64,000 nucleotides of DNA from NCBI RefSeq assembly GCF_000718165.1, contig NZ_JOEY01000037.1:65218-129217 (forward strand), given 5' to 3'. Source of the stretch: Streptomyces fulvoviolaceus. GTDB lineage: Bacteria > Actinomycetota > Actinomycetes > Streptomycetales > Streptomycetaceae. Below the pieces are notes generated by a model. The model did not search any database and was not told the origin of the DNA. It saw only the letters and a program-made list of their open reading frames with translations. A program made the position numbers and the translations under genes. Position 1 is the stretch's first letter; each line of letters starts with the position of its first letter. Below are positions 1-64,000 of this stretch, one piece after another.

Positions 1-338
1 GTGAGCGCCGGTGTGGTGGCACCGCGATAGCCGACGATGAAGACGCCGATGCCGACGACGATGATCGCCACGGCGAGGCTGAGCACCGTGAGGCCCACGT
101 CGTAGCGGATCCGGGTCTCCACGACCTGGAAACCGATCATGGCGATGAAGTGCATCGTCCAGATGCCCGAGCCGATCGCTGCGGCGCCGAGCGCCAGCCA
201 ACCGGGCTTCCAGGACTGTGTGCTGAGCAAGGTGCGCACGATGCAGCGAAGCCCCAGAGCCCCTCCCAGGCACGCCATTAAATAGGCGGCCACCGGGGTT
301 ACTGCACCGTAACGGAAACCGTCTACCGTGCCTTCCAT
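1..338 (-). CDS. MHYT-domain membrane protein (partial, 3' end outside window)
   Basis: The reading frame is open from an ATG at 338 to the window edge, so only the first 112 residues are visible. They form several hydrophobic helices, and the second holds WTMHFIAMIGF, the MHYT signature, in which conserved Met and His residues are thought to bind copper and sense a diatomic gas. A short GYRG turn follows before the edge. GGGGGGAG upstream of the ATG serves as ribosome binding site. In the family the MHYT module is either a stand-alone membrane protein or the sensor of a GGDEF/EAL enzyme; the missing 3' part would decide. The gene is divergent from the SDR gene, and the shared intergenic region carries palindromes. 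Confidence 0.8.
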   Translation of the reverse strand, partial: MEGTVDGFRYGAVTPVAAYLMACLGGALGLRCIVRTLLSTQSWKPGWLALGAAAIGSGIWTMHFIAMIGFQVVETRIRYDVGLTVLSLAVAIIVVGIGVFIVGYRGATTPAL

Positions 339-660
339 AAGCCAACTCCCCCCAGAGTCACGGCTAGTACGTGAGGGAAGAGTTACGGGTAAGGATCGAG
401 TAAAGCAAGGTATTACCGGTAGTAACCGGTTAACTCTTGACTACCACGGGTGAACTCAGGTCACAAGAGCGCGAGTTCAAGCCAGAGGGGCGGTCGCGAC
501 TCGTGGGCGTGGCACAATCCGCCGGATCTCGGTGGCCTGTCGGAGAACCGTCAATCTCCTACAACTCGGGTGCGCCGACGCGTAGTTCGGCCCGTGCCCG
601 TAGGGTGGGAACCGGAAAAGCAGTTGCCGTCCCCGTCGCTGCGGTGAACGATCCCACCCC
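339..660. other. Divergent intergenic region, no gene
   Basis: These 322 bases separate the divergent MHYT and SDR starts. No reading frame here has convincing codon use. The left half is less GC-rich than its surroundings and holds two ACCGGT-centred palindromes (annotated separately). The right half shows nothing recognisable. Confidence 0.5.
414..432. promoter_or_regulatory. Twin ACCGGT palindromes, candidate operator
   Basis: TACCGGTA (414-421) and TAACCGGTTA (423-432) are both perfect palindromes. Their ACCGGT cores are 10 bp apart, about one helical turn, as expected for cooperative binding of two dimers on the same DNA face. The position between two divergent genes fits control of either or both. 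The regulator is unknown. Confidence 0.4.
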
Positions 661-1443
661 GTGACATCAAGCGCCGAACAGACTCAGTCCGCCGACCGCC
701 CGCTCGCGCTGATCACCGGTGTGGGCCGCACCGTCGGCATCGGTGCCGGCATCGCCCGTCGACTGGCTGCGGCGGGCTGGGACATCGCCTTCACCTTCTG
801 GAACCCGTACGACGAACGCATGGCCTGGGGCAAGGAGCCCGGCGCGACCGAGGCGATCAGCGAGACTCTGGCCGAGCAGGGGGCGGCCACCGCCGCGATC
901 GAGGCGGACCTCGCCGACCCGGACACCCCGGCCCGTGTCTTCGACCAGGCCGAGCAACGGCTGGGCCCCGTCGGCGCGTTGGTGATGTGCCACTGCGAGT
1001 CGGTCGACTCCGGCCTGCTCGACACCACCGTCGAGAGTTTCGACCGGCACTTCGCCGTCAACACACGCGCCACCTGGCTGCTGATCCGCGAGTTCGGACG
1101 GCGCTTCACGGCGGAACGGGGCACCGGCCGGATCATCAGCCTCACCAGCGATCACACCGTCGGGAACCTGCCGTACGGCGCGAGCAAGGGAGCCATGGAC
1201 CGCATCACGCTGGCCGCCGCCCACGAACTCGCCCACCTCGGTGTGACCGCCAACGCGATCAACCCCGGTCCGGTGGACACCGGTTGGATGACCGATGAGG
1301 GGCGCGCGCACTGCGTCCGGGCCACCCCACTCGGCCGCCTGGGCACCCCGCAGGACACGGCACACCTCGTGGACTTCCTGTGCTCCCGCGAGGGCGGGTG
1401 GGTCAACGGGCAGCTGCTGATGAGCAACGGTGGTTTCTCGTAG
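661..1443 (+). CDS. SDR family NAD(P)-dependent oxidoreductase
   Basis: A 260-aa classical short-chain dehydrogenase/reductase. The Rossmann nucleotide-binding motif TGVGRTVGIG lies at residues 19-28. The catalytic set is Ser160, Tyr172 and Lys176 (YGASK), followed by the substrate-loop segment NPGPVDTGW. The ending NGQLLMSNGGFS is typical of FabG-like SDRs. The substrate cannot be told from sequence. The start is a GTG at 661 with a weak upstream ribosome site; the next ATG is inside the fold, so GTG is preferred. The stop abuts the stop of the convergent kinase gene with no base between, leaving no room for a shared terminator. FabG-like or sugar/antibiotic ketoreductase roles are all possible. 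Confidence 0.9.
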   Translation: MTSSAEQTQSADRPLALITGVGRTVGIGAGIARRLAAAGWDIAFTFWNPYDERMAWGKEPGATEAISETLAEQGAATAAIEADLADPDTPARVFDQAEQRLGPVGALVMCHCESVDSGLLDTTVESFDRHFAVNTRATWLLIREFGRRFTAERGTGRIISLTSDHTVGNLPYGASKGAMDRITLAAAHELAHLGVTANAINPGPVDTGWMTDEGRAHCVRATPLGRLGTPQDTAHLVDFLCSREGGWVNGQLLMSNGGFS

Positions 1444-2487
1444 TCAGACCAGCGGCTCGGCGCAAAGCCTGAGCAGCCACTCGGCGCTTGCCGCGGCACC
1501 TCTGGCATCGGCGGCGCCGTATGCCCCGGGAAAGAGGCGGCTCCAGGCGCGGGCGGGCCCGATGGCCCCCAGTCGGGCCGCGAGGCTCAGCGCGCGGCGC
1601 AGTTCCGCGGTCGTCCGTCCGTGCCCCGTCCACGGTTCGAGGTAGGCGTCCCGCAGCCGCGGCAGCACCTCGGGCCCGTACCGTTCGCGGGCTCTCCGAG
1701 CAGGTACGAGGAAACTGCAGAAGGGATGGGAGACGGCGGCGTCGCCCCAGTCGAAGAAGGTGAACCGACCCGCCTCGGGGTGGAAAAGCTGACCGTCGTG
1801 CAGATCGGCATGGTCGAGCGTGTCCGCGATGCCCATGTCGGCCAACTCCCCGCACCAGTCCACCAGACGCGGCCGCAGTTCCCCCAGCCGCGCGAGGTCC
1901 TCCGGCCGCAGCGCGGTGTTGTCCGCGACGAGCCGGCCGAAGACATCGGGAAGCGCGGCGGTGCGTGCGCCGGGGACGCCGAGCAGTTCGATCTCATCGG
2001 CATGCGGGACGAGCGTGCGCTGCATGGTCGCGTACTGGCGCAGTACCTCTTCCCAGGCTCGCGCGTCGGCGGGGCCGCGGTCGAGCACATCTCTGAAGAG
2101 GGCGCCGCCGTCGGGGAGCAACGACCAGCCATGGTCGACGTCGACGGCGAGAGGTTCCAATACGTGCTCCGGAACCCAGCGGGCGAGCGCGGAAGTGAGC
2201 GCCGCCTCGAAGGCGCTCCCGGGCGGATTGGCCTTGAACCAGACGGCACCGTGACCTTCGACGCCCATACGTACGAGGACGGACCACGGCCGTAGCCGGA
2301 CACTCCGTTCCCCTGTCTCGCGCAGACCGTGAGCGGCGAGCTCACGCTCCGCCCACCCGAGGGCCGCCTCCCGCCAGGTCTCCTGTTCCCAGGGCGTCAC
2401 CGCATCCTGGTACTGCCCTCGGTCCACGACCATCGACACGTCATGTTGCATCGCGCCATCCCAGCACGGCGTCTGTCGGGGTTCCAT
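1444..2487 (-). CDS. Aminoglycoside/choline-type phosphotransferase (APH family)
   Basis: The protein has about 347 residues with the APH kinase-like fold. The catalytic loop is LDHADLHDGQLF, giving the catalytic Asp and a His/Asn-type metal site. The metal-binding DFG equivalent is FFDWGDAAVSHPF. The N-terminal lobe includes AVWFKANPP, probably the ATP-anchoring lysine. Such proteins phosphorylate small hydroxylated molecules; the family includes aminoglycoside, macrolide, homoserine and fructosamine kinases. The substrate here is unknown and resistance should not be assumed. The start is unsure: ATG at 2487 follows GGGGAA, GTG at 2490 is adjacent, and ATGs at 2451 or 2436 would fit relatives that lack the first residues. 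Confidence 0.8.
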   Translation of the reverse strand: MEPRQTPCWDGAMQHDVSMVVDRGQYQDAVTPWEQETWREAALGWAERELAAHGLRETGERSVRLRPWSVLVRMGVEGHGAVWFKANPPGSAFEAALTSALARWVPEHVLEPLAVDVDHGWSLLPDGGALFRDVLDRGPADARAWEEVLRQYATMQRTLVPHADEIELLGVPGARTAALPDVFGRLVADNTALRPEDLARLGELRPRLVDWCGELADMGIADTLDHADLHDGQLFHPEAGRFTFFDWGDAAVSHPFCSFLVPARRARERYGPEVLPRLRDAYLEPWTGHGRTTAELRRALSLAARLGAIGPARAWSRLFPGAYGAADARGAAASAEWLLRLCAEPLV

Positions 2488-2524
2488 CACTTTTCCCCGG
2501 TGGCAGTGCCCCGCCCCTCCTGTC

Positions 2525-3008
2525 TCACCCGAGTTGTCGCGACGCGTGGACCGCGTGGTCGGCGCCGCTGATGAATGCCCAGTACCGGTCGCCGTAGGGC
2601 CAATGCGACCACTCGGTCGGGTAGTTGACCCTGCCGACCGCTCTCAAGGCGTCGCCCGTCACCGCACGATTCCGTCGAGCCCGCTCCGTGAGCCCGGGTG
2701 CACGGGTGTAGCAGGCTCCGTTGCTCTCCTCCGGTGTGGCCGCCTCCGGGCAGCCCATGTCGACTTCGGCCTTGCAGCGCCGGAGGGCGATGTCCCTCCA
2801 CGAGGAGCCACTGCCAGTCGTCGGGAAGCAACTCCTGTGCGCGCACGAGACGTTCGACGACGTCCGACCGGAGATGCGCCCAGTCGCCCGTCGCGTCGGA
2901 GCACCGTTCGTCGACGAGGAGCGTGCCCCGGCAGTCCACCAGCGGGTCCCCGCACTCGTGTACGGCGACTGCCGCCACTCTCGGATCCGATAGGAGCACG
3001 ATCTCTTC
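2525..3008 (-). pseudogene. Decayed D-Ala-D-Ala dipeptidase (VanX/M15D family)
   Basis: Two minus-strand frames together give a broken VanX-like peptidase. The upstream frame reads IVLLSDPRVAAVAV, then LLVEGHRPPALQ, matching the arginine-containing loop of the family. The downstream frame reads DMGCPEAATPEESNGACY and NYPTEWSHWPYGDRYWAF, the usual C-terminus, with Trp-His next to the third zinc ligand. Between them the segment that should carry the zinc ligands and the SxHxxGxAxD motif is missing and the frame shifts. The remnant therefore cannot be an active dipeptidase. The 5' boundary is vague: no good start is seen, GTG at about 2999 being the nearest. In the family VanX removes D-Ala-D-Ala or recycles peptidoglycan. 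Confidence 0.75.
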
Positions 3009-3051
3009 CCCGTACGGCTTCCTTCCGGACCGGGATTCACGGCAACTCCCC

Positions 3052-3564
3052 TCACATGGGAAGCGACAGAAGGCGTGCAGGTCCGGGCGGCCATACCGAG
3101 CCTTCGACCAGCGGTATCCACATCGGGCGCAGCGGCGTGCCGACCGGGCCGTCGGGTTGCTCGACCTGCATGCTGCCGTCCAGCGCCCGCCACCCGAGCT
3201 TCCGGTACAGCGGCATCCGGTCAGGCCAGCAGAACAGAAGCCCGAACTCCGCCCCGGTACCACGCGCATGCTCCACGGCAGCAGTCACGACCAGCCGCGC
3301 CAGCCCGTGCCCTCGCAGGTCGGGCGCCACGATCACGCCCCCGAGGCCCATGACCCGTATGAGCTCACCGCCGACCGAGACAGTCACCTCCACCAGCCCG
3401 GCGTGGGCCACGAGACGGCCCTGCTCCCTGACCCCGAAGTGCACCTCCTTGGCCAGCGACTTCAAGCCGGTCGCCGCGACCTCGAAGGGGTCGACGGCAC
3501 CTCCGGTGATCTCGTCGAGCTCCGTCTGCGTGTACCGGGCGAGCCGTATGACCGAGGGCGACAT
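3052..3564 (-). CDS. GNAT family N-acetyltransferase
   Basis: The protein has 170 residues from the ATG at 3564, which has GCGAGG nine bases upstream. An in-frame ATG at 3573 lies directly on that site and is less likely. The acetyl-CoA loop is VIVAPDLRGHGLARLVV (motif A, here RGHGLA). The later FCWPDRMPLYRKLGW matches motif B, where an acetyltransferase tyrosine usually sits. The layout resembles the AAC(2')-I group of aminoglycoside acetyltransferases, but GNAT substrates cannot be read from sequence. The gene follows the broken VanX-like gene on the same strand. Confidence 0.8.
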   Translation of the reverse strand: MSPSVIRLARYTQTELDEITGGAVDPFEVAATGLKSLAKEVHFGVREQGRLVAHAGLVEVTVSVGGELIRVMGLGGVIVAPDLRGHGLARLVVTAAVEHARGTGAEFGLLFCWPDRMPLYRKLGWRALDGSMQVEQPDGPVGTPLRPMWIPLVEGSVWPPGPARLLSLPM

Positions 3565-3766
3565 GGAGATCATCCTCGCATCGAGGCGCGCGCATCCGGC
3601 CGGTCGCCTCTGGGCACTAAGGACTCCTGACAAATGTGGTGGACTTGACCTGGTCCGAGGTCGGTGTCGCGCACGAGGCCGACGGGTAGCGGGACGCGGT
3701 CAGCCGCGTAATCGCACGCGATAAACCCGGCGACGTCGGCGATCATCCCCGGGATACTGGTCGCCC

Positions 3767-4513
3767 ATGGATGAGGTCAAAGTCGTTGTCGCCCATTCCG
3801 AGCGCGCGACCCTGCGCGTCGGCGACGTGTTCCTGAAGGTGGACGCCGATCAGGCGCGTATCGACGTCGAGGTCGAGGCGATGTCCCTCGCGCCGGTCCC
3901 GACCCCGGAGGTCCTGTGGCGCAAGCCGCCCGTGCTCGCGATCGCCGCACTCCCGGGGACGACGCTCGGGCGCCTCGGCGGGCCGTCGACCGGGTCGTCG
4001 GCGGCGTGGGCCGCGGCGGGTGCCGCCATCCGTAAGCTGCACGACGCGCCCCTGCCGCCCCGGCCCGGCCAGGCCGGCCGGAGCATCGTCACGCTGACGG
4101 CGGAACTCGACGACGAGTGCGAGCTGCTCGTGACGAACGGTGTCCTGCCCGCCGACCTGGTCACCCGCAACCGCCAGGTCGCCGAGGCCGCGCTCCGGCC
4201 GTGGACTCCGGCGTTCACGCACGGCGACCTGCAGATCGCGCACGTCTTCGTCGACGGCGACGAGGTCACCGGCATCATCGACTGGTCCGAGGCGGGCCAG
4301 GGTGATGCCCTGTACGACCTCGCCACCTTCACGCTCGGACACGAGGAGCACCTCGACGACGTCGTCGCCGGCTACGGCACCGACATCGACCTCGACGTGA
4401 TCCACGCGTGGTGGTCGTTGCGAAGCCTGCTGATCGTTCGCTGGCTGAGCGAGCACGGCTTCGACCCGTTCGCGCCGGGCTGCGAGGTCGACGTGCTGAG
4501 ATCCCGGATGTGA
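3767..4513 (+). CDS. Phosphotransferase (APH family), short form
   Basis: A 248-aa APH-fold kinase. The catalytic loop FTHGDLQIAHVFVD and the metal site GIIDWSEAGQGDALYDLA are both intact. The N-lobe DVFLKVDAD carries the probable ATP-binding lysine. It is shorter than the other kinase in this window and only weakly alike outside the motifs, so it is not a recent duplicate. There is no ribosome binding site; GATACT lies eight bases before the ATG and could be the -10 box of a leaderless mRNA. The substrate is unknown. Confidence 0.85.
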   Translation: MDEVKVVVAHSERATLRVGDVFLKVDADQARIDVEVEAMSLAPVPTPEVLWRKPPVLAIAALPGTTLGRLGGPSTGSSAAWAAAGAAIRKLHDAPLPPRPGQAGRSIVTLTAELDDECELLVTNGVLPADLVTRNRQVAEAALRPWTPAFTHGDLQIAHVFVDGDEVTGIIDWSEAGQGDALYDLATFTLGHEEHLDDVVAGYGTDIDLDVIHAWWSLRSLLIVRWLSEHGFDPFAPGCEVDVLRSRM

Positions 4514-4587
4514 GGCTGCGCGGGCTCGACTGCTACGTATGCGTTCTGACGCATCGAACAGGCCATCCCCTGCGGCGATCGCCCGCC

Positions 4588-5097
4588 TTACTCCCGACAC
4601 AGTGCGGTGCGCAGTCGTCGCCGGCAGATGACGGCGCAGCCGAGGGTGACGAACGCGTGGTGGATGTCGTCGCGGATCTCCCAGCGGGTGCGCAGGCGGC
4701 GGAACCAGTGCGGCAGCGCGATCGCTCCTTCCACGACCCAGCGGTACACGCCCAAGCCGGAGCCGTGCCCGGTGCCGCACCGGGCGAGGTGCGGGGTGAT
4801 CTGGAACCGGCGGACCTTGTCCCGGTAGACCTCGTGGTCATAGCCGCGGTCGGCGAACAGATACCTGAGGCGGCGCAGTAGCTGGCCGCGCTTGCCCCGG
4901 ATCGGCGGGACGGCCTGGATCAGCGGGATCAGCTGGGTGACGCCGTTGCGGTGCCGCCGGTGGTGATTGCCGCGAGCGGGATGCGTTGCGCCTCGACGAT
5001 CTGCGGCCTCGGGATGACGAGCCGTCGATGCCACGTCCCCAATGCGCCCAGGAGCCGTCGCCGTGACTGCAGGTCGCCCCGAAGGCCGAGCGCGGGG
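4588..5097 (-). pseudogene. IS5-family transposase remnant, frameshifted
   Basis: The minus strand encodes the C-terminal half of an IS5-type DDE transposase: NGVTQLIPLIQAVPPIRG, LFADRGYDH (second catalytic Asp), GLGVYRWVVEGAIALPHWF (catalytic Glu region) and RWEIRDDIHHAFVTLGCA. Upstream the same protein continues in another frame (IVEAQRIPLAAITTGG, then DGSWAH, perhaps the first Asp), so at least one indel has occurred and the N-terminus is gone. It cannot be an active transposase. No terminal inverted repeats were recognised. The remnant ends directly against the stop of the DJ-1/PfpI gene. Confidence 0.8.
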
Positions 5098-5099
5098 CG

Positions 5100-5708
5100 T
5101 CAGCGCAGTGCAGCCTCGCCCGCGTGGACGGCACGCATGGCGCGCTCGACGGTCTCCTGGTTTTCGCCGACCGGAGCCACGTAGTCGATGACGTCGCGCG
5201 CGGCGTCCTCCCCGAGCGTGCGGGTGATCACCCATGTGGCGAGATACTGGGACGCCAGGCAGCCGCCCGCCGTGGCGATGTTCCCCTCGGCGTGGAACGG
5301 CGTGTCCAGCACGGTGACGTCGCAGGCTTCGACAAAGGGCCGGCTCTTCATGTCCGTGCAGGCCGGCATGCCGGCCAGCAACCCGAGCCGGGCGAGCACC
5401 AGCGCGCCGGAACACTGGGCGCCGATCAGCTGTCGCGAAGGGGCGAGCCGCAGCCTGGAGAGCAGCCGGTCGTCGGCGACGACGTCTCGCGTCGTCACCC
5501 CGCTACCGATCAGCACGACGTCGGCTTCGGTCACGAACTCCATCGGGCGCTGCCCTGTCACCTCGACGCCGTTCATCGACGTGACCACCGACGTCGGCGT
5601 CGTGATGAAGGCCTCCAAGCCGTCCTTACGGCACCGGTTGATCAGCGCGGAAGCGATGAAACTGTCGAGCTCGTTGAACCCGTCGAAGGTGACCACGGCT
5701 ACCTGCAT
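5100..5708 (-). CDS. DJ-1/PfpI family protein
   Basis: A 202-aa protein of the class I glutamine amidotransferase-like superfamily. Cys99 lies in the nucleophile elbow GAQCSGALVLA, and the fold begins with QVAVVTFDGFNELD, typical of DJ-1/PfpI members. A His follows in the TPFHAEGNIATAGG segment. Members include chaperones, isonitrile hydratases, glyoxalases and amidases; the sequence does not decide. The ATG at 5708 has GAAGGAG at good distance. An in-frame ATG at 5726 lies upstream of that site and is unlikely. Confidence 0.85.
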   Translation of the reverse strand: MQVAVVTFDGFNELDSFIASALINRCRKDGLEAFITTPTSVVTSMNGVEVTGQRPMEFVTEADVVLIGSGVTTRDVVADDRLLSRLRLAPSRQLIGAQCSGALVLARLGLLAGMPACTDMKSRPFVEACDVTVLDTPFHAEGNIATAGGCLASQYLATWVITRTLGEDAARDVIDYVAPVGENQETVERAMRAVHAGEAALR

Positions 5709-5801
5709 CACAACTCCTTCAAGCACGGCATCGGATCTCCAGTCTCCCTGGCACGCCGTTCCGCGGCCACGGCCAATCGGTGGCCGGTGGCATGCCTGCC
5801 G

Positions 5802-6083
5802 TCACTCTGGGTTCCGTGCTCCGAATTGACGAGGGTGTGGCACGAACAGGCTCAGTCGGTAGGTAGTTGGCTGCACCAGCCGCCCACAGAGCGTGTCCAC
5901 CCGGGTCATCGGCCAGTCGATCCGGCTCTCCGTCGAACGCAGACGGTGCAGGTGCGAACGCCACTCCGACTCATCCTGAGTTTCGAAGATCACTTCCCAG
6001 CGGCCCGTCCCAGGAGCGGTGCGGTCAGCAGTCCGCCGACTCGCGTCCTGCTGCTGGTGCTTCCTCTTTCGCTGACCTGGCAT
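5802..6083 (-). CDS. Small hypothetical protein, 93 aa
   Basis: The minus-strand frame from ATG 6083 starts MPGQRKRKHQQQDASRR, a very basic N-terminus, followed by a denser part with RWEVIFETQDESEWRSHL, RIDWPMTRVDTLCGRLV and TTYRLSLFVPHP. Third codon positions in the second half are strongly G/C, which supports real coding. No domain is recognised. No membrane segment or signal is present. The ribosome site is weak (GGGGCG), so the start is provisional. Confidence 0.5.
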   Translation of the reverse strand: MPGQRKRKHQQQDASRRTADRTAPGTGRWEVIFETQDESEWRSHLHRLRSTESRIDWPMTRVDTLCGRLVQPTTYRLSLFVPHPRQFGARNPE

Positions 6084-6549
6084 CGCCCCAGCATCGCTGG
6101 CTGGGTGCCGCTCCAACAAGGCCCCAGGCTCTGGCTGGTCGGGAGGGTTCCGCGACACCATCATGAACGAGTACCTGGGCCACCGCGTCGCGACCACCGG
6201 TGACCTCCACAGCGCAGTCAACCAGCCGCACGTGGGCGGCCCCGCTGTCGAACGGCGCCGGCGGCGGCCCGGCGGCACTGCGCGGACCGGCAACCGGCCG
6301 CGCACAGCCTTCTCCTGGCCGAACGGTGCCTTGCCGCCACCCCCAACCCGAGTGCGACAGAGCCCTGTTGTTGATCGCCCAACTCCTGAGCGGCCACCCC
6401 GAACACGGCCTCGCCAGGCAGCGTGCTCAGCCGTGGGACAGCAGAATGCTCCCGAGCCGGAACCTGATCACCGGGCCGTGCGTGATAGCGAGCAGGCCGT
6501 GGTCATGGCTTCAGGCCGAGGACGGGTCCGAGGCGAGGGGTGGGACACG
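6084..6549. other. 466-base stretch without a convincing gene
   Basis: Several open frames cross this stretch on both strands, but none keeps the third-position G/C bias of its neighbours and none shows a recognisable family motif. It may be an old gene remnant. The frame of the next gene is open back to 6163, so a longer N-terminus of that protein cannot be strictly excluded. Confidence 0.35.
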
Positions 6550-7578
6550 GTGAAGCCGGTTACGGGTGGCGTGGCTCCGGGATCGAGGGCTGGGGCACCG
6601 CGGTGGTGGTCGCGTCACATCGGCGGGTGGGGCACGGATGACAAGGGACGGTCGTCCTGGGCGCGCGGGCGTGTTCTCGCATCGCTTGCCGTGCTGACAT
6701 CAGGTCTGATGGCCTTCCACGCCGCCGTGCCCAACACCGTCGGACGCCTGGGCAGTTTGCTGGAGGCATTCCTGCCCTGGCTCGGCCTGGCCGTCCCGAT
6801 GCTGCTTGTCGTGGCTCTGCTGCGCCGCTCGGCCACCGCGCTGGTGGCCCTCCTGCTTCCCGTGGCCGTCTGGGCGAACCTCTTCGGCGGGCTGCTCCTC
6901 CCCGAGGACGGCGGGCCACACGACATAACGGTGATCCAGCACAACGTCAGTGACGAGAACACCGACCCCGCCGGCACCGCGGAGGCTCTGATCGACGCCG
7001 GGCCGGAGCTCATCGCCCTGGAAGAGCTGACGTCCTCCGCACTGCCGCTCTACGAGAGGACCCTGGCACCCACCTACCCCTACCACGCAGTGGAAGGCAC
7101 CGTCGGTCTCTGGTCGAAGTACCCACTGGCAGACGTGCGGCCGTTGGACATCAAGCCCCGGGGGATCGGCGAGGGCTGGAACCGTGGCTTGCGGTCCAGT
7201 GCGCATACGCCGTGGGGCGAGGTCGCTGTCCATGTCGCCCACCTGCCCTCGGTCCGCCTCCGGCTGAGCGGCTTCGACTCCGGCTATCGGGACGAGAGCG
7301 CCAGACTGCTGGGCGAGGCCATCGCCGCCGAGGAACTGGACGAGGTGATCCTGCTGGGCGACCTCAACGGCACGGTGGACGATCGCGGCTTGGCCCCGGT
7401 CACCTCGCAAATGAACCCGCCGACGCGGGACTTCGCCTTCAGCTGGCCCGCGGCCTTTCCCGTTTCCCGGATCGACCACGTCATGACCCGCTCGGCGACC
7501 GTGACCGACGTCCGCACCCTGCCCGCCACCGGCAGCGACCACCTCCCGATCGCCGTCGGCATCAGACTCGCTTCCTGA
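6550..7578 (+). CDS. VanJ-like membrane protein, endonuclease/exonuclease/phosphatase fold
   Basis: The protein has about 342 residues: three N-terminal membrane helices (LASLAVLTSGLMAFHAAV, then FLPWLGLAVPMLLVVALL and LVALLLPVAVWANLFGGLLL), then an outward-facing EEP domain. Catalytic EEP motifs are all present: QHNVSDEN, ALEELT, HVAHLPS, LLGDLNGT and GSDHLPIAV. This matches VanJ of Streptomyces coelicolor, which protects against teicoplanin and probably acts on undecaprenyl-pyrophosphate lipids, rather than a nuclease. GTG at 6550 with GAGGGG upstream is the chosen start; ATG 6505 is possible. Together with the VanX-like remnant it hints at a former glycopeptide-response gene set, which is inference. 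Confidence 0.8.
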   Translation: MKPVTGGVAPGSRAGAPRWWSRHIGGWGTDDKGRSSWARGRVLASLAVLTSGLMAFHAAVPNTVGRLGSLLEAFLPWLGLAVPMLLVVALLRRSATALVALLLPVAVWANLFGGLLLPEDGGPHDITVIQHNVSDENTDPAGTAEALIDAGPELIALEELTSSALPLYERTLAPTYPYHAVEGTVGLWSKYPLADVRPLDIKPRGIGEGWNRGLRSSAHTPWGEVAVHVAHLPSVRLRLSGFDSGYRDESARLLGEAIAAEELDEVILLGDLNGTVDDRGLAPVTSQMNPPTRDFAFSWPAAFPVSRIDHVMTRSATVTDVRTLPATGSDHLPIAVGIRLAS

Positions 7579-7626
7579 TCGCGCAGCACGCTTGAGTCAG
7601 GCCGAGAGCGGACGACAAAAGGAAAA

Positions 7627-7652
7627 GGCAAGGAGGTCAGTCACTCCTTGCC
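7627..7652. terminator. 9-bp perfect hairpin after the VanJ-like gene
   Basis: GGCAAGGAG and CTCCTTGCC form a perfect 9-bp stem with an 8-base loop, 48 bases after the stop codon. No T tract follows on the plus strand; on the minus strand the hairpin is followed by a T-rich run. Confidence 0.65.
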
Positions 7653-7675
7653 ACTCCCAACATATAGCGCGCTGG

Positions 7676-7694
7676 GGGGCTTGCGGCAAGGCCC
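7676..7694 (+). promoter_or_regulatory. Rifamycin-associated element (RAE)
   Basis: GGGGCTTGCGGCAAGGCCC is an imperfect inverted repeat 187 bases before the rox start. It matches, from memory, the RAE that lies upstream of rifamycin-inactivating genes (arr, rgt, rph, rox, helR) in actinomycetes and is needed for rifamycin-induced expression. Confidence 0.85.
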
Positions 7695-7797
7695 GGGTCG
7701 TGCCGCAGAATGGTCGGCCGAGGCCAGAAACTGCGGAAATGGCAGATTCGCAAATTACATAAGCATTTGTTGATGTATGGGTCACACGGGATGCTGA

Positions 7798-9321
<1,524 letters not shown>

Positions 9322-9383
9322 GAACCGGACCGACATATTCGAACACACGTTTCAATGTCGCGTCAGGTGGAAGAGAGCCCACC

Positions 9384-11486
9384 ATGGCGCCCACCTCCCT
9401 CCCCGAACAGCTCGTCCGCACCCGACGCTTCACCCGCGGTGTCCCCGAGCGCTTCGCGGTCTCGCCCGACGGGAGGACCGTCCTGTTCCTGCGCGGCCGT
9501 ACGGGCGACGATCCTGCCGCCTGTGTGTGGGCGCTGGATCTCGGCACCGGGGCGGAGCGCCTGCTGGCCGACCCGGTGCGCCTGCTCGCGGGCCGGCAGT
9601 CCCACCTGCGGGGCCGACAGACACGTACGGTCGGTATCGAGTCGTACGCCACCGACCGCAACGTCGGCCTGGTCGCCTTCGCGCTGGCCGGCGGGCTGTG
9701 GAAACTGGAGGTGGGCAAGGGGGAGCCCCGGCGCCTGCCCGCGATCGGCCCGGTGTCGGATCCGCGCCCGGACCCGACCGGCCGCCGCATCGCCTACGTG
9801 TCGCACGGCGCCCTGCGGGTGACGGAGACGGACGGCACCGGGGACCGCGCGGTCGCCGAACCGGACGGCCCTTACGTCGAGTTCGGGGCCGCCGTACACA
9901 CGGCCGCCACCTCGCTCGACGGGTCGCGCGGCCACTGGTGGTCCCCGGACGGCACCCGGCTGCTGGTCGCCCGAACGGACTCCACGGCGGTCCGGCCCTG
10001 GCCCGCCACCGACTCGGCCGGCCTGGGCGACGCACCGCACACTCCGCCGCGCTTCGCGGCGGCCGGCACGCCCAACGCGGACGTCACGCTGTGGATCGCC
10101 GGACTCGACGGGCCGTCCGGGCAGGTGAGTTGGGACCGGACGGCCTTCGAGTACCTCGTCGGCGCGGGCTGGGATGCCCAGGGTCCCTGGGCCGTCGTAC
10201 AGTCCCGGGACCAGCGCACCGTCCGCTTCCTCGGCATCGCACCGGACGACGGCCGGACGGCGGTCCTCGATGAGCAGCACGACGCGTGCTGGGTGCAACT
10301 CGTCCCCGGACTGCCCGCCCGCACGGGCTCAGGCGCTGTGCTGGCCCACCGCGACCTGCGCGGCACACGGCACCTGACCGTGGACGGAGTTCCCGTGACG
10401 CCGGCCGGGCTCCAACTACGCGCCGTACTCGGCATCGACGCCGACGAGGTGCTGTTCACCGCCTCCGACGACCCCACCGAAACCCACCTGTGGAGCTACG
10501 GCGCCGCAGTCGGCCTCCGGCGGCTCAGCTCCGGACCGGGCATCCACTCGGGGGCATCCCGAGGCGGCACCCTGGTCCGGGTCACCCGCGGGGCGGACCG
10601 GCCCGGCGGCCGGGCCGAGGTGCTGCGGGCAGGGGGACCGGCCGTTCCCGTCCTCTCGCACGCCGAGCACCCGGTGCTCGACAACCATGCGCGACGGCTC
10701 GTCCTCGGGCCCCGGGGACTGCACGCGCGCCTCCACCTCCCGTCCTGGCACCGCCCGGGCAGCGGACCACTGCCGGTCCTGCTCGATCCGTACGGCGGCG
10801 CGAGCGCCCAGCGCGTGACGGCGGAGCTGGACTGGAGGGTCCTGCTGTCCCAGTGGTTCGCCGAGCACGGATTCGCGGTACTGGTCGCCGACGGCCGAGG
10901 CACGCCCGGCCGCGGACCCGACTGGGAACGCGAGGTCCACGGCGACCTGTTCGCGCCCGTGCTCGACGACCAGGTCACCGCGCTGCACGAGGCCGCCCGT
11001 CTGGTCCCGGACCTCGATCTCGGCCGGGTCGCCATTCGCGGCTGGTCCTTCAGCGGCGCGCTCGCGGCCCTGGCCGTACTGCGCCGCCCGGACGTCTTCC
11101 ACGCCGCAGTGGCCGGGGCGGGCGTCACCGACCAGCGGCTGTACAACGCCCACTGGCGCGAGCGGTTCCTCGGTCACCCCGATGTGTTCCCGCACAGGTA
11201 CGACGCCTGCAACGTGCTCCTCGACGCGCCCCGGCTGGCCCGCCCCCTGCTGCTGATCCACGGCCTGGCCGACCCCAACGTGCCATCGGCCAACACCCTG
11301 CGTCTGTCGGACGCGCTCCGGGTCGCGGGGCGGCCGCACGAACTCCTTCTCCTGCCGGGCGGGGGCCACCAGCCGATCGGCTCGACGGTCACGGAGAAGC
11401 TGTTGTCCCATCAAGTCCGGTTCCTGCAGCGCCACTTGAGCCCAGTACCGCATCTGGAGGAGCACTCCGTCCGACCCAAGGCGTAG
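9384..11486 (+). CDS. S9 family serine peptidase (DPP-IV/prolyl oligopeptidase type)
   Basis: The protein has 700 residues: an N-terminal beta-propeller of about 430 residues (SPDGRTVLFLRG and similar blade strands) and a C-terminal alpha/beta hydrolase domain. The catalytic triad is visible as Ser555 in GWSFSG, Asp630 in GLADPNVPS and His662 in GGGHQPIG. No signal peptide is seen, so it is probably cytoplasmic. Such enzymes cleave after proline or remove N-terminal dipeptides from short peptides. ATG 9384 has GAGAG seven bases upstream. The short distance to rox suggests one transcript, but a role in rifamycin response is not known. Confidence 0.88.
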   Translation: MAPTSLPEQLVRTRRFTRGVPERFAVSPDGRTVLFLRGRTGDDPAACVWALDLGTGAERLLADPVRLLAGRQSHLRGRQTRTVGIESYATDRNVGLVAFALAGGLWKLEVGKGEPRRLPAIGPVSDPRPDPTGRRIAYVSHGALRVTETDGTGDRAVAEPDGPYVEFGAAVHTAATSLDGSRGHWWSPDGTRLLVARTDSTAVRPWPATDSAGLGDAPHTPPRFAAAGTPNADVTLWIAGLDGPSGQVSWDRTAFEYLVGAGWDAQGPWAVVQSRDQRTVRFLGIAPDDGRTAVLDEQHDACWVQLVPGLPARTGSGAVLAHRDLRGTRHLTVDGVPVTPAGLQLRAVLGIDADEVLFTASDDPTETHLWSYGAAVGLRRLSSGPGIHSGASRGGTLVRVTRGADRPGGRAEVLRAGGPAVPVLSHAEHPVLDNHARRLVLGPRGLHARLHLPSWHRPGSGPLPVLLDPYGGASAQRVTAELDWRVLLSQWFAEHGFAVLVADGRGTPGRGPDWEREVHGDLFAPVLDDQVTALHEAARLVPDLDLGRVAIRGWSFSGALAALAVLRRPDVFHAAVAGAGVTDQRLYNAHWRERFLGHPDVFPHRYDACNVLLDAPRLARPLLLIHGLADPNVPSANTLRLSDALRVAGRPHELLLLPGGGHQPIGSTVTEKLLSHQVRFLQRHLSPVPHLEEHSVRPKA

Positions 11487-11497
11487 CCCCCGCCGCG

Positions 11498-12253
11498 TCA
11501 GAACGTGCGCTTGAGCAGGTCGAGCAGCGCGGCCCAGTGCCGCTCGTCCGCCACGCGGTCGTACTCGGAGGTGTCGGCCTGTGTGAAACCGTGGTGTGCT
11601 CCGCCGTAGACCTCGCATCGGTGGCGGACGCCGGCCGCGGTCAGCGCGGCGTCGAAGCGGTCGATCTGCTCGGTGGGCAGCGACGGATCCTCGTCGGCAT
11701 GGCCGAAGTACAGCTCGGCGGTGATGTGTTCGGCCGCCAGATGCGGGCTGTCCGGCGCGTCGGTCGCCAGCCGCCCGCCGTGGAAACCGGCCGCCGCGGC
11801 CACCCGGTCGGGGTAGGCGCCGGCGGTGAACAGGGCGAGCCGCGCGCCCATGCAGTAGCCGGTGACGGCGACCGGGCCGTCGGCCGTCTCGGGGCGGTCG
11901 GACAGGGCGCGCAGATAGGCAGGGGCGTCCCGCGTCGCCAGTTCGGGCGTCAGCGACTGCAGGACCGGGCCGATCGCGTCCCACAACTGCGGCCGGGCGG
12001 CGGTGTCGATGAAGTCGGGCAACTCGAAGACCGGTGCGCGCCCGTGACGGTAGAACACGTTGGGCACCAGGACCGTGTAGCCCGCCCCGGCGAGCCGGTC
12101 GGCCATCGACTTCAGGTGGGGGCGCAGCCCGTAGGCGTCCTGGTAGAGCAGGACACCCGGGCGGGGAAGGCCGTCGCCGGGACGGGCCAGGTAGGCGTCG
12201 GAGATGCCGTCCTCGGTGGGGATGTCCACGGCTGTTCCCTGTACGGAGGTCAT
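11498..12253 (-). CDS. Dienelactone hydrolase family protein
   Basis: A 251-aa alpha/beta hydrolase of the dienelactone hydrolase family. The nucleophile is the cysteine of GYCMGARLAL, the acid Asp is in HADEDPSLP, and the His is in GGAHHGFTQ. Cys as nucleophile is typical of true dienelactone hydrolases (ring cleavage of aromatic catabolites). In actinobacteria many relatives act on other esters. The ATG at 12253 has GAGAGG upstream. The gene ends 11 bases from the convergent S9 peptidase gene, with no hairpin between. Confidence 0.88.
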   Translation of the reverse strand: MTSVQGTAVDIPTEDGISDAYLARPGDGLPRPGVLLYQDAYGLRPHLKSMADRLAGAGYTVLVPNVFYRHGRAPVFELPDFIDTAARPQLWDAIGPVLQSLTPELATRDAPAYLRALSDRPETADGPVAVTGYCMGARLALFTAGAYPDRVAAAAGFHGGRLATDAPDSPHLAAEHITAELYFGHADEDPSLPTEQIDRFDAALTAAGVRHRCEVYGGAHHGFTQADTSEYDRVADERHWAALLDLLKRTF

Positions 12254-12377
12254 GCGGCTGCCTCTCTGCGCAGTCGACGGCGAGCGGTTCGTCGGCCCGG
12301 CAGAGCCGGGACCGTCGATATGCTTTCACCTGCCATCCACCGGGCCACGTCGGCCCCCCTCGGCGGGGAGCGCGGCC

Positions 12378-12998
12378 TCACTCGAACCGGGTCGTGTCAC
12401 CCGCCCCGCGCCGCACGATCTCGGCCTCGCCGTTGGAGAAGTCGATCACGGTCGTCGGCTCGGTGCCGCAGTCCCCGGAGTCGACCACCGCGTCCAGCAC
12501 ATGGTCCAGCCGGTCCTTGATCTCCCAGCCCTGGGTCATCGGCTCGTCCTCGTCGGGCAGCAGCAGGGTGCTGGACAGCAGTGGCTCCCCGAGCTCGGCG
12601 AGCAGCGCCTGGGTGACGACGTGGTCGGGGATGCGCACGCCGACCGTCTTCTTCTTCGGATGCTGCAGCATGCGGGGCACCTCCTTCGTCGCCGGGAGGA
12701 TGAAGGTGTAGCTGCCGGGCGTGGACGCCTTGATCGCGCGGAACACGTCGTTGTCGACCCGCACGAACTGACCGAGCTGCGCGAAGTCCTGGCAGATCAG
12801 GGTGAAGTGGTGCCGGTCGTCCAGCTTGCGGATGGTCCGGATCCGGTCGATGCCGTCACGGCTGCCCAGCCGGCAACCCAGCGCGTAGCAGGAGTCCGTC
12901 GGGTACGCGATGAGCGCGTCCGAGCGGATGCTGTCGGCGATCTGGGAGATGGTGCGTGGCTGAGGATTGTCGGGGTGCACGTCGAAGTACTTGGCCAT
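12378..12998 (-). CDS. L-threonylcarbamoyladenylate synthase family protein (Sua5/YciO/YrdC)
   Basis: A 206-aa single-domain YrdC-type protein. Family features are AYPTDSCYALGCRLGS near residue 31, RIRTIRKLDDRHHFTLIC, GSYTFILPATKEVP and VGVRIPDH. It lacks the C-terminal Sua5 domain and is closest to the YciO subgroup. YrdC proteins make threonylcarbamoyl-AMP for tRNA t6A; whether YciO-type members do so efficiently is doubtful. The ATG at 12998 has no ribosome site, but TAAGCT lies exactly six bases upstream, suggesting leaderless mRNA. The gene is divergent from the MerR regulator. Confidence 0.85.
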   Translation of the reverse strand: MAKYFDVHPDNPQPRTISQIADSIRSDALIAYPTDSCYALGCRLGSRDGIDRIRTIRKLDDRHHFTLICQDFAQLGQFVRVDNDVFRAIKASTPGSYTFILPATKEVPRMLQHPKKKTVGVRIPDHVVTQALLAELGEPLLSSTLLLPDEDEPMTQGWEIKDRLDHVLDAVVDSGDCGTEPTTVIDFSNGEAEIVRRGAGDTTRFE

Positions 12999-13058
12999 TC
13001 GCCGAGCTTATGCCGTGGACGTACGGCGGCCGCGCAGGCCGGTTGTCGGCGACGCCAG

Positions 13059-13082
13059 GGGAGACACGGACTTGCGTCTCCC
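13059..13082. promoter_or_regulatory. Inverted repeat before the MerR gene, candidate MerR operator
   Basis: GGGAGAC (13059-13065) and GTCTCCC (13076-13082) form a perfect 7-bp inverted repeat with a 10-bp centre, and a third GGGAGAC half-site follows at about 13088. MerR dimers bind long inverted repeats within stretched promoter spacers, and the regulator gene starts 27 bases downstream, so autoregulation is likely. Confidence 0.6.
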
Positions 13083-13108
13083 GCAGGGGGAGACACGAAG
13101 GTGAGGAC

Positions 13109-14053
13109 ATGGACGACGGCGACAGCACCCTCCACTCGATCGGCGAACTCGCCCGGCGCACCGGGCTGACCGTCAAGACCATCCGTTTCTACTCCGATCG
13201 CGGCATCGTGGCGCCCGCCGACCGCACTCCCGTCGGCCACCGCCGCTACGGCCCCGAAGCCGTCGCCCGACTGGCCTTCGTACGGACACTGCGCGAGCTG
13301 GGACTCGGCCTCGACCAGATCCGGCAGATCCTGGACCGGGAACTGGCCCTCGACGACGTGGCCGCGCAGCACGCCGCAGCGCTGGACGTGCAGATCGGCA
13401 TCCTGCGACTGAGGCGCGCGGTGCTGACGACCGTGGCCAGGCGCAGGCCCACCCCCGAGGAGACACAACGCATGCACGAGCTGGCCCGACTCCCCGCAGC
13501 AGCACGCCGACAACTGATCGACGACTTCCTCGACAGCGTCTTCGGGGGCGCCGACGGGAACCTCGCCTACGCGGCGACACGGCGTTCCATGACGCCGGAA
13601 CTCCCCGACCACCCCACGGAGGAACAGCTGGAGGCCTGGGTCGAGCTGGCCGAACTCACCCTGGACCCGGACTTCCGGACCGGCTTGCGGCGCATGGCCG
13701 AGGACCACCGGGCCGACCAGGGCCCCGGCGGCTCCACACCACCGCGCCCGGCCGTGGTGGGCCTCGCTCGCGACCACGCGGAAGCGGCCGTGGCGTCCGG
13801 AATCCCGCCGGAGTCACCCCGGGCCGACGCTGTCGTCACGGCACTCGTCGCCCATTGCGCCCGCGCTCTGAACCGCCCCGACGACACCGCACTGCGCCGC
13901 CTTCTGTTGCACCGCCTGGACACCGCCGGTGACCCGCGCAGGGACCGCTACCTCGAACTCCTCGCCCTGATCAACGGCTGGCCGGCCCCGGCACGCCTGA
14001 CCCCGGCCGTCGCATGGTCCGCGACGGCCCTGCGCGTGCGGGCGGCTCGGTGA
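13109..14053 (+). CDS. MerR family transcriptional regulator
   Basis: A 314-aa regulator. The N-terminal winged helix-turn-helix is IGELARRTGLTVKTIRFYSD (about residues 11-30), followed by the wing HRRYGPEAVARL and the dimerisation helix IRQILDRELALDDVAAQH. The C-terminal two thirds are helical and Arg/Leu/Asp-rich with no recognised ligand-binding motif and no metal-binding cysteine cluster. The ligand is therefore unknown. ATG 13109 has GTGAGG close upstream. The candidate operator lies between this gene and the divergent YrdC gene, so both could be controlled. Confidence 0.9.
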   Translation: MDDGDSTLHSIGELARRTGLTVKTIRFYSDRGIVAPADRTPVGHRRYGPEAVARLAFVRTLRELGLGLDQIRQILDRELALDDVAAQHAAALDVQIGILRLRRAVLTTVARRRPTPEETQRMHELARLPAAARRQLIDDFLDSVFGGADGNLAYAATRRSMTPELPDHPTEEQLEAWVELAELTLDPDFRTGLRRMAEDHRADQGPGGSTPPRPAVVGLARDHAEAAVASGIPPESPRADAVVTALVAHCARALNRPDDTALRRLLLHRLDTAGDPRRDRYLELLALINGWPAPARLTPAVAWSATALRVRAAR

Positions 14054-14112
14054 CCGGAGGCCCGCAGGAGCCCACACCCGGGCAGAGCACGCCGATCACG
14101 TACGCTCCGGCC

Positions 14113-14670
14113 ATGGCCAGGACCGCCGTACAACTGCACGTGCACGCAACGACGTTGGCGCCTGGCCTCGTCCTGCGTCCGTGGCGCCTGTCGGATGCCC
14201 CGGATGTGGTCGCCATCCATCAGGACGAGGTCCTGCGGCAGTGGATCAGGTCGGCGGTGGACGACGAGGCGGGCGCCGTGCGGTGGGTGCGGGAGCAGCA
14301 GCGGGGGTGGGAGGCGGGTGACCGCTACGCGTTCGCGGTCGTCGAAGCCGGTGATCAGGAGCTCGTGGGCCATGTGGTCCTGAAACGCCCGGTCCCGCAC
14401 GGCCCGACCGCCGAGGTCGCCTACTGGATCGCGGCCCACGCGCGCGGCCGGGGCGTGGCTCCCCGGGCGCTGCAGGCGTTGACGGACTGGGCCTTCACCA
14501 CCTTTGCCGACGATGGGCCGGCACGCCTCGAACTGCTGCACCAGGCGGACAACACCGCCTCCTGCCGAGTGGCCCAGAAATGCGGATACGCCTTCGCCGC
14601 GCTCCTGCCCGCGGTCCCGCCCTCCCACCCACGCGAAGGCCACCTCCACGTACGCCTGCCCCAGACCTGA
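14113..14670 (+). CDS. GNAT family N-acetyltransferase (RimJ/RimL type)
   Basis: The protein has 185 residues. GLVLRPWRLSDAPDVVAIH begins the fold; AEVAYWIAAHARGRGVAPRAL is the acetyl-CoA site and NTASCRVAQKCGYAFAAL the C-terminal motif, as in the RimJ/RimL group that acetylates protein N-termini or small amines. The target is unknown. There is no ribosome site; TACGCT lies exactly six bases before the ATG, so the mRNA is probably leaderless. The GTG of the next gene lies 92 bases downstream. Confidence 0.85.
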   Translation: MARTAVQLHVHATTLAPGLVLRPWRLSDAPDVVAIHQDEVLRQWIRSAVDDEAGAVRWVREQQRGWEAGDRYAFAVVEAGDQELVGHVVLKRPVPHGPTAEVAYWIAAHARGRGVAPRALQALTDWAFTTFADDGPARLELLHQADNTASCRVAQKCGYAFAALLPAVPPSHPREGHLHVRLPQT

Positions 14671-14762
14671 CCGCGTCCCGCCCGAACGCCAGGCACGCGT
14701 GCGTGAGGTAACGTCCCCGAGCGGCATGCCGTGGACGATGCGAGGGCGAGGAGAAGGGCGAC

Positions 14763-16271
14763 GTGGCGGGTCAGGGTACGGGCGTCGAGGGTGCCGATGC
14801 TTCGACCTGGGCGCAGGAACTCCTCGACCATCTGCGGCCGACCGGCCGTGACGTCCGCAAGGTCGTCGCCTGGCTCGCGGACGCCGTGCAGGGCGCGGCC
14901 TCACTCCAGGACGACGCCGGAAATCTGCTCGCCGGTACCCGCATGCCGCTCGACGAGGCTCTGGTCGCGGACATCCTCGCGGGCCGCCTCGCCTCCGCCG
15001 CGTGGGGCGGTGAGGGCAACCACCTGCGCCTCGTCAGGGTCGAGCACCCGAACCCCTCGTCGGCCGGCGTGCTCGCGGTGTCGCGCGCGATCCCCTTCGA
15101 CCGGCGCACCGCCGACGTCCTGACGCACACCGCCCAGGTCGTCGAACTCCTGCTGCGCGCAAGCGAGGCGACCGCGGCCGGCCACCGGCTGGAGCAGGCC
15201 ACGTCCGATCTGCGACTGGCCATCCTCCAGCTGCTGATGGTGGAGGACACCGTGGCCGCCCGCCGAGTCGCCGCGGGCCTGTGGCCGGGCCTGCTCGACA
15301 CGGACACCGCCTGCGTCTACCTGGTCGAAGGCTCCGCCGAGGAACGGGACCGGCTCGCCGAGGACTGCCTGGACGCGACCGGCGAGCAGGCCCTGGTCGT
15401 GCGCTGCCCGGCCGTGGACGAGCACGTGATCGTCGTGACCCCCAAGGACGCCGCGGGCGAGGCCCTGCGGTCGCTGATCGGCCGCACCCCGGGGACCTTC
15501 CTGGGCGGCAGCGCCCGGCAGAGCCTCGCCCGGACCGCCATCGCGTACGGGCAGGCCGTCAGCGCCCTCGCCGTCGCGCACTTCCGGCCGGACAAGGCGG
15601 CGGTCTACGCCGAACGCACCCACCCCGAACGCCTGATGGACCCGGCGGCCCTGCGCGGCTGGACGGCCCAGCTGCTGGCCCCGCTCGACACCCTGGCCCA
15701 CCACACCCGCGCCGAACTGCTCGCCACGACCCGGCTCGGCCTGGAGTTCACCGCCGTGAACGCGGCGAAGATCCTCGGCGTCAGCCGCAACACCGTCCGT
15801 GCCCGCATGGAGCGTGTCGAGTCCCTGCTGCGTACGGACTTCTCCGACCTCACCGTCCGCGCGGCCGTCCACCTGGCCCTGAGCACACAGGTCAGCCTCG
15901 CGGACGGCCACGGCACCGCACAGGAGGCCCGGGCCCGGCTGGGCGACCTGCTGGCCGGGCTCGCGCTGCGCACCTGGGCGCACGACCTGCTGGGCCGCCT
16001 GGACAGCGACACCCGCGATCTGCGTCGTACCGTGCGCACCTGGATCGCCGCCGGGGGCAACGCGGAACGGGCCGCACAGGCACTGGGCATGCACGCGCAG
16101 ACCGTGCGCGAGCACGTCCGCAGCGCGGAACCCGTCCTCGAACGCCAGCTCCTCGCCACGGGCAGCGGCCTCTACGAGGTCGTGCTGGCCCACCTGGTGA
16201 CGGAAGATCTCGAACAACCCGTCCTGCTCCGGGAGAATCCGGGCCATCCGGACTCACCTGTGCACGGGTGA
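14763..16271 (+). CDS. PucR/CdaR-type regulator with two C-terminal HTH segments
   Basis: The protein has 502 residues and starts at GTG 14763. The N-terminal third looks like a GAF-type sensor (VVAWLADAVQGAASLQDDAGN, then VLAVSRAIPFDRRTADVL). The C-terminus has the PucR-type helix-turn-helix AAKILGVSRNTVRARMERV at about residue 335 and a second similar one, RAAQALGMHAQTVREHVRSA, at about 434. Two such HTHs in one chain are unusual: normally one is present. The second may be a degenerate duplicate. A hairpin overlaps the stop codon. Target genes are unknown; the convergent P450 or upstream GNAT are candidates by position only. Confidence 0.82.
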   Translation: MAGQGTGVEGADASTWAQELLDHLRPTGRDVRKVVAWLADAVQGAASLQDDAGNLLAGTRMPLDEALVADILAGRLASAAWGGEGNHLRLVRVEHPNPSSAGVLAVSRAIPFDRRTADVLTHTAQVVELLLRASEATAAGHRLEQATSDLRLAILQLLMVEDTVAARRVAAGLWPGLLDTDTACVYLVEGSAEERDRLAEDCLDATGEQALVVRCPAVDEHVIVVTPKDAAGEALRSLIGRTPGTFLGGSARQSLARTAIAYGQAVSALAVAHFRPDKAAVYAERTHPERLMDPAALRGWTAQLLAPLDTLAHHTRAELLATTRLGLEFTAVNAAKILGVSRNTVRARMERVESLLRTDFSDLTVRAAVHLALSTQVSLADGHGTAQEARARLGDLLAGLALRTWAHDLLGRLDSDTRDLRRTVRTWIAAGGNAERAAQALGMHAQTVREHVRSAEPVLERQLLATGSGLYEVVLAHLVTEDLEQPVLLRENPGHPDSPVHG

Positions 16272-16275
16272 GTCC
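16250..16275 (+). terminator. Hairpin across the stop codon of the PucR-type gene
   Basis: GGACTCACC and GGTGAGTCC form a perfect 9-bp stem with an 8-base loop. The TGA stop lies inside the right arm. Confidence 0.6.
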
Positions 16276-16341
16276 CGCGCGCCCCGCAGTGGGCATGGAC
16301 GCGATTCCCAAGGGCTCCGAATGTGACGTAAGTTCAACATC

Positions 16342-16387
16342 CCGCGGGGGACACGACCGGAACGGGGGACCGGTCGCGCCCCCGCGG
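16342..16387 (-). terminator. Nested hairpin after the P450 gene
   Basis: An outer 9-bp stem (CCGCGGGGG / CCCCCGCGG) encloses an inner 6-bp stem (GACCGG / CCGGTC). It lies 11 bases beyond the P450 stop on the minus strand. Confidence 0.55.
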
Positions 16388-16397
16388 TTCCTCACTT

Positions 16398-17624
16398 TCA
16401 CCGGACCAGCCGGACCGGCACCTCCTGCCAGCCGAACGCGATGAACGACGGCACCTGCCGCAACTCGCCCTCGCCGACGGCGAGACGCAGACCGGGGAAA
16501 CGGTCGAAGAGCGCGGGCAGCGCGGTGAGCGCCTCGGCACGGGCCAGCGGCGCGCCGATGCACCGGTGCACGCCGATGCCGAACGCCAGATGGTCGTCGG
16601 CACCGCGTGCGGCGTCGAAGGCGTCCGCGTCCGGCCCGTAGTGCTCGGGATCCAGCCCGGCCGCCGCGTACGTCGTGATGATGGCGTCCCCGGCCGGGAC
16701 GGTGACGTCGCCGACGGTGAGGTCGTCGACCGCGAACCGAAGTGGCAGCGAGGCGATCGACGGTTGCGTCCGCAGCGTCTCGTCCACAATGGCGTCCCAC
16801 CCGATCTCCCCCGACCGCACCGCCGCCAGCTGCTCAGGGTGGGTCAGCAGCGCGACCACCGCGTTGCCGATCAGGTTCACCGTCGTCTCGAAGCCGGCGC
16901 CGATGACGAGCAGCAGCGTGTAGAGCAGCTCCTCGTCGCCGAGCCGGTCACCGTCCTCGTCCCGGACGCGGATCAGTTCGGTCGTCAGATCGTCGCCGGG
17001 GTGCTCGCTGCGGTGGGCGATGAGCGCGGGCAGCACCGTCCCGATCTGCCGCTGCACGGACGCGGCGTGCTCCGGGCTCGGGTCGGAGGTGTCCATGATG
17101 GCCGCGATCATCCTCGCCGTGTCGGCCCTCAACTCCTCGGGTACACCGAAGAGTTCGCAGATGATCCGCAGCGGCAGCGGATGCGCGAGTCCCTGCCGCA
17201 GGTCGACCACCTCCGTGCCGGCCGCCTCCAGGGCGTCGAGCAGCTCCGCGGTGATCGCCTCGACGCGCGGCCGCATCGCCTCGGTGCGCCGGTGCGTGAA
17301 ACTCGGCGCCACCAGCTTGCGCAGGCGCGCGTGGTCGGTGCCGTACGTGGAGAGCATGTTGACCACGCCGACCCAGCCCAGGACCCAGCCCCAGGAGGGG
17401 TGTTCACCGATCTCGGGCCACAGCTTCCAGTGCCGTCGGGGATCCTTGCTGACCCGCGGATCGAGGATGAGGTCCCGGAGCGTGTCGTAGCGCGTCGGCG
17501 CCCAGGCGGGGATGCCGCCGGGCAGCTCCACGGGCACGATCGGACCGAGGGCGCGCAGCCGGGCGCTCTCGCCGGCGATGTCGGCGCCGAACGGGTCGAG
17601 TGCGATGCGGTCGGTCACGGTCAC
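16398..17624 (-). CDS. Cytochrome P450
   Basis: The protein has 408 residues with all canonical P450 motifs: I-helix GAGFETTVNLIG, ExxR in VDETLRTQPS and heme loop FGIGVHRCIGAPLAR with Cys355 as iron ligand. It resembles the CYP107-like group of Streptomyces that hydroxylates polyketides, macrolides and fatty acids; no substrate can be named. No ferredoxin gene is adjacent, so electrons must come from elsewhere. GTG 17624 has GGAG six bases upstream. Its promoter region holds the GGTGAC repeat shared with the divergent alpha/beta hydrolase gene. Confidence 0.92.
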   Translation of the reverse strand: MTVTDRIALDPFGADIAGESARLRALGPIVPVELPGGIPAWAPTRYDTLRDLILDPRVSKDPRRHWKLWPEIGEHPSWGWVLGWVGVVNMLSTYGTDHARLRKLVAPSFTHRRTEAMRPRVEAITAELLDALEAAGTEVVDLRQGLAHPLPLRIICELFGVPEELRADTARMIAAIMDTSDPSPEHAASVQRQIGTVLPALIAHRSEHPGDDLTTELIRVRDEDGDRLGDEELLYTLLLVIGAGFETTVNLIGNAVVALLTHPEQLAAVRSGEIGWDAIVDETLRTQPSIASLPLRFAVDDLTVGDVTVPAGDAIITTYAAAGLDPEHYGPDADAFDAARGADDHLAFGIGVHRCIGAPLARAEALTALPALFDRFPGLRLAVGEGELRQVPSFIAFGWQEVPVRLVR

Positions 17625-17768
17625 GACGGACTCCTGGCTGGTCGGGGACGTCGCACTCGCAGCACAGTACACATCGGCCCTGCTCCCTCTCGGGCAATCG
17701 CCGTGTGAGAGTGGTGAGTTGACCGGTTGCTGGGAGTTGCCCTCAGAACCCGGCCACCGTTCCCGGTC

Positions 17769-17852
17769 GGTGACGGTGACGGTGACGGTGACGGTGACGG
17801 TGACGGTGACGGTGACGGTGACGGTGACGGTGACGGTGACGGTGACGGTGAC
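17769..17852. repeat. (GGTGAC)14 hexanucleotide repeat
   Basis: Fourteen exact copies of GGTGAC occupy 84 bases in the 292-base gap between the divergent P450 and alpha/beta hydrolase starts, ending 64 bases before the hydrolase ATG. All copies are identical, which points to recent slippage. The six-base unit moves promoter elements by about half a helical turn per copy. Confidence 0.97.
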
Positions 17853-17916
17853 GGCGGTGCCGCAGGCGGCTACCGTACTCGGCAGTAACCCGACCGTGTG
17901 CAGGAGGCGAGCACCC

Positions 17917-18714
17917 ATGCCGCAGCTCGAAGTCGACGGTGCAGCCCTGACGTACGACGACGAGGGCCCGCGCGACAGCGACGCCGTGCCCCTGGTCCTC
18001 ATCCACGGCTGGACGGCGAACCGGCACCGCTGGGACCACCAGACGGCCCACTTCACCGAGACGCGGCGGGTGATCCGGCTCGACCTGCGCGGGCACGGGG
18101 AGAGCAGCGGGGCGGGAGCGCGCACGATCGAGGCTCTGGCGGAGGACGTCCTCGCTCTCCTCGACCACTTGAAGGTCGACCGGTTCGTCCCCGTCGGCCA
18201 CTCCATGGGCGGCATGATCGCGCAGACCATCGCCCTCGCCCACCCGGAACGGGTCGAGCGCATGGTGCTGGTCAACTCCATCGGCAGGATGACCTACAGC
18301 CGGGGGAGGGGCCTGCTGATGGGGGCCTCCACCCTGGTCCCCTTCAAGCTGTTCGTCGCTGCCAACATCCAGCGCGCCTTCGCCCCGGGCTACCCGCGCG
18401 AGCAGGTCCGCGCGTACATCAAGGCCTCCGCGGACACCCCGCGCGAGGTCGTCATGACCGTCTACGGCGCCATGCGGGCCTTCGACGTCCTGGACCGTGT
18501 CGGCGAGATCCGCACGCCCACCCTGTTGGTGCACGGCTACCACGACATCCAGCTGCCCGTCGCGCAGATGCTGCGCATGGCCAGGGCCTACCCGGACGCG
18601 GTCGTCCGCATCATCGACGCCGGCCACGAACTCCCGGTGGAGAAGCCCGTGGAGCTGACCTCGGCGCTCGACCGGTTCCTGACCCATCAGGACCCCAAGC
18701 CCCAGCACGGCTGA
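17917..18714 (+). CDS. Alpha/beta hydrolase
   Basis: A 265-aa alpha/beta hydrolase. The oxyanion HGWT motif is at about residue 31. The nucleophile is the Ser of GHSMGGMIAQ, the acid Asp is likely in VHGYHDIQLP, and the His is in DAGHELPVEKP. No signal peptide, so cytoplasmic. It could be an esterase, lactonase or C-C hydrolase. AGGAGG at 17902-17907 lies nine bases before the ATG and fixes the start. The gene is divergent from the P450 across the hexanucleotide repeat, so the pair may act on one substrate. Confidence 0.88.
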   Translation: MPQLEVDGAALTYDDEGPRDSDAVPLVLIHGWTANRHRWDHQTAHFTETRRVIRLDLRGHGESSGAGARTIEALAEDVLALLDHLKVDRFVPVGHSMGGMIAQTIALAHPERVERMVLVNSIGRMTYSRGRGLLMGASTLVPFKLFVAANIQRAFAPGYPREQVRAYIKASADTPREVVMTVYGAMRAFDVLDRVGEIRTPTLLVHGYHDIQLPVAQMLRMARAYPDAVVRIIDAGHELPVEKPVELTSALDRFLTHQDPKPQHG

Positions 18715-18785
18715 GCAGCCCCGGCTGATCTTCCGTACCTCAGGTCGTAGTCGGAGACTCGACCACCCGAGATACGGAGAGGCGC

Positions 18786-19265
18786 GTGCCCCAGCAGTCG
18801 CAACGAGGACAGACCGGCCCCACCCCGCCCACCCCGCCCACCGCGACCCGCCTCTCACGGCGCGTCGCCCTCGCCGGGAGCCTGGTGGTGTTCTCCCTGG
18901 CCACGGCCTGCAGCGGCGGCGGGGAGGACACGCCGGCGACCGGCAAGGCGTCGAAGACATCCGCGGCGGCCGCCGCCGGAGTCGTGGCGCCGGCGAAGAT
19001 CGAGGTGATCGCCGGTCTGGCCGGCTGCGAGGCCGAGATCCGTATCGAGGCGGACGAACTGCGCGAGGGAGTGTGCCGTACGAAGTCGGCCGCGTACCGC
19101 ATCACCACCTTCCCCGAGGAGAAGCTGAAGGAGGACTGGCTGGAGGCCGCCAGCGTGTACGGGGGCAAGTATCTGGTGGGCCCGCGTTGGGTCGTCAGCG
19201 CTCGGCCGAAGCTGCTGGAGCAGGCCCGGGCCAAGCTCGGCGGCACCATTCGGCAACTGTCGTAG
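18786..19265 (+). CDS. Putative lipoprotein
   Basis: The 159-aa protein has a proline/threonine-rich start, an Arg pair, a hydrophobic stretch VALAGSLVVFSLATA and then Cys-Ser-Gly-Gly, an acceptable lipobox. It would be an exported lipid-anchored protein. After an Ala/Thr linker the mature part has two cysteines (LAGCEAEIRIEADELREGVC) that may form a disulfide, and ends with VGPRWVVSARPKLLEQ. No domain family is recognised. GTG 18786 follows GGAGAGG. Confidence 0.7.
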   Translation: MPQQSQRGQTGPTPPTPPTATRLSRRVALAGSLVVFSLATACSGGGEDTPATGKASKTSAAAAAGVVAPAKIEVIAGLAGCEAEIRIEADELREGVCRTKSAAYRITTFPEEKLKEDWLEAASVYGGKYLVGPRWVVSARPKLLEQARAKLGGTIRQLS

Positions 19266-19284
19266 CCACCGGCCGGCTCCGCGC

Positions 19285-20187
19285 TCACGTCGGCCGAAGT
19301 ACGACGGCCGGCCGCGTCAGCAGCGAGCGCAGTGCCTTGGTGACCTCCGCCGGCTCCTCCTCCGCCATGAAGTGGCCGCAGGAGACGGTCGCGTGGTGGA
19401 GGTCCTCGGCCCAGGCCTCCCACAGGGCCGCGGCGTCGAAGCCGAGCGCCGCTCCCCAGTCCTGCTGGAGCACCGTGACGGGCATGACCAGCCGGTTCTC
19501 CGCGGCTCGGTCGGCCTCGTCGTGCTCGACGTCGATACCCGCGGAGGCACGGTAGTCGGCGACGATGGACGGCACCGCCGCGCGGCACGCCCGCAGATAC
19601 GTCGTACGGACATCCGCCGGGACGGCGTCGGGACGGTTCGCCCAGATGTCGAGGAAGTACCCGAAGAACGCGTCCGCACTGGCCGTGATCATCTCCTCGG
19701 CGAGACCGGGCGGCTGCGCCATGAGGTAGAGGTGGAAACCGACCGCGGCCGAGGTGCCGTGCAGGGCGCCCCACATGTCGAGCGTCGGCAGGATGTCGAG
19801 GCAGGCCAGGTGAGTGACCACGTCGGGGTGGTCGAGGCCGGCCCGGAACGCCACGAGGGCGCCTCGGTCATGACCGGCCAGTGCGAACCGGCGGTGCCCC
19901 AGCCGCCGAGCGAGGGCGACGATGTCGTTCGCCATGGTCCGCTTGGAGTAGGTGTGCGGACCGTTCTCCCGCGGTTTGTCGCTGTCGCCGTAGCCCCGCA
20001 GATCGGGGCAGATGACGGTGTGGTTCGCCGCGAGATGCGCCGCGACATGCCGCCACATCAGATGCGTCTGCGGAAAGCCGTGCAGGAGGACGACCGGCGT
20101 GCCGGTCCCTCCCACGGCCACGTTGAGGGACACGCCTTCGGCGACGGGCACGCGCTGGTAGTCGAATCCGGCGATGGTGGGTTTCAC
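19285..20187 (-). CDS. Haloacetate dehalogenase-like alpha/beta hydrolase
   Basis: A 300-aa alpha/beta hydrolase. The nucleophile is Asp107 in AGHDRGALVAFR, the signature of haloacetate dehalogenases and epoxide hydrolases, and the general-base His272 is in SCGHFMAEEEP. LLHGFPQTHLMWRHV and CPDLRGYGDSDKP are the cap-side motifs. The Arg pair expected to bind a carboxylate (HDRGA..FR) is present, which fits a dehalogenase, but epoxide hydrolase cannot be excluded. GTG 20187 has AGAGAG upstream. It is divergent from a SARP regulator gene with 156 bases between. Confidence 0.82.
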   Translation of the reverse strand: MKPTIAGFDYQRVPVAEGVSLNVAVGGTGTPVVLLHGFPQTHLMWRHVAAHLAANHTVICPDLRGYGDSDKPRENGPHTYSKRTMANDIVALARRLGHRRFALAGHDRGALVAFRAGLDHPDVVTHLACLDILPTLDMWGALHGTSAAVGFHLYLMAQPPGLAEEMITASADAFFGYFLDIWANRPDAVPADVRTTYLRACRAAVPSIVADYRASAGIDVEHDEADRAAENRLVMPVTVLQQDWGAALGFDAAALWEAWAEDLHHATVSCGHFMAEEEPAEVTKALRSLLTRPAVVLRPT

Positions 20188-20343
20188 GGCTGGGCTCTCT
20201 TCGGTCGTTCGGCGCGGGGACGGCATCGGTGTCCGGGCCCGGTGACCCCGATGTCTCCAGGATCCGGGGCGCGAATGAGCAACCGATGAACGCGTGTACG
20301 TTGAGGCGGGACCGGGCCGGGGACGGAAGGGCGGACGACCGAC

Positions 20344-22323
20344 GTGCACGTGGAATTCGGCGTCCTGGGGCCCGTGGCCGCGTGGGACGAGACCGCGGAG
20401 CCTCTCGCCCTGAAGGGCCCCCGGCACCGCGCGGTGCTGGCCCGTCTGCTCATCGCCCGCCGCAGGGTCGTGCCGGTCGCGCGACTGGTGGAAGACCTGT
20501 GGGGCGCGCGGCCCCCGGCGGACGCGGTGGGTACCGTACGGACCTTCGTCGCCGGGCTGCGGCGGGCACTGGAACCGGCGCGGGCACCGCGGACGCCGTC
20601 CCGCCTCCTGGTCACCGAAGGCCCCGGCTACGCACTGCGCGCCGCACCCGACCGCGTCGACGCCTGGTGCTTCGAGCGCGCCGCCGCCTCCTCGGCGGAC
20701 GAACCTCCCGCGCAGGCGGTGGCCACGCTGACCGGCGCCCTGGAACTGTGGCGCGGCCCCGCCTACGCCGACTTCGCCGAGGAGCCCTGGGCACGCGCGG
20801 AACGCTCCCGACTCACCGAACTCCGGCTGAGCACGGTCGAACGCCGGGCCGAGGCACAGCTCGCACTCGGCGCCGCCGCGGAGGCGGTACCGGACCTCGA
20901 CGCCCACGTCGCCGAACACCCCTGGCGGGAGGACGCCTGGCAGTTGCTCGCCCTGGCCCTGTACCGCTCCGGACGTCAGGCGGACGCCCTCTCCGTCCTC
21001 AGACGGGCCCGGCGCACCCTGCGCGAGCAACTCGGCGTGGAGCCGGGCCCGCGGCTGCGCCGCACGGAGGAGGACATCCTGCGCCACGCGGACCACCTGG
21101 ACCCGGGCCCGGCAGACACCGCCGCACAGGTCTGGGCACAGGCGACCGCCGCGTACGACAGCACGGTCCCCTCCCGCGCACGGACCCGTCTGGAGTCGAC
21201 GGCGGGGCTGATGCGCGACCTCGCGGTGACCGGAGGTGGCGGCCTGGAAGCGGCACGCCGCCACCGCGCCGCAGCCGTGGCGGCAGCTGAGCAACTCGGC
21301 GACCCGGAGCTGACGGCACGCGTCATCGGCGCCTACGACGTCCCCGCCATCTGGACCCGCTCCGACGACCTCGCCCAGGCCGACCTGCTGGTAGGAGCGG
21401 CGGAACGCACCCTGCGGCTCCTGCCGCCCACCGCACACGACGCGTCCCGGGCCCGCCTCCTCGCCACCATCGCGGTGGAATCCCGCGGCACTCCTCCCGC
21501 CGACGGCGGATCCGCACGCGCACACCAGGCAGCGCACCAGGCGGAGCAGATCGCGCGACGTGTCAACGACGCGACGCTGCTCCTCTTCGCTCTCAACGGC
21601 GTCTTCATGCAGACCTTCGAACGAGCCGGACTCGCCGACCGCCGGGACACGATCGGCGCCGAGATCATGACCGTCGCCGCACACCACGGCCTGTTCACCT
21701 ACGAAGTCCTGGGCTGCCTCATCCGCCTGCAATCGCACGGCGCGAAAGGCGACTTCACGGGAGCCGACCGCTACGCGGCGGCCGCCGACGCACTGTCCGA
21801 GCGGCACGAACTGCCCCTCGTCCCCGTCTTCACCACGTGGTACCGCGCGCTGCGGACCGCCGCGACGGAGCCGCTGCCCCGCGCCGAATCCGCCTACAGG
21901 GAAGCCGCCAAGACCCTGGACGGCTCCGGAATGCCCGGCCTGGAGAACGGACTGCTGCCCCTGGCCCTGCTGTCCCTGCAGGTGAGTCACGGTGCGCCCG
22001 TCGTGTTCGACGCGCACGCCGACTGGGGGCCTTACGGACCCTGGGTGCGCCCCCTGTTGCTGCTCTCCGAAGGCTGCGATCAGGACGCCGTACGCCTGCT
22101 GCGGTCCGTTCCGTCACCGCCCCGCGATCTGCTCTACGAGGCCCTGTGGTGCCTCCTCGCACGTGCGGCCGTCGCGGTGGGCGACCGGGCGCTGATGCGG
22201 CGCGCCCACACCGCGCTCGAACCGGCGAGGGACGAACTCGCCGGAGCCGGCAGCGGACTGCTCACCGTCGGCCCCGTCGCGGTTCACCTGGATGCACTGG
22301 CCGACGCCTTGTCGCGCCCGTAG
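20344..22323 (+). CDS. SARP/AfsR-type (BTAD) transcriptional regulator without NB-ARC
   Basis: A 659-aa regulator starting at GTG 20344. The N-terminal OmpR-like winged HTH includes LKGPRHRAVLARLLIARRR and VGTVRTFVAGLRRAL. The BTAD domain follows (WRGPAYADFAEEPWARAE, then LSVLRRARRTLREQLGVEPG, ending at about residue 245). The remaining 400 residues are helical, Ala/Leu/Arg-rich, with no Walker A motif, so no NB-ARC ATPase; they resemble a TPR-like sensor. SARPs activate secondary-metabolite genes from direct repeats at -35. The nearest target is the divergent dehalogenase-like gene. Confidence 0.88.
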   Translation: MHVEFGVLGPVAAWDETAEPLALKGPRHRAVLARLLIARRRVVPVARLVEDLWGARPPADAVGTVRTFVAGLRRALEPARAPRTPSRLLVTEGPGYALRAAPDRVDAWCFERAAASSADEPPAQAVATLTGALELWRGPAYADFAEEPWARAERSRLTELRLSTVERRAEAQLALGAAAEAVPDLDAHVAEHPWREDAWQLLALALYRSGRQADALSVLRRARRTLREQLGVEPGPRLRRTEEDILRHADHLDPGPADTAAQVWAQATAAYDSTVPSRARTRLESTAGLMRDLAVTGGGGLEAARRHRAAAVAAAEQLGDPELTARVIGAYDVPAIWTRSDDLAQADLLVGAAERTLRLLPPTAHDASRARLLATIAVESRGTPPADGGSARAHQAAHQAEQIARRVNDATLLLFALNGVFMQTFERAGLADRRDTIGAEIMTVAAHHGLFTYEVLGCLIRLQSHGAKGDFTGADRYAAAADALSERHELPLVPVFTTWYRALRTAATEPLPRAESAYREAAKTLDGSGMPGLENGLLPLALLSLQVSHGAPVVFDAHADWGPYGPWVRPLLLLSEGCDQDAVRLLRSVPSPPRDLLYEALWCLLARAAVAVGDRALMRRAHTALEPARDELAGAGSGLLTVGPVAVHLDALADALSRP

Positions 22324-22374
22324 CCGTCCCTGCGCCGGCCGGTGTGTCAGAGCCACCCTCTACTGTTGCGCCCC

Positions 22375-24237
22375 ATGACCGAACACCAGGCCGAAGGCGC
22401 TGCCACCCATCAACTCGACGCGTACCGCGAGCTGTTGACGAGGACAACCCCCGCGAAGGCGCGCCGCGCGATCCGGGAACTCGTCCTGATCGCCGACGAC
22501 GGGGAGGCGCTGGAACTGGCCGCCCGCTTGGGCCCGGTCGCCGACTTCACCTCGGAAATCCTCTTAAGACTCTGGCCCAAGGCGGCCGACCCGGACGGCT
22601 TCTGTGCCGCACTCCTCGCCCCCGCCTTCCGGCGCGAGAACCGGACCGAGCTGAGACTGCGCGGCATGACCTCGCTGCGGGGCCTGCGGCACCTGACGAT
22701 GCTGCGCCGACTCCACCTCGACCGCTGCAAAGAGGTCACGGACGTCACCGAGATCGGTGCCCTCACCGCACTCACCGACCTCGACCTGAACGGCGGCTAC
22801 GGCGTCGAGGACCTCTCGCCCCTGGCCGGCCTCCATGAGCTCACCCGGCTCAACCTGCACCGCTGCCGAACGGTGACCGACGTCAAGCCGCTGCTGACCC
22901 TCGGGCGGCTGGGTGATCTGGACCTGAGCATGACCAAGGTGCGGTCGGTCGACGGATTCGGCACCGCCTTCCCGGCTTTGGAGAACCTGACGCTCCGCGG
23001 CTGTCGTTCCTTCAAGGACGTGGCGCAGTTGTCCGGACTCAGGCGACTTCGGCGCCTGGACCTCGGCTGGACCGGCGTACGCAATCTGGCGGGACTGCGT
23101 GACCTGCCCGCCCTCACCTCCATGGACCTCAGAAGCTGTGGCCGGCTCACCGACCTGGAGGGCATCGGCGCGCTGCCGGCCCTGACCGAGCTCGAGCTCA
23201 CGGACTGCCCGCGCCTGGCGAGTCTCCGTGGCCTCGGCACCCACAGCCGTATGACGAAACTCAAGATCTTCGGCTGCTCACAGCTGGGCGATGTGTCCGG
23301 CCTGGCCACTCTCGCCGACCTGACCACCTTCGTCGTCGTGGGCAGTGAGAAGCTCACCTCGCTCAAGGGGATCGAATCGCTCCGGCGACTGGAAAGGCTC
23401 CATGTCGTCAACTGTCCGCGGCTGGAGGACTTCTCCGCCCTCGAATCACTCCCGTCCCTCGCGCGTGTCAGCCTGGAGGGCCTGGACGGGCTGCGCGATC
23501 TGACGCCGCTCGCCCGGGTCCACGGCCTGCGCTCTCTGTCCGTCCTCCGTGGCCACCGACTGGCCGACCTGCGAGGGCTCGCGACGCACCCCGACCTGAC
23601 CGAATTGACCGTCCGTGATTGCTCCCACCTGAGCACCCTCGGCGATCTCGGCGACCTGCCCGCCCTGCACACGCTCCGCGTGGAGGTCTGCGAGAGCCTC
23701 ACCGACCTCGACCACACAGGGAGCCTGCCCGGCCTGCGTCAAGTGCGCGTGCTGGACTGCCACAACCTCACCGACGTCAGCGCACTGGCCACCACCGCCG
23801 TGACCGACATCGACCTCTGCCGGGCGCGCGCACTCGGCTCGCTGAGCGCTCTGGAGGACAGCGCCACGCTGCACACGTTGAAGGTGTTCGGCTGTCCACT
23901 GATCGAGGACATACCCACCCGGCTCAGGTCGTTGGAGGTCTGGAGCATGGAGTGGACCGACGTGTCCCGGCTCTCGGGTCTCGGCTCGCTGCACACCCTG
24001 AGGCTGGCGTTGGACGAGCTGACGGACATCGGCGCCCTCGCCGCGTTGCCGGAGCTGACGGATGTCGATCTCGACTCCTGCCTCAAGCTGCGGGACTGCG
24101 CTTCCTTGCTCGATCTGCCCACCCTGAAGAGGCTCAAGATGCCGGTCCGGCTGGCCCAACGCGCCTACCACGGGGAACACGACCCAGTGATGACGGAGCT
24201 CGCGGCACGCGGGGTGAACGTCCTCACCCGCTGGTGA
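22375..24237 (+). CDS. Leucine-rich repeat protein, TTA-containing
   Basis: A 620-aa protein without signal peptide or membrane segment. After about 85 helical residues it has some twenty LRR units of the form LTDLDLNGGYGVEDLSPLAG and LRRLDLGWTGVRNLAGL, ending near residue 600. These form a curved solenoid for protein binding; the style resembles internalin-type repeats. Codon 64 is TTA (22564-22566), so translation probably needs the bldA tRNA. TACTGT lies eight bases before the ATG with no ribosome site, suggesting leaderless mRNA. No partner gene is apparent. Confidence 0.85.
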   Translation: MTEHQAEGAATHQLDAYRELLTRTTPAKARRAIRELVLIADDGEALELAARLGPVADFTSEILLRLWPKAADPDGFCAALLAPAFRRENRTELRLRGMTSLRGLRHLTMLRRLHLDRCKEVTDVTEIGALTALTDLDLNGGYGVEDLSPLAGLHELTRLNLHRCRTVTDVKPLLTLGRLGDLDLSMTKVRSVDGFGTAFPALENLTLRGCRSFKDVAQLSGLRRLRRLDLGWTGVRNLAGLRDLPALTSMDLRSCGRLTDLEGIGALPALTELELTDCPRLASLRGLGTHSRMTKLKIFGCSQLGDVSGLATLADLTTFVVVGSEKLTSLKGIESLRRLERLHVVNCPRLEDFSALESLPSLARVSLEGLDGLRDLTPLARVHGLRSLSVLRGHRLADLRGLATHPDLTELTVRDCSHLSTLGDLGDLPALHTLRVEVCESLTDLDHTGSLPGLRQVRVLDCHNLTDVSALATTAVTDIDLCRARALGSLSALEDSATLHTLKVFGCPLIEDIPTRLRSLEVWSMEWTDVSRLSGLGSLHTLRLALDELTDIGALAALPELTDVDLDSCLKLRDCASLLDLPTLKRLKMPVRLAQRAYHGEHDPVMTELAARGVNVLTRW

Positions 24238-24262
24238 GTACAGGCTCCGTCACCCGTGGACG

Positions 24263-24637
24263 TCAGCAGTCCGGTACGCCCTCGATCTTCACGCCGCCCC
24301 GGATGTACAGGTTGTTGACCCAGGCGATGTCGCTGCCGGCGAACTCCTGGACCGCGGTCCACCAGTTGTTCGTGCCGACGGCGGGGTCGGTGACGGACTC
24401 GCCCTGTGTCTGGCACACGGCGTCCAGCCAGTACTTCGAGCGGACCGCCAGGACGTTGGAATTCCTGGTGGGCTGTTCGCGCAGGTTGACGTCGGTCGCC
24501 CAGATGTAGACGTCGGTGAGGGTCGGGTCGCCGCTGTTCGCGGCGGCCGGGGCTGCCTGGGCGGTCGTGGCGAGGGCACCGGCGGCGAGCGCGGCCGCGG
24601 CAAGTGCGGTGGCGGAGCGGCGTATCAGCCTGTTCAT
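24263..24637 (-). CDS. Secreted 124-aa protein, SH3-like, paralogue 1
   Basis: The protein has a Sec signal peptide (RRSATALAAAALAAGALA, cleavage near AQA-AP) and a mature domain with VYIWATDVNLREQPTRNSN, the usual opening of bacterial SH3-like domains. Two cysteines (DAVCQTQGE and the C-terminal Cys) may pair. ATG 24637 has GGGGGA upstream. The second paralogue, of identical length, lies 29 bases upstream on the same strand; both probably share an mRNA. Possible function: cell-wall binding or inhibitor; not known. Confidence 0.75.
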   Translation of the reverse strand: MNRLIRRSATALAAAALAAGALATTAQAAPAAANSGDPTLTDVYIWATDVNLREQPTRNSNVLAVRSKYWLDAVCQTQGESVTDPAVGTNNWWTAVQEFAGSDIAWVNNLYIRGGVKIEGVPDC

Positions 24638-24666
24638 GTGTGGGTCCCCCATGAGGTCGTAGGTCT

Positions 24667-25041
24667 TCAGCAGGTCGCGGACGCGGGCAGGTCGCCGTAC
24701 TCGTTGCCCTTGAGGTAGACGGCGCTGACGTAGCCCTCGACGAGCTTCACCCAGACGTTGTTGGTGTGGCCGTTGTCGGTGATGGTCTCGCCGCGGGTCC
24801 AGCAGTAGGCGCCGCGCGGCTGGTTCGCCGCGACGCCGCCGACCCTGGCCGTCTGACTGGACGGGCCCTGGCGGACGTTGACGTTCTCGTACGGCACGAC
24901 CGCGTACGGCGCCGCCAGGACGCGGTCGGCGCCCCGGTCGGTGTCGGAGGCGGCGACGGCGGTCGCGGCGGTGAGCGGGCCGAGCAGAGCCAGCGCTCCG
25001 GCGCCGACGAGTGCGGCCCTGGTGAAGGCACGAGTGGGCAT
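24667..25041 (-). CDS. Secreted 124-aa protein, SH3-like, paralogue 2
   Basis: Signal peptide RAALVGAGALALLGPLTA with cleavage near VAA-SD. The mature part reads YENVNVRQGPSSQTARVGG and AYCWTRGETITDNGHTNNVW, then a C-terminal ASATC. The order of SH3 strands, the paired cysteines, the Trp-rich middle and the total length of 124 aa match the neighbouring protein, so the two come from a tandem duplication that has since diverged. ATG 25041 has GGGGGAAT upstream. Function unknown. Confidence 0.75.
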   Translation of the reverse strand: MPTRAFTRAALVGAGALALLGPLTAATAVAASDTDRGADRVLAAPYAVVPYENVNVRQGPSSQTARVGGVAANQPRGAYCWTRGETITDNGHTNNVWVKLVEGYVSAVYLKGNEYGDLPASATC

Positions 25042-25123
25042 GACGTGATTCCCCCTGTACTGAAGTGGTCTGCACGGCACCTGGCCGGCACTCAGCACTC
25101 TAGGGAGAGGCGGTGTCACGGGG

Positions 25124-25143
25124 TCCCTGACAGATGTCAGGGA
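25124..25143 (-). terminator. Hairpin after the mycothiol-dependent enzyme gene
   Basis: TCCCTGAC and GTCAGGGA form a perfect 8-bp stem with a 4-base loop, 36 bases beyond the stop on the minus strand. Confidence 0.5.
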
Positions 25144-25179
25144 GCGGGCGAGGCCGTTCCTCCGACGTTGTGCCGCGGT

Positions 25180-25983
25180 CTACTTGCGCAGCCAGAAGCC
25201 GGAGCGTTCCAGCCACAGGGCCAGCAGGTCCCCGTCCCCGTACACCTCGACGGACGCGTCGGCCGGGGTGCGGCGGACGTAGAGGAGCAGGACCAGGTCG
25301 GTGAGCGGGGCGCGCACCGCCACCGCGGCCTTCTCGTGGGCGTGGCTCCAGGTGATCGGCTCGCCGGTGAGGTCCACCAGCCACTCGGCATGGTCCGCGT
25401 CGGTGGCGTGCAGGTGCAGCGTGCGGCCCGGGCCGGTGAGCGGTGGGGCGTCCGGCCCGGCGGCCTCCAGGACCCGGGGCAGCGAGCCGAAGCCCATCCA
25501 CTCGTCCAGGGCGTCCCGGGCCAGGTCCTCGCGTACGGCGAACGGGGCGCCGGTGGCGAAGGCCGCGTCGGCGGCGTGCAGCGTCGTCTCGTGGGTCATC
25601 CGCCGGGCCCAGAAGCGTGCGGTGCCGCCCGGTGCGACCGTCCACAGCGGAGCGTCGGGGCCGGCCTCGCGCAGGGCGCCGGTCAGCTCCGCGGCGCCCT
25701 CGGCGAGCCAGGCGTCCAGGGCGGCGGGGGTCTCGGGGCCGGGCGAGAAGACGTCGTCGACCAGGTCGTGGGGGACCGGCCCGGTGGCCCGGGTGCGGAC
25801 GATCCGCGCCGCCCAGCGATGGGTGCCGCCGACGTGCCGGGCGAGTTGGGTGAGGGTCCAGCCGGGGCAGGTGGGGACGGGGGTGCCTGCCGGGCCCGCC
25901 GCGGCGGATCGCACGGCTGCGCGCAACTCGTCGGCCCGGGAGCTGATTTCGGTGCAGTAGGCGTCGTGGCTCACGTCGTTCAC
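25180..25983 (-). CDS. Maleylpyruvate isomerase family mycothiol-dependent enzyme
   Basis: A 267-aa DinB-like four-helix-bundle protein of the mycothiol-dependent maleylpyruvate isomerase group. The metal-ligand histidines are in LARHVGGTHRW and HETTLHAADA, and CPGWTLTQLARH is the N-terminal family motif. Such enzymes use mycothiol as cofactor for isomerisation or S-transfer. GTG 25983 overlaps the TGA of the upstream FHA gene in GTGA, so translation is coupled and this start is preferred over GTG 25974. The substrate is unknown; the FAD monooxygenase in the same operon suggests aromatic catabolism, of which maleylpyruvate isomerisation is a known step. Confidence 0.85.
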   Translation of the reverse strand: MNDVSHDAYCTEISSRADELRAAVRSAAAGPAGTPVPTCPGWTLTQLARHVGGTHRWAARIVRTRATGPVPHDLVDDVFSPGPETPAALDAWLAEGAAELTGALREAGPDAPLWTVAPGGTARFWARRMTHETTLHAADAAFATGAPFAVREDLARDALDEWMGFGSLPRVLEAAGPDAPPLTGPGRTLHLHATDADHAEWLVDLTGEPITWSHAHEKAAVAVRAPLTDLVLLLYVRRTPADASVEVYGDGDLLALWLERSGFWLRK

Positions 25984-26786
25984 CGGGACACCGTAGACCC
26001 GGCCGCCGACCGTGACGGGCGCGCGGTGCGCGAGGGCAGGAGGGCCAGGTGTTCCTCGCGTACGAGATCGAACCGCAGGGCGATCGTGACCAGGTCCTCG
26101 CGCTTGGCACCCACCCGTGCGCCCTCCGTCCCGTCCTCGTCTGTGGTGCGCAGCCGGAGCTTCGTGGTCGTCAGGTAGTCGATGTGGTAGTTCACCGCGG
26201 AGCGGGTCAGGTCGCGGCACGACTCCAGAGGACGCAGACGCTCGACGATCTCCCCGGCGCCGGGAAGGGCCACGCCGGAGGAGGTGCGGAGCCTCGGCTC
26301 GCACAGGGCGACCAGGACCAGGAAGTACTTGGACGTCACATCGAGCGAGAAGGGGCTGACCGTCCGCTCCCCGTGGTCGGGACCCGCGCCGCCCTGCGCG
26401 TAGGCGTGCTGCGGCGCGAAGACCTTGAAACCCACGGTGCCGTCCAGAGCGGGAAGCACGACCCTGGAGAACTCGAACGGAATGGGTGCGCCCAGACGTC
26501 CCGGGGCGACCTTGACGTGTTCGCCCGCTCCTTCGAGGTTCTCCACGACATAGGTCGAGGTCACGCTGAAGTTCGACAGCCGCCAGAAGTCCCCGGCCGC
26601 CTCGATGCGTCCGGCGTGCCGTGACACGCCTGGATCGGGCAGCGTGATGGGCAGCGCACTGCCCGGTGTTCCCCGGCCGAAGTCCCTGGTCTCACCAGGC
26701 CCCATGTGAAGGAGCCGGGGCTTGCGGTGACTTGCGCCGAGACGCGAGCTCGCATCGTCGGGCAACTGCACGATCACCGTGTCCAT
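25980..26786 (-). CDS. FHA-domain protein
   Basis: A 268-aa protein with a forkhead-associated phosphothreonine-binding domain at about residues 30-125: GVSRHAGRIEA holds the canonical Ser-Arg-His and WRLSNFSVTSTYVVENL the following Asn. The C-terminal part, with EIVERLRPLESCRDLTRSAVNYHIDYLTT, looks helical and may be a winged helix. It probably links Ser/Thr kinase signals to its operon, but this is inference. ATG 26786 has AAGGCGG nearby; GTG 26798 four codons upstream would instead overlap the monooxygenase stop as GTGA. Confidence 0.8.
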   Translation of the reverse strand: MDTVIVQLPDDASSRLGASHRKPRLLHMGPGETRDFGRGTPGSALPITLPDPGVSRHAGRIEAAGDFWRLSNFSVTSTYVVENLEGAGEHVKVAPGRLGAPIPFEFSRVVLPALDGTVGFKVFAPQHAYAQGGAGPDHGERTVSPFSLDVTSKYFLVLVALCEPRLRTSSGVALPGAGEIVERLRPLESCRDLTRSAVNYHIDYLTTTKLRLRTTDEDGTEGARVGAKREDLVTIALRFDLVREEHLALLPSRTARPSRSAAGSTVSR

Positions 26787-26794
26787 GACCGCCT

Positions 26795-27973
26795 TCACGA
26801 TCCCGTCTGCTCGTCGAGGACGTCGACCGTCCACGCGGTCGCGAAAGGAGGGAACCTGTTCTTGTCGGCGTGTGCCGCCATGCGGGCGTTCCGCGCCCGG
26901 GCCTCGGGCCCGTCCGGCAGGTGGTTCACCTCGCCCTGCCGGGTGGAACCGGCCTGCACGCTCGTGGCGGTCGAGAGCCGTCGGCGCGCGTACCGGTCGA
27001 GCGCGTCCGGTACCCCGGCCGACGTCGCCCCGGCGAGGACGTCGCCGAGCACGGCCGCGTCCATGATCGCCTGCGCCGCACCCTGGGCCAGGAACGGCAC
27101 CATCGCATGGGCACTGTCGCCCAGCAGCGTCACCCGGCCGACGTTCCACCGCGCGAGCGGGGCTCGGGTGTACATGCCGTAGCGGAGCATCTGTCCTGCT
27201 CGTTCGAGGACCTTGAGCACCCGGGAGTCCCACCCGTCGAACTCGCGCAGTTGCTCTCCCGGTTCCGCCAGAGCGGTCCAGGACTCCTGTGCCGCCTCCG
27301 CCTCGACCACGCCCACGACGTTGAGCAGTTCCCGACGCCGCACCCAGTAGTGCACGAAGTGCCGGCCAGGTCCGAGCCAGAGGGCCACATCCGGCAGGTC
27401 CAGGTCGGCCACCTCGTCGGCCGGGAGCAGCGCCCGGTAGGCCGCGGTTCTCGAGAAGACCGCCTCGTCCGCACCGAAGAGCCACTGGCGGGCCGCGGAC
27501 CGAATCCCGTCGGCGGCGACGACCAGCTCCGCACTCAGGCGTTCGCCGCTCGCCGTCGTCACGGACGCGGTCTCCTCGTCCTGGTCGATGCCCACGACAA
27601 CGGTGTCGAGGCGCACCGACTCGGGCGGTACCGCAGCGGTCAGGACCTGACGCAGATCGGCCCGGTGGAGCAGCAGATAGGGCGCCCCGAACTCCTCCTC
27701 GACCTCGCGGCCCATGGCGTAGCGGCAGATCTCGCTCCCGTCGGACCAGGTGCGGAAGCTCAGATGGTCGGGGCGGGCGGCCTGCGCGGCGACCGCGTCC
27801 AGCAGGTCGAGTCGGCGCAGCACGCGTGTCGCGTTGGGCGCGAGCTGGATCCCGGCACCGACCTCGGTGAACCGTGGCGTCTGCTCGAGGAGCGTGACCT
27901 CATGGCCGGCGCGGCGCAGGCTCAGTGCTGCGGCCAGTCCTCCGATGCCCGCTCCCACGACGATCGCTCTCAT
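26795..27973 (-). CDS. FAD-dependent monooxygenase (salicylate/3-hydroxybenzoate hydroxylase type)
   Basis: A 392-aa class A flavoprotein hydroxylase. FAD-binding VVGAGIGGLAAAL (residues 5-17), LVVAADGIRSAAR and LLGDSAHAMVPFLAQGAAQA are intact. AGIQLAPNATRVLRRL is typical of the salicylate/3-hydroxybenzoate-6-hydroxylase group. It would hydroxylate an aromatic acid with NAD(P)H and O2. The stop TGA overlaps a possible GTG start of the FHA gene, so the three genes down to 25180 probably form one coupled operon. Hydroxybenzoate degradation through gentisate and maleylpyruvate would join this enzyme to the mycothiol-dependent isomerase, but no gentisate dioxygenase is present here. Confidence 0.85.
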   Translation of the reverse strand: MRAIVVGAGIGGLAAALSLRRAGHEVTLLEQTPRFTEVGAGIQLAPNATRVLRRLDLLDAVAAQAARPDHLSFRTWSDGSEICRYAMGREVEEEFGAPYLLLHRADLRQVLTAAVPPESVRLDTVVVGIDQDEETASVTTASGERLSAELVVAADGIRSAARQWLFGADEAVFSRTAAYRALLPADEVADLDLPDVALWLGPGRHFVHYWVRRRELLNVVGVVEAEAAQESWTALAEPGEQLREFDGWDSRVLKVLERAGQMLRYGMYTRAPLARWNVGRVTLLGDSAHAMVPFLAQGAAQAIMDAAVLGDVLAGATSAGVPDALDRYARRRLSTATSVQAGSTRQGEVNHLPDGPEARARNARMAAHADKNRFPPFATAWTVDVLDEQTGS

Positions 27974-28068
27974 GGCAAGACCTCACTTCGACGGAGTCGC
28001 GCGCCCAAGTACCCGACCATCGGCCCGGGCAGGGTATCCAACGGAACTCCGGTGCCGTACGAGGCGTT

Positions 28069-28722
28069 TCAGCCGGGCAGGGACGCGATCTCACGTCGGC
28101 AGTACAGGAAGAGGTGGGGCTCGGCGAAGCCGTCCGGATGGTCCGGCCTGAAGACCACGCTCTGTTCGGACACGACCTCGAGACCCGCCCCGTTCGCGAC
28201 GGCCACGAGATCCTCGGCCGCGAAGCTGGTCGCCCGCACGGGCTGCCCCATGAAGACGGCCTCGAAGTCCTCCACGTCGAGGGGCACGGTGGCGAACACC
28301 AGGCTCCCTCCCGGCCGCAGGGCCCGCGCCAGCCGCCGCAGCAGCCCCGACTGGTCCGCGCGGGACATCTGCAGGAAGGAGAAGTACGCGCAGACGGTGT
28401 CGAACGAGCCTTCCTCCAGTGGTACTTCACGGATGTCGGCACAGCGGAAGGTGGCGTCGGGCACCTGCCGGGTGGCGAGTTCCACCATGACGGGGGAGAC
28501 GTCGACCCCCAGCACCTCATGGCCCGCCGCGGTGAGCGTCGAGGCCGTGGGCCGGCCCGTTCCGCTGCCGACGTCCAGGATCCGGCTGCCGGGCGCGAGC
28601 CGTCCGAGGAGCCAGTCCAGCGACGCCCGGTGCGCCTCGGAGCGGGCGAACGCCTTCTCGTAGGTGAGCCCCAGCGCGTCGAACACCGCTGCCGCCCGCT
28701 GCCCGTGATCTCCCTCGGCCAC
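28069..28722 (-). CDS. Class I SAM-dependent methyltransferase
   Basis: The 217-aa protein has the Rossmann-like motif I ILDVGSGTGRPTAS, motif II VLGVDVSPVMVELA and the post-motif LRPGGSLVFATVPLD. It is the common Methyltransf_11/25 type for small molecules. GTG 28722 has GGGGGAGG upstream and fixes the start. The gene is followed by the monooxygenase operon after 95 bases and might share a promoter with it. Substrate unknown. Confidence 0.85.
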   Translation of the reverse strand: MAEGDHGQRAAAVFDALGLTYEKAFARSEAHRASLDWLLGRLAPGSRILDVGSGTGRPTASTLTAAGHEVLGVDVSPVMVELATRQVPDATFRCADIREVPLEEGSFDTVCAYFSFLQMSRADQSGLLRRLARALRPGGSLVFATVPLDVEDFEAVFMGQPVRATSFAAEDLVAVANGAGLEVVSEQSVVFRPDHPDGFAEPHLFLYCRREIASLPG

Positions 28723-28849
28723 GACGCGCCTCCCCCTGTGGTGGTGTGGTGCCCGGCATCGTCGCATCCCGGTGCGCGGCCCACAACGGCGTATGCCCGA
28801 CGGCGGCGTCGCTTGCGGGTGAAAGCCGAGGCAGGGCAGGGTTCGGCAG

Positions 28850-29302
28850 GTGGCCACTTTGCTGATCGTGCATCACACGCCCTCGCCCAACTGCCAGGCG
28901 ATGTTCGAAGCCGTCGTCTCCGGTGCGACGGCGCCGGAGATCGAGGACGTCCGGGTCGTACGGCGGGCGGCCTTGTCCGCGACGGCGTCGGACGTGCTCG
29001 CCGCGGACGGATTCCTGCTGGGCACTCCGGCGAACCTCGGCTACATGTCCGGTGCCCTCAAGCACTTCTTCGACCAGGTCTACTACCCCTGCCTCGACGC
29101 GACACGCGGCCGCCCGTTCGGCTTCTACGTGCACGGCGGCAACGACGTGACGGGCGCCGTGCGCGGCATCGAGTCGATCACCACGGGCCTCGGCTGGCGC
29201 CGTACGGCCGAGCCGGTGACCGTCACCGGCGAGCCCGGCAAGGCCGACATCGAGGCGTGCTGGGAGCTGGGCGCGACGGTCGCGGCAGGGCTGACGGACT
29301 GA
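28850..29302 (+). CDS. Flavodoxin/NAD(P)H-dependent FMN reductase-like protein
   Basis: A 150-aa flavodoxin-fold protein. LLIVHHTPSPNCQAMFEAV is the phosphate-binding loop for FMN, LLGTPANLGYMSGALKHFFD the second FMN loop, typical of the WrbA-like/NADPH-dependent FMN reductase branch. It probably binds FMN and reduces quinone-like compounds. GTG 28850 follows TTCGGCAG, a weak site. The gene is divergent from the methyltransferase gene. Confidence 0.8.
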   Translation: MATLLIVHHTPSPNCQAMFEAVVSGATAPEIEDVRVVRRAALSATASDVLAADGFLLGTPANLGYMSGALKHFFDQVYYPCLDATRGRPFGFYVHGGNDVTGAVRGIESITTGLGWRRTAEPVTVTGEPGKADIEACWELGATVAAGLTD

Positions 29303-29329
29303 CGCCTCACCTGACGTCCCACCGCAGCC

Positions 29330-30019
29330 TCAGCCGGCCTCCGTCGGCCCTCCCGGGGTGATCAGCCCGGTCTCGTAGGCGAGAACGACCGCCTGGACGC
29401 GGTCGCGGAGCTCCAGCTTCGACAGAATGCGGCCGATGTGCGTCTTGACCGTGGTCGGGCTGAGGAACAAACGGTCCGCGAGTTCGGCGTTGCTCAGTCC
29501 CGTCGCGAGCAGCCGGAGCACTTCGAGTTCGCGCGGGGTCAGCCCGGACAGATCGCGGGGCAGGGCGGCCGTCCGTGCCTCCTCGCGGTGGGCGAAGCGC
29601 TCAATGAGCCGGCGGGTGATCGTGGGCGCGAGCAGGGCGTCCCCGGACTGCACCAGCCGTACGGCGGCCACCAGATGCTCGGGGGTGACGTCCTTGAGCA
29701 GGAAGCCGCTGGCTCCGGCGGTGAGCGCGGCGTAGACGTAGTGGTCGAGGTCGTACGTGGTGAGGATGATGACGCGGGTGCCGTCCGCCCGGTCGTCGGC
29801 GAGGATCCGTCTGGTGGCCTCGATGCCGTCCATCGTCGGCATCCGGATGTCCATGAGGACGACGTCGGGCCGGGTGCGCCGCACCGCGGCGACCGCCTCG
29901 GCCCCGTCGGCGGCCTCGGCCGTCACCTCGATGCCGTCCGCGGCGAGGATCATCGAGAACCCGGTCCGTACGAGGGCCTGGTCGTCGGCGATGACGGCGC
30001 GCAGCGCGTCCCGGTTCAC
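29330..30019 (-). CDS. LuxR (NarL)-family response regulator
   Basis: A 229-aa two-component response regulator. The receiver domain has the acidic pair ADDQ and the phospho-acceptor Asp57 in VVLMDIRMP, then a Thr/Ser and Lys switch (IILTTYDL, LLKDVTPE). The C-terminal LuxR HTH is LTPRELEVLRLLATGLSNAE and SPTTVKTHIGRILSKL. GTG 30019 overlaps the TGA of the kinase gene as GTGA, so the two are translationally coupled. The ABC transporter across the divergent promoter is the likely target. Confidence 0.95.
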   Translation of the reverse strand: MNRDALRAVIADDQALVRTGFSMILAADGIEVTAEAADGAEAVAAVRRTRPDVVLMDIRMPTMDGIEATRRILADDRADGTRVIILTTYDLDHYVYAALTAGASGFLLKDVTPEHLVAAVRLVQSGDALLAPTITRRLIERFAHREEARTAALPRDLSGLTPRELEVLRLLATGLSNAELADRLFLSPTTVKTHIGRILSKLELRDRVQAVVLAYETGLITPGGPTEAG

Positions 30020-31320
30020 GGCAGCCGCCGCGGGACTTCGGCCCTGATCCGGTAGCCGCCGGCCAGGGTCGGACCGGCCGTCAGTTCTCCGCCGTAGACC
30101 GCGAGCCGTTCGCGCAGCCCGATCAGCCCGCGGCCGTTGCCGTCCGTCGGCGGGGCTTCGCGGACGGCGCCGGTGTCGGTGACCTCGATCTGCAGCAGGT
30201 CACCGGAGTAGCCGATCACGACGGCGGCGTCGGCGCCGGGCGCGTGTTTGATCGTGTTGGTGAGGGCCTCCTGGACGACGCGGTACGCCGCGAGGTCGAC
30301 CCCGGGTGGCAGCGGGTCCGGGGGCAGCGACACCGTGACGCCGACCGCTGTCCCGGCGGCGCGCACCCGCTCGACCAGGGAGTCGAGCTGGGCCAGACCC
30401 GGCTGCGGCTCCAGGCCGTCGACGGGTGCGTCGAGGAGGCCGAGGTCCGGAGCGGCCAACAGGCCCATCACATGCCGCAGTTCGGCCATCGCGGCCCGGC
30501 CCCCGGCCTCGACCGCCAACAGCGCCTCCTTCGACCGCTCCGGCGCCGCGTCCATCACCTTGCGGGCCGCCCCCGCCTGGATGACCATCACGCTCACATT
30601 GTGGGTCACGACGTCGTGCAACTCGGCCGCGATCCGCGCCCGTTCCTCCTCCACGGCCCGGCGCATCGCCTCCTCCTGGGCCCGCTCCAACTCGGCGAAG
30701 CGGTCCCGGCTGGCCGCCAGTCTTCGCTGCCCGAAGCGGACGACGCTGGCCAGCACCCCGGCCACCAGCAGCACGAACGCGGGGCTCGACCACCCCGGCA
30801 GCACGGGGTCCGTCTCCCGGAAGGCGAGACCGGCCAGTACGGCGCCGACGACCAGGCCGGCCATCGCCCCCACCCGGTGACGGCTGTACATGACGGCGCT
30901 GTAGGCGCCGATGACGATGGTCAGCACGTTGATCCAGGAGGCGTCGTCGCCGATGGCCAGCGCCGCGACGAGTACCACCCCGAAGACGGCCAGCGGATAC
31001 CGGCGCCGGGCCACCAGCGGCAGCGCCGACAGCACGACGAGTGGCCAGGCGGGGGAGGACGGCTCCTCCTCGACCCACATACCCGGCTCGGGGGGCCGAG
31101 GCGGGACCGGCACTCCGTTCACGTACTCGACCTTCGGGCTGACCCGGACCGGCCCGTCGCCCGGGTAACGCGCCGCCACGATCAGCGCGACGGCCGTCAG
31201 CAGGACCGCCAGCACCACATCGACCCGCACCGACCGCCGCGACAGCGGGGCGCCCTTCGCCTCCGGCTGCAACGCGTAGCGCAGCTGCTGACGCCATCCG
31301 CGCCGGTCCTCCGTCTCCAT
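30016..31320 (-). CDS. Sensor histidine kinase (HisKA_3 type)
   Basis: The protein has 434 residues. About five membrane helices span residues 33-195, with only short external loops. The phospho-acceptor is His235 in AELHDVVTHNVSVMV. The ATPase domain has RVVQEALTNTIKHAPG (N box) and the GRGLIGLRER G box. This is the DesK-like, intramembrane-sensing architecture often paired with an ABC exporter for cell-envelope stress or antimicrobial peptides. No ribosome site is seen at ATG 31320; a perfect CCGCAC/GTGCGG palindrome ends directly before it. Confidence 0.93.
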   Translation of the reverse strand: METEDRRGWRQQLRYALQPEAKGAPLSRRSVRVDVVLAVLLTAVALIVAARYPGDGPVRVSPKVEYVNGVPVPPRPPEPGMWVEEEPSSPAWPLVVLSALPLVARRRYPLAVFGVVLVAALAIGDDASWINVLTIVIGAYSAVMYSRHRVGAMAGLVVGAVLAGLAFRETDPVLPGWSSPAFVLLVAGVLASVVRFGQRRLAASRDRFAELERAQEEAMRRAVEEERARIAAELHDVVTHNVSVMVIQAGAARKVMDAAPERSKEALLAVEAGGRAAMAELRHVMGLLAAPDLGLLDAPVDGLEPQPGLAQLDSLVERVRAAGTAVGVTVSLPPDPLPPGVDLAAYRVVQEALTNTIKHAPGADAAVVIGYSGDLLQIEVTDTGAVREAPPTDGNGRGLIGLRERLAVYGGELTAGPTLAGGYRIRAEVPRRLP

Positions 31321-31335
31321 CCGCACATTGTGCGG
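31321..31335. promoter_or_regulatory. Palindrome directly before the kinase start
   Basis: CCGCACATTGTGCGG is a 6-bp inverted repeat with a 3-base centre, touching the ATG of the kinase gene. On the minus strand it holds CACAAT six bases before the ATG, a possible -10 of a leaderless transcript, so a bound protein would block the kinase operon. Confidence 0.4.
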
Positions 31336-31540
31336 TCCCACCACCCGGCCGCGCGTCCGCCTGAACGGCCGACGCCCCGTCCTCCGGGCGTACTTCGCAG
31401 GGATGACCCCGCGGACGGGTCCTCCGTGCGAAGGGCCGCATGTCGGTGCCGCGGGCGACGCGCCCGAAGTGCCCCCGCCCGTACGTTCACCGGGCCCACA
31501 CAGGAACTGACCCCGACGACCGCGAGGACGGACCCCTCCC

Positions 31541-32233
31541 ATGACCCAAGTGATCGAACTGAAAGGCGTGGCCAAGCGCTACGACAGCGCCGACGCGCCC
31601 GCGCTCGGACCGATCGACCTCTCTGTCGCCCAGGGCGAGGCCCTCGCCGTGACCGGCCCCTCCGGCAGCGGCAAGTCCACACTGCTGAACCTCGTCGCCG
31701 GCCTCGACAAGCCGACCGAAGGCACCGTGACCGTCGCCGGCCAGGGGATCGACCGGCTGAGCGAGCACGCGCTGGCACGGTTCCGTCGCGAACGGATCGG
31801 CATGGTCTTCCAGTTCTTCAACCTTCTCGACGACCTCACCGTCGCCGACAACATCCAGCTGCCCGCCCAGCTGACCGGCACCGCGCGGCGCAAGGCGGCG
31901 GCCCGCGCCGGGGAGCTCATGGAAGTGCTGGGCATCCAGAAGCACGCCCGCGCCTACCCGGGCCGGCTCTCCGGCGGCGAACGCCAACGGGTCGCGGTCG
32001 CCCGGGCGTTGGTCAACCGGCCCGCGCTGCTGCTCGCCGACGAGCCGACCGGCGCGCTCGACAGCGCCTCGGGCCAGGACGTCAGGGAACTCCTGGTCGA
32101 CCTGCACCGGGGAGGGCAGACCATCGTGCTGGTCACCCACGACCTGGCACTGGCCGAGGCGTGCGCGAGCCGCACGATCCACCTGGTCGACGGCCACCTC
32201 GCCCTCGACTCGCCCGCGGAGGCGGTCCGATGA
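31541..32233 (+). CDS. ABC transporter ATP-binding protein (MacB/LolD type)
   Basis: A 230-aa ATPase. Walker A GPSGSGKST at residues 39-47, Q-loop VFQFFNLLDDLTV, signature LSGGERQRVAVARAL and Walker B LLLADEPTGALDS are complete. It belongs to the LolD/MacB branch that energises FtsX-type permeases. ATG 31541 has an in-frame upstream purine run. Its last codons overlap the permease start by four bases (ATGA), so the two are made together. Divergent from the sensor kinase gene, which likely controls it. Confidence 0.95.
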   Translation: MTQVIELKGVAKRYDSADAPALGPIDLSVAQGEALAVTGPSGSGKSTLLNLVAGLDKPTEGTVTVAGQGIDRLSEHALARFRRERIGMVFQFFNLLDDLTVADNIQLPAQLTGTARRKAAARAGELMEVLGIQKHARAYPGRLSGGERQRVAVARALVNRPALLLADEPTGALDSASGQDVRELLVDLHRGGQTIVLVTHDLALAEACASRTIHLVDGHLALDSPAEAVR

Positions 32234-34599
32234 GCAGGGCCGGTGCGCTCGGCAGGGTCGTCCGCTCCGGCGTGGGCCGACGACGGGTGCAGACCGTGGT
32301 GATCGCCGTAGCCGTGATGATGGCTGTGGCGGCGGCCGTGGTGGCCGGTTCGCTGATGGTCGCCGCGAACGCGCCCTTCGACCACGCCTTCGCCCAACAG
32401 AAAGGGGCCCACATCACCGCCGAGTACGACCCGGCGAAGGCGACCACGGCCCAACTCCGGGCCACCGGCCAACTGGAGGGCGTCACCGCGACCGCCGGGC
32501 CGTACCCCATCACGACGATCAGCCCGGTGGACGCGGAGGGCATGAAACCACCGGCCATGACCCTGGTCGGACGCCCCACCCCGCACGCCGACGTCGACGA
32601 TCTCGACCTGACGTCCGGCCGCTGGGCGACGAAGCCGGGCGAGGTCGTGCTCACCCCGCAGTTCGCCGGCCCCGCCTTCAAGCTCGGGACCACGCTGAAG
32701 ACTTCGGACGCCGCCGACGCCCGGACCCTCACGGTCGTCGGCATGGCGACCTCGGCCAGCAGGACCGCCGACGCCTGGGCGACCCCCGCCCAGGTGCGGG
32801 CGCTCGCCTCGAAGGACACCCCGGTCACCAGCCAGATGCTCTACCGCTTCGACTCCGCGGACACGAACGGCCAGATCGCCGCCGACCGCAAGAAGCTCAT
32901 TGCCGCCCTGCCGACCGGAGCGCTCCTGGGCACCACGTCCTACCTGGACACCAAGCGCGCCGCCGACTCCGGCGCGGCGCCGACCATCCCGTTCCTCATC
33001 GCGTTCGGTGTGCTCGGCATCGCGATGTCGGTGATCATCGTCGGCAGCGTGGTCAGCGGCGCGGTCGGCACCAGCCTGCGCAGGATCGGCATCCTCAAGG
33101 CCATCGGCTTCACCCCGCGCGAGGTCGTCCGCGCCTACGTCGCCCAGGCACTCATCCCCGCGGGCGCCGGCATCGCCCTGGGCGTCGTCCTCGGAAACCT
33201 GCTGGCCGTACCGCTCCTGGAGGACACCGAGCAGGCGTACGGCACCGCCTCGCTGACCGTGGCCTGGTGGGTGGACGTCGTCGTACCGGCCGCCGCCCTG
33301 CTCGTCGTGGGGATCGCGGCCCTGATCCCCGCGCTGCGGGCCGGGCGGCTGAGCACCATCGAGGCCATCGCGGTCGGCCGGGCGCCACGCACCGGCCGCG
33401 GCCAGTGGGCGCACCGCGCGGCGGGCCGGCTGCCACTGCCACGCGCGGTGACCTACGGCCTCGCCTCGCCCTTCGCCCACCCGGTCCGTACGGCCGCACT
33501 GCTGCTCGCGGTCGCCTTCGGCACCGTCGCGGCGACCTTCGCGGTGGGCCTGACCTCGTCCCTGAACGCGGTGGGCGCGGCACAGGATCCCGAGAACCGG
33601 GCGGCGGTCAGCGTGTTCACGGGCGCCGGACCGCACGTCTCACGCAACGGACCCGGCCCCGCGCCAGGTACGGCCGAGCCCGAGAAGGCCGACCCGGCAC
33701 GCGTGCGCGCCGCGATCGCCGCGCAGTCCGGCACGGCCTCGTACTACGGCAGGACCCAGGCGGAGGTCACCGTCGGCGGCGTCTCCGGCATCGCCCAGGC
33801 CACTCTCTACCAGGGCGACTCACGCTCCGGCGCCTACGAGATGATCTCCGGCCACTGGCTCACCGGCGCCGGACAGGTCGTGGTGCCCTCGAACTTCCTG
33901 GAGAAGACCGGCACCGAGATCGGCGACACGGTACGGGTGACCTATGAGAAGCACATGGCGACCCTGCGGATCGTCGGCGAGGCCTTCGCCGGCTCGGACG
34001 ACGAACTCGAGATCTACGCCGACATGGCCGACTTCCCGGGAGCCGAACCCTCGGTGTACCTCGTCGACGTGGAGTCGGGCGTCTCCGCCACCGAGTACGC
34101 CCAGAAACTCGCGGCGACCATACAGCCCCTGGGCGGTGACGCGAGCGCCAACTCCCCTTCGGAACAAGACAACTTCATCCTCATCCTGAACGCGATGGCG
34201 GCCCTCCTCACCCTCATGCTGGTCTCCGTGGCCGGTCTCGGCGTCCTCAACTCCGTCGTCCTCGACACCCGGGAGCGCGTCCACGACCTGGGTGTGTGCA
34301 AGGCGCTCGGGATGTCCCCGCGGCAGACCGTGAGCCTCGTCCTCGCCTCGGTGGCCGGCATCGGCGTACTCGGCGGCCTCGTCGGCGTCCCCGCCGGATA
34401 CGCGCTGCACGCCTACGTACTCCCGGTGATGGGACACGCGGCAGGCACCGATCTGCCCTCGTCCGTCCTCGACGTGTACGGCACCCCGCAGCTGCTCCTG
34501 CTGGGCCTGGCCGGAGTCGTCATCGCCCTGCTGGGTGCGATGCTCCCGGCGGGTTGGGCGGCCAAGGCCCGCACGGCCACGGCGCTGCGCACGGAGTAA
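32230..34599 (+). CDS. FtsX-family ABC transporter permease
   Basis: The 789-aa protein has an N-terminal membrane helix (VVIAVAVMMAVAAAVVAGSL), a large extracytoplasmic domain and two FtsX modules, near residues 260-370 and 650-785. The FtsX signatures RRIGILKAIGFTPREVV and HDLGVCKALGMSPRQTV are clear. With the ATPase this forms a type VII, BceAB/MacB-like mechanotransmission system. Known relatives remove or sense cell-wall antibiotics. Together with the two-component system across the promoter it looks like an envelope-stress detection and resistance unit; the drug is unknown. Confidence 0.93.
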   Translation: MSRAGALGRVVRSGVGRRRVQTVVIAVAVMMAVAAAVVAGSLMVAANAPFDHAFAQQKGAHITAEYDPAKATTAQLRATGQLEGVTATAGPYPITTISPVDAEGMKPPAMTLVGRPTPHADVDDLDLTSGRWATKPGEVVLTPQFAGPAFKLGTTLKTSDAADARTLTVVGMATSASRTADAWATPAQVRALASKDTPVTSQMLYRFDSADTNGQIAADRKKLIAALPTGALLGTTSYLDTKRAADSGAAPTIPFLIAFGVLGIAMSVIIVGSVVSGAVGTSLRRIGILKAIGFTPREVVRAYVAQALIPAGAGIALGVVLGNLLAVPLLEDTEQAYGTASLTVAWWVDVVVPAAALLVVGIAALIPALRAGRLSTIEAIAVGRAPRTGRGQWAHRAAGRLPLPRAVTYGLASPFAHPVRTAALLLAVAFGTVAATFAVGLTSSLNAVGAAQDPENRAAVSVFTGAGPHVSRNGPGPAPGTAEPEKADPARVRAAIAAQSGTASYYGRTQAEVTVGGVSGIAQATLYQGDSRSGAYEMISGHWLTGAGQVVVPSNFLEKTGTEIGDTVRVTYEKHMATLRIVGEAFAGSDDELEIYADMADFPGAEPSVYLVDVESGVSATEYAQKLAATIQPLGGDASANSPSEQDNFILILNAMAALLTLMLVSVAGLGVLNSVVLDTRERVHDLGVCKALGMSPRQTVSLVLASVAGIGVLGGLVGVPAGYALHAYVLPVMGHAAGTDLPSSVLDVYGTPQLLLLGLAGVVIALLGAMLPAGWAAKARTATALRTE

Positions 34600-34607
34600 C
34601 GACCATG

Positions 34608-34637
34608 CGGCGGCTGCCCCGGCCAGGGCAGCCGCCG
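34608..34637. terminator. 12-bp perfect hairpin between convergent genes
   Basis: CGGCGGCTGCCC and GGGCAGCCGCCG pair with a 6-base loop, between the permease stop (34599) and the AlaRS-like stop (34647). It can serve both strands. Confidence 0.75.
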
Positions 34638-34646
34638 TGGTGTGGG

Positions 34647-35822
34647 TCATCGGGAGCCGTGCAGACTGACGACCAGTTCGCGGGGCAGACCGTACGTGTC
34701 GTGCAGGTACTCGTAGTCCCGCTCGCTCAGCGGCCCCCGGTACTCCGTCCGGGACAGCAGCCGACGCCCCCGCTCCAGCAGCCTGTCGAACCGCTCCTCC
34801 TCTTCCAGGAGAACCTCGACGACGGAGTCCGTTCCGCAGGACAGCCGGAAGTGGTCCAGCGTGTGCTGCACGAGCTCCAGGGGCAGGTCGGACAGCGTGC
34901 GGGAGGGCTCGTCGCGCCGCAGGGAGGTCAGGACGCGGCGGACCAGCCGGCGCAGTACGTATCCGCGACCGGTGTTGGACGGCCGTACTCCGTCACCGAT
35001 GACGACGATGCCGGAGCGCAGGTGGTCGCAGACCAGACGCAGTGACGGTTCGTCCAGGTCCCACAGCGGCGGCAGGCACCGCATCCACGGTTCGAACAGG
35101 TCGGTGTCGTAGACCGAGTCCCGGCCCTGCAGCACGGTCACGAGGCGCTCCAGTCCCATGCCGGTGTCGATGCCGGGACGGTCCAGGGGGCGCAGGCTGC
35201 CGTCGTCCAGGCGGCGGTACCGCATGACGACGTGGTTCCAGATCTCCACCCAGCGCGGATCGGTTGTGGGCGTGCCGCGGGGCGGGGTGCCGGTGCCGCC
35301 GGTCCACACGAAGATCTCCGAATCGGGGCCGCACGGTCCGACGGGACCGTTGGACCACCAGTTCTCCTCCCGGGTGGGTTCCACGGGTACGCCCAACTCC
35401 TCCCAGGTGCGCAGTGATTCGAGATCGGGGCCGACCTGCTCGTCCCCGCCGAAGACCGTGACGTGGAGCCGCTGGTCAGGGATCCCGAAGCCGTCACGGA
35501 GCAACTCGTAGCCCCAGCGCAGGCTTTGGGAGTGGCTGTAGTCGCCCAGCGACCATGAGCCGAGCATCTCGAACACGGTGAGGTGGCTGGAGTCACCGAC
35601 CTCTTCGAGATCGGTGGTCCGCAGACAGCGCTGGACGTTCACCAGCCGCCGGCCCTGAGGATGAGGGCGGCCCTCCAGATACGGCGTGAGCGGGTGCATG
35701 CCCGAGGTCGTGAACAGCACCGGGTCCGAGGGCGGTGGCAGCAAGGTGCTTCCGGTGACGAGCCGGTGTCCGCGCTCGCGGTAGAAGTCGGTGAAGACGC
35801 GCACGGTCTGGTCCGTGTTCAT
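34647..35822 (-). CDS. Stand-alone alanyl-tRNA synthetase catalytic core
   Basis: A 391-aa protein that aligns with the first part of AlaRS: FTTSGMHPLTPYLEG, VGDSSHLTVFEMLGSWSLGD, GPCGPDSEIF, GIDTGMGLERLVTVLQG and GRGYVLRRLVRRVL. It ends after YEYLHDTYGLPRELV, exactly where full AlaRS continues into the editing domain, so the HxxxH editing site and C-Ala domain are missing. It can activate alanine, and perhaps glycine or serine, but cannot proofread. Full-length AlaRS is normally about 890 aa. ATG 35822 has GAAGGAAC. It could be an antibiotic-resistant second copy or supply aminoacyl groups to an unusual reaction; not decided. Confidence 0.85.
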   Translation of the reverse strand: MNTDQTVRVFTDFYRERGHRLVTGSTLLPPPSDPVLFTTSGMHPLTPYLEGRPHPQGRRLVNVQRCLRTTDLEEVGDSSHLTVFEMLGSWSLGDYSHSQSLRWGYELLRDGFGIPDQRLHVTVFGGDEQVGPDLESLRTWEELGVPVEPTREENWWSNGPVGPCGPDSEIFVWTGGTGTPPRGTPTTDPRWVEIWNHVVMRYRRLDDGSLRPLDRPGIDTGMGLERLVTVLQGRDSVYDTDLFEPWMRCLPPLWDLDEPSLRLVCDHLRSGIVVIGDGVRPSNTGRGYVLRRLVRRVLTSLRRDEPSRTLSDLPLELVQHTLDHFRLSCGTDSVVEVLLEEEERFDRLLERGRRLLSRTEYRGPLSERDYEYLHDTYGLPRELVVSLHGSR

Positions 35823-36178
35823 GACGGGTTCCTTCGGATCGTGGGACCGGAAGGGACCGCGGGAACAGGCAGCGACAGGCGTCGAGACAGTGCACCGGCG
35901 ATCCGTTTCCGGCCGCCGGGGGAGAGGTTGGGGAGGTCAGGCAGCGGCAGCCGGCGAGCTGGTCGCTCGCGCGGCTGCGGCGTGGGTGCGGGTGATGACC
36001 TCCATGGCATCGACGGTAGACGAGGTCACCCCGCGACGTCACCTGGGTTTTTTACCAAGCCCTGGTGGCCAAGGGGCGCTTGGGCTACCGTCGGTAACAC
36101 GTGGCCCTGCAACCGCTTTCACCCCTCCCGCATCCTCTGTTTCCTGCATCCTCCGTCCCCGCACCCGGAAGGCAGCCC
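35823..36178. other. Divergent intergenic region, no gene
   Basis: These 356 bases lie between the divergent AlaRS-like and flavoprotein genes. No coding frame is convincing. The only marked structure is the imperfect inverted repeat at 36040-36067. Confidence 0.45.
36040..36067. promoter_or_regulatory. Inverted repeat with central T6
   Basis: CACCTGGG and CCCTGGTG form 8-bp arms with one mismatch around a 12-base centre that begins with six T. It could be an operator or part of a promoter for either divergent gene. Confidence 0.3.
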
Positions 36179-37996
36179 ATGGAGAAGCCCGACCAGTTCC
36201 CCGGTGGCAACTCGGCGCCCACCAACGCGATCACGCGCCGCCACGCGCTCACGGTCGCGGGCGGTGTGCTCGCCGCGACCGCCCTGAGCCAGGCCGTACC
36301 GGCCTTCGCCGCGGGGACGGCCGAGTCGCAGGACGCGGACGCGATCGTCATCGGCCACGGGCTCGCCGGACTGGTCGCCACCGCCGAACTCGCCGCCGCG
36401 GGACGCAAGGTCCTGCTCCTCGACCAGGAGCCGGAGGCCGGTCTCGGCGGACAGGCGTTCTGGTCCTTCGGCGGACTCTTCTTCGTCGACTCCGACGAGC
36501 AGCGCCTGATGGGCATCAAGGACTCCCAGGAACTCGCCTGGCAGGACTGGCTGGGCACGGCCGGCTTCGACCGAGGCATCGACGACCCCGCCGGCCAGGA
36601 CCACTGGGCCTACAAGTGGGCCGAGGCGTACGTCGACTTCGCGTGCGGCGAGAAGCGGTCCTGGCTCGCCGGCCTGGGCGTGCAGTGGTTCCCGATCGTC
36701 GGATGGGCCGAGCGCGGCGGCGGCCTCGCGGACGGACACGGCAACTCGGTGCCCCGCTTCCACGTCACCTGGGGTACCGGCCCTGCGGTGGTGGAACCCT
36801 TCGAGAAGAAGGTGCGCGCCGCGGTGAGCTCCGGCAACGTTTCCTTCAAGTTCCGGCACCGCGTGGACGGGCTCGTCACCACCGGCGGCGCCGTCACCGG
36901 CGTACGCGGCGCGATCCTGGAGCCCAGCGACGTGGCCCGCGGAAAGCCCAGTTCCCGCACGGTGGTTGGCGAGTTCGAGCTGCACGCCCCGGTCGTGGTC
37001 GTCACCTCAGGCGGCATCGGCGCCAACCACGACCTCGTACGCGCGAATTGGCCCGCCCGCCTCGGCACCGCCCCCAAGTCCATGATCACCGGCGTGCCCG
37101 CGCACGTGGACGGCCGGATGCTGGCGATCACCGAGAAGGCCGGCGGCCGCATCGTCAACCCCGACCGCATGTGGCACTACACCGAGGGCCTGCGCAACTA
37201 CGACCCGATCTGGCCGGACCACGGCATCCGCATCCTGCCCGGCCCCTCGTCCATGTGGTTCGACGCCACGGGCAAGCGCTTCTCCAGCCCCGACATCCCG
37301 GGCTACGACACCCTCCACACCCTCAAGTCCATCACCGACACCGGCTATGACTACTCCTGGTTCGTCACCACCCAGAAGATCATGGCCAAGGAGTTCGCGC
37401 TGTCGGGCTCGGAGCAGAACCCGGACCTGACCAACAAGGACATCTGGCAGCTGCTGTCCCGCATCTGGCAGACGCCGGAGCCGATCGAGCGGTTCAAGAA
37501 CAACGGGGTCGACTTCGTCGTCGCCGACACCCTCACCGAACTCGTCGGCAAAATGAACAAGTTGACCGGCGACAACCTCATCGAACTCGCCGACCTCAAG
37601 CGCCAGATCGACGCCCGCGACCGCGAGATCGACAACCCGTACACCAAGGACGCCCAGGTCATGGGCATCCGCAACGCCCTCAACTACCCCGGGGACTCAC
37701 TGAGTCGTACGGCGTCGATCCACAAGATCACCGATTCGAGCGCCGGCCCGATGATCGCCGTACGCCTCAACATCCTCACCCGCAAGACCCTCGGCGGCCT
37801 CCAGACCGACCTCTCCGGCCGCGTCCTGGATGCCTCCGGCACACCGATCTCCGGACTCTACGCGGCCGGCGAGGTCGCCGGTTTCGGCGGCGGGGGAGTG
37901 CACGGCTACCGCGCCCTGGAAGGCACCTTCCTCGGCGGCTGCCTCTTCTCGGGCCGCACGGCGGGACGTGCGGCGGCGGAGGCGACGGCGACCTGA
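36179..37996 (+). CDS. Tat-exported FAD-binding dehydrogenase (FrdA/KstD-like)
   Basis: A 605-aa flavoprotein. A Tat signal lies in ITRRHALTVAGGVLAATALS (Arg20-Arg21) with cleavage near AFA-AG. The FAD fold starts AIVIGHGLAGLVATAELA and ends GLYAAGEVAGFGGGGVHGYR. The family covers fumarate reductase, succinate dehydrogenase and 3-ketosteroid delta1-dehydrogenases. FAD is loaded in the cytoplasm before Tat export, as expected. GGAAGG precedes ATG 36179. The substrate is unknown. It is transcribed away from the AlaRS-like gene and is followed by a strong terminator. Confidence 0.85.
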   Translation: MEKPDQFPGGNSAPTNAITRRHALTVAGGVLAATALSQAVPAFAAGTAESQDADAIVIGHGLAGLVATAELAAAGRKVLLLDQEPEAGLGGQAFWSFGGLFFVDSDEQRLMGIKDSQELAWQDWLGTAGFDRGIDDPAGQDHWAYKWAEAYVDFACGEKRSWLAGLGVQWFPIVGWAERGGGLADGHGNSVPRFHVTWGTGPAVVEPFEKKVRAAVSSGNVSFKFRHRVDGLVTTGGAVTGVRGAILEPSDVARGKPSSRTVVGEFELHAPVVVVTSGGIGANHDLVRANWPARLGTAPKSMITGVPAHVDGRMLAITEKAGGRIVNPDRMWHYTEGLRNYDPIWPDHGIRILPGPSSMWFDATGKRFSSPDIPGYDTLHTLKSITDTGYDYSWFVTTQKIMAKEFALSGSEQNPDLTNKDIWQLLSRIWQTPEPIERFKNNGVDFVVADTLTELVGKMNKLTGDNLIELADLKRQIDARDREIDNPYTKDAQVMGIRNALNYPGDSLSRTASIHKITDSSAGPMIAVRLNILTRKTLGGLQTDLSGRVLDASGTPISGLYAAGEVAGFGGGGVHGYRALEGTFLGGCLFSGRTAGRAAAEATAT

Positions 37997-38018
37997 CGCC
38001 GCGTCGGCGCCTCCCCGG

Positions 38019-38054
38019 GCGGTCGGTCAGCGCGAGCACGTGCTGACCGACCGC
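38019..38054 (+). terminator. 13-bp hairpin after the flavoprotein gene
   Basis: GCGGTCGGTCAGC and GCTGACCGACCGC pair perfectly with a 10-base loop, 22 bases after the stop at 37996. Confidence 0.7.
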
Positions 38055-38284
38055 TCTCGACGCATGCGGTCACCGTCCTTCCGCGCGGCGCTCGTAGGAC
38101 ACGGCACAGGTGTGGCTGCGGACGGCGAGGACCGGGTCGTCGGGGAGTTCGATGCCGGGTGTGCGGCGAGTGGGGTCGTAGACCTGCGAGGCTCAAACGG
38201 CCGCCCCGGTGCGCGTCCCGGCGGGCCGGGCAGGGGAGAATGAGGGCCGTACCCAACGGTCGACTTTTGCGGAGGAGCGGGCAA

Positions 38285-39925
38285 ATGCAGAACGCGCGAG
38301 CGGGGCAGGTCGCCGGGCCCGAGGACCTCATCGATGTGGCCCGCCTGGTCACGGCGTACTACGCGCTGCACCCCGATCCGGCCGAGCCCGGGCAACGGGT
38401 GGCGTTCGGCACCTCGGGACACCGCGGCTCGTCCCTCGCGGCGGCGTTCAACGAGGACCACATCGCGGCCACCAGCCAGGCCATCTGCGAGTACCGCGCC
38501 GCCCAGGGCACCAACGGCCCTCTCTTCCTCGGCGCCGACACCCACGCCCTGTCCGAGCCCGCGCGGATCACGGCCCTGGAGGTGTTCGCCGCCAACGACG
38601 TGACCGTCCTCATCGACCAGGCCGACGGTTACACGCCCACCCCGGCGGTCTCGCACGCCATCCTCGCCCACAACCGGAACCGCACATCCGGCCTCGCCGA
38701 CGGCGTGGTGGTCACCCCCTCGCACAACCCGCCCGCCGACGGCGGCTTCAAGTACAACCCGCCGAGCGGCGGCCCCGCCGGTTCCGAGGCGACCTCCTGG
38801 ATCCAGGACCGCGCCAACGAGATCATCACCGGCGGCCTGAAGGACGTACGGCGCATCCCGTACACCCGCGCCCTGGCCGCACCCGGCACCGGCCGCCACG
38901 ACTTCCTCGGCACCTATGTGGCCGACCTGCCGAACGTGCTGGACCTGGACGCGATCCGGTCCGCCGGAGTGCGCATCGGCGCCGACCCACTCGGCGGGGC
39001 ATCGGTCGCCTACTGGGGCCGGATCGCCGAACAGCACCGGCTCGACCTGACGGTGGTGAACCCGCTCACCGACCCCACCTGGCGCTTCATGACGCTGGAC
39101 TGGGACGGCAAGATCCGCATGGACTGCTCCTCGCCGTACGCCATGGCCTCGCTCATCGAGCAGCGCGAACGGTTCGACATCGCCACCGGCAACGACGCCG
39201 ACGCCGACCGGCACGGCATCGTCACGCCGGACGGGGGCCTGTTGAACCCCAACCACTATCTGGCCGTGGCGATCTCGTACCTGTTCTCGCACCGGGAGCA
39301 GTGGCCCGCGGGCGCCGGCATCGGCAAGACCCTGGTGTCGTCCAGCATGATCGACCGGGTCGCGGCGGACGTCGGCCGGCAACTGGTCGAAGTCCCGGTC
39401 GGATTCAAGTGGTTCGTGGACGGTCTGTCCGACGGAACGCTCGGCTTCGGCGGCGAGGAGTCGGCGGGCGCGTCCTTCCTGCGCCGCGACGGCTCGGTGT
39501 GGACCACCGACAAGGACGGCATCACCCTGGCGCTGCTCGCCTCCGAGATCGCGGCCGTCACCGGCAAGACGCCCTCGGAGCACTACGCGCAGCTCACCGA
39601 CCGCTTCGGCGCCCCCGCCTACGCACGCGTCGACGCCCCGGCCTCCCGCGAAGAGAAGGCGCTGCTCGCCAAGTTGTCCCCGCGCCAGGTCACCGCCGAC
39701 ACCCTCGCCGGCGAGCCGGTCACCACGGTGCTCACCGAGGCCCCCGGCAACGGCGCCGCCCTCGGCGGGATCAAGGTCGCCACCGCCAACGCCTGGTTCG
39801 CGGCCCGTCCTTCGGGCACCGAGGACGTCTACAAGATCTACGGGGAGTCCTTCCTCGGCCCGGACCATCTGCGGCAGGTCCAGGAGGAAGCCAGGTCCGT
39901 GGTACTGACGGCGCTGGGCGCCTGA
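38285..39925 (+). CDS. pgm: Phosphoglucomutase (alpha-D-glucose phosphate-specific)
   Basis: The 546-aa enzyme interconverts glucose-1-phosphate and glucose-6-phosphate. The phosphoserine is Ser146 in [12 protein letters not shown], the Mg loop is [10 protein letters not shown], the sugar-specificity loop [12 protein letters not shown] and the phosphate loop [15 protein letters not shown]. Length and order match bacterial Pgm. GGAGGAG lies eight bases before ATG 38285. It supplies glucose-1-phosphate for nucleotide sugars, glycogen and cell-wall polymers. No gene of those pathways is adjacent. Confidence 0.95.
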
Positions 39926-40142
39926 TCTAGACGAGGCGGTGGCGACGGCACTGATCGCCGCCGGGGCCGCGATCGCGGCGGACACGGCAAGGGACTCGGA
40001 CCCGTCGAAACCTTCTGGGCTTGGCCCAACCGCTGCTGAACTGTGAGAGCGAGCGCCCGCTGCTTTGCTGAACTGCGAGAGCGGGCGCCCGCTGCTTGCG
40101 GGAACCACGGTCACCGCTGCCGGACGGGGCTGTCCTTGCCGG
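39926..40142. repeat. Region with a 32-bp imperfect direct repeat
   Basis: Two adjoining copies of a 32-base unit beginning GCTGAACTG lie at 40035-40066 and 40067-40098, differing at a few positions. Each contains GCGCCCGC. The rest of the stretch from 39926 shows nothing recognisable. The repeat sits directly before the terpene synthase remnant and may mark a deletion joint. Confidence 0.8.
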
Positions 40143-40316
40143 AACCAGCAGCTCACCATCGCCCTGCGCCGCCAAGGCGCCCCGGCCGTGGACCGCTACC
40201 TCACCGGCCTGGAGCTGTGGATCAGGGGCAACTACGACTGGAGCCGCGAATGCGGCCGCTACCACGTCACCGCCCCCGACACCCACACCCGACGACGCGG
40301 TCCCTTCGGCATCTGA
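40143..40316 (+). pseudogene. 3' remnant of a terpene synthase gene
   Basis: The frame reads IALRRQGAPAVDRYLTGLEL then WIRGNYDWSRECGRY, the C-terminal helix pattern of bacterial terpene cyclases, whose RY pair caps the active site. The upstream part with the Asp-rich DDxxD and NSE metal motifs is absent, so only about 58 codons survive and the piece is not functional. Identification rests on this short match. Confidence 0.65.
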
Positions 40317-40565
40317 ACGGCGGCCCCAATCCGCTATCCGCCGGCCCCGCACTGCCCGTCAGGCTCTCGTAACCGCTGCCACACCCGAACCACGGGGCGC
40401 GGCGGCCCCGAGATCCGCCGGGAGCGGACGCCGCAGCCCGGATACGGCAACGCGACCGCAGCCACTCCTGCTGCTGGTAGGACGGGTCGATCCGCACGGT
40501 GACCGCGCTCTGCGCCGCCGAGTCAGCGCTCGCCGCGGGTGCGACCACGAGATTCGGCGGCCGCA

Positions 40566-40594
40566 TTGACATGCTCAAAACATATGCTTAGCAT
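40566..40594 (+). promoter_or_regulatory. Near-consensus sigma70-type promoter
   Basis: TTGACA (40566-40571) and TAGCAT (40589-40594) are separated by 17 bases, close to ideal for the main sigma factor HrdB. A start near 40601 is expected, 85 bases before the metalloprotease ATG. Confidence 0.7.
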
Positions 40595-40609
40595 CCGTGA
40601 AACTCGGGA

Positions 40610-40621
40610 GAAAGCGCTTTC
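40610..40621. promoter_or_regulatory. LacI-type palindrome overlapping the early transcript
   Basis: GAAAGCGCTTTC is a perfect 12-bp palindrome with the central CG of LacI/GalR family operators. Partial outer symmetry (TCGGGA on the left, CCGA on the right) extends it. It lies just after the predicted start site, where a repressor would block transcription. Confidence 0.65.
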
Positions 40622-40685
40622 CCGATTTCTGTGCCTCCGCCGTCGTCCCCACACGCGACGGCTCACCCCCCACAGGAGGACCCCC

Positions 40686-41321
40686 ATGAGCTCACGGCGA
40701 GCACCGAAGCCGACCTCACCTTGGCGCAACCAAGCGGTCGTAGCCGCACTGGCAGCCGCGCTGCTGACCGCGCCCGGCATCGCCCAGGCCGCACCCCAGG
40801 TCGCCCCCCAGGCCGCACCGGCGTCCCAGGAACAGGCGGCCGCCAGCATCACCTGGACCCTCGAACGCGCGAGCAACCCCACCGAGGACCAGCAGACGGC
40901 GTACAACCTCATCACGGCGGCCATGAACGCCGCGGTCGCCCGCTACAACAACCTCAGCGACCTGGGCAAGACCATCACCGTCCGCTACGACCCGAGCGTG
41001 CCCACCGCCGACGGCAACATCAACGGAACCATTCGCTTCGGCAACCGCAGCTACATGACCGAGCGGACCGCACTGCACGAGATCGCCCACACCATCGGCG
41101 TGGGTACGAGCTCGGGCTGGTCCTCGCTCGGCGGCAGCGGAACCTGGACCGGCGCGCAGGCCACGGCGCTGGTCAGGCAGTACGACGGTTCGAGCGCCAA
41201 AATCTCCACCGGCGGCGGCCACTTCTGGCCCTACGGCCTGAACTACGAGAGCGAGTTCTCCAGTACCGCGGCCGACCGCCACGTACAGATCGTCGCCGCC
41301 ATGGTGCGCGACGGGCTGTAG
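40686..41321 (+). CDS. Secreted zinc metalloprotease (snapalysin-like)
   Basis: The 211-aa precursor has a Sec signal (VVAALAAALLTAPGIAQA, cleavage near AQA-AP) and a single zinc-protease domain. The zinc motif HEIAHTIGVG has ligands His131 and His135 with catalytic Glu132; the third ligand should be a downstream Asp/His. SSGWSSLGGSGTWTGAQA and HVQIVAAMVRDGL complete the fold. The class is close to the short actinobacterial metallopeptidases of the snapalysin type. AGGAGG precedes ATG 40686. The strong promoter and LacI-type operator upstream suggest a tightly repressed, highly expressed exoenzyme. Confidence 0.75.
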   Translation: MSSRRAPKPTSPWRNQAVVAALAAALLTAPGIAQAAPQVAPQAAPASQEQAAASITWTLERASNPTEDQQTAYNLITAAMNAAVARYNNLSDLGKTITVRYDPSVPTADGNINGTIRFGNRSYMTERTALHEIAHTIGVGTSSGWSSLGGSGTWTGAQATALVRQYDGSSAKISTGGGHFWPYGLNYESEFSSTAADRHVQIVAAMVRDGL

Positions 41322-41334
41322 TACCCCGGGAGTT

Positions 41335-41356
41335 GGTGCCTGATGACAAAGGCACC
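41335..41356 (+). terminator. Hairpin after the metalloprotease gene
   Basis: GGTGCCT and AGGCACC make a perfect 7-bp stem with an 8-base loop, 14 bases after the stop. Confidence 0.55.
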
Positions 41357-41421
41357 ACAGGGAGCTGCGTTGTTGTGAGCATCGGTCGGGCGGGCGGTCC
41401 TCGCGGTCCTACCGTCCGACC

Positions 41422-43134
41422 ATGAACACGAGTCGCAGCAGAGGAAGCATGTGGCGCAGTGCCGCGCTGGCGGCGCTGCTGACCACGGGGGCGTTCACCG
41501 CGGCGTCCTCGGACGCCCAGGGAGAGAGTGCGCGAACCGAATCGCCCGTGGCATCGAGCGCCGGAGTGACCGAGTCGGTGGTGCGGGTGAAGGCGCCGCT
41601 GCCGGCCTCCTTCGGGGCCCGGCCGGCGGCATGCGACTGGCTGTCGTACCTGCGCTACCGGTCCTCCGAAGGCCCCGCGGCGTCGGCCGACGCCGACCGG
41701 ATCCTGGTCGCCCAGCCGGGCATCCTGGAGGGTGCCGGAGCCTTCGACAGCGTCGCGCGCAACACCGTGGCGCGCGCCGCGGAGCAGGGCCTGCACCTCG
41801 AGTTCTGGGCACTGGACCGGCGCTCCAACTGCCTGGAGGACCGCACCGGAATCGCCTCCGGCGACCAGCACACGGCCGTCGACTACTACTACCGCGGCGA
41901 ACAGGTCGACGGCCGCACCTTCGCGGGCTTCGTCGGCAACGACCGACTGGGGTGGATGGCGAAGCTGGGTATCGAGCAGACCGTACGGGACGAATACGAC
42001 CTGCTCACCGCTGAGTTGCCCGACCAGGCGCTGCGCAAGGAGAAGGTGCTGTGCGGCGGCCACTCGCTCGGCGGCGTCATCACCGGCTACTTCGCGACCG
42101 CCGACTTCGACGGGAACCCCGCCACCACCGCCGACGCCGGACACAACCAGTGCGCCGGCTACTTCGCCCTCGACACCACCGTCTCCACCTCCCTCGCCGA
42201 CCTGAGCGGCAGCATCCCGGACGACACCAACCTGCCCGACGTGGGCCTCGGTTACGGCGTCGTGCAGGCCGGGCTCGACAGCGGAGTCCTGCCGCGCTCG
42301 CTGTCCGCGCCGGTCCTGCTCAATCCCGAGACCATGACCCTGCTGGCCATCGCCGGAGTGGGTGCCGTACAGGATCCGGGAGGCGAGGCCGACCTGCCGA
42401 GCTATCTGCCCGCCAACACCAACATCGAGGCCACCAACCGCTTCCTCTTCTCCGAGGACACCGCCACCTTCCTCACCGGCTCACCCGCGGTGAAGGACTT
42501 CCGGCTCACCAACGAGGCCGTACTCGGCTCGCTCATGGACGACCACTCCGTACCACTGGCGTTCCTGCAGAGCAGCGTCGGCTTCTTCGACGGCGGACCG
42601 ATCGCCGACAAGAACTTCCCCGTCGGCAACGGCAGTTCGCAGCAGCCGGGCCTGTTCGGCATCGAGTACAAGGCCATCCCGGACCAGCCCCACGGACCGC
42701 TGTACACATGGCGCAATTACGACCGCGTCGGCGACGCGGACGACCCCGGGTACCGGTCGGCCGACGGGACCCCCTTCACCGACGCGGGCAAGGAGGTCAC
42801 CGACATCCAGGAGCTGGCCCGCAGCCTGGCCGAGCAGCCACTGGACTTCACCGAGCAGTACTTCCCGACCAAGCTGGTCACCGACCTCCAACTGGCCACC
42901 TCCCCGCAGGTGAAGCAGCTGATCGTGCACCCGGAGGGGCTCACCGCCAACCCGACGCTCACCGTCCTCGCGGGCGACGGGCTGCTGGCGGGCCGTGTCC
43001 CGTCCGACCTGCACCCCGTCGTCGCCGACGGCTACCAGCACCTCGACGTGCTGACCGCGGCGCCGGTGCAGAACAACGGCCGGCCTGAGCCCGTCTCCAC
43101 CAGCCTCGCCAGGTTCGCCCGGTCCCCGCAGTAG
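41422..43134 (+). CDS. Secreted alpha/beta hydrolase
   Basis: A 570-aa protein with a signal peptide (MWRSAALAALLTTGAFTAA) and an alpha/beta hydrolase core. The nucleophile is Ser215 in CGGHSLGGVITGYF. No family name can be given with certainty; esterase or lipase is likely. There is no ribosome site at ATG 41422, but TACCGT ends exactly six bases before it, which suggests a leaderless mRNA; ATG 41449, with GAGGAA upstream, would start right at the signal peptide and is also possible. A strong bidirectional terminator lies beyond the stop. Confidence 0.75.
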   Translation: MNTSRSRGSMWRSAALAALLTTGAFTAASSDAQGESARTESPVASSAGVTESVVRVKAPLPASFGARPAACDWLSYLRYRSSEGPAASADADRILVAQPGILEGAGAFDSVARNTVARAAEQGLHLEFWALDRRSNCLEDRTGIASGDQHTAVDYYYRGEQVDGRTFAGFVGNDRLGWMAKLGIEQTVRDEYDLLTAELPDQALRKEKVLCGGHSLGGVITGYFATADFDGNPATTADAGHNQCAGYFALDTTVSTSLADLSGSIPDDTNLPDVGLGYGVVQAGLDSGVLPRSLSAPVLLNPETMTLLAIAGVGAVQDPGGEADLPSYLPANTNIEATNRFLFSEDTATFLTGSPAVKDFRLTNEAVLGSLMDDHSVPLAFLQSSVGFFDGGPIADKNFPVGNGSSQQPGLFGIEYKAIPDQPHGPLYTWRNYDRVGDADDPGYRSADGTPFTDAGKEVTDIQELARSLAEQPLDFTEQYFPTKLVTDLQLATSPQVKQLIVHPEGLTANPTLTVLAGDGLLAGRVPSDLHPVVADGYQHLDVLTAAPVQNNGRPEPVSTSLARFARSPQ

Positions 43135-43155
43135 CCGTCCCCCCCCCACGGTGAA

Positions 43156-43185
43156 GGGCCCGGGAGGATCTCGCCTCCCGGGCCC
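43156..43185. terminator. 12-bp perfect hairpin between convergent genes
   Basis: GGGCCCGGGAGG and CCTCCCGGGCCC pair with a 6-base loop between the hydrolase and the cutinase stop codons. Confidence 0.8.
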
Positions 43186-43206
43186 TGCTGGTGCGTGTCG
43201 CGCAGA

Positions 43207-43848
43207 TCAGACCTTGCCGGCGGCGAACGCGGCCGCCGCGTCGGCGTCGGCGGAGTAGCCGAGGTGCGCCAGGGTGTCGTCCCCGCCGCTCTCGCAGACG
43301 GGGTCGCCCTCGGCGCAGAAGTCGATCGTGCGGCTCTGGTAGACGCCGGTAACGCTCTTGCCGAGCGCCCGGATCGGGTTGCCGAACAGGAGCACCGCCG
43401 CGACCCTCGGTTCCAGCGCGGCGGGAATGGTGGCCACGATGGGACTGCCGACCACCGCGCCGGCACTGCTGATGCCGATGGAATTGTCGACGACGTTCGC
43501 CCCCTGCGAGTACCCGACGAGGATGAAACGCTGATTCGGGCAGGCGGATGCCTGGCTGTTGACGTGGTTCACCAGGTCCGTGTTGCCCTGTGCGGCCGAG
43601 GTGAGGGAAAGGTCCGCGGGATAGTTCACCGCGTAGCTGGAGAGATTCCGGCCCGTCAGTTTCTTCTGCAGGGCGGAATACACGGGGTCACCGACGATCA
43701 GGCCGAGCGTGCCCGGCTCGAACGTGCCGCGGGCTGCGACGACGTCGATGTCCGAGCAGGCGGCACCCGATGCCGTGGGAGCCGAGAGGGTGACCAGTCC
43801 GGCCCCGCCGGCCAGCGAGAGCGCGGCGAGGAACAAGCGAATACGCAT
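43207..43848 (-). CDS. Cutinase family protein, secreted
   Basis: A 213-aa cutinase-type serine hydrolase with a signal peptide (RLFLAALSLAGGAGLVTLSA, cleavage near ASG-AA). The triad is Ser114 in GYSQGANVV, Asp182 in CAEGDPVCESGG and His195 in LAHLGY. Disulfide cysteines at 31, 103, 178 and 184 match cutinases. The family hydrolyses cutin, polyesters or, in mycobacteria (Rv3802c/Culp6), phospholipids and thioesters in the mycolate pathway. ATG 43848 has AAAGG upstream. It lies at the end of the PKS region beyond a PucR regulator gene. Confidence 0.88.
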   Translation of the reverse strand: MRIRLFLAALSLAGGAGLVTLSAPTASGAACSDIDVVAARGTFEPGTLGLIVGDPVYSALQKKLTGRNLSSYAVNYPADLSLTSAAQGNTDLVNHVNSQASACPNQRFILVGYSQGANVVDNSIGISSAGAVVGSPIVATIPAALEPRVAAVLLFGNPIRALGKSVTGVYQSRTIDFCAEGDPVCESGGDDTLAHLGYSADADAAAAFAAGKV

Positions 43849-43988
43849 GGGGATCCTTTGCGGGTGGGGCGCGTGAAGCGCCTTCTGAAAGGGCACCCCG
43901 AACGTATTCGCATGACCGATTCGATGGTTATGGACGGGAATTCAGAAATTCCTCGCCCTTTTGTGTCGACGTGAGTGAGGAGAACTTC

Positions 43989-45218
43989 TCACGTGGTGAA
44001 TGTGTCATTGTCCTGCAGGGCCTCGGAGCGCAGGGCCAGAATGAGGTCGAGGCGGGTGTCGGGATCGTGCAGGGCGTCACCGAAGAGCTTCTCCAGCTGG
44101 CGCAGGCGATAGCGGACCGTCTGCGGGTGGACGTGGAGGCGGGCGGCCACGTCGGGCACGTTGCTGCCGCTGAGCAGCCAGGCCAGCAATGTCTCGGCGA
44201 GACGGCCGCGCTGCCCCTCGGACGCCGCGTCGAGGGGATGGAGGACCCGTGACCGGAGCTGGGCGAGCATCGGTTCGTCGCTGTGCAGCAGAAAGGTCGA
44301 CAAGTGGTCGGCACAGCGCACCACGCCCTGCCGGGGGAGGATCCCGCGCCCCATCAGGCCCAGGGCCCGGGTGGCCCAGCCCAGGGACCGGGCGGCCTCG
44401 GCGAGCGGGACCGTCGGGCCGATCGCGGCGGGCCGGCCGCGCAGCGCGAGGACGAACGCCCGGCTGGCGAACCGTCCGGAGCCGTCGGGATCGGGCACCA
44501 GCATGCGCGGCGGCCGGGACTCCATGTCCACCAGCGCCCCCGCGGCCGCCAGGGGCCGGTCCTCCTCCCGATGGTCCGGGGTGGCCGCGAGCGCGACGAC
44601 CGCGACGTGCCTCGGGACCGACCACCGGGCGCCGTGCGCCAGGTCCTGCACCGCCTCCACGGAGACCGGTCCCTCGCCCAGCAACAGGTCGAGCAGGCGC
44701 CGCCGGCGCCGTTCCAGCTCGTCCGTGCTGCTCAGCTGAGCCTCCGCGTACCCGGCCGCGGCCGCCTCCGCGACCTCGTGCACGGTGCGGAACGCGAGCT
44801 CGCCCAGCGCGGCCACGACCGCGGAGTCGAGGCCGAGTTCCTCCGCCGTACGGCCCATCAGCCGCCAGGCGTGCAGCCCGCCGACCCGCAACGCGGACTG
44901 CAAGGCGTCCAGGCTGCGGCCCTCCTGCGCCTCGCCACGCCCGAGCTCGTAGTACGTCGCGGCGATCGCGTCCCACCGGCCGCGCGGGTCGGCGATGTGG
45001 TCCACGAACAGGGTGAGCGCCTGCACGACCCCGGCTCTGAGGTGGGCCCGGTGCGTCCCGTCGGCCGGCCGGGCGTACTCCGGAACCTGTCCGCGCACCT
45101 CCTCCTCCACCTCGTCGGCCACGGCCTCCAGTTGGGCACGCAGCAACTCGGCCAGGTCGGGCGGCACAAGGGCGGCACCGAGACCGTCCGGCACGCCGTG
45201 CGGGGTGGGGGACGCCAC
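43989..45218 (-). CDS. PucR/CdaR-type transcriptional regulator
   Basis: A 409-aa regulator with a C-terminal PucR HTH: NVPDVAARLHVHPQTVRYRL RQLEKLFGDAL is broken here only for length. The central region (SLGWATRALGLMGRG) is the GGDEF-like PucR linker. GTG 45218 has AAAGGAGGG, a strong site. PucR/CdaR regulators often control operons for adjacent metabolic genes and bind acyl- or sugar-type ligands. A hairpin separates it from the esterase gene, so it is probably transcribed on its own. Confidence 0.85.
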   Translation of the reverse strand: MASPTPHGVPDGLGAALVPPDLAELLRAQLEAVADEVEEEVRGQVPEYARPADGTHRAHLRAGVVQALTLFVDHIADPRGRWDAIAATYYELGRGEAQEGRSLDALQSALRVGGLHAWRLMGRTAEELGLDSAVVAALGELAFRTVHEVAEAAAAGYAEAQLSSTDELERRRRRLLDLLLGEGPVSVEAVQDLAHGARWSVPRHVAVVALAATPDHREEDRPLAAAGALVDMESRPPRMLVPDPDGSGRFASRAFVLALRGRPAAIGPTVPLAEAARSLGWATRALGLMGRGILPRQGVVRCADHLSTFLLHSDEPMLAQLRSRVLHPLDAASEGQRGRLAETLLAWLLSGSNVPDVAARLHVHPQTVRYRLRQLEKLFGDALHDPDTRLDLILALRSEALQDNDTFTT

Positions 45219-45250
45219 GGCAGGCCCTCCTTTCACCCGGAAGCGGTTCA

Positions 45251-45272
45251 CCCACGGGCTGATGCCCGTGGG
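45251..45272 (-). terminator. Hairpin after the PKS operon
   Basis: CCCACGGGC and GCCCGTGGG form a perfect 9-bp stem with a 4-base loop, 68 bases beyond the esterase stop on the minus strand and 33 bases before the PucR start. Confidence 0.6.
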
Positions 45273-45340
45273 GCGAGGGGCAAGTCCTGTGTTGGACGGA
45301 CGTCCCCTGCGCTGCGTTCCGTGCCCCGACGGCACCGACA

Positions 45341-46273
45341 TCACTCCGCCACCCCCAGCGCACCGGCGAGCATCGGCCACGACGCGGTGAACTCCTGTTT
45401 CCAGTAGGCCCAGCTGTGTCCTCCTCCTGCGTAGAAGTGGGTCGTGACCGGGATGCCGAGCAGCGCCAGCGTGTCGGTGAAGGCGTGGGCGGAGGGCCAC
45501 AGGGCGCTCTCCAGCGCCTCGGGCAGCCAGTCCCCGGTGCCGCCGGCAAGCCCGCTGCCGTTGGAGACGTACAGGGCGGTGCCGCGCAGCCCCTTGGCGC
45601 GGGCCCGCGGGTTGAAGTCGCGCCAGGTGAGGAGATTCAGGAGCGGACTGCCCCAGAGGGAGTGGGCTGCCAGGTTCTCGCGGGCCACGATGGCGTCCAT
45701 CAAGGTGGGCACACCGGGTGCGGTGGTGTCGAGGATTCCGCTGTAGGAGGCCGCCGCGGCGAACGCCCCCGGATGACGTGCCGTGTGCGCCATCGCCCCG
45801 TAGCCACCGGTGGACACCCCTGCCACGACCCGTACACCGGACGCCCGGTAGTCGCGGGCGAGCAGCGCGGGGACCTCCTCGACCTGGAAGGTCTCGTAGT
45901 CGGGGCCGCTGCGCCAGGCGGTGGGAATGCCGGTGGGGCCCGCGTCCGGCATCGCCACGATCAGGTCCCGGCCCTCGGTGAAGGCCTCGATGTCCGTCTC
46001 CCGGGTCCAGGACGTGTAGTCGTCGTGGGCGCCGTGCAGCAGATACAGGACGGGGTAGGTCCGGCCGGGCTGCGTGTCGAAGCCCGACGGCAGGATCAGC
46101 CGTACCGGCGCACTGCCGCCCAGGGCGGCGGAGGACAAGGACACGTCGAGTGTGCGCGGCCCGAGTCGCGTGGCGGCGGTGGCAGGCCGGGCGCCGAACA
46201 GGACGGCCAGACCGGCGGCCGCCGCGGCCTTGGTGACGGTGCGTCGGGACACTCCGGTGGTGCGGTGGGGCAT
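45341..46273 (-). CDS. Tat-exported Ag85-fold esterase (PF00756)
   Basis: A 310-aa protein with a Tat signal (SRRTVTKAAAAAG, Arg10-Arg11, cleavage near ATA-AT) and an esterase D/Ag85 alpha/beta fold. The nucleophile is Ser154 in AGVSTGGYGAM, the general base His286 in AGGGHSWAYW; VLYLLHGAHDDYTSW carries the oxyanion strand. In mycobacteria the Ag85 (Fbp) proteins of this fold move mycolates to trehalose or arabinogalactan. Here the enzyme starts 16 bases after the PKS stop and is probably translated from the same mRNA, so a transferase or hydrolase acting on the PKS product outside the membrane is the obvious idea. GGAGAG precedes ATG 46273. Confidence 0.85.
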   Translation of the reverse strand: MPHRTTGVSRRTVTKAAAAAGLAVLFGARPATAATRLGPRTLDVSLSSAALGGSAPVRLILPSGFDTQPGRTYPVLYLLHGAHDDYTSWTRETDIEAFTEGRDLIVAMPDAGPTGIPTAWRSGPDYETFQVEEVPALLARDYRASGVRVVAGVSTGGYGAMAHTARHPGAFAAAASYSGILDTTAPGVPTLMDAIVARENLAAHSLWGSPLLNLLTWRDFNPRARAKGLRGTALYVSNGSGLAGGTGDWLPEALESALWPSAHAFTDTLALLGIPVTTHFYAGGGHSWAYWKQEFTASWPMLAGALGVAE

Positions 46274-46289
46274 GGCGGCTCTCCTCGGA

Positions 46290-49200
46290 TCACGTGCGGT
46301 GGGTGCCCTCGGCGAGCTCCCGCCGCAGATGGGCGGCGATCTCGTCGACGTGCGGCGGGTCGAGCAGCGACAGATGGTGCCCCGCGACCGGTACGACCGT
46401 CAGGCGCGGGCATACCTCGTCCCACCCGAGCGCCTCGTCGTCCCGTTCGTACGCGGGGTCGCGCACGGTGTGCGGAGCGGGCTCGGTGGCCCGGTACAGC
46501 ACCACACGCCCGCCGTGGCGGCGGGGGCGGTGGGCCTCGCCGGTCCGCAGGTCCAGGTAGGAGGCGCGCTGGTGTTCCAGTGCGGCCGACGGCACGGCGC
46601 CGGACGAGCGCAGGATCCGCAGCACGGTGTCGATGCGCTCGCCGTCGTCGTCCATCGCGACCAGTTCGTCGTACGGCAGTTCCAGCCGGACTCCGTAGGC
46701 GTCGGCGACATGGCGGGCGAAGCCTGTGAAGTGGGCGCGGATCCGGTCGGCCGGTGTGTGATCGGGCTGGGGGAGGGGCCGTACGGAGTCGATGAGCACC
46801 ACCAGCTCCACGTCCCGTCCCGCGGCGGTGAGCTGCCGTGCGGCCTCTTGGGCGACGAACCCGCCGAAGGACCAACCGGCCAGCAGGCAGGGCCCGTTGG
46901 GATGGGCGGTGGCGACGGCCTCGGCGTAGCGACGGGCCTTGTCGGTCACTGTGGGGGCGTCTTCGAGCCGCTCCAGGCCGTACACCGGGCGCTCGTCCCC
47001 GAGCCGCTCGGCGAGCGTCCGGTAGACGTCGGTCGTGCCGCCGGCGGCGTGGACGAGGAAGAGCGGGGCCCCGGAGCCCGAGGCGCGCAGAGTCCGCAGC
47101 GGGTGGGCCGACTCGCCTGTGGAGAGCGCCTGTTGGAGGAGATCGGAGACGTTGTCGACGGTGGCCGCGCCGAGCAGATCGCGCAGCGGCAGTTCGATCC
47201 GGAACTCGCCTTCCAGGGCGGTACGGATCCGGACGGCCATCAACGAGTCGAGGCCGAGGTCGGTGAGGGCGGTGGTGGGGGTGACGCGGGTCGCCGGGTG
47301 ACCGGTGACGGTGGCGATGTGGTGGCGCAGGCGGGCGGCGACGGAGGTGTCCTCCGGTGCGGCGGCCTCCTCGGAGGACACCGCTGTGGTGGGCGTCGTA
47401 CGCCCGTCCGTCCACCAGTGCCGGACGTGCCGCCAGCGGGGCGCGGGCAGGTCGATGACGCGCCCCGGTGGCAAGGGCAGGCGTCCGCCCGCGCAGTACA
47501 GGGCGCCCACCTGGGTGAGGAAGTCGGCGCAGCCGCAGGCGTCCCGGCGCAGCGTGCCGACGACGAGGGTCCCGGGAGCGGTGTCGGTGAGGGCCCGGGT
47601 CAGGACCGGGTGGGGCGAGATCTCGACGAAGGCGGTGTGGCCGTCGGCCGCGGCCGACGCGACGGCCTGGTCCAGACGCACGGGCCGCCGCAGGTTCGCG
47701 GCCCAGTGGGCGGCGTCGAACACGCAGTCGCCGCGTGGGTCGTCCAGGACGGTGGAGTAGACGGGGACGCGGGGCGGCCCGCCCTGGATGTGGTCCAGGG
47801 CGTCGGTCAACTCGGCCAGCAGTGGCTCGACTTGGGGCGAGTGTCCGGCACCGACGACCCGCATGGCGCGGGCGACGCGTCCTTGTCGCTCCAGCCGGCG
47901 TACGAGCCGGCCCACCGCCTCCTCCTCGCCGGTGACGACCTTCTGCCCGGGCGAGGAGTGGACGGCGACATGCACACCGGGGAACTCCTGGAACAGGGCG
48001 TCGAGTTCACCGTCGTCGAGGTCGACGACGGCCATCGCACCGCCGCGCAGCCCGCTGAGCAGCCGAGCCCGTAGGGCGACGACCCGGGCCGCGTCCGACA
48101 CGTCCAGCGCACCGGCGCACACCGCGGCGGCCACCTCGCCCAGGGAGTGGCCGATGACGGCGGCGGGTTCGACACCGTACGCACGCCACAGCTCGGCGAG
48201 CGCCACCTGGAGGCCGAACAGCACGGGCTGGGCCACCTCCAGACGGTCGAGATCACCGCCGGACGCGAGGTGTTCGTACAGGGACAGACCGCACTCCGCG
48301 GTCAGCTGCCCGTCGAGCTTCTCCACGATGGCGGCGAAGACGGGATCCTCGGCCAGCAGACGCTGCCCCATGCCGACCCACTGGCTGCCGTACCCGGAGA
48401 AGACCCACACCGGGCCGCGCCCCACGAGATCACGCTCACCGGTCACGACCCGGGCGTGCGAGCGGCCCTGCGTCAACGCGGCCAGCCCGTCCGCGAGTTC
48501 GGTACGGTCACCGGCGACCACCGCGGCACGCAGGGGACCTCGCCCGGCGCGCCCGGCGAGCGTACGGGCGATGTCGGCAGGCTGCGCGGCATGCCCCTGG
48601 GGCGTACCGAGCCAGTCGGCCAGCCGACCCGCGGTGTCCCGGACGCGTGCGGTGTCGAGGTCGGAGAGGAGGTGGAGGCGGGCGGCCGGCTCACCGGTCG
48701 GAGCCGCCGACGGCAGCACGCCGGGCCGCCATTCCTCCAGCACCGCATGGGCGTTGGCCCCGCTGAAACCGAACCCGGAGACCCCGGCGGTGGCCGTCCC
48801 GCCGTAACGCGGCCACGGCTCGCACTCGGACACCACCCGCAGTCGTACGTCGTCCAGGGAACTGCCTCCGGTGCAGTGCAGGGACGGCGGAACGAGGTCG
48901 TGGTGCAGTGCGAGGACCGTCTTGACCAGCCCGGCGATGCCCGCGGCGGACTCCAGATGGCCGAGGTTGCCCTTGACGGAACCGAGGAGCAGTGGCTGAT
49001 CCGGGTCGCGGTCCGCACCGAGCACCCTGCCGAGCGCACCCGCCTCGATCGGGTCGCCGAGGGGGGTACCGGTGCCGTGCGCCTCGACGTGGTCGACGTG
49101 CCCCGGGGGGAGCCCGGCCCGCGCGTACGCCGTCGTCAGAAGAGCCTGCTGGGCCGCGGGGTTGGGAGCCAGGAGGCCGTTGGAACGGCCGTCGGAGTTG

Positions 49201-50270
49201 ACGGCCGTGGCGCGGATGACGGCGAGGACCCGGTCGCCGTCCCGCTCGGCGTCGGACAGCCGCTTCAGAAGCACGGCCGCGCATCCCTCGCCGCGTCCGA
49301 TGCCGTCGGCTGCCGCCGAGAAGGGCTTGCACCGCCCGTCCGGCGCGAGAGCGCCCGCCCGCCGGAACGCGACGGTCACGGCGGGGGAGAGCAGCACGTT
49401 GACCCCTGCGGCGATCGCGGTGTCGCTCTCGCCCGTGCGCAGGCTGACACAGGCGTGGTGCACGGCGACCAGCGAGGAGGAACAGGCGGTGTCGACGGCC
49501 ATGCTCGGCCCGCGGGCGTCCAGCACGTACGCCAGCCGGCCCGCGGCGACGCTCAGTGCCGCACCGGCCGGTGCCCAGGGATCCACGGCTGCCGGGTCGG
49601 CTCCGGTGAGCGAGCCGTACTCCGGGGCGGAGACTCCGACGAAGACACCCGTGGCGGTGCCGGCGAGGGACGCGGCAGGGACGGCGGCGTGGTCGAGGGC
49701 CTCGTGGACGACCTCCAGGAGGATCCGCTGCTGCGGATCCATCACCGCGGCCTCGCGCGGGGTGATGCGGAAGAAGTCCGCGTCGAACCCGGCGATGTCG
49801 TCGAGGTAACCGCCGTAGGGAAGGGCGTCGGCGGGCGGGAAGGCGGTGAAGTCGCGCCAGCGGTCCTCGGGGACCCGCCGGATCGCATCCACGCCCTCGC
49901 TCAGCAACCGCCAGTAGTCGCCCGGGCCGTGCACACCCCCGGGCAGCCGGCACCCGACCCCGATGACGGCGACGGGCTCGCCGGGCAGCCCGGGTGCCAC
50001 TGGGGGAGTGGCCTGTGCCTTTGCCGCGGTACGGCCGCACAGATGCGCCACCAGGGCATCTCCGGTGGGCGCCTCCCACAGCAGCGTCGCCGGCAGTTCA
50101 CGGCCCGTGGCCCTGGAGAGCTCACCGGCCAGGACGACCGCGTCCCGCGAGGACATGCCGAGGTCCGCCAGCGGCCGGTCCATCGGGACGTCCTCGGCGG
50201 CCGTGCCGCTCCAGGCGGCCACCCGGTCCAGGATCAGACGGCGTAACGCGCTCTCGTCGGCGGCCCTCAT
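46290..50270 (-). CDS. Pks13-like type I polyketide synthase, ACP-KS-AT-ACP-TE
   Basis: The 1326-aa synthase has the rare order ACP-KS-AT-ACP-TE of mycobacterial Pks13. N-terminal ACP: LADLGMSSRDAV, phosphopantetheine Ser41. KS: Cys263 in DTACSSSL, His398 in EAHGTGT and His438 in KGNLGH. AT: Ser709 in GHSLGE. C-terminal ACP: Ser1009 in LGLDSL. TE: Ser1134 in AGWSFGG, His1298. No KR, DH or ER. In Pks13 the N-ACP takes an acyl chain from FadD32, the AT takes a carboxyacyl chain, and the KS makes an alpha-alkyl beta-keto acid. It is about 400 aa shorter than Pks13. The ATG overlaps the FAAL stop (ATGA). Codon 9 is TTA (50244-50246). Confidence 0.92.
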   Translation of the reverse strand: MRAADESALRRLILDRVAAWSGTAAEDVPMDRPLADLGMSSRDAVVLAGELSRATGRELPATLLWEAPTGDALVAHLCGRTAAKAQATPPVAPGLPGEPVAVIGVGCRLPGGVHGPGDYWRLLSEGVDAIRRVPEDRWRDFTAFPPADALPYGGYLDDIAGFDADFFRITPREAAVMDPQQRILLEVVHEALDHAAVPAASLAGTATGVFVGVSAPEYGSLTGADPAAVDPWAPAGAALSVAAGRLAYVLDARGPSMAVDTACSSSLVAVHHACVSLRTGESDTAIAAGVNVLLSPAVTVAFRRAGALAPDGRCKPFSAAADGIGRGEGCAAVLLKRLSDAERDGDRVLAVIRATAVNSDGRSNGLLAPNPAAQQALLTTAYARAGLPPGHVDHVEAHGTGTPLGDPIEAGALGRVLGADRDPDQPLLLGSVKGNLGHLESAAGIAGLVKTVLALHHDLVPPSLHCTGGSSLDDVRLRVVSECEPWPRYGGTATAGVSGFGFSGANAHAVLEEWRPGVLPSAAPTGEPAARLHLLSDLDTARVRDTAGRLADWLGTPQGHAAQPADIARTLAGRAGRGPLRAAVVAGDRTELADGLAALTQGRSHARVVTGERDLVGRGPVWVFSGYGSQWVGMGQRLLAEDPVFAAIVEKLDGQLTAECGLSLYEHLASGGDLDRLEVAQPVLFGLQVALAELWRAYGVEPAAVIGHSLGEVAAAVCAGALDVSDAARVVALRARLLSGLRGGAMAVVDLDDGELDALFQEFPGVHVAVHSSPGQKVVTGEEEAVGRLVRRLERQGRVARAMRVVGAGHSPQVEPLLAELTDALDHIQGGPPRVPVYSTVLDDPRGDCVFDAAHWAANLRRPVRLDQAVASAAADGHTAFVEISPHPVLTRALTDTAPGTLVVGTLRRDACGCADFLTQVGALYCAGGRLPLPPGRVIDLPAPRWRHVRHWWTDGRTTPTTAVSSEEAAAPEDTSVAARLRHHIATVTGHPATRVTPTTALTDLGLDSLMAVRIRTALEGEFRIELPLRDLLGAATVDNVSDLLQQALSTGESAHPLRTLRASGSGAPLFLVHAAGGTTDVYRTLAERLGDERPVYGLERLEDAPTVTDKARRYAEAVATAHPNGPCLLAGWSFGGFVAQEAARQLTAAGRDVELVVLIDSVRPLPQPDHTPADRIRAHFTGFARHVADAYGVRLELPYDELVAMDDDGERIDTVLRILRSSGAVPSAALEHQRASYLDLRTGEAHRPRRHGGRVVLYRATEPAPHTVRDPAYERDDEALGWDEVCPRLTVVPVAGHHLSLLDPPHVDEIAAHLRRELAEGTHRT

Positions 50271-51997
50271 CCCTGGCTCCCCACCGCGTAGGCGCCCGCC
50301 AGATACCGCTCCCGGGTCCGCGCCCGCGACACCTTGCCGCTGGAGGTACGCGGCACGGTGCCCGGAGGGACGAGGACGATGTCGGCGAGCCGCAGCCCGT
50401 GCCGCCCGGAGACGGCCGCCCGCACGGCACGCACCAGCTCCGGTACGTCGATCCGGGCGAGGCTCGTCGTCCGCACGTGCTCGGCCACCACGACCACCCG
50501 CTCACCGGAGCCGCCCGGTACACCGAAGGCGGCGAGCCGGTCCCGCCGTACGGCCGGATGCGCGTCCTGCGCCGTGCCCTCCACGTCCTGCGGGTAGTGG
50601 TTGCGGCCGTCGACGACGATGAGGTCCTTCAGACGCCCCGTGACGATCAACTGCCCGTCCAGGACCGTCCCCAGATCACCGGTGCGCAGCCAGGAACCCG
50701 GGGCGCCCGGGAGCACGGCGCCGAACACGCGCCGGGTGTGCTCGTCCTGTCCCCAGTAGCCGCGCCCCACATTGGGACCCTGCACCAGGATCTCGCCGAC
50801 CTCCCCCTCGGACAGGACGGCATGGCTCACGGGATCGGCGATACGGACCCGCTGCCCCGCCGGAGTGCCGCAGCCCGCCAGCACCACGGCCCTGGGGTCG
50901 TCGGGCCGCGCGGGCAGGGCCTTCCCGGCGGCGAGGGCGTCGCGGTCGAGTGCGAACCGGCCGAGCGGCTGCCCGGGGCGGGAGGCACTGACGAAGACAG
51001 TGGCCTCGGCGAGCCCGTACGACGGACAGTGGACGTCCGGTGCGAGCCCCTGTCCGGCGAAGGCGGCGTGGAAGCGGTCGGCCGTGTGAAGGCGGACCGG
51101 CTCGCTCCCGTTGATCAGAGCGGCGACGCCGTCCAGCCGCAGATCCGCCTTCTGCGCGTCGGTCACGGTCGACGTGCAGTAGTCGTAGGCGAAGTTGGGT
51201 GCCGCGCTCAGCGCGCGCGGATGCGCGGCCAACAGCCTTAGCCAGCGCACCGGTTCGTGCAGGAACGCGGCCGGATCCATGAGCACTGACAGCAGACCCC
51301 GCACCACCGGGGCGGCGACACTCAGGACGAGCCCCATGTCGTGGTAGAGCGGCAGCCAGCCCACGCAGGTCACCGGACGGGTGTCGGCACCGTAGGCGGA
51401 CAGCGCCTGGCGGGCGTTGGCGACGACGTTGGCGTGGCTGATCTCCACGCCGGCCGGGGTGCGGGTCGAGCCGGAGGTGTACTGGAGGTACGCGACCCTT
51501 TCGCCGACCGGCTGCCACGCTCCGGCGGCGGCGTCGGGCACCTGATCGACGGCGACGATCCGCACCGGCGTCTCATCGCAGAAATCCCGCACCGCCTCCA
51601 GGATTTGACTTGTCGTCACCACGACGGTCGCACCGGCATCGGCCAGGACGGCCGAGAGCCGCTCCGCCTGCCCGGGCAGATGGGGCGGATACAGCGGCAC
51701 GGCGACCAGGCCGGCGGCCAGCGCCCCCAGGAAGCCGGTGACGTACTCCGTCCCCTGCGGGCACAGCAGCGCGACCCGCGCCCCGGGCTCCGCCTCCGCG
51801 GCGAGCCGGGCGGCCACCGCCCGCATGCGCAGATCCAGACGCCGCCAGGTCAGCGTGCGGTGGACACCGCGCGAGTGCGCGGCGGGATGGTCGACGAAGG
51901 TGAACGCCCTGCGGTCGGGAGTGGTTTCGGCCCAGTGCCGCACGTACTCGGGCAGACTTCGGCACGTGGGGACGAGCGGGGGGCGGCGGCTGTCCAT
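50267..51997 (-). CDS. FadD32-like long-chain fatty acyl-AMP ligase (FAAL)
   Basis: A 576-aa adenylate-forming enzyme. The P-loop is YTSGSTRTPAG (173-183), the adenine-binding SYGLAEATVF follows at about 326, and Lys555 in RTSSGKVSR is the catalytic lysine. RNHYPQDVE near 465-473, in place of an acyl-CoA-ligase motif, marks a FAAL: it makes acyl-AMP and hands the acyl group to an ACP instead of CoA. The natural partner is the N-terminal ACP of the PKS encoded next, with ATGA overlap. AGGAG lies upstream of ATG 51997. It precedes the PKS and follows the carboxyltransferase, as in the fadD32-pks13-accD4 group, though in different order. Confidence 0.92.
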   Translation of the reverse strand: MDSRRPPLVPTCRSLPEYVRHWAETTPDRRAFTFVDHPAAHSRGVHRTLTWRRLDLRMRAVAARLAAEAEPGARVALLCPQGTEYVTGFLGALAAGLVAVPLYPPHLPGQAERLSAVLADAGATVVVTTSQILEAVRDFCDETPVRIVAVDQVPDAAAGAWQPVGERVAYLQYTSGSTRTPAGVEISHANVVANARQALSAYGADTRPVTCVGWLPLYHDMGLVLSVAAPVVRGLLSVLMDPAAFLHEPVRWLRLLAAHPRALSAAPNFAYDYCTSTVTDAQKADLRLDGVAALINGSEPVRLHTADRFHAAFAGQGLAPDVHCPSYGLAEATVFVSASRPGQPLGRFALDRDALAAGKALPARPDDPRAVVLAGCGTPAGQRVRIADPVSHAVLSEGEVGEILVQGPNVGRGYWGQDEHTRRVFGAVLPGAPGSWLRTGDLGTVLDGQLIVTGRLKDLIVVDGRNHYPQDVEGTAQDAHPAVRRDRLAAFGVPGGSGERVVVVAEHVRTTSLARIDVPELVRAVRAAVSGRHGLRLADIVLVPPGTVPRTSSGKVSRARTRERYLAGAYAVGSQG

Positions 51998-52070
51998 CGG
52001 GCATGGCTCCTCACGTCGTGCGATACGGCGTCGCGAAACGTCTGCGATCGGCTGGGGAGGGACGGACCGG

Positions 52071-53624
52071 TCAGAGCGGGATGTTGCCGTGCCGGCGCTC
52101 CGGCATCGGGGCACGCTTGCCGCGCAGCGCACGCAGGGCACGGCAGATCTGGGCGCGGGTGTCACTCGGGGCGATCACGGCATCGACGTAGCCGCGCTCG
52201 GCGGCCAGATAGGGCGTGCCGTACGTGCTCTCGTACGAGGCGACGAGACGGGCCCGCAGCGCCTCGGGGTCGGCGGCGGCCGCGAGTTCACGCCGGTGCA
52301 GGACACCCACCGCGCCCTCGGCGCCCATCACGGCGATCCGCGCGGTGGGCCAGGCGAAGTTGAGGTCGGCGCCCAGGTGCTTGGAGCCCATCACCGCGTA
52401 CCCGCCGCCGTACGCCTTGCGCACCACCACCGTGACCTTCGGGACGGTCGCCTCGGCATAGGCGTACAGCAGCTTGGCGCCGCGCCGGATGATCCCGGCC
52501 TGCTCCTGACGGACGCCGGAGAGATAGCCCGGGACGTCGGCGAAGGTCAGCAACGGGATGCCGAACGCGTCGCAGAACCGTACGAAGCGCGCGGCCTTCT
52601 CGGAGGCGTCGATGTCCAGGACTCCGGCCGCGTGCAGCGGCTGGTTGGCGACGACCCCGACGGGATGTCCCTCCACGAGGGCCAGCGCGCAGATGATGTT
52701 CGGCGCGAACAGCTCCTGGACCTCGAGGAGTTCGCCGCCGTCGACGACCGCGCGCAGGACGTCGCGCATGTCGTAGGCCTGCCCGAGCCGGTCCGGCACG
52801 ATGTCGTCGAGCGGCACGTCGACGGGCACCGGAGCGGGCGCGTACTGCGGGGGCCGCTCCAGGTTGTTGGCGGGCAGGTACGACAGCAGGTCGCGTACGG
52901 TGTCCAGGGCCTCCACCTCGTCGGCGGCGAGGAAGTGGGCGTTGCCGTTGAGGGAGTTGCTGGTGCGGGCGCCGCCCAGCTCCTCGGCGCTGGTGCGCTC
53001 CCCGGTGACCGCCTCGATGACGTCGGGGCCGGTGACGAACATGTGCGAGGCGCCGTCCACCATCACGGTGAAGTCGGTGATGGCCGGCGAGTACGCGGCC
53101 CCACCGGCGCACGGCCCGAGGACGACGGAGATCTGCGGGATCACCCCGGACGCCTGCACGTTGCGGCGCACCAGCTCGGCGTAGAGGGCGAGCGAGGTGA
53201 CGCCCTCCTGGATGCGGGCGCCGCCGCCGTCGTTGAGCCCGATGACCGGGCAACCGGTCTTCAGGGCGAGGTCCATGAGGGCGACGGTCTTCTCGCCGAA
53301 GGCCTCGCCCATGCTGCCGCCGAAGACCGTCGAGTCCTGGGCGAACACACAGACCGGACGGCTGTCGACGGTGCCGTACCCGGTGACCACCCCGTCTCCG
53401 TACGGCCGACGGGCACCGTCCCCGGCGGGCCGGGCCCGGACGAACAGCCCGGTCTCGGAGAACGACCCCGCGTCCAGCAGCAGGTCGATCCGCTCCCGGG
53501 CACTGAACTGACCTCGTCTTCTGGGCCCGTTCCCGGCCACCGCCTGTGCCCTGCGGGTCTCCAGCGCGAGGACGCGGTCGGTGGTGCGGTCGGGCACATG
53601 GATCGTCGTCACCTCTAGTGTCAC
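52071..53624 (-). CDS. Acyl-CoA carboxylase carboxyltransferase (AccD4-like beta subunit)
   Basis: A 517-aa carboxyltransferase with the two crotonase-like halves. The biotin/acyl-CoA sites are FGEKTVALMDLALKTGCP and GGGARIQEG in the first half, and DVPGYLSGVRQEQAGIIR and YGGGYAVMGSKHLGAD in the second. It should transfer CO2 from a biotinylated alpha subunit, not encoded here, to an acyl-CoA. In mycobacteria AccD4 carboxylates the C24-26 chain for Pks13. GTG 53624 lies five bases after GGAGG and is preferred. It is the first gene of the operon; the FAAL gene starts 73 bases later. Confidence 0.88.
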   Translation of the reverse strand: MTLEVTTIHVPDRTTDRVLALETRRAQAVAGNGPRRRGQFSARERIDLLLDAGSFSETGLFVRARPAGDGARRPYGDGVVTGYGTVDSRPVCVFAQDSTVFGGSMGEAFGEKTVALMDLALKTGCPVIGLNDGGGARIQEGVTSLALYAELVRRNVQASGVIPQISVVLGPCAGGAAYSPAITDFTVMVDGASHMFVTGPDVIEAVTGERTSAEELGGARTSNSLNGNAHFLAADEVEALDTVRDLLSYLPANNLERPPQYAPAPVPVDVPLDDIVPDRLGQAYDMRDVLRAVVDGGELLEVQELFAPNIICALALVEGHPVGVVANQPLHAAGVLDIDASEKAARFVRFCDAFGIPLLTFADVPGYLSGVRQEQAGIIRRGAKLLYAYAEATVPKVTVVVRKAYGGGYAVMGSKHLGADLNFAWPTARIAVMGAEGAVGVLHRRELAAAADPEALRARLVASYESTYGTPYLAAERGYVDAVIAPSDTRAQICRALRALRGKRAPMPERRHGNIPL

Positions 53625-54133
53625 AGCCACCTCCGAAGTGGCCTTCGAATATGGCAGCGCAGCGGGGGCGGGCCGAGCCGAACGCCCGTGCGTTTGCGTG
53701 AGGTGAGTCCTGAGGGGGCGGCCTTCGTCCGCGGGTGACAAGGGTCTGTGCGGGACGAGGGCGTCTCCTGTGCACTGCTTTTGAGACAAACTGGCTGGAG
53801 AAAAGGTGCAGACCTAATCCGTGGCGCGCTCTTTTCGCAGGCCGTGCGGCGCTGAAGCCCGGCGTCGAAGTACGCGAATGAGTCAGTGTCAGGAAACGAA
53901 TCGACCCGCCGGTTGATAGTTCAACGGGCGCGCTGCAAGAATCCCCACCCGACCCCGTCGTCACCCATCGACGTACAGGTCGGCTGCCGAACAGGGCCCC
54001 CAGTCCGCCGCAATTCCAATAGCGCGAATTTCGGATTCACGAACCCCCCACAAAGTCCGCACAGAGCACGACTGCGGCGTGCCCTCGCACGCCTTCCGGT
54101 TGCGCGGCACGAAGCAGCAAAGAAGGTGCATCG
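53625..54133. other. Promoter region of the PKS operon, no gene
   Basis: These 509 bases separate the carboxyltransferase start from the divergent DUF485 gene. No open frame keeps coding bias. A short inverted repeat CGAAG/CTTCG lies at 53634-53647 next to the carboxyltransferase start, and a loose GTTGA/TCAAC palindrome at about 53912-53925. No clear -35/-10 pair was found. Such a long leader is a plausible place for regulator sites. Confidence 0.45.
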
Positions 54134-54568
54134 GTGTCACGGCACTCCACACGGTTCGGCTCCCCGCCGCCCTACTCCCCGACGCCCCCCGAACAGGCGG
54201 AGCGGCAACAGGTGTCGCGCGACCCCGCATACCAGTCGCTCCGCCGCATCCGCCGGCGCTTCGGAGTCAGAGCGACGGCTGTCGCCGTCGGCGGATTCCT
54301 GCTGTACGTCCTGCTGTCGAGCTTTGTACCCGGCCTGATGAACCAGCCCCTGATCGGTCACCTCACCGTCGGACTGGCCCTGGGCCTCGGGCAGTTCGTG
54401 CTGATGGCCGTGATCGTCTGGCGCTACCTCGTGCACATACGCACTCATGTCACACCGCTGGTCCGCGGCCTGCGGGGTCTCGCCCGCCAACACGAGGCCG
54501 CAGGGCGAGGGCGAGCGGTGCCCGGACCCGCCATGGCTCCCCGCGACGGGGAGTACCGCTCATGGTGA
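54134..54568 (+). CDS. DUF485 domain membrane protein
   Basis: A 144-aa protein with a disordered N-terminal part, then two membrane helices (ATAVAVGGFLLYVLLSSFV and LTVGLALGLGQFVLMAVIVW). DUF485 proteins are small partners of sodium/solute symporters such as ActP, as found here: the symporter gene overlaps the last codons by seven bases. DPAYQSLRR is the family opening. GTG 54134 follows AAAGAAGG. Confidence 0.88.
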   Translation: MSRHSTRFGSPPPYSPTPPEQAERQQVSRDPAYQSLRRIRRRFGVRATAVAVGGFLLYVLLSSFVPGLMNQPLIGHLTVGLALGLGQFVLMAVIVWRYLVHIRTHVTPLVRGLRGLARQHEAAGRGRAVPGPAMAPRDGEYRSW

Positions 54569-56151
54569 TCGGCGCCGCGGTCTCGGACCGCCTCAGCCTG
54601 CAGCTCACGCTCGTGCTCTTCCTGTCCGTGGTCGTCGTCACCCTGTTCACGGCACTGCTGACCGCGCCGCAACGCGACGAGATCAGCGAGTTCTACCTGG
54701 GCAACCGCACCATGTCGCCGCTGCGCAACGGGCTGGCGATGTGCGGCGACTATCTGTCGGCCGCCACGCTGCTGGGCAGCACCGGCCTGGTCGCCCTGAC
54801 CGGCTATGACGGACTGCTGTACCTGTGCGGGACCGCGGTCGCCTGGATGATGGTCCTGCTGCTGATCGCCGAACCCCTGCGCAACACCGGCAAGTTCACC
54901 CTGGGCGACACACTCGCGCTGCGCGTGCCACGCATGCAGCGGCCGGTACGGCTGGCCCTGGCCGTCTGCACACTGGCCATCACCACCCTGTATCTCGTCG
55001 CTCAACTCGTCGGCAGTGTCGCCCTGTTGACCCAGTTCACCGGTGAGCCCAGCGCCACCACCCGCACCCTGTGCGTGGTCGTCATCGGCACCGTCGTCAT
55101 CGTGTACGCCGCCATCGGAGGCATGCCCGGTGCCACCTTCATCCAGGTCGTCAAAGCCGTGATGCTGATCTCCGGCGTCACGGTGACCGCCGTGATGGTG
55201 CTGCACCGCTTCGACTGGAACATCGACGCCCTGCTCACCGCCGCCGCGGACAACAGCGGTTCGGGGACGCGGTTCCTGGAGCCCGGGCTGCGCTACGGCG
55301 CCAGCACGAACAGCAAACTGGACTTCTTCAGCCTGCAGTTGGCCATCGTGCTGGGCCTCGCCGCGCTCCCGCACGTGATGATGCGGCTGCTCGCCCCTAA
55401 GGAGGTCGGTGTCCTGCGGACGTCCGTGGTGTGGGGCATGGGCCTGGTCAGCCTCGTCTGCCTGGCGGCGGGCATCCTCGGTCTGGGTGCCACCGCTGTC
55501 GTGGGCCGTGACACCATCGCCGACACCGACCGCAAGGGCGACGCCGCCGTCCTGCTGCTGGCGCACGACCTGGGCGGGGCCGTTCTGACCGCCCTCCTGT
55601 CCTGCCTGGCCTTCGTCACGCTGTTGGCGGTCGCGGCAGGTCTCACCCTGGCCGCGGCGACCTCCCTCGCCCACGACCTCTACGGCGAGGTGATCCGCAA
55701 GGGCAGGGCCACACAGACGGAGGAAGTGGCCGTCGCCCGGCTCGCGGCAGCCGTCATCGGCATCCTCGGCATGCTGCTCGCCCTGATCTCCTGGGGCGCC
55801 AACACCGCCACGCTGGCCTTCCTCGCCTTCGCCATCGCCGCGTCCGCCATCCTGCCGACCCTCGTCTACACGCTCTTCTGGCGGCGCTTCACCGCACAGG
55901 GTGCCCTGCTGAGTCTCTGCGGCGGCCTGCTGTGCTCCGTGGCGCTCGTGGTCTTCTCTCCCGTCGTCTCCTCCACCCCCACCTCGTTCTATCCGTCCGC
56001 GGATTTCGCCTGGTTCCCCCTGCAGAATCCCGGAATCGTCTCCATCCCGGCCGGCTTCCTCCTCGGCTGGCTCGGTTCGGTACTGAGCCGGCCCGAAACG
56101 CCGGAAATCTACGAGGACTTCGAAGTCCGTACGCTGGTCGGAGTCGACTAG
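54562..56151 (+). CDS. Sodium/solute symporter (SSS family, ActP/MctC-like)
   Basis: A 529-aa membrane protein with about 13 helices. EISEFYLGNRTMSPLRNGLA and GDYLSAATLLGSTGLV are the SSS signatures near the sodium sites; GGMPGATFIQVVKAVML is typical of the acetate/monocarboxylate branch. It should import a short-chain carboxylate with sodium or proton. The start ATG 54562 lies inside the DUF485 gene; GTG 54565 is the alternative. The substrate is not certain; acetate, pyruvate or propionate are usual. Confidence 0.92.
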   Translation: MVIGAAVSDRLSLQLTLVLFLSVVVVTLFTALLTAPQRDEISEFYLGNRTMSPLRNGLAMCGDYLSAATLLGSTGLVALTGYDGLLYLCGTAVAWMMVLLLIAEPLRNTGKFTLGDTLALRVPRMQRPVRLALAVCTLAITTLYLVAQLVGSVALLTQFTGEPSATTRTLCVVVIGTVVIVYAAIGGMPGATFIQVVKAVMLISGVTVTAVMVLHRFDWNIDALLTAAADNSGSGTRFLEPGLRYGASTNSKLDFFSLQLAIVLGLAALPHVMMRLLAPKEVGVLRTSVVWGMGLVSLVCLAAGILGLGATAVVGRDTIADTDRKGDAAVLLLAHDLGGAVLTALLSCLAFVTLLAVAAGLTLAAATSLAHDLYGEVIRKGRATQTEEVAVARLAAAVIGILGMLLALISWGANTATLAFLAFAIAASAILPTLVYTLFWRRFTAQGALLSLCGGLLCSVALVVFSPVVSSTPTSFYPSADFAWFPLQNPGIVSIPAGFLLGWLGSVLSRPETPEIYEDFEVRTLVGVD

Positions 56152-56302
56152 TGCCGGTCGAGAAGATCAGTGGCGGAATTGTGGATTTTTCGTTGGCCAC
56201 TCACGCGGAGAAGGTGCGCACCTTGTGCGGTACGGATTCTTAAAGCTCCGGGGCTCAATGCAGACTTGCGGCAACAACTCCCGTGCAGTACTTAGGTGAA
56301 TC

Positions 56303-56962
56303 ATGAATTTGTTCAGCCGTGGCACCCCGTTCCGCCGCCCGGAGCCCGCCGTCACTCCCCAGTCATCCGCCAGGCCGCAGGCTGCCGGCACCGTGGTCCT
56401 TCCGGATCCGGCGCTGGCGGCGCTGACCGGGGAATGGGTCATCGACCCCGCGCACAGCAGGATAGGCTTCTCCGTACGGCACGCCATGGTGACCACGGTG
56501 CGCGGCGCGTTCCCGGAATACCAGAGCCGCCTCTACTTCGACGGCCGCGACCCGGCCCGCTCGCAGGCGGAGATCATCCTGTCCACCGGAAGTGTGGACA
56601 CAGGAGTCGAACAGCGTGACGCGCACCTGGTGGGACGCGACTTCCTGGACGCCAGGGCCTACCCGCGCATGCGTTTCGCCAGTACCGCCGTGGAGGTCGG
56701 GGGCTCCGACGTCTACCGTATGACCGGCGATCTCACCATCAAGGACGTCACCCGTCCCGTCGTTCTGGAGCTCACCTACATAGGACACGTCACCGACCCC
56801 TTCGGATATCAGCGGGTCGGTTTCGACGGCACCACCACGATCAACCGTTCCGAATGGGGCCTTACGTACAATTCCAAACTCGCCGAAGGCGGCGCCATGG
56901 TGAGCGAGAAGGTGCGCCTCCAATTCGACATCGCCGCAATCCGTACGGCCCCTGTCGGCTGA
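56303..56962 (+). CDS. YceI family protein
   Basis: A 219-aa lipocalin-like beta-barrel. GEWVIDPAHSRIGFSVRHAM is the YceI start, DVTRPVVLELTYIGHVTDPF the central strand pair, and RSEWGLTYNSKLAEGGAMV the C-terminal motif. The fold binds isoprenoid lipids in known members. There is no signal peptide; the first 40 residues are unstructured. Such proteins are common in streptomycetes with unclear roles. TTAGGTGA upstream of ATG 56303 may act as ribosome site. Confidence 0.9.
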   Translation: MNLFSRGTPFRRPEPAVTPQSSARPQAAGTVVLPDPALAALTGEWVIDPAHSRIGFSVRHAMVTTVRGAFPEYQSRLYFDGRDPARSQAEIILSTGSVDTGVEQRDAHLVGRDFLDARAYPRMRFASTAVEVGGSDVYRMTGDLTIKDVTRPVVLELTYIGHVTDPFGYQRVGFDGTTTINRSEWGLTYNSKLAEGGAMVSEKVRLQFDIAAIRTAPVG

Positions 56963-56988
56963 CGGAGAACCCGGTCCACCACAGTTCT

Positions 56989-57017
56989 GAACCCCCAGGT
57001 CGGGTACCTGGGGGTTC
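56989..57017. terminator. 12-bp perfect hairpin between convergent genes
   Basis: GAACCCCCAGGT and ACCTGGGGGTTC pair with a 5-base loop between the YceI stop and the P450 stop. Confidence 0.85.
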
Positions 57018-57023
57018 TCCCTT

Positions 57024-58427
57024 TCACCGTCCGCGGACCAGCCCGGCGAGGTACCGCCACAGCGACGAACGCGGCCGTTCGGCGCGGCCGACGGTCGGAG
57101 GATGACCGGGCGGGGGAGGGAAGCCCGTATCCGCAGCCGGAGCAGTAGGGGCGGCCGGGGTGTCCGCGAGCGTGTAGCGGACCGGCAGCGAGCGCAGGCC
57201 GCGCATGAACGGGGAGGACCGCCAGGGGAGTTGGTCGACGGGCAGGGCCAGCTCCATCCCGGACAGGCGATCCAGCAGCCTGCTCACTCCGATCCCCGCC
57301 ACACCGGTTGCCAGCTCCCTGGCCGGGCACTGGCGCGGTCCGGCGCCCCAGGCCAGATGCGCCCGAGTGCTGATCGTCGAGGCGGGACAGAGCTTGTCCG
57401 CGAAGGCCGGGTCGGCGTGCGCGGCGCCGACGGACACCCACACCGGGTCGCCCGCGGCGATGGTGTACTCGCCCAGCCGGGTGTCGGCCACGGGGAACCG
57501 CGGGACGAAGTTGACCAGCGGCGGCTTCTGCATCACCACCTGGTTCATGGTCTCCCTGATCATTCCCGCCGACAGGCTGGCGCGCGCCGAGGCGTTTCCG
57601 CCGATCACCTCGACGACCGTGTTGGAGATCAGGATCCCGACATGGTCCGAGGTCATGCCGAGCAGCATCATCAGCTCACGGGACAACTCCTCGACGCTCA
57701 GGCCGGGATGGGCGGCGAGGAGATAGGAGGGAAAGTCGTCCCCCGGTTCCTTCATCTTCCAGGCGCCCAGCTCGGCCAGCGCCGCCAGCAGCCGCTCCAG
57801 GGCCGGCCCGGCATCGGGGCCGGCGTCCAGCACGCGCCACATGTCCATCAGCGCGTCGTCGTCCTGGGAGCCGGGGAAGCCGAGCAGATGACTGGCGACC
57901 ATCAGCGGCAGCGGCCGCGAGAACTGGGCGGACAGATCCGCCCAACCGGTGCGGCCGCCCTGCGAGAACAAAGTGATGAGTTCATCCGCGTCCCGGGCGA
58001 TCAGCGCCTTGAGCCGCTTGGCCTGCGGTTGCCGAGGGTCCTGGAACGGCCTGAGAGCGGCATCCCACGAGGCGCGCAGTCCGCGGTATCCCTCACCGCC
58101 CTGGATCAGTACGTGGTTGACGTCGAGCGACGGCGCCAGCGGCCAGTCCTCGGGCAGCCGCCCTTCCTCTCGCGCCCGCCAGTTCTCCAGACCCTTTGGC
58201 CAAGCATCGTCGTTGCGCAGGACCTCCAGCGCCTCCTCGTAGCCCAGCACGAGCCAGACGGGGACGCCCAGGAGATCGACCGGCGCGACCGGACCGTGGG
58301 TCTGTCGCAGACGTTCGTACACGAGGGCCGGGCGCGTTTCGTAGTCCCGGGTCATGAGCGGTTCGAGGCTCATCGACTCCAACGGCTCATGATGCTCTGC
58401 TGCCCCGCTGTTCAGTTGTGACCCCAT
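57024..58427 (-). CDS. Cytochrome P450 lacking the ExxR motif (CYP157-like)
   Basis: The 467-aa P450 has the heme loop WGAGPRQCPARELA with Cys367 as iron ligand. The K-helix ExxR, otherwise almost invariant, reads Glu292-Thr-Met-Asn295, so the arginine is missing. The I-helix reads GMTSDHVGIL, without the usual acidic-threonine pair. CYP157 enzymes of Streptomyces also lack ExxR, so this is probably a CYP157-type protein. A proline-rich tail of about 50 residues extends past the usual end. ATG 58427 has GGGGGAAGGA upstream. Catalytic function cannot be assumed. Confidence 0.85.
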   Translation of the reverse strand: MGSQLNSGAAEHHEPLESMSLEPLMTRDYETRPALVYERLRQTHGPVAPVDLLGVPVWLVLGYEEALEVLRNDDAWPKGLENWRAREEGRLPEDWPLAPSLDVNHVLIQGGEGYRGLRASWDAALRPFQDPRQPQAKRLKALIARDADELITLFSQGGRTGWADLSAQFSRPLPLMVASHLLGFPGSQDDDALMDMWRVLDAGPDAGPALERLLAALAELGAWKMKEPGDDFPSYLLAAHPGLSVEELSRELMMLLGMTSDHVGILISNTVVEVIGGNASARASLSAGMIRETMNQVVMQKPPLVNFVPRFPVADTRLGEYTIAAGDPVWVSVGAAHADPAFADKLCPASTISTRAHLAWGAGPRQCPARELATGVAGIGVSRLLDRLSGMELALPVDQLPWRSSPFMRGLRSLPVRYTLADTPAAPTAPAADTGFPPPPGHPPTVGRAERPRSSLWRYLAGLVRGR

Positions 58428-58538
58428 GACGTCCTTCCCCCGGACGAGCGCTGTTTCTGCCCCTGACAGGGTAAAGATGCCGATCACCGCGCCCGAACAG
58501 GGGGTTCCGATCGTCACCGGACCTGCGCATCGACACGA

Positions 58539-58564
58539 ACGGCACTGCTCGAGAGCAGTGCCGT
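58539..58564 (-). terminator. Hairpin after the GH53 gene
   Basis: ACGGCACTGCTC and GAGCAGTGCCGT are a perfect inverted repeat with a 2-base centre (effective 11-bp stem), 19 bases beyond the galactanase stop on the minus strand. Confidence 0.7.
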
Positions 58565-58583
58565 CCGTGGTCTGTTCGATCCG

Positions 58584-59705
58584 CTACGGGGTCCACTTGA
58601 TGTTCGGGTTCACATTGCCGGTCCAGTTGAAGATGGCCATGTTGTCCCAGCCGTTACCGCTGTTGTTGATGTCGGTCGGGTCCCAGCCATTGCCGGTCAC
58701 CGCGTACCAGGTCGGCTCCCAGTAGAAGACGCCGATCGCGCCGGCGTTGCGGGCCGTGTTCTGTACGGCGGTGAAGTTGGCGGCCTGGCCCGCCCAGCTG
58801 AGCGCGTAGCCCGAGCACCCGGTGGTGATCGAGTTGCCGGTGCTGTCCGCGTTCGCCGAGGTGAACGGGTAGGCCGTCTCGGCGATGATGACGTCCTTGC
58901 CGTAGCGGGACTTCATGTCGGACACGACGCTGCCCATGTTGGCCAGTGTGCCGTGCCAGGGGCAGTAGTACGACAGCCCGGTGATGTCCCAGTTGACGCC
59001 CTTGGCGGTGATTCCGTCGTAGAACCAGCGCGCGTTGGCGTCGCTGTCCGCGTCGGCCGTGTGGATGATCACCTTGGTGCCGCTGTTGCATGCCTTGGTC
59101 GCGTTGTAACCCGACTTCAGGAGCAGGCTGAGGTTGGTGAAGTCGTTGTTGACGACCTTGCCCTCGTTCCACAGCATGCCGACGTTGATCTCGTTGCCGA
59201 TCTGCACGCTGTCCGGGGTGGTGCCCTGGGACTTGAGGCTGTTGCAGACGTCGTACGTGTAGTTGTAGACGTCCGTCTGCAACTGGCTGATGTTGTGGCC
59301 GGACCAGGCCGCGGGCTTGTTCTGGTTGCCCGGGTCGGCCCAGGTGTCCGAGTAGTGGAAGTCGACCAGCAGCTTGAGGCCCTTGGCCTTGACCTGCTGG
59401 GCGTACGCCAGCACCTTGGCCTTGTTGTTGTAGCCGCTGACGGGGTTGTTCCACACCCGCAGGCGGACGTAGTTGACGCCCAGGCCCTTGAGGATGTCGA
59501 GCGGGTCCTTGGCGGTGCCGCTCGCGTCGTAGTACTTGGCGCCGAGGTCGAGCGCCCGCTGAGCGGTCGACACGTCGGCACCGAGCATGCTGAGCGAGTT
59601 CGCGGCAGCGGCGTCGGTGGGTGTGGTGAGCAGGGACGCGGGCAGGGCGACAGCCGCCAGGAACAGGGCGGCCTTCACTATGCGGCCTGGACCTTTCACG
59701 ATCAT
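58584..59705 (-). CDS. Secreted endo-beta-1,4-galactanase (GH53)
   Basis: The 373-aa precursor has a signal peptide (RIVKAALFLAAVALPASLL, cleavage near ADA-AA) and a GH53 (beta/alpha)8 barrel. Acid/base Glu172 is in QIGNEINVGMLW and nucleophile Glu276 in IIAETAYPF, both typical; GADVSTAQR and FHYSDTWADPG are family motifs. It hydrolyses the galactan side chains of pectin. GGAG precedes ATG 59705, and a GTGAACGTTCAC palindrome upstream suggests LacI-type control by galactan breakdown sugars. Confidence 0.95.
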   Translation of the reverse strand: MIVKGPGRIVKAALFLAAVALPASLLTTPTDAAAANSLSMLGADVSTAQRALDLGAKYYDASGTAKDPLDILKGLGVNYVRLRVWNNPVSGYNNKAKVLAYAQQVKAKGLKLLVDFHYSDTWADPGNQNKPAAWSGHNISQLQTDVYNYTYDVCNSLKSQGTTPDSVQIGNEINVGMLWNEGKVVNNDFTNLSLLLKSGYNATKACNSGTKVIIHTADADSDANARWFYDGITAKGVNWDITGLSYYCPWHGTLANMGSVVSDMKSRYGKDVIIAETAYPFTSANADSTGNSITTGCSGYALSWAGQAANFTAVQNTARNAGAIGVFYWEPTWYAVTGNGWDPTDINNSGNGWDNMAIFNWTGNVNPNIKWTP

Positions 59706-59775
59706 CCCGAACTCCTTCGATCGAGACGTGGCGAAGTCGAGGCCATGGGCCTGACATGCGCATGCGGGGGGTTCC

Positions 59776-59787
59776 GTGAACGTTCAC
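59776..59787. promoter_or_regulatory. LacI-type palindrome upstream of the galactanase gene
   Basis: GTGAACGTTCAC is a perfect 12-bp palindrome with central CG, 71 bases before the galactanase ATG on the minus strand. It fits a LacI/GalR-family operator. Confidence 0.7.
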
Positions 59788-59872
59788 AGTAGGAGAGGTT
59801 TCCTGCCCTGTAAATATCTGTGTCGCCTGTATTTCATCCCAGGTGGTTGGCCTACAGGTCGCTCTGAATATG

Positions 59873-59886
59873 TGTGTACGTACACA
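59873..59886. promoter_or_regulatory. TetR-like palindrome upstream of the reductase gene
   Basis: TGTGTACGTACACA is a perfect 14-bp palindrome 87 bases before the reductase ATG. Size and symmetry fit a TetR-family operator. No TetR gene is in the window. Confidence 0.55.
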
Positions 59887-59972
59887 GCATCCAGGGAGCC
59901 GCAGAGTGAGCGGCCTCTCGGTGTCGAAGAGCTCGACACGGCTCCGACGTCTCCTGCGGAAGGGAGTCAGCC

Positions 59973-60536
59973 ATGCAGACACTGACTGTCGATGTGTTTC
60001 TCTCGGTCGACGGCTGGGCGCGCGGAGCAACCTCGCCCGGCTACTTCGGATACTTCGGCCCCGAGCTGGAAGAGTGGATCACTGCCGAGTCGGCCCTGCC
60101 GCAACTGGTCGTCCTCGGGCGACGCACCTACGAGGCGCTCGCGGGACTGCCGGAGGAAGCGCGTGACGCGTCCTGGCACCGGATGACGAAGCTGAAGACT
60201 GTCGTGTTCTCGACGACGCTGAAGACGACCTCATGGCCGAACACACGCATCTGCCATGACGACCTCATCACCGAGGTCACTCGTCTCAAAGGCGACAGCG
60301 ACGTTCCGCTGCGCACCATGGGGAGCCTCTCCGTGGCTCGGCAGCTGTGCGGCGGGGGCCTCGTCGACCGCCTGAGGCTGATGACGTTTCCGCTGCTGGC
60401 GGGGGAGTCCGGCCGCGAGCCGTTCTTCGCGGACGCGCCGTCGGCCGACCTGGAGCTGGCCGGCCACCGGGCCCTGGACGGCCGGGTGTTGCTGGTCGAG
60501 TACCGGCCGACGGGGCGCGACATTCCGCGGGGCTGA
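59973..60536 (+). CDS. Dihydrofolate reductase family protein (RibD C-terminal type)
   Basis: A 187-aa protein of the RibD-C/DHFR superfamily. VDVFLSVDGWARG opens the fold, LVVLGRRTYEALAGLP is the NADPH-binding helix, and MGSLSVARQLCGGGLVDRLR the second phosphate loop. Stand-alone members are pyrimidine reductases or unknown reductases; this one is not a true FolA. GGAAGGGAG precedes ATG 59973. The upstream palindrome may repress it. Confidence 0.85.
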   Translation: MQTLTVDVFLSVDGWARGATSPGYFGYFGPELEEWITAESALPQLVVLGRRTYEALAGLPEEARDASWHRMTKLKTVVFSTTLKTTSWPNTRICHDDLITEVTRLKGDSDVPLRTMGSLSVARQLCGGGLVDRLRLMTFPLLAGESGREPFFADAPSADLELAGHRALDGRVLLVEYRPTGRDIPRG

Positions 60537-60555
60537 GAGCGGTCTGCTGGGTGGC

Positions 60556-60627
60556 GTGAACGAGTGTCGGTCGTGCCCGAGTGATCTGCCGGATGAGGCA
60601 TGGGAGTTGATCCTGCCGGTCATGACG
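60556..60627 (+). pseudogene. N-terminal remnant of an IS5-type transposase
   Basis: The frame from GTG 60556 reads SCPSDLPDEAWELILPVMT, the conserved opening of IS5-group transposases, then loses all similarity after about 24 codons. No DDE residue remains. Confidence 0.6.
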
Positions 60628-60801
60628 TCATCGGCCGGCCCACCGGAACTGCTCGTCCGGCTCCTCCCGCCGCTCCAACACCCCCGCCGCAACCAGCTGG
60701 AGAAGCACCTCATGGATCCATCGGGGGATCCTGCCGGCACGGTATCCGCCCCCGCGAACGTTCCCGCCGGCCTGTTGCCTGAGCGCCCGGACGGGCGAGA
60801 G
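60628..60801 (-). other. Unassigned minus-strand coding remnant
   Basis: A minus-strand frame ending at TGA 60628-60630 reads RIPRWIHEVLLQLVAAGVLE and REEPDEQFRWAGR with good third-position G/C bias, but has no clear start or family. It may be the end of a decayed gene broken by the transposase remnant. Confidence 0.3.
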
Positions 60802-60839
60802 TCGCTCGACGGCAGGGCGAGCGCCGTGCCGTCGAGCGA
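60802..60839 (-). terminator. 13-bp hairpin after the rhamnosidase gene
   Basis: TCGCTCGACGGCA and TGCCGTCGAGCGA form a perfect stem with a 12-base loop, 34 bases beyond the stop on the minus strand. Confidence 0.75.
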
Positions 60840-60873
60840 GTGCCTCAGTGGTAGGTCTGCGGCTTCCCGGGCG

Positions 60874-63519
60874 TCACCGCCCCGAGGTGTCCTCCGGTGC
60901 GGCGAAGGGGTGGCGGATCGGCGTCGGCGGCCATGTGGGTGTGGTGAAGCCGTTCACGGTGAAGGTGTGGGTGCCGGAGCCGACCTCGAACGCGGGCTTC
61001 CCGTCGGGCAGTTCGACCACCGCGGTGGTGTTGGGCGGCACGACCGCGATGACCGTGAGGGTGTCGCCGTCCCGCTCCCAGCCCGCCTCGCAACGACCGT
61101 ACGGGGACTCGTGCACGGCACGTGCGTGGGTGAGGCCGCCGCCCGGCACCGGGGCGATGCGCAGCTTCCGCCGGCCGGGACCGGCCTCACCGAGGCCGGC
61201 GACGGTGCGGTGGAGCCAGTCGGCGACCGCCGCGAGTGCGTAGTGGTTGAACGAGGTCATCTCACCGGGATTCATGGTGCCGTCGGGCAGCATCGAGTCC
61301 CAGCGCTCCCAGACCGTGGTCGCGCCCATGGTCACGGGGTAGAGCCAGGAGGGGCAGCCGGTCTCCAGCAGCATCCGGTAGGCGATCTCGGGCGCACCCG
61401 CGAGGGTGAGCGCGTCGCAGATCAGCGGCGTGCCCGCGAACCCGGTCCCGATCCGGAAACCGGCCCGGCGGACGATCTCCACCAGGCGCTCACCGGCCCG
61501 CTCCCGCTGCCGCGCGGTGGGCAGCAGCGCGAACCGGAGCGCGAGCGTGTACGCGGTCTGCGCGTCCGAGGAGAGCAGCCCGCCCGGAGTGACGAACTCG
61601 TCGGCGAAGGCGGCGCGCACCCGTGCGGCCAGCTGTGCGTACCGCCGGGCGTGCTCGGGCTCGTCCAGCAGGTCCGCCACCTGGGCCATGACGGCGGCGG
61701 TGTGGGCCGTATAGGCGTTGGCCACCAGGTCGGGGTCGGTGCGGGCCGCCCCGGGGTTCTCGGGCGGGGCGGCCGGGTCGAGCCAGTCCCCGAACTGGAA
61801 GTCGGCACGCCACAGCCCGCCGCCCTGCTCGACGTACCGCTCCAGTTCGTCGGCCCAGCCGGACATCGACTCCCACTGGGTGCGCAGCAACTCCCGGTCG
61901 CCGTAAGCCTGGTACAGCGCCCAGGGGACGAGGACCGCACTGTCGCCCCAGATCGCGGTCGGCGCGTTGGGGAAGCCCTCGGGCAGGGCGTCGGGCACAA
62001 CGAGGGGCGGTATCGCGCCGTCGGTGCGGGCGAGTTGTTCGGCGGCGAGGTCGCGCAGCCAGGAGGAGAGCATGCCGGAACAGTCGTAGAGGAAGGTGGC
62101 CGTGGGGGAGGAGACGGCGATGTCGCCCGTCCAGCCGAGGCGTTCGTCGCGCTGCGGGCAGTCGGTGGGCACGTCCAGGAAGTTGCCGCGCATGCCCCAC
62201 ACCACGTTGGCGTGCAGCTGGTCGACCAGCGGCTCGGAGCACTCGAACCAGCCGGTGCGCTCCATGTCGGTGTGCAGGACGACGGCTTCGATGTCGCTGG
62301 GGTCCAACGCGCCGGGCCAGCCGTCCACTTGGGCGTAGCGGAAACCGTGGAAGGTGAAGAGGGGCTCGTAACGCTCGCCCTCGGGCGCTCCCTTGAGCGT
62401 GTAGCGGTCGGTGGCCTCGGCGACCCGCAGCGGGCGCAGGGCGAGTTCACCGTTCTCCAGCACCTCGGCGTGGCGCAGGGTGACCGTCTCACCCGCCGCG
62501 CCCTTGACGCGGATGCGCAGGCGGCCGACCAGGTTCTGCCCGAAGTCCAGCACCGTCCGCCCGGCGGGGGTGGTGAGTACCTCCACGGGCCGCAGCGTTC
62601 CGGTGCGGCGCACCGGCGGGCCGGGAGGTGACTCCAACCCGGTGTGCGGCAGTGGGAGTTCGGTGACGGCACCCCAGCCCTCCGTGTCGTGCCAAGTGCG
62701 TTCGAGGCGCGCGTCGTACTCCTCGCCGTCGTACAGCTCGGAGCGGATCACCGGGCCGGTCGCCGCCTGCCACCGCTCGTCGGTGGCGATCGTCTCGCGG
62801 CTGCCGTCGGCGTACACGATCTCCAGCTGGGCGAGCAGCGCGGGCCGCTCGCCGTAGACGGCGCGGCGGCCACCGTGAAAGCCGAGCCTGCCGCTGTACC
62901 AGCCCTCGCCGAGCTGCGCCCCGAGGACGTTCTCACCGTCGCGCAGCAGCCCTGTCACGTCGTACGTCAAACAGCGCAGCCGGTGGTGGTACGAGGACCA
63001 GCCGGGCGCGAGCACATCCTCGCCCACCGGCCGCCCGTTGAGCTCCGGCTGGAAGACGCCCAGCGCGGTGACGTACAGGCGGGCCGAGGCGATCGGTCCG
63101 CGCGTGTGGAAGGCGCGGCGCAGCAGGACGACGGGTTGCGGGCGGCCCGGGTCGATGCCGAGGTCGGGGGCGATCGGGCGGGCCGTCCAGTCGGCGCGGT
63201 CCAGCAGCCCGGTCTCCGCGTACGCGACCGGCGACCACGCGGAGACGCGGCCCTCGGCGTCCCACACCCGCACCCGCGCGCCGACGCGGGTACGCGATTC
63301 CAGCTCCGGTCCCGGCCAGGGCACCAGCACCGACTCGTCCGACGCGACGCGACCGGTGCCGCCGGTCAACGTTCCGCTGCCGTCGACGAGTTCGATCTCG
63401 TACGCGGACTGCCACCAGCCCGGCCGGTCCGTCCCGGTGCGCCAGCTCAGCCGGGGACGCCGCTCACCGATGCCGAGCGGTTCGCGGTGGTGTTCGAAGA
63501 CGGGGGCGGTGACCTTCAT
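60874..63519 (-). CDS. Alpha-L-rhamnosidase (GH78)
   Basis: An 881-aa glycoside hydrolase of family 78. N-terminal beta-sandwich domains (about residues 1-380) are followed by an (alpha/alpha)6 barrel. The catalytic region DVPTDCPQRDERLGWTGD is diagnostic, with the Asp/Glu residues that act as general acid; TMGATTVWERWDSMLPDG and MTSFNHYALAAVADWLH complete the barrel. No signal peptide, so probably cytoplasmic and fed by a transporter. AAGGAAG precedes ATG 63519. A transporter gene fragment lies upstream, 87 bases away on the same strand. Confidence 0.95.
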   Translation of the reverse strand: MKVTAPVFEHHREPLGIGERRPRLSWRTGTDRPGWWQSAYEIELVDGSGTLTGGTGRVASDESVLVPWPGPELESRTRVGARVRVWDAEGRVSAWSPVAYAETGLLDRADWTARPIAPDLGIDPGRPQPVVLLRRAFHTRGPIASARLYVTALGVFQPELNGRPVGEDVLAPGWSSYHHRLRCLTYDVTGLLRDGENVLGAQLGEGWYSGRLGFHGGRRAVYGERPALLAQLEIVYADGSRETIATDERWQAATGPVIRSELYDGEEYDARLERTWHDTEGWGAVTELPLPHTGLESPPGPPVRRTGTLRPVEVLTTPAGRTVLDFGQNLVGRLRIRVKGAAGETVTLRHAEVLENGELALRPLRVAEATDRYTLKGAPEGERYEPLFTFHGFRYAQVDGWPGALDPSDIEAVVLHTDMERTGWFECSEPLVDQLHANVVWGMRGNFLDVPTDCPQRDERLGWTGDIAVSSPTATFLYDCSGMLSSWLRDLAAEQLARTDGAIPPLVVPDALPEGFPNAPTAIWGDSAVLVPWALYQAYGDRELLRTQWESMSGWADELERYVEQGGGLWRADFQFGDWLDPAAPPENPGAARTDPDLVANAYTAHTAAVMAQVADLLDEPEHARRYAQLAARVRAAFADEFVTPGGLLSSDAQTAYTLALRFALLPTARQRERAGERLVEIVRRAGFRIGTGFAGTPLICDALTLAGAPEIAYRMLLETGCPSWLYPVTMGATTVWERWDSMLPDGTMNPGEMTSFNHYALAAVADWLHRTVAGLGEAGPGRRKLRIAPVPGGGLTHARAVHESPYGRCEAGWERDGDTLTVIAVVPPNTTAVVELPDGKPAFEVGSGTHTFTVNGFTTPTWPPTPIRHPFAAPEDTSGR

Positions 63520-63605
63520 GGGTGTCGACTTCCTTGTGTGTGGTGGCGTACGCGTGCCGGTGGGCGGCCCCCCCCGTGTCAGGTACGGGTGGCCGCCCAC
63601 CCGGG

Positions 63606-63800
63606 TCACAGCGCGGTGGCGGGGGCGGTGGCCTTGGCGGCACCCGCGGTCGGGATGTTCGCGCCCTGCGGTGCGATCGACCGCACGATCCAGACGCCGA
63701 GCACCGCGGAGATCGCTACGCACGCCGTCGTGGTCCACAGCACCAGCGCACCGCTGACGCCCATGAGCACGGGAGTGGCCAGCCCGGCGAGACCGCAGAG
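63606..63800 (-). pseudogene. 3' end of a membrane transporter gene, cut at about 63800
   Basis: The minus strand reads LAGLATPVLMGVSGALVLW then TACVAISAVLGVWIVRSIA, one or two membrane helices and a short tail ending at TGA 63606-63608, like the C-terminus of a major-facilitator sugar transporter. Upstream of about 63800 the codon use changes to non-coding and the hydrophobic pattern is lost. The gene is therefore truncated or joined to other DNA. A sugar importer would fit the rhamnosidase. Confidence 0.6.
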
Positions 63801-64000
63801 GGTTGGGAACTGCTGGGGTGTGGCTGGGCGGGAGTGCGTTCTGGCGCGCGTGAGTGAGCGTGGAGGGTCTTGGCGGGCGGCTGGGTGCTGTCGTCCCGGG
63901 AGGGGAATCGGGGTTCGTCCATCGAATGTGTGACCTTTCCGTGTGGTGTTCGTTGGGTGTGATGAGCGGGTTGTCGAGGGGCTGTACGGGGGGTGTGGGG
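63801..64000. other. Right edge, no recognised gene
   Basis: This stretch is G- and T-rich on the plus strand, with little coding bias. One minus-strand frame begins at 63922 (MDEPRFPSRDDSTQP) but has no family. It could be the end of a mobile element inserted into the transporter gene. Confidence 0.3.

Follow-up and report, generated by a model that had tools for sequence, protein, structure and literature searches.

What product a Streptomyces genome would make with a gene set resembling that for mycolic-acid condensation is the question raised by one locus in the 64,000-nucleotide stretch of Streptomyces fulvoviolaceus DNA analyzed here (the window). To our knowledge, Streptomyces make no mycolates. 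The sequence-only reading of this DNA likened the locus to the AccD4, FadD32, Pks13, Ag85 and Rv3802c set of mycobacteria, and guessed that it makes a different alpha-alkyl beta-keto lipid. No description of the block was found in the open-access literature searched.

A six-gene block conserved across Streptomyces

Six genes in the same direction on the minus strand (43207-53789), located where the sequence-only reading had placed them and all matched in Pfam, encode a carboxyltransferase, a fatty acyl-AMP ligase (FAAL), a synthase, a secreted esterase, a PucR-family regulator and a cutinase. The acyl-CoA carboxylase carboxyltransferase of the AccD/PccB family (52071..53789; Pfam Carboxyl_trans, 605.9 bits) has an uncertain start codon, and the GTG at 53624 chosen earlier is plausible. 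The FAAL gene (50267..51997; up to 556 bits against NCBIfam models of fatty acyl-AMP ligases) lies in a frame open to 52165, and its ATG at 51997 has AGGAG upstream. An ATGA overlap joins it to the type I polyketide synthase (PKS) gene (46290..50270, 1326 aa), and a TGATG overlap joins the gene for the secreted esterase/acyltransferase of PS1 mycoloyltransferase type (45341..46273) to that of the PucR-family regulator (43989..45341, frame open to 45500; Pfam HTH_30, 71 bits). The last gene encodes a secreted cutinase-family esterase (43207..43896; Pfam Cutinase, 141 bits). Past it, between convergent genes, a 12-bp inverted repeat, GGGCCCGGGAGG/CCTCCCGGGCCC (43156..43185), is likely a transcription boundary. 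The convergent plus-strand gene (41422..43134), a possible associate of the block, encodes a secreted hydrolase-like protein (570 aa) whose GGHSLGG sequence is a nucleophile-elbow motif; this protein matched no curated family, hit only Abhydrolase_5 in Pfam (E 0.067), and gave an unusable structure model (pLDDT 39.7).

Conservation was scored in 56 named Streptomyces loci, which were chosen by their synthase, and counted over testable loci only. Carriers found in the named genome scan include Streptomyces coeruleorubidus ATCC 13740 and S. lincolnensis. The carboxyltransferase and the FAAL were each present in 52/52 loci, the esterase in 51/51, PucR in 50/50 and the cutinase in 48/48, and the order and strand of these five partners around the synthase were fixed throughout. 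The convergent 570-aa protein gene was kept in 45/48 loci. The upstream SSF transporter and YceI genes, found in 5/48 and 6/47 loci, respectively, were rejected as members. Synthases of approximately 79-82% identity occurred in 5/60 other sampled Streptomyces genomes, and the block is accessory.

Streptomyces also have PF00756 esterases and cutinases in other places, and the genome itself contains one other match to the block esterase (41% identical), as might be expected if the PKS were an ordinary orphan and the esterases were unrelated neighbors by chance. The invariant order in all testable loci amid variable upstream flanks, together with the proximity of the esterase to the PKS in three further family groups (f17, f18 and f35), already disfavors such an origin, which we regard as extremely improbable.

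Domain organization and phylogeny of the synthase

Pfam detected two PP-binding stretches, ketoacyl-synt, Acyl_transf_1 and Thioesterase in the synthase, and these domains, combined with an alignment of the N-terminal ACP, give the order ACP-KS-AT-ACP-TE, which confirms the Pks13-like organization noted earlier. The domains, all on the minus strand, are an N-terminal ACP (50031..50270) bearing the SSRDAV motif seen in N-ACPs of Pks13 (aligned to Pks13 GLSSRDAV), a ketosynthase (KS, 48873..49979), an acyltransferase (AT, 47493..48410), a C-terminal ACP (GLDSLMAVRI, 47136..47333) and a thioesterase (TE, 46308..47066). KR and DH domains were not found in the 1326 aa. The Pks13 equivalog model NF040607 was the best NCBIfam match, at 1190 bits, below its curated cut-off of 2100; two PpsA-like proteins scored 979 and 1054 bits against the same model. 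When the C-terminal ACP plus TE was compared with PDB sequences, all seven Pks13 chain sequences came top (142-183 bits) and the next protein scored 85 bits; by sequence, the TE is of the Pks13 type.

In the KS tree, which left out KS matches of <370 positions, including L095 and L125, the synthase clustered with Pks13 and PpsA-like rows (98% SH-aLRT). In the KS-AT tree, from which 3/50 rows were dropped for having no AT near the chosen KS, the synthase was placed with Pks13 and KR-bearing relatives, and PpsA-like proteins and modular PKSs were placed opposite (95%). The 11 Pks13 rows formed their own 100% group, with the window rows and the CCR (crotonyl-CoA carboxylase/reductase) rows outside it. 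The 120 KR-type rows were found by their TE, so that the presence of a TE in all of them is by selection; a homologue search started from a KR-bearing relative was swamped by modular PKSs, and its rows were used as outgroups.

The AT carries FSGYGSQ and GAGH in place of the GQG and YASH/HAFH of ordinary ATs. The residue at the first of these positions was Tyr in 120/121 window-clade ATs and Phe in 11/11 Pks13 ATs, versus Gln in 253/261 other PKSs and 4/4 PpsA-type ATs, in a tally where the AT neither chose nor labelled the rows and where the rows are related rather than independent. GAGH was present in 121/121 window-clade ATs, and the 11 Pks13 ATs read GAGH (6), GASH (4) or GSSH (1); the AT of L151 also reads GAGH in the alignment. 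Based on the KS tree, the KS-AT tree and the AT residues, an ordinary modular PKS was rejected. The sequence-only reading had staked its claim on KS and ACP sequences away from modular PKSs and on a block kept in other Streptomyces, and both were found: the KS and KS-AT group with Pks13, away from the sampled modular PKSs, and each partner is kept in 48/48 to 52/52 testable loci.

FAAL and carboxyltransferase

The FAAL contains an AMP-binding domain (207 bits) and a DIP2-like C-terminal domain in Pfam, carries the RNHYPQDVE string reported earlier, and is the only match at E<=1e-40 within its own genome. Its identification as FadD32 did not hold: it scored 500 bits against the FadD32 model, versus a cut-off of 975, and the window FAALs formed a separate group outside FadD32, so that orthology was rejected. 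The window group and PpsA-like FAALs lay on one side of a branch and FadD32 on the other (100/97).

This branch is what would be expected if the synthase were a PpsA-type starter module, in which a FAAL-loaded long chain is extended once and the polyketide is handed on or released in the manner of phthiocerol. As in the PpsA/FadD26 module, the FAAL adjoins a PKS that starts with an ACP, and the N-terminal ACP and KS are related; the two non-Streptomyces matches of the named genome scan were mycobacterial loci in which a FAAL adjoins a PKS with a leading ACP, and which we presume to be PpsA-like. A topology with window and CCR rows forced together with PpsA-like rows was not quite rejected (AU p 0.0585), and a group of window, CCR and Pks13 rows was not rejected (p 0.371). 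However, a TE was present in none of three PpsA-like proteins, their ATs carry Gln (GQG) and VASH, and the PpsA protein is followed by further PKS proteins, whereas the conserved block contains no further PKS partner. The TE and AT residues already weaken this alternative, and we consider it highly unlikely.

The carboxyltransferase belongs to the AccD family as claimed, but scored nearer PccB than AccD4, and the 10 Pks13-linked AccD4 rows formed a 99/100 clade without it; AccD4 orthology was therefore rejected. The AccD4 label of PDB chain 9t97_D4a and of the Pks13-adjacent carboxyltransferase is our own assumption. At the position of PccB D422 in the acyl pocket, Ala was found in 5/5 window-clade rows, in L125 and in 10/10 Pks13-linked rows, and Asp (GGAYDVM) in the two PccB-like paralogues that this genome encodes. 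Among the 20 rows compared, of which 18 gave the pocket motif, the exceptions being the distant paralogues L158 and L159, all 5 window-clade and 10 Pks13-linked rows read GG[GA]YAVM. The Streptomyces acyl-CoA carboxylase beta subunit MccB (SamR0483) is likewise PccB-like, binds larger acyl-CoAs and serves in the supply of alkylmalonyl extenders, according to PMC5187497; MccB is tied to extender supply for a modular PKS, whereas the carboxyltransferase studied here sits in a conserved FAAL/TE-PKS/esterase block.

Secreted esterase and cutinase

The secreted esterase, read earlier as having the Ag85 fold, is indeed a PF00756 esterase (99 bits), but among PDB sequences it is nearer the corynebacterial mycoloyltransferase PS1 (124.9 bits, E 4e-35) than Ag85C (54 bits). 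The plain esterase 4rgy (80.4 bits) ranks second, ahead of Cmt1 (66 bits) and Ag85. The protein carries a Ser elbow, an HSWxYW motif and, judged by eye, a twin-arginine-like signal. A tree of the esterases was also run; the PS1-type label of unnamed rows, like the PpsA-like label of unnamed synthases and FAALs, is our own assignment. The cutinase scored 22.8 bits, far under the Culp6 cut-off of 570, and its proposed orthology to Rv3802c was rejected.

Diverged relatives and extender supply

TE-matched synthases were found in Amycolatopsis, Saccharothrix, Pseudofrankia and others. Source annotations of related synthases currently read phthiocerol synthase or simply type I PKS. Of eight diverged loci, five carry CCR in place of AccD and one carries AccD; neither was found in the approximately 20 kb examined at L172 and L173. 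The contig of L078 ends approximately 0.8 kb past the FAAL gene, so that the absence of AccD there is only partly covered. A PS1-type esterase lies within approximately 6 kb of the synthase in 8/8 diverged loci. Carboxylase and CCR are alternative routes to alkylmalonyl-CoA (PMC5187497).

The FAAL might instead prime a short polyketide, in which a fatty acid is joined to a single alkylmalonyl unit with a short side chain (ethyl to hexyl). The product would then be a small molecule, either an alpha-alkyl beta-keto acid or a lactone, furan or ester derived from it, acting as a signal or antibiotic and not as an envelope lipid, and the secreted hydrolases would serve in tailoring or self-protection. 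CCR usually supplies short or medium alkylmalonyl-CoA, GAGH by itself does not fix chain length, ATs of this type could also accept short alkylmalonyl units and yield a small metabolite, and the accessory distribution of the block fits such a compound as well. Against this, the PS1-type esterase is kept more constantly than any other partner in diverged and Streptomyces loci alike, and both it and the Pks13-type TE are tied to long lipids in known cases. We judge a short polyketide to be unlikely.

Predicted function

We consider it probable that the block makes an alpha-alkyl beta-keto lipid by a mycolate-type Claisen condensation, and that the lipid is likely passed to an extracellular acceptor; the earlier guess of a different alpha-alkyl beta-keto lipid remains the best reading. 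The product, its chain lengths and its acceptor are all what we infer. As Streptomyces fatty acids have about C14-C17, the predicted two-chain products would be alpha-alkyl beta-keto acids of roughly C28-C34, esters of these, or ketones arising from their decarboxylation. The FAAL would turn a fatty acid into acyl-AMP and load the N-terminal ACP, while AccD with shared biotin subunits would carboxylate a second acyl-CoA to alkylmalonyl-CoA. The AT, whose pocket is without malonyl- or methylmalonyl-type residues, would load the alkylmalonyl unit onto the C-terminal ACP, and the KS would couple both chains in a decarboxylative step. The TE would then free the beta-keto product; as with Pks13, the recipient is probably a small polar acceptor. 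The exported PS1-like esterase may then transfer or hydrolyze the acyl group, the cutinase may trim or recycle it, and PucR presumably controls the gene set.

The two-chain lipid is supported by the five fixed partners amid variable upstream flanks, by the Pks13-type TE, the KS and KS-AT grouping, the AT residues and the pocket Ala of the carboxyltransferase, and by the diverged loci, where CCR is swapped for AccD and the PS1-type esterase is retained. Counting against it are the lack of a reductase and of an MmpL-type exporter in the conserved block, the distance of the FAAL and carboxyltransferase from the mycobacterial ones, the low Culp6 score of the cutinase, the rank of 4rgy and the gene content of L172 and L173. 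A lipid of the predicted kind from this locus was not found in the open-access literature searched.

Relation to mycolic-acid condensation

Like the mycolic-acid cassette (FadD32-Pks13-AccD4, PS1/Ag85), the block brings together in a single locus a FAAL, a synthase of ACP-KS-AT-ACP-TE order, a carboxyltransferase with the pocket Ala, a cutinase and a secreted esterase of mycoloyltransferase type; the synthases of both have a TE of Pks13 type and an AT with an aromatic residue and GAGH/GASH. It differs in that its FAAL and carboxyltransferase come from different lineages, its gene order is AccD-FAAL-PKS-esterase with PucR, and its esterase lacks the long extension that a PS1-type protein linked to Pks13 has at its C-terminus. 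The synthase has 1326 aa (up to 1638 in the window clade), compared with 1609-1888 aa for the open frames of 11 Pks13 rows, and leaves no room between the AT and the C-terminal ACP for the DH* that Pks13 has (PMC11649247). The synthase is predicted to work like Pks13, but the synthase, FAAL and carboxyltransferase are not Pks13, FadD32 and AccD4 by descent. In Streptomyces, lipstatin (lst) is formed by Claisen joining of two fatty chains, one of them carboxylated, using FabH-like enzymes and no type I PKS.

Mycolic-acid condensation has been treated as the hallmark of one bacterial order, and according to one review, species without mycolates have no Ag85 genes (PMC6194230). Among actinomycetes, Pks13 appears to represent a single branch within a wider family. 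We hold it about evenly balanced whether this family is older and extends outside the mycolate makers, comprising FAAL-primed synthases with Pks13-type TEs, extender supply by AccD or CCR and PS1-type acyltransferases, and making an undescribed class of alpha-branched lipids in Streptomyces. If true, the condensase would gain an evolutionary context, a new lipid class would be predicted, and synthases that at present go under the names of phthiocerol synthase or just type I PKS would be explained.

Organization and conservation of the gene block

Six co-directional genes are located on the minus strand of the window (GC content 71%; genome size 11.6 Mb): a carboxyltransferase (CT, AccD) at 52071–53789, the start of which is uncertain, a fatty acyl-AMP ligase (FAAL; ATG at 51997, end at 50267), a PKS synthase of 1326 aa (46290–50270), an esterase with a twin-arginine-like signal (45341–46273), a regulator of the PucR family (43989 to about 45341), and a cutinase (43207–43896). 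The FAAL stop overlaps the synthase start in ATGA and the esterase gene overlaps the PucR gene in TGATG, and a perfect 12-bp inverted repeat lies beyond the cutinase. A convergent gene also beyond the cutinase (41422–43134, plus strand) encodes a secreted protein of 570 aa with a GGHSLGG motif, for which Pfam and PDB searches gave no significant match. Elsewhere in the window, a stand-alone AlaRS-like paralogue of 391 aa (34647–35822, minus strand) has tRNA-synt_2c, the catalytic domain of class II (Ala) tRNA synthetases, as its sole Pfam match (296 bits).

When named genomes were scanned with the synthase as query, 58 loci came up, 56 in Streptomyces and 2 in Mycolicibacterium. The block noticed in the sequence-only reading recurs in other Streptomyces: the five partners of the synthase were present in every locus with enough flank (AccD and FAAL 52/52 each, esterase 51/51, PucR 50/50, cutinase 48/48), each copy found being on the expected strand. 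The convergent 570-aa hydrolase, likewise always on the expected strand, was kept in 45 of 48 such loci, and the two genes beyond AccD on the side far from FAAL in just 5/48 and 6/47. As these loci were selected via the synthase, the best segments of which were 74–87% identical, the conservation is that of one genus. Among the species that carry the synthase are many soil inhabitants, along with the plant pathogens S. scabiei, S. turgidiscabies, S. ipomoeae, and S. europaeiscabiei.

Of 61 sampled Streptomyces genomes, one being the window's own, the own genome and five others carried the synthase at 79–100% identity; two more had a full-length synthase at 56–57%, and one encoded a relative of greater length at 54%. 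When sampling was widened to 60 genomes of the class, four of which were Streptomyces including the own genome, the only strong non-Streptomyces match was in genome G113 (57% over residues 6–957), and a further relative in genome G114 was missed by the synthase search and recovered only with the Pks13 model. No description of this block appeared in the titles and abstract openings of the papers listed by searches of the open-access PMC literature.

Relationship of the synthase to Pks13

The best NCBIfam match of the window synthase was the curated Pks13 model, at 1190 bits against a cut-off of 2100. As two proteins that we labelled PpsA-like scored 979 and 1054 bits on it, this score by itself is not discriminating. 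Unlike the model score, the C-terminal ACP-TE part does discriminate, since with this query seven Pks13 sequences ranked on top among PDB chains (142–183 bits; best other 85). Within a panel of 192 proteins, this TE occurred only in the window clade (synthases close to the window PKS), in diverged relatives of that clade, and in Pks13. In the KS tree (111 rows), Pks13 and the PpsA-like proteins joined the window clade and its relatives in a group of 19 (SH-aLRT 98%), the neighbour of which was a group of 24 modular ketosynthase rows. The KS-AT tree (47 rows) separated 34 rows (window, synthases from loci with a crotonyl-CoA carboxylase/reductase (CCR), KR-bearing relatives, and Pks13) from PpsA-like proteins and modular PKS with 95% support, and Pks13 was a separate group among the KR-bearing relatives (84–94% support there). 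In topology tests, a group of window, CCR, and Pks13 rows alone was not rejected (AU p 0.371), and one of window, CCR, and PpsA rows was nearly rejected (AU p 0.0585). The proposed Pks13 likeness of the synthase was supported by the TE and by the KS and KS-AT groupings, and membership by model score was not: the block would work in the manner of Pks13, yet its synthase, FAAL, and CT lie outside the Pks13, FadD32, and AccD4 families by the tests made. Pks13 carries a pseudo-dehydratase and a non-functional ACP according to PMC11649247, whereas the window synthase is a minimal ACP-KS-AT-ACP-TE protein. The own genome also encodes, on contig 35 (locus L080), a protein of 2655 aa that combines FAAL-like, ACP, KS, and AT parts, the KS of which clustered with ordinary modular PKS in the 111-row tree.

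With the synthase TE of the diverged locus L125 as query, 1128 of 7983 scored proteins matched at E ≤ 1e-3. Among the matches listed (120 of 1128), most were about 2000–2300 aa with a KR, and Amycolatopsis, Saccharothrix, Actinokineospora, Saccharopolyspora, Pseudofrankia, Actinopolyspora, Streptomyces, and others were represented; the Pks13-type release domain thus extends beyond mycolate makers. The minimal form was found in the window, L077, L078, and L171–L173, and the FAAL, AccD/CCR, and esterase neighbourhood of KR-bearing relatives was covered for L079, L124, and L125 only. Some sources label such synthases 'phthiocerol/phenolphthiocerol synthesis type-I polyketide synthase' A or D, a naming unsupported by the TE and AT residues.

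Extender supply and AT pocket

The window CT scored best with Streptomyces PccB (696 bits, versus 519 for chain 9t97_D4a, which we take to be AccD4) and fell outside a 99/100 clade of ten Pks13-linked CTs, so the suggested AccD4 identity was not upheld. The window CT has Ala where PccB has D422, as do 5/5 window-clade rows, L125, and 10/10 Pks13-linked rows, and both PccB-like paralogues of the own genome have Asp. Its best PDB match was 3ibb, named as the PccB D422A mutant in PMC5187497.

AccD was not found in most of the eight diverged loci; one was seen in L125 alone, 62% identical to the window AccD, and in L078 an AccD may lie past the contig end, which comes about 0.8 kb after FAAL. CCR replaces AccD in five (L077, L078, L079, L124, L171), and was above the TIGR01751 cut-off in all three loci tested. 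L172 and L173 have neither within about 20 kb, and retain FAAL, synthase, and esterase. According to PMC5187497, alkylmalonyl-CoA can be supplied by an acyl-CoA carboxylase instead of by CCR. This swap between loci is, in our view, the strongest context evidence for alkylmalonyl-CoA as the second substrate.

In a tally of 522 AT domains from 394 of 422 proteins supplied, the rows of which are kin and the counts non-independent, one position was Gln in 253/261 domains of PKS without a Pks13-type TE and in 4/4 PpsA-type domains, Tyr in 120/121 window-clade domains (the remaining one His), and Phe in 11/11 Pks13; other proteins with this TE were mixed, mostly Tyr (100/123; His 12, Phe 7, Gln 4). 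The position of YASH or HAFH, the methylmalonyl and malonyl signatures of ATs, was GAGH in 121/121 window-clade domains and 91/123 of the other Pks13-TE proteins, and GAGH (6), GASH (4), or GSSH (1) in Pks13. Judged by its residues, the window AT pocket may be suited to a bulkier alkylmalonyl unit.

Secreted esterase and proposed function

The best PDB match of the esterase was the mycoloyltransferase PS1 of Corynebacterium (124.9 bits), followed by two plain esterases (80.4 and 66.9) and Cmt1 (66.4). Ag85C scored 54, which places the esterase, proposed earlier as Ag85-fold, closer to PS1. In the esterase tree (32 rows), it sided with proteins that we term PS1-type, in its own 100/100 subgroup, with Ag85-type proteins across a 100/99 branch; it lacks the long C-terminal extension found in one Pks13-linked PS1-type protein. 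In 8/8 diverged loci, which cover three other family groups as well, an esterase relative is encoded no more than about 6 kb away from the synthase, although not adjacent to it in L172 and L173, and is a steadier neighbour than any extender-supply gene; FAAL is present in 7/8. In L124, from another actinomycete family, an MMPL-family transporter (positions 15–3566, 148 bits) lies at a distance of about 6 kb from that locus's related synthase and is possibly an exporter; the window block has no MMPL-family exporter.

From the observed genes, order, motifs, and relationships we infer the substrates, chain lengths, acceptor, export, and ketone fate of the block. The best supported function is a FAAL-primed two-chain Claisen condensation. 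FAAL would prime the synthase with one chain, condensation of the two chains would give an alpha-alkyl beta-keto product, the Pks13-type TE would release it, and the PS1-type acyltransferase would handle the released product outside the cell.
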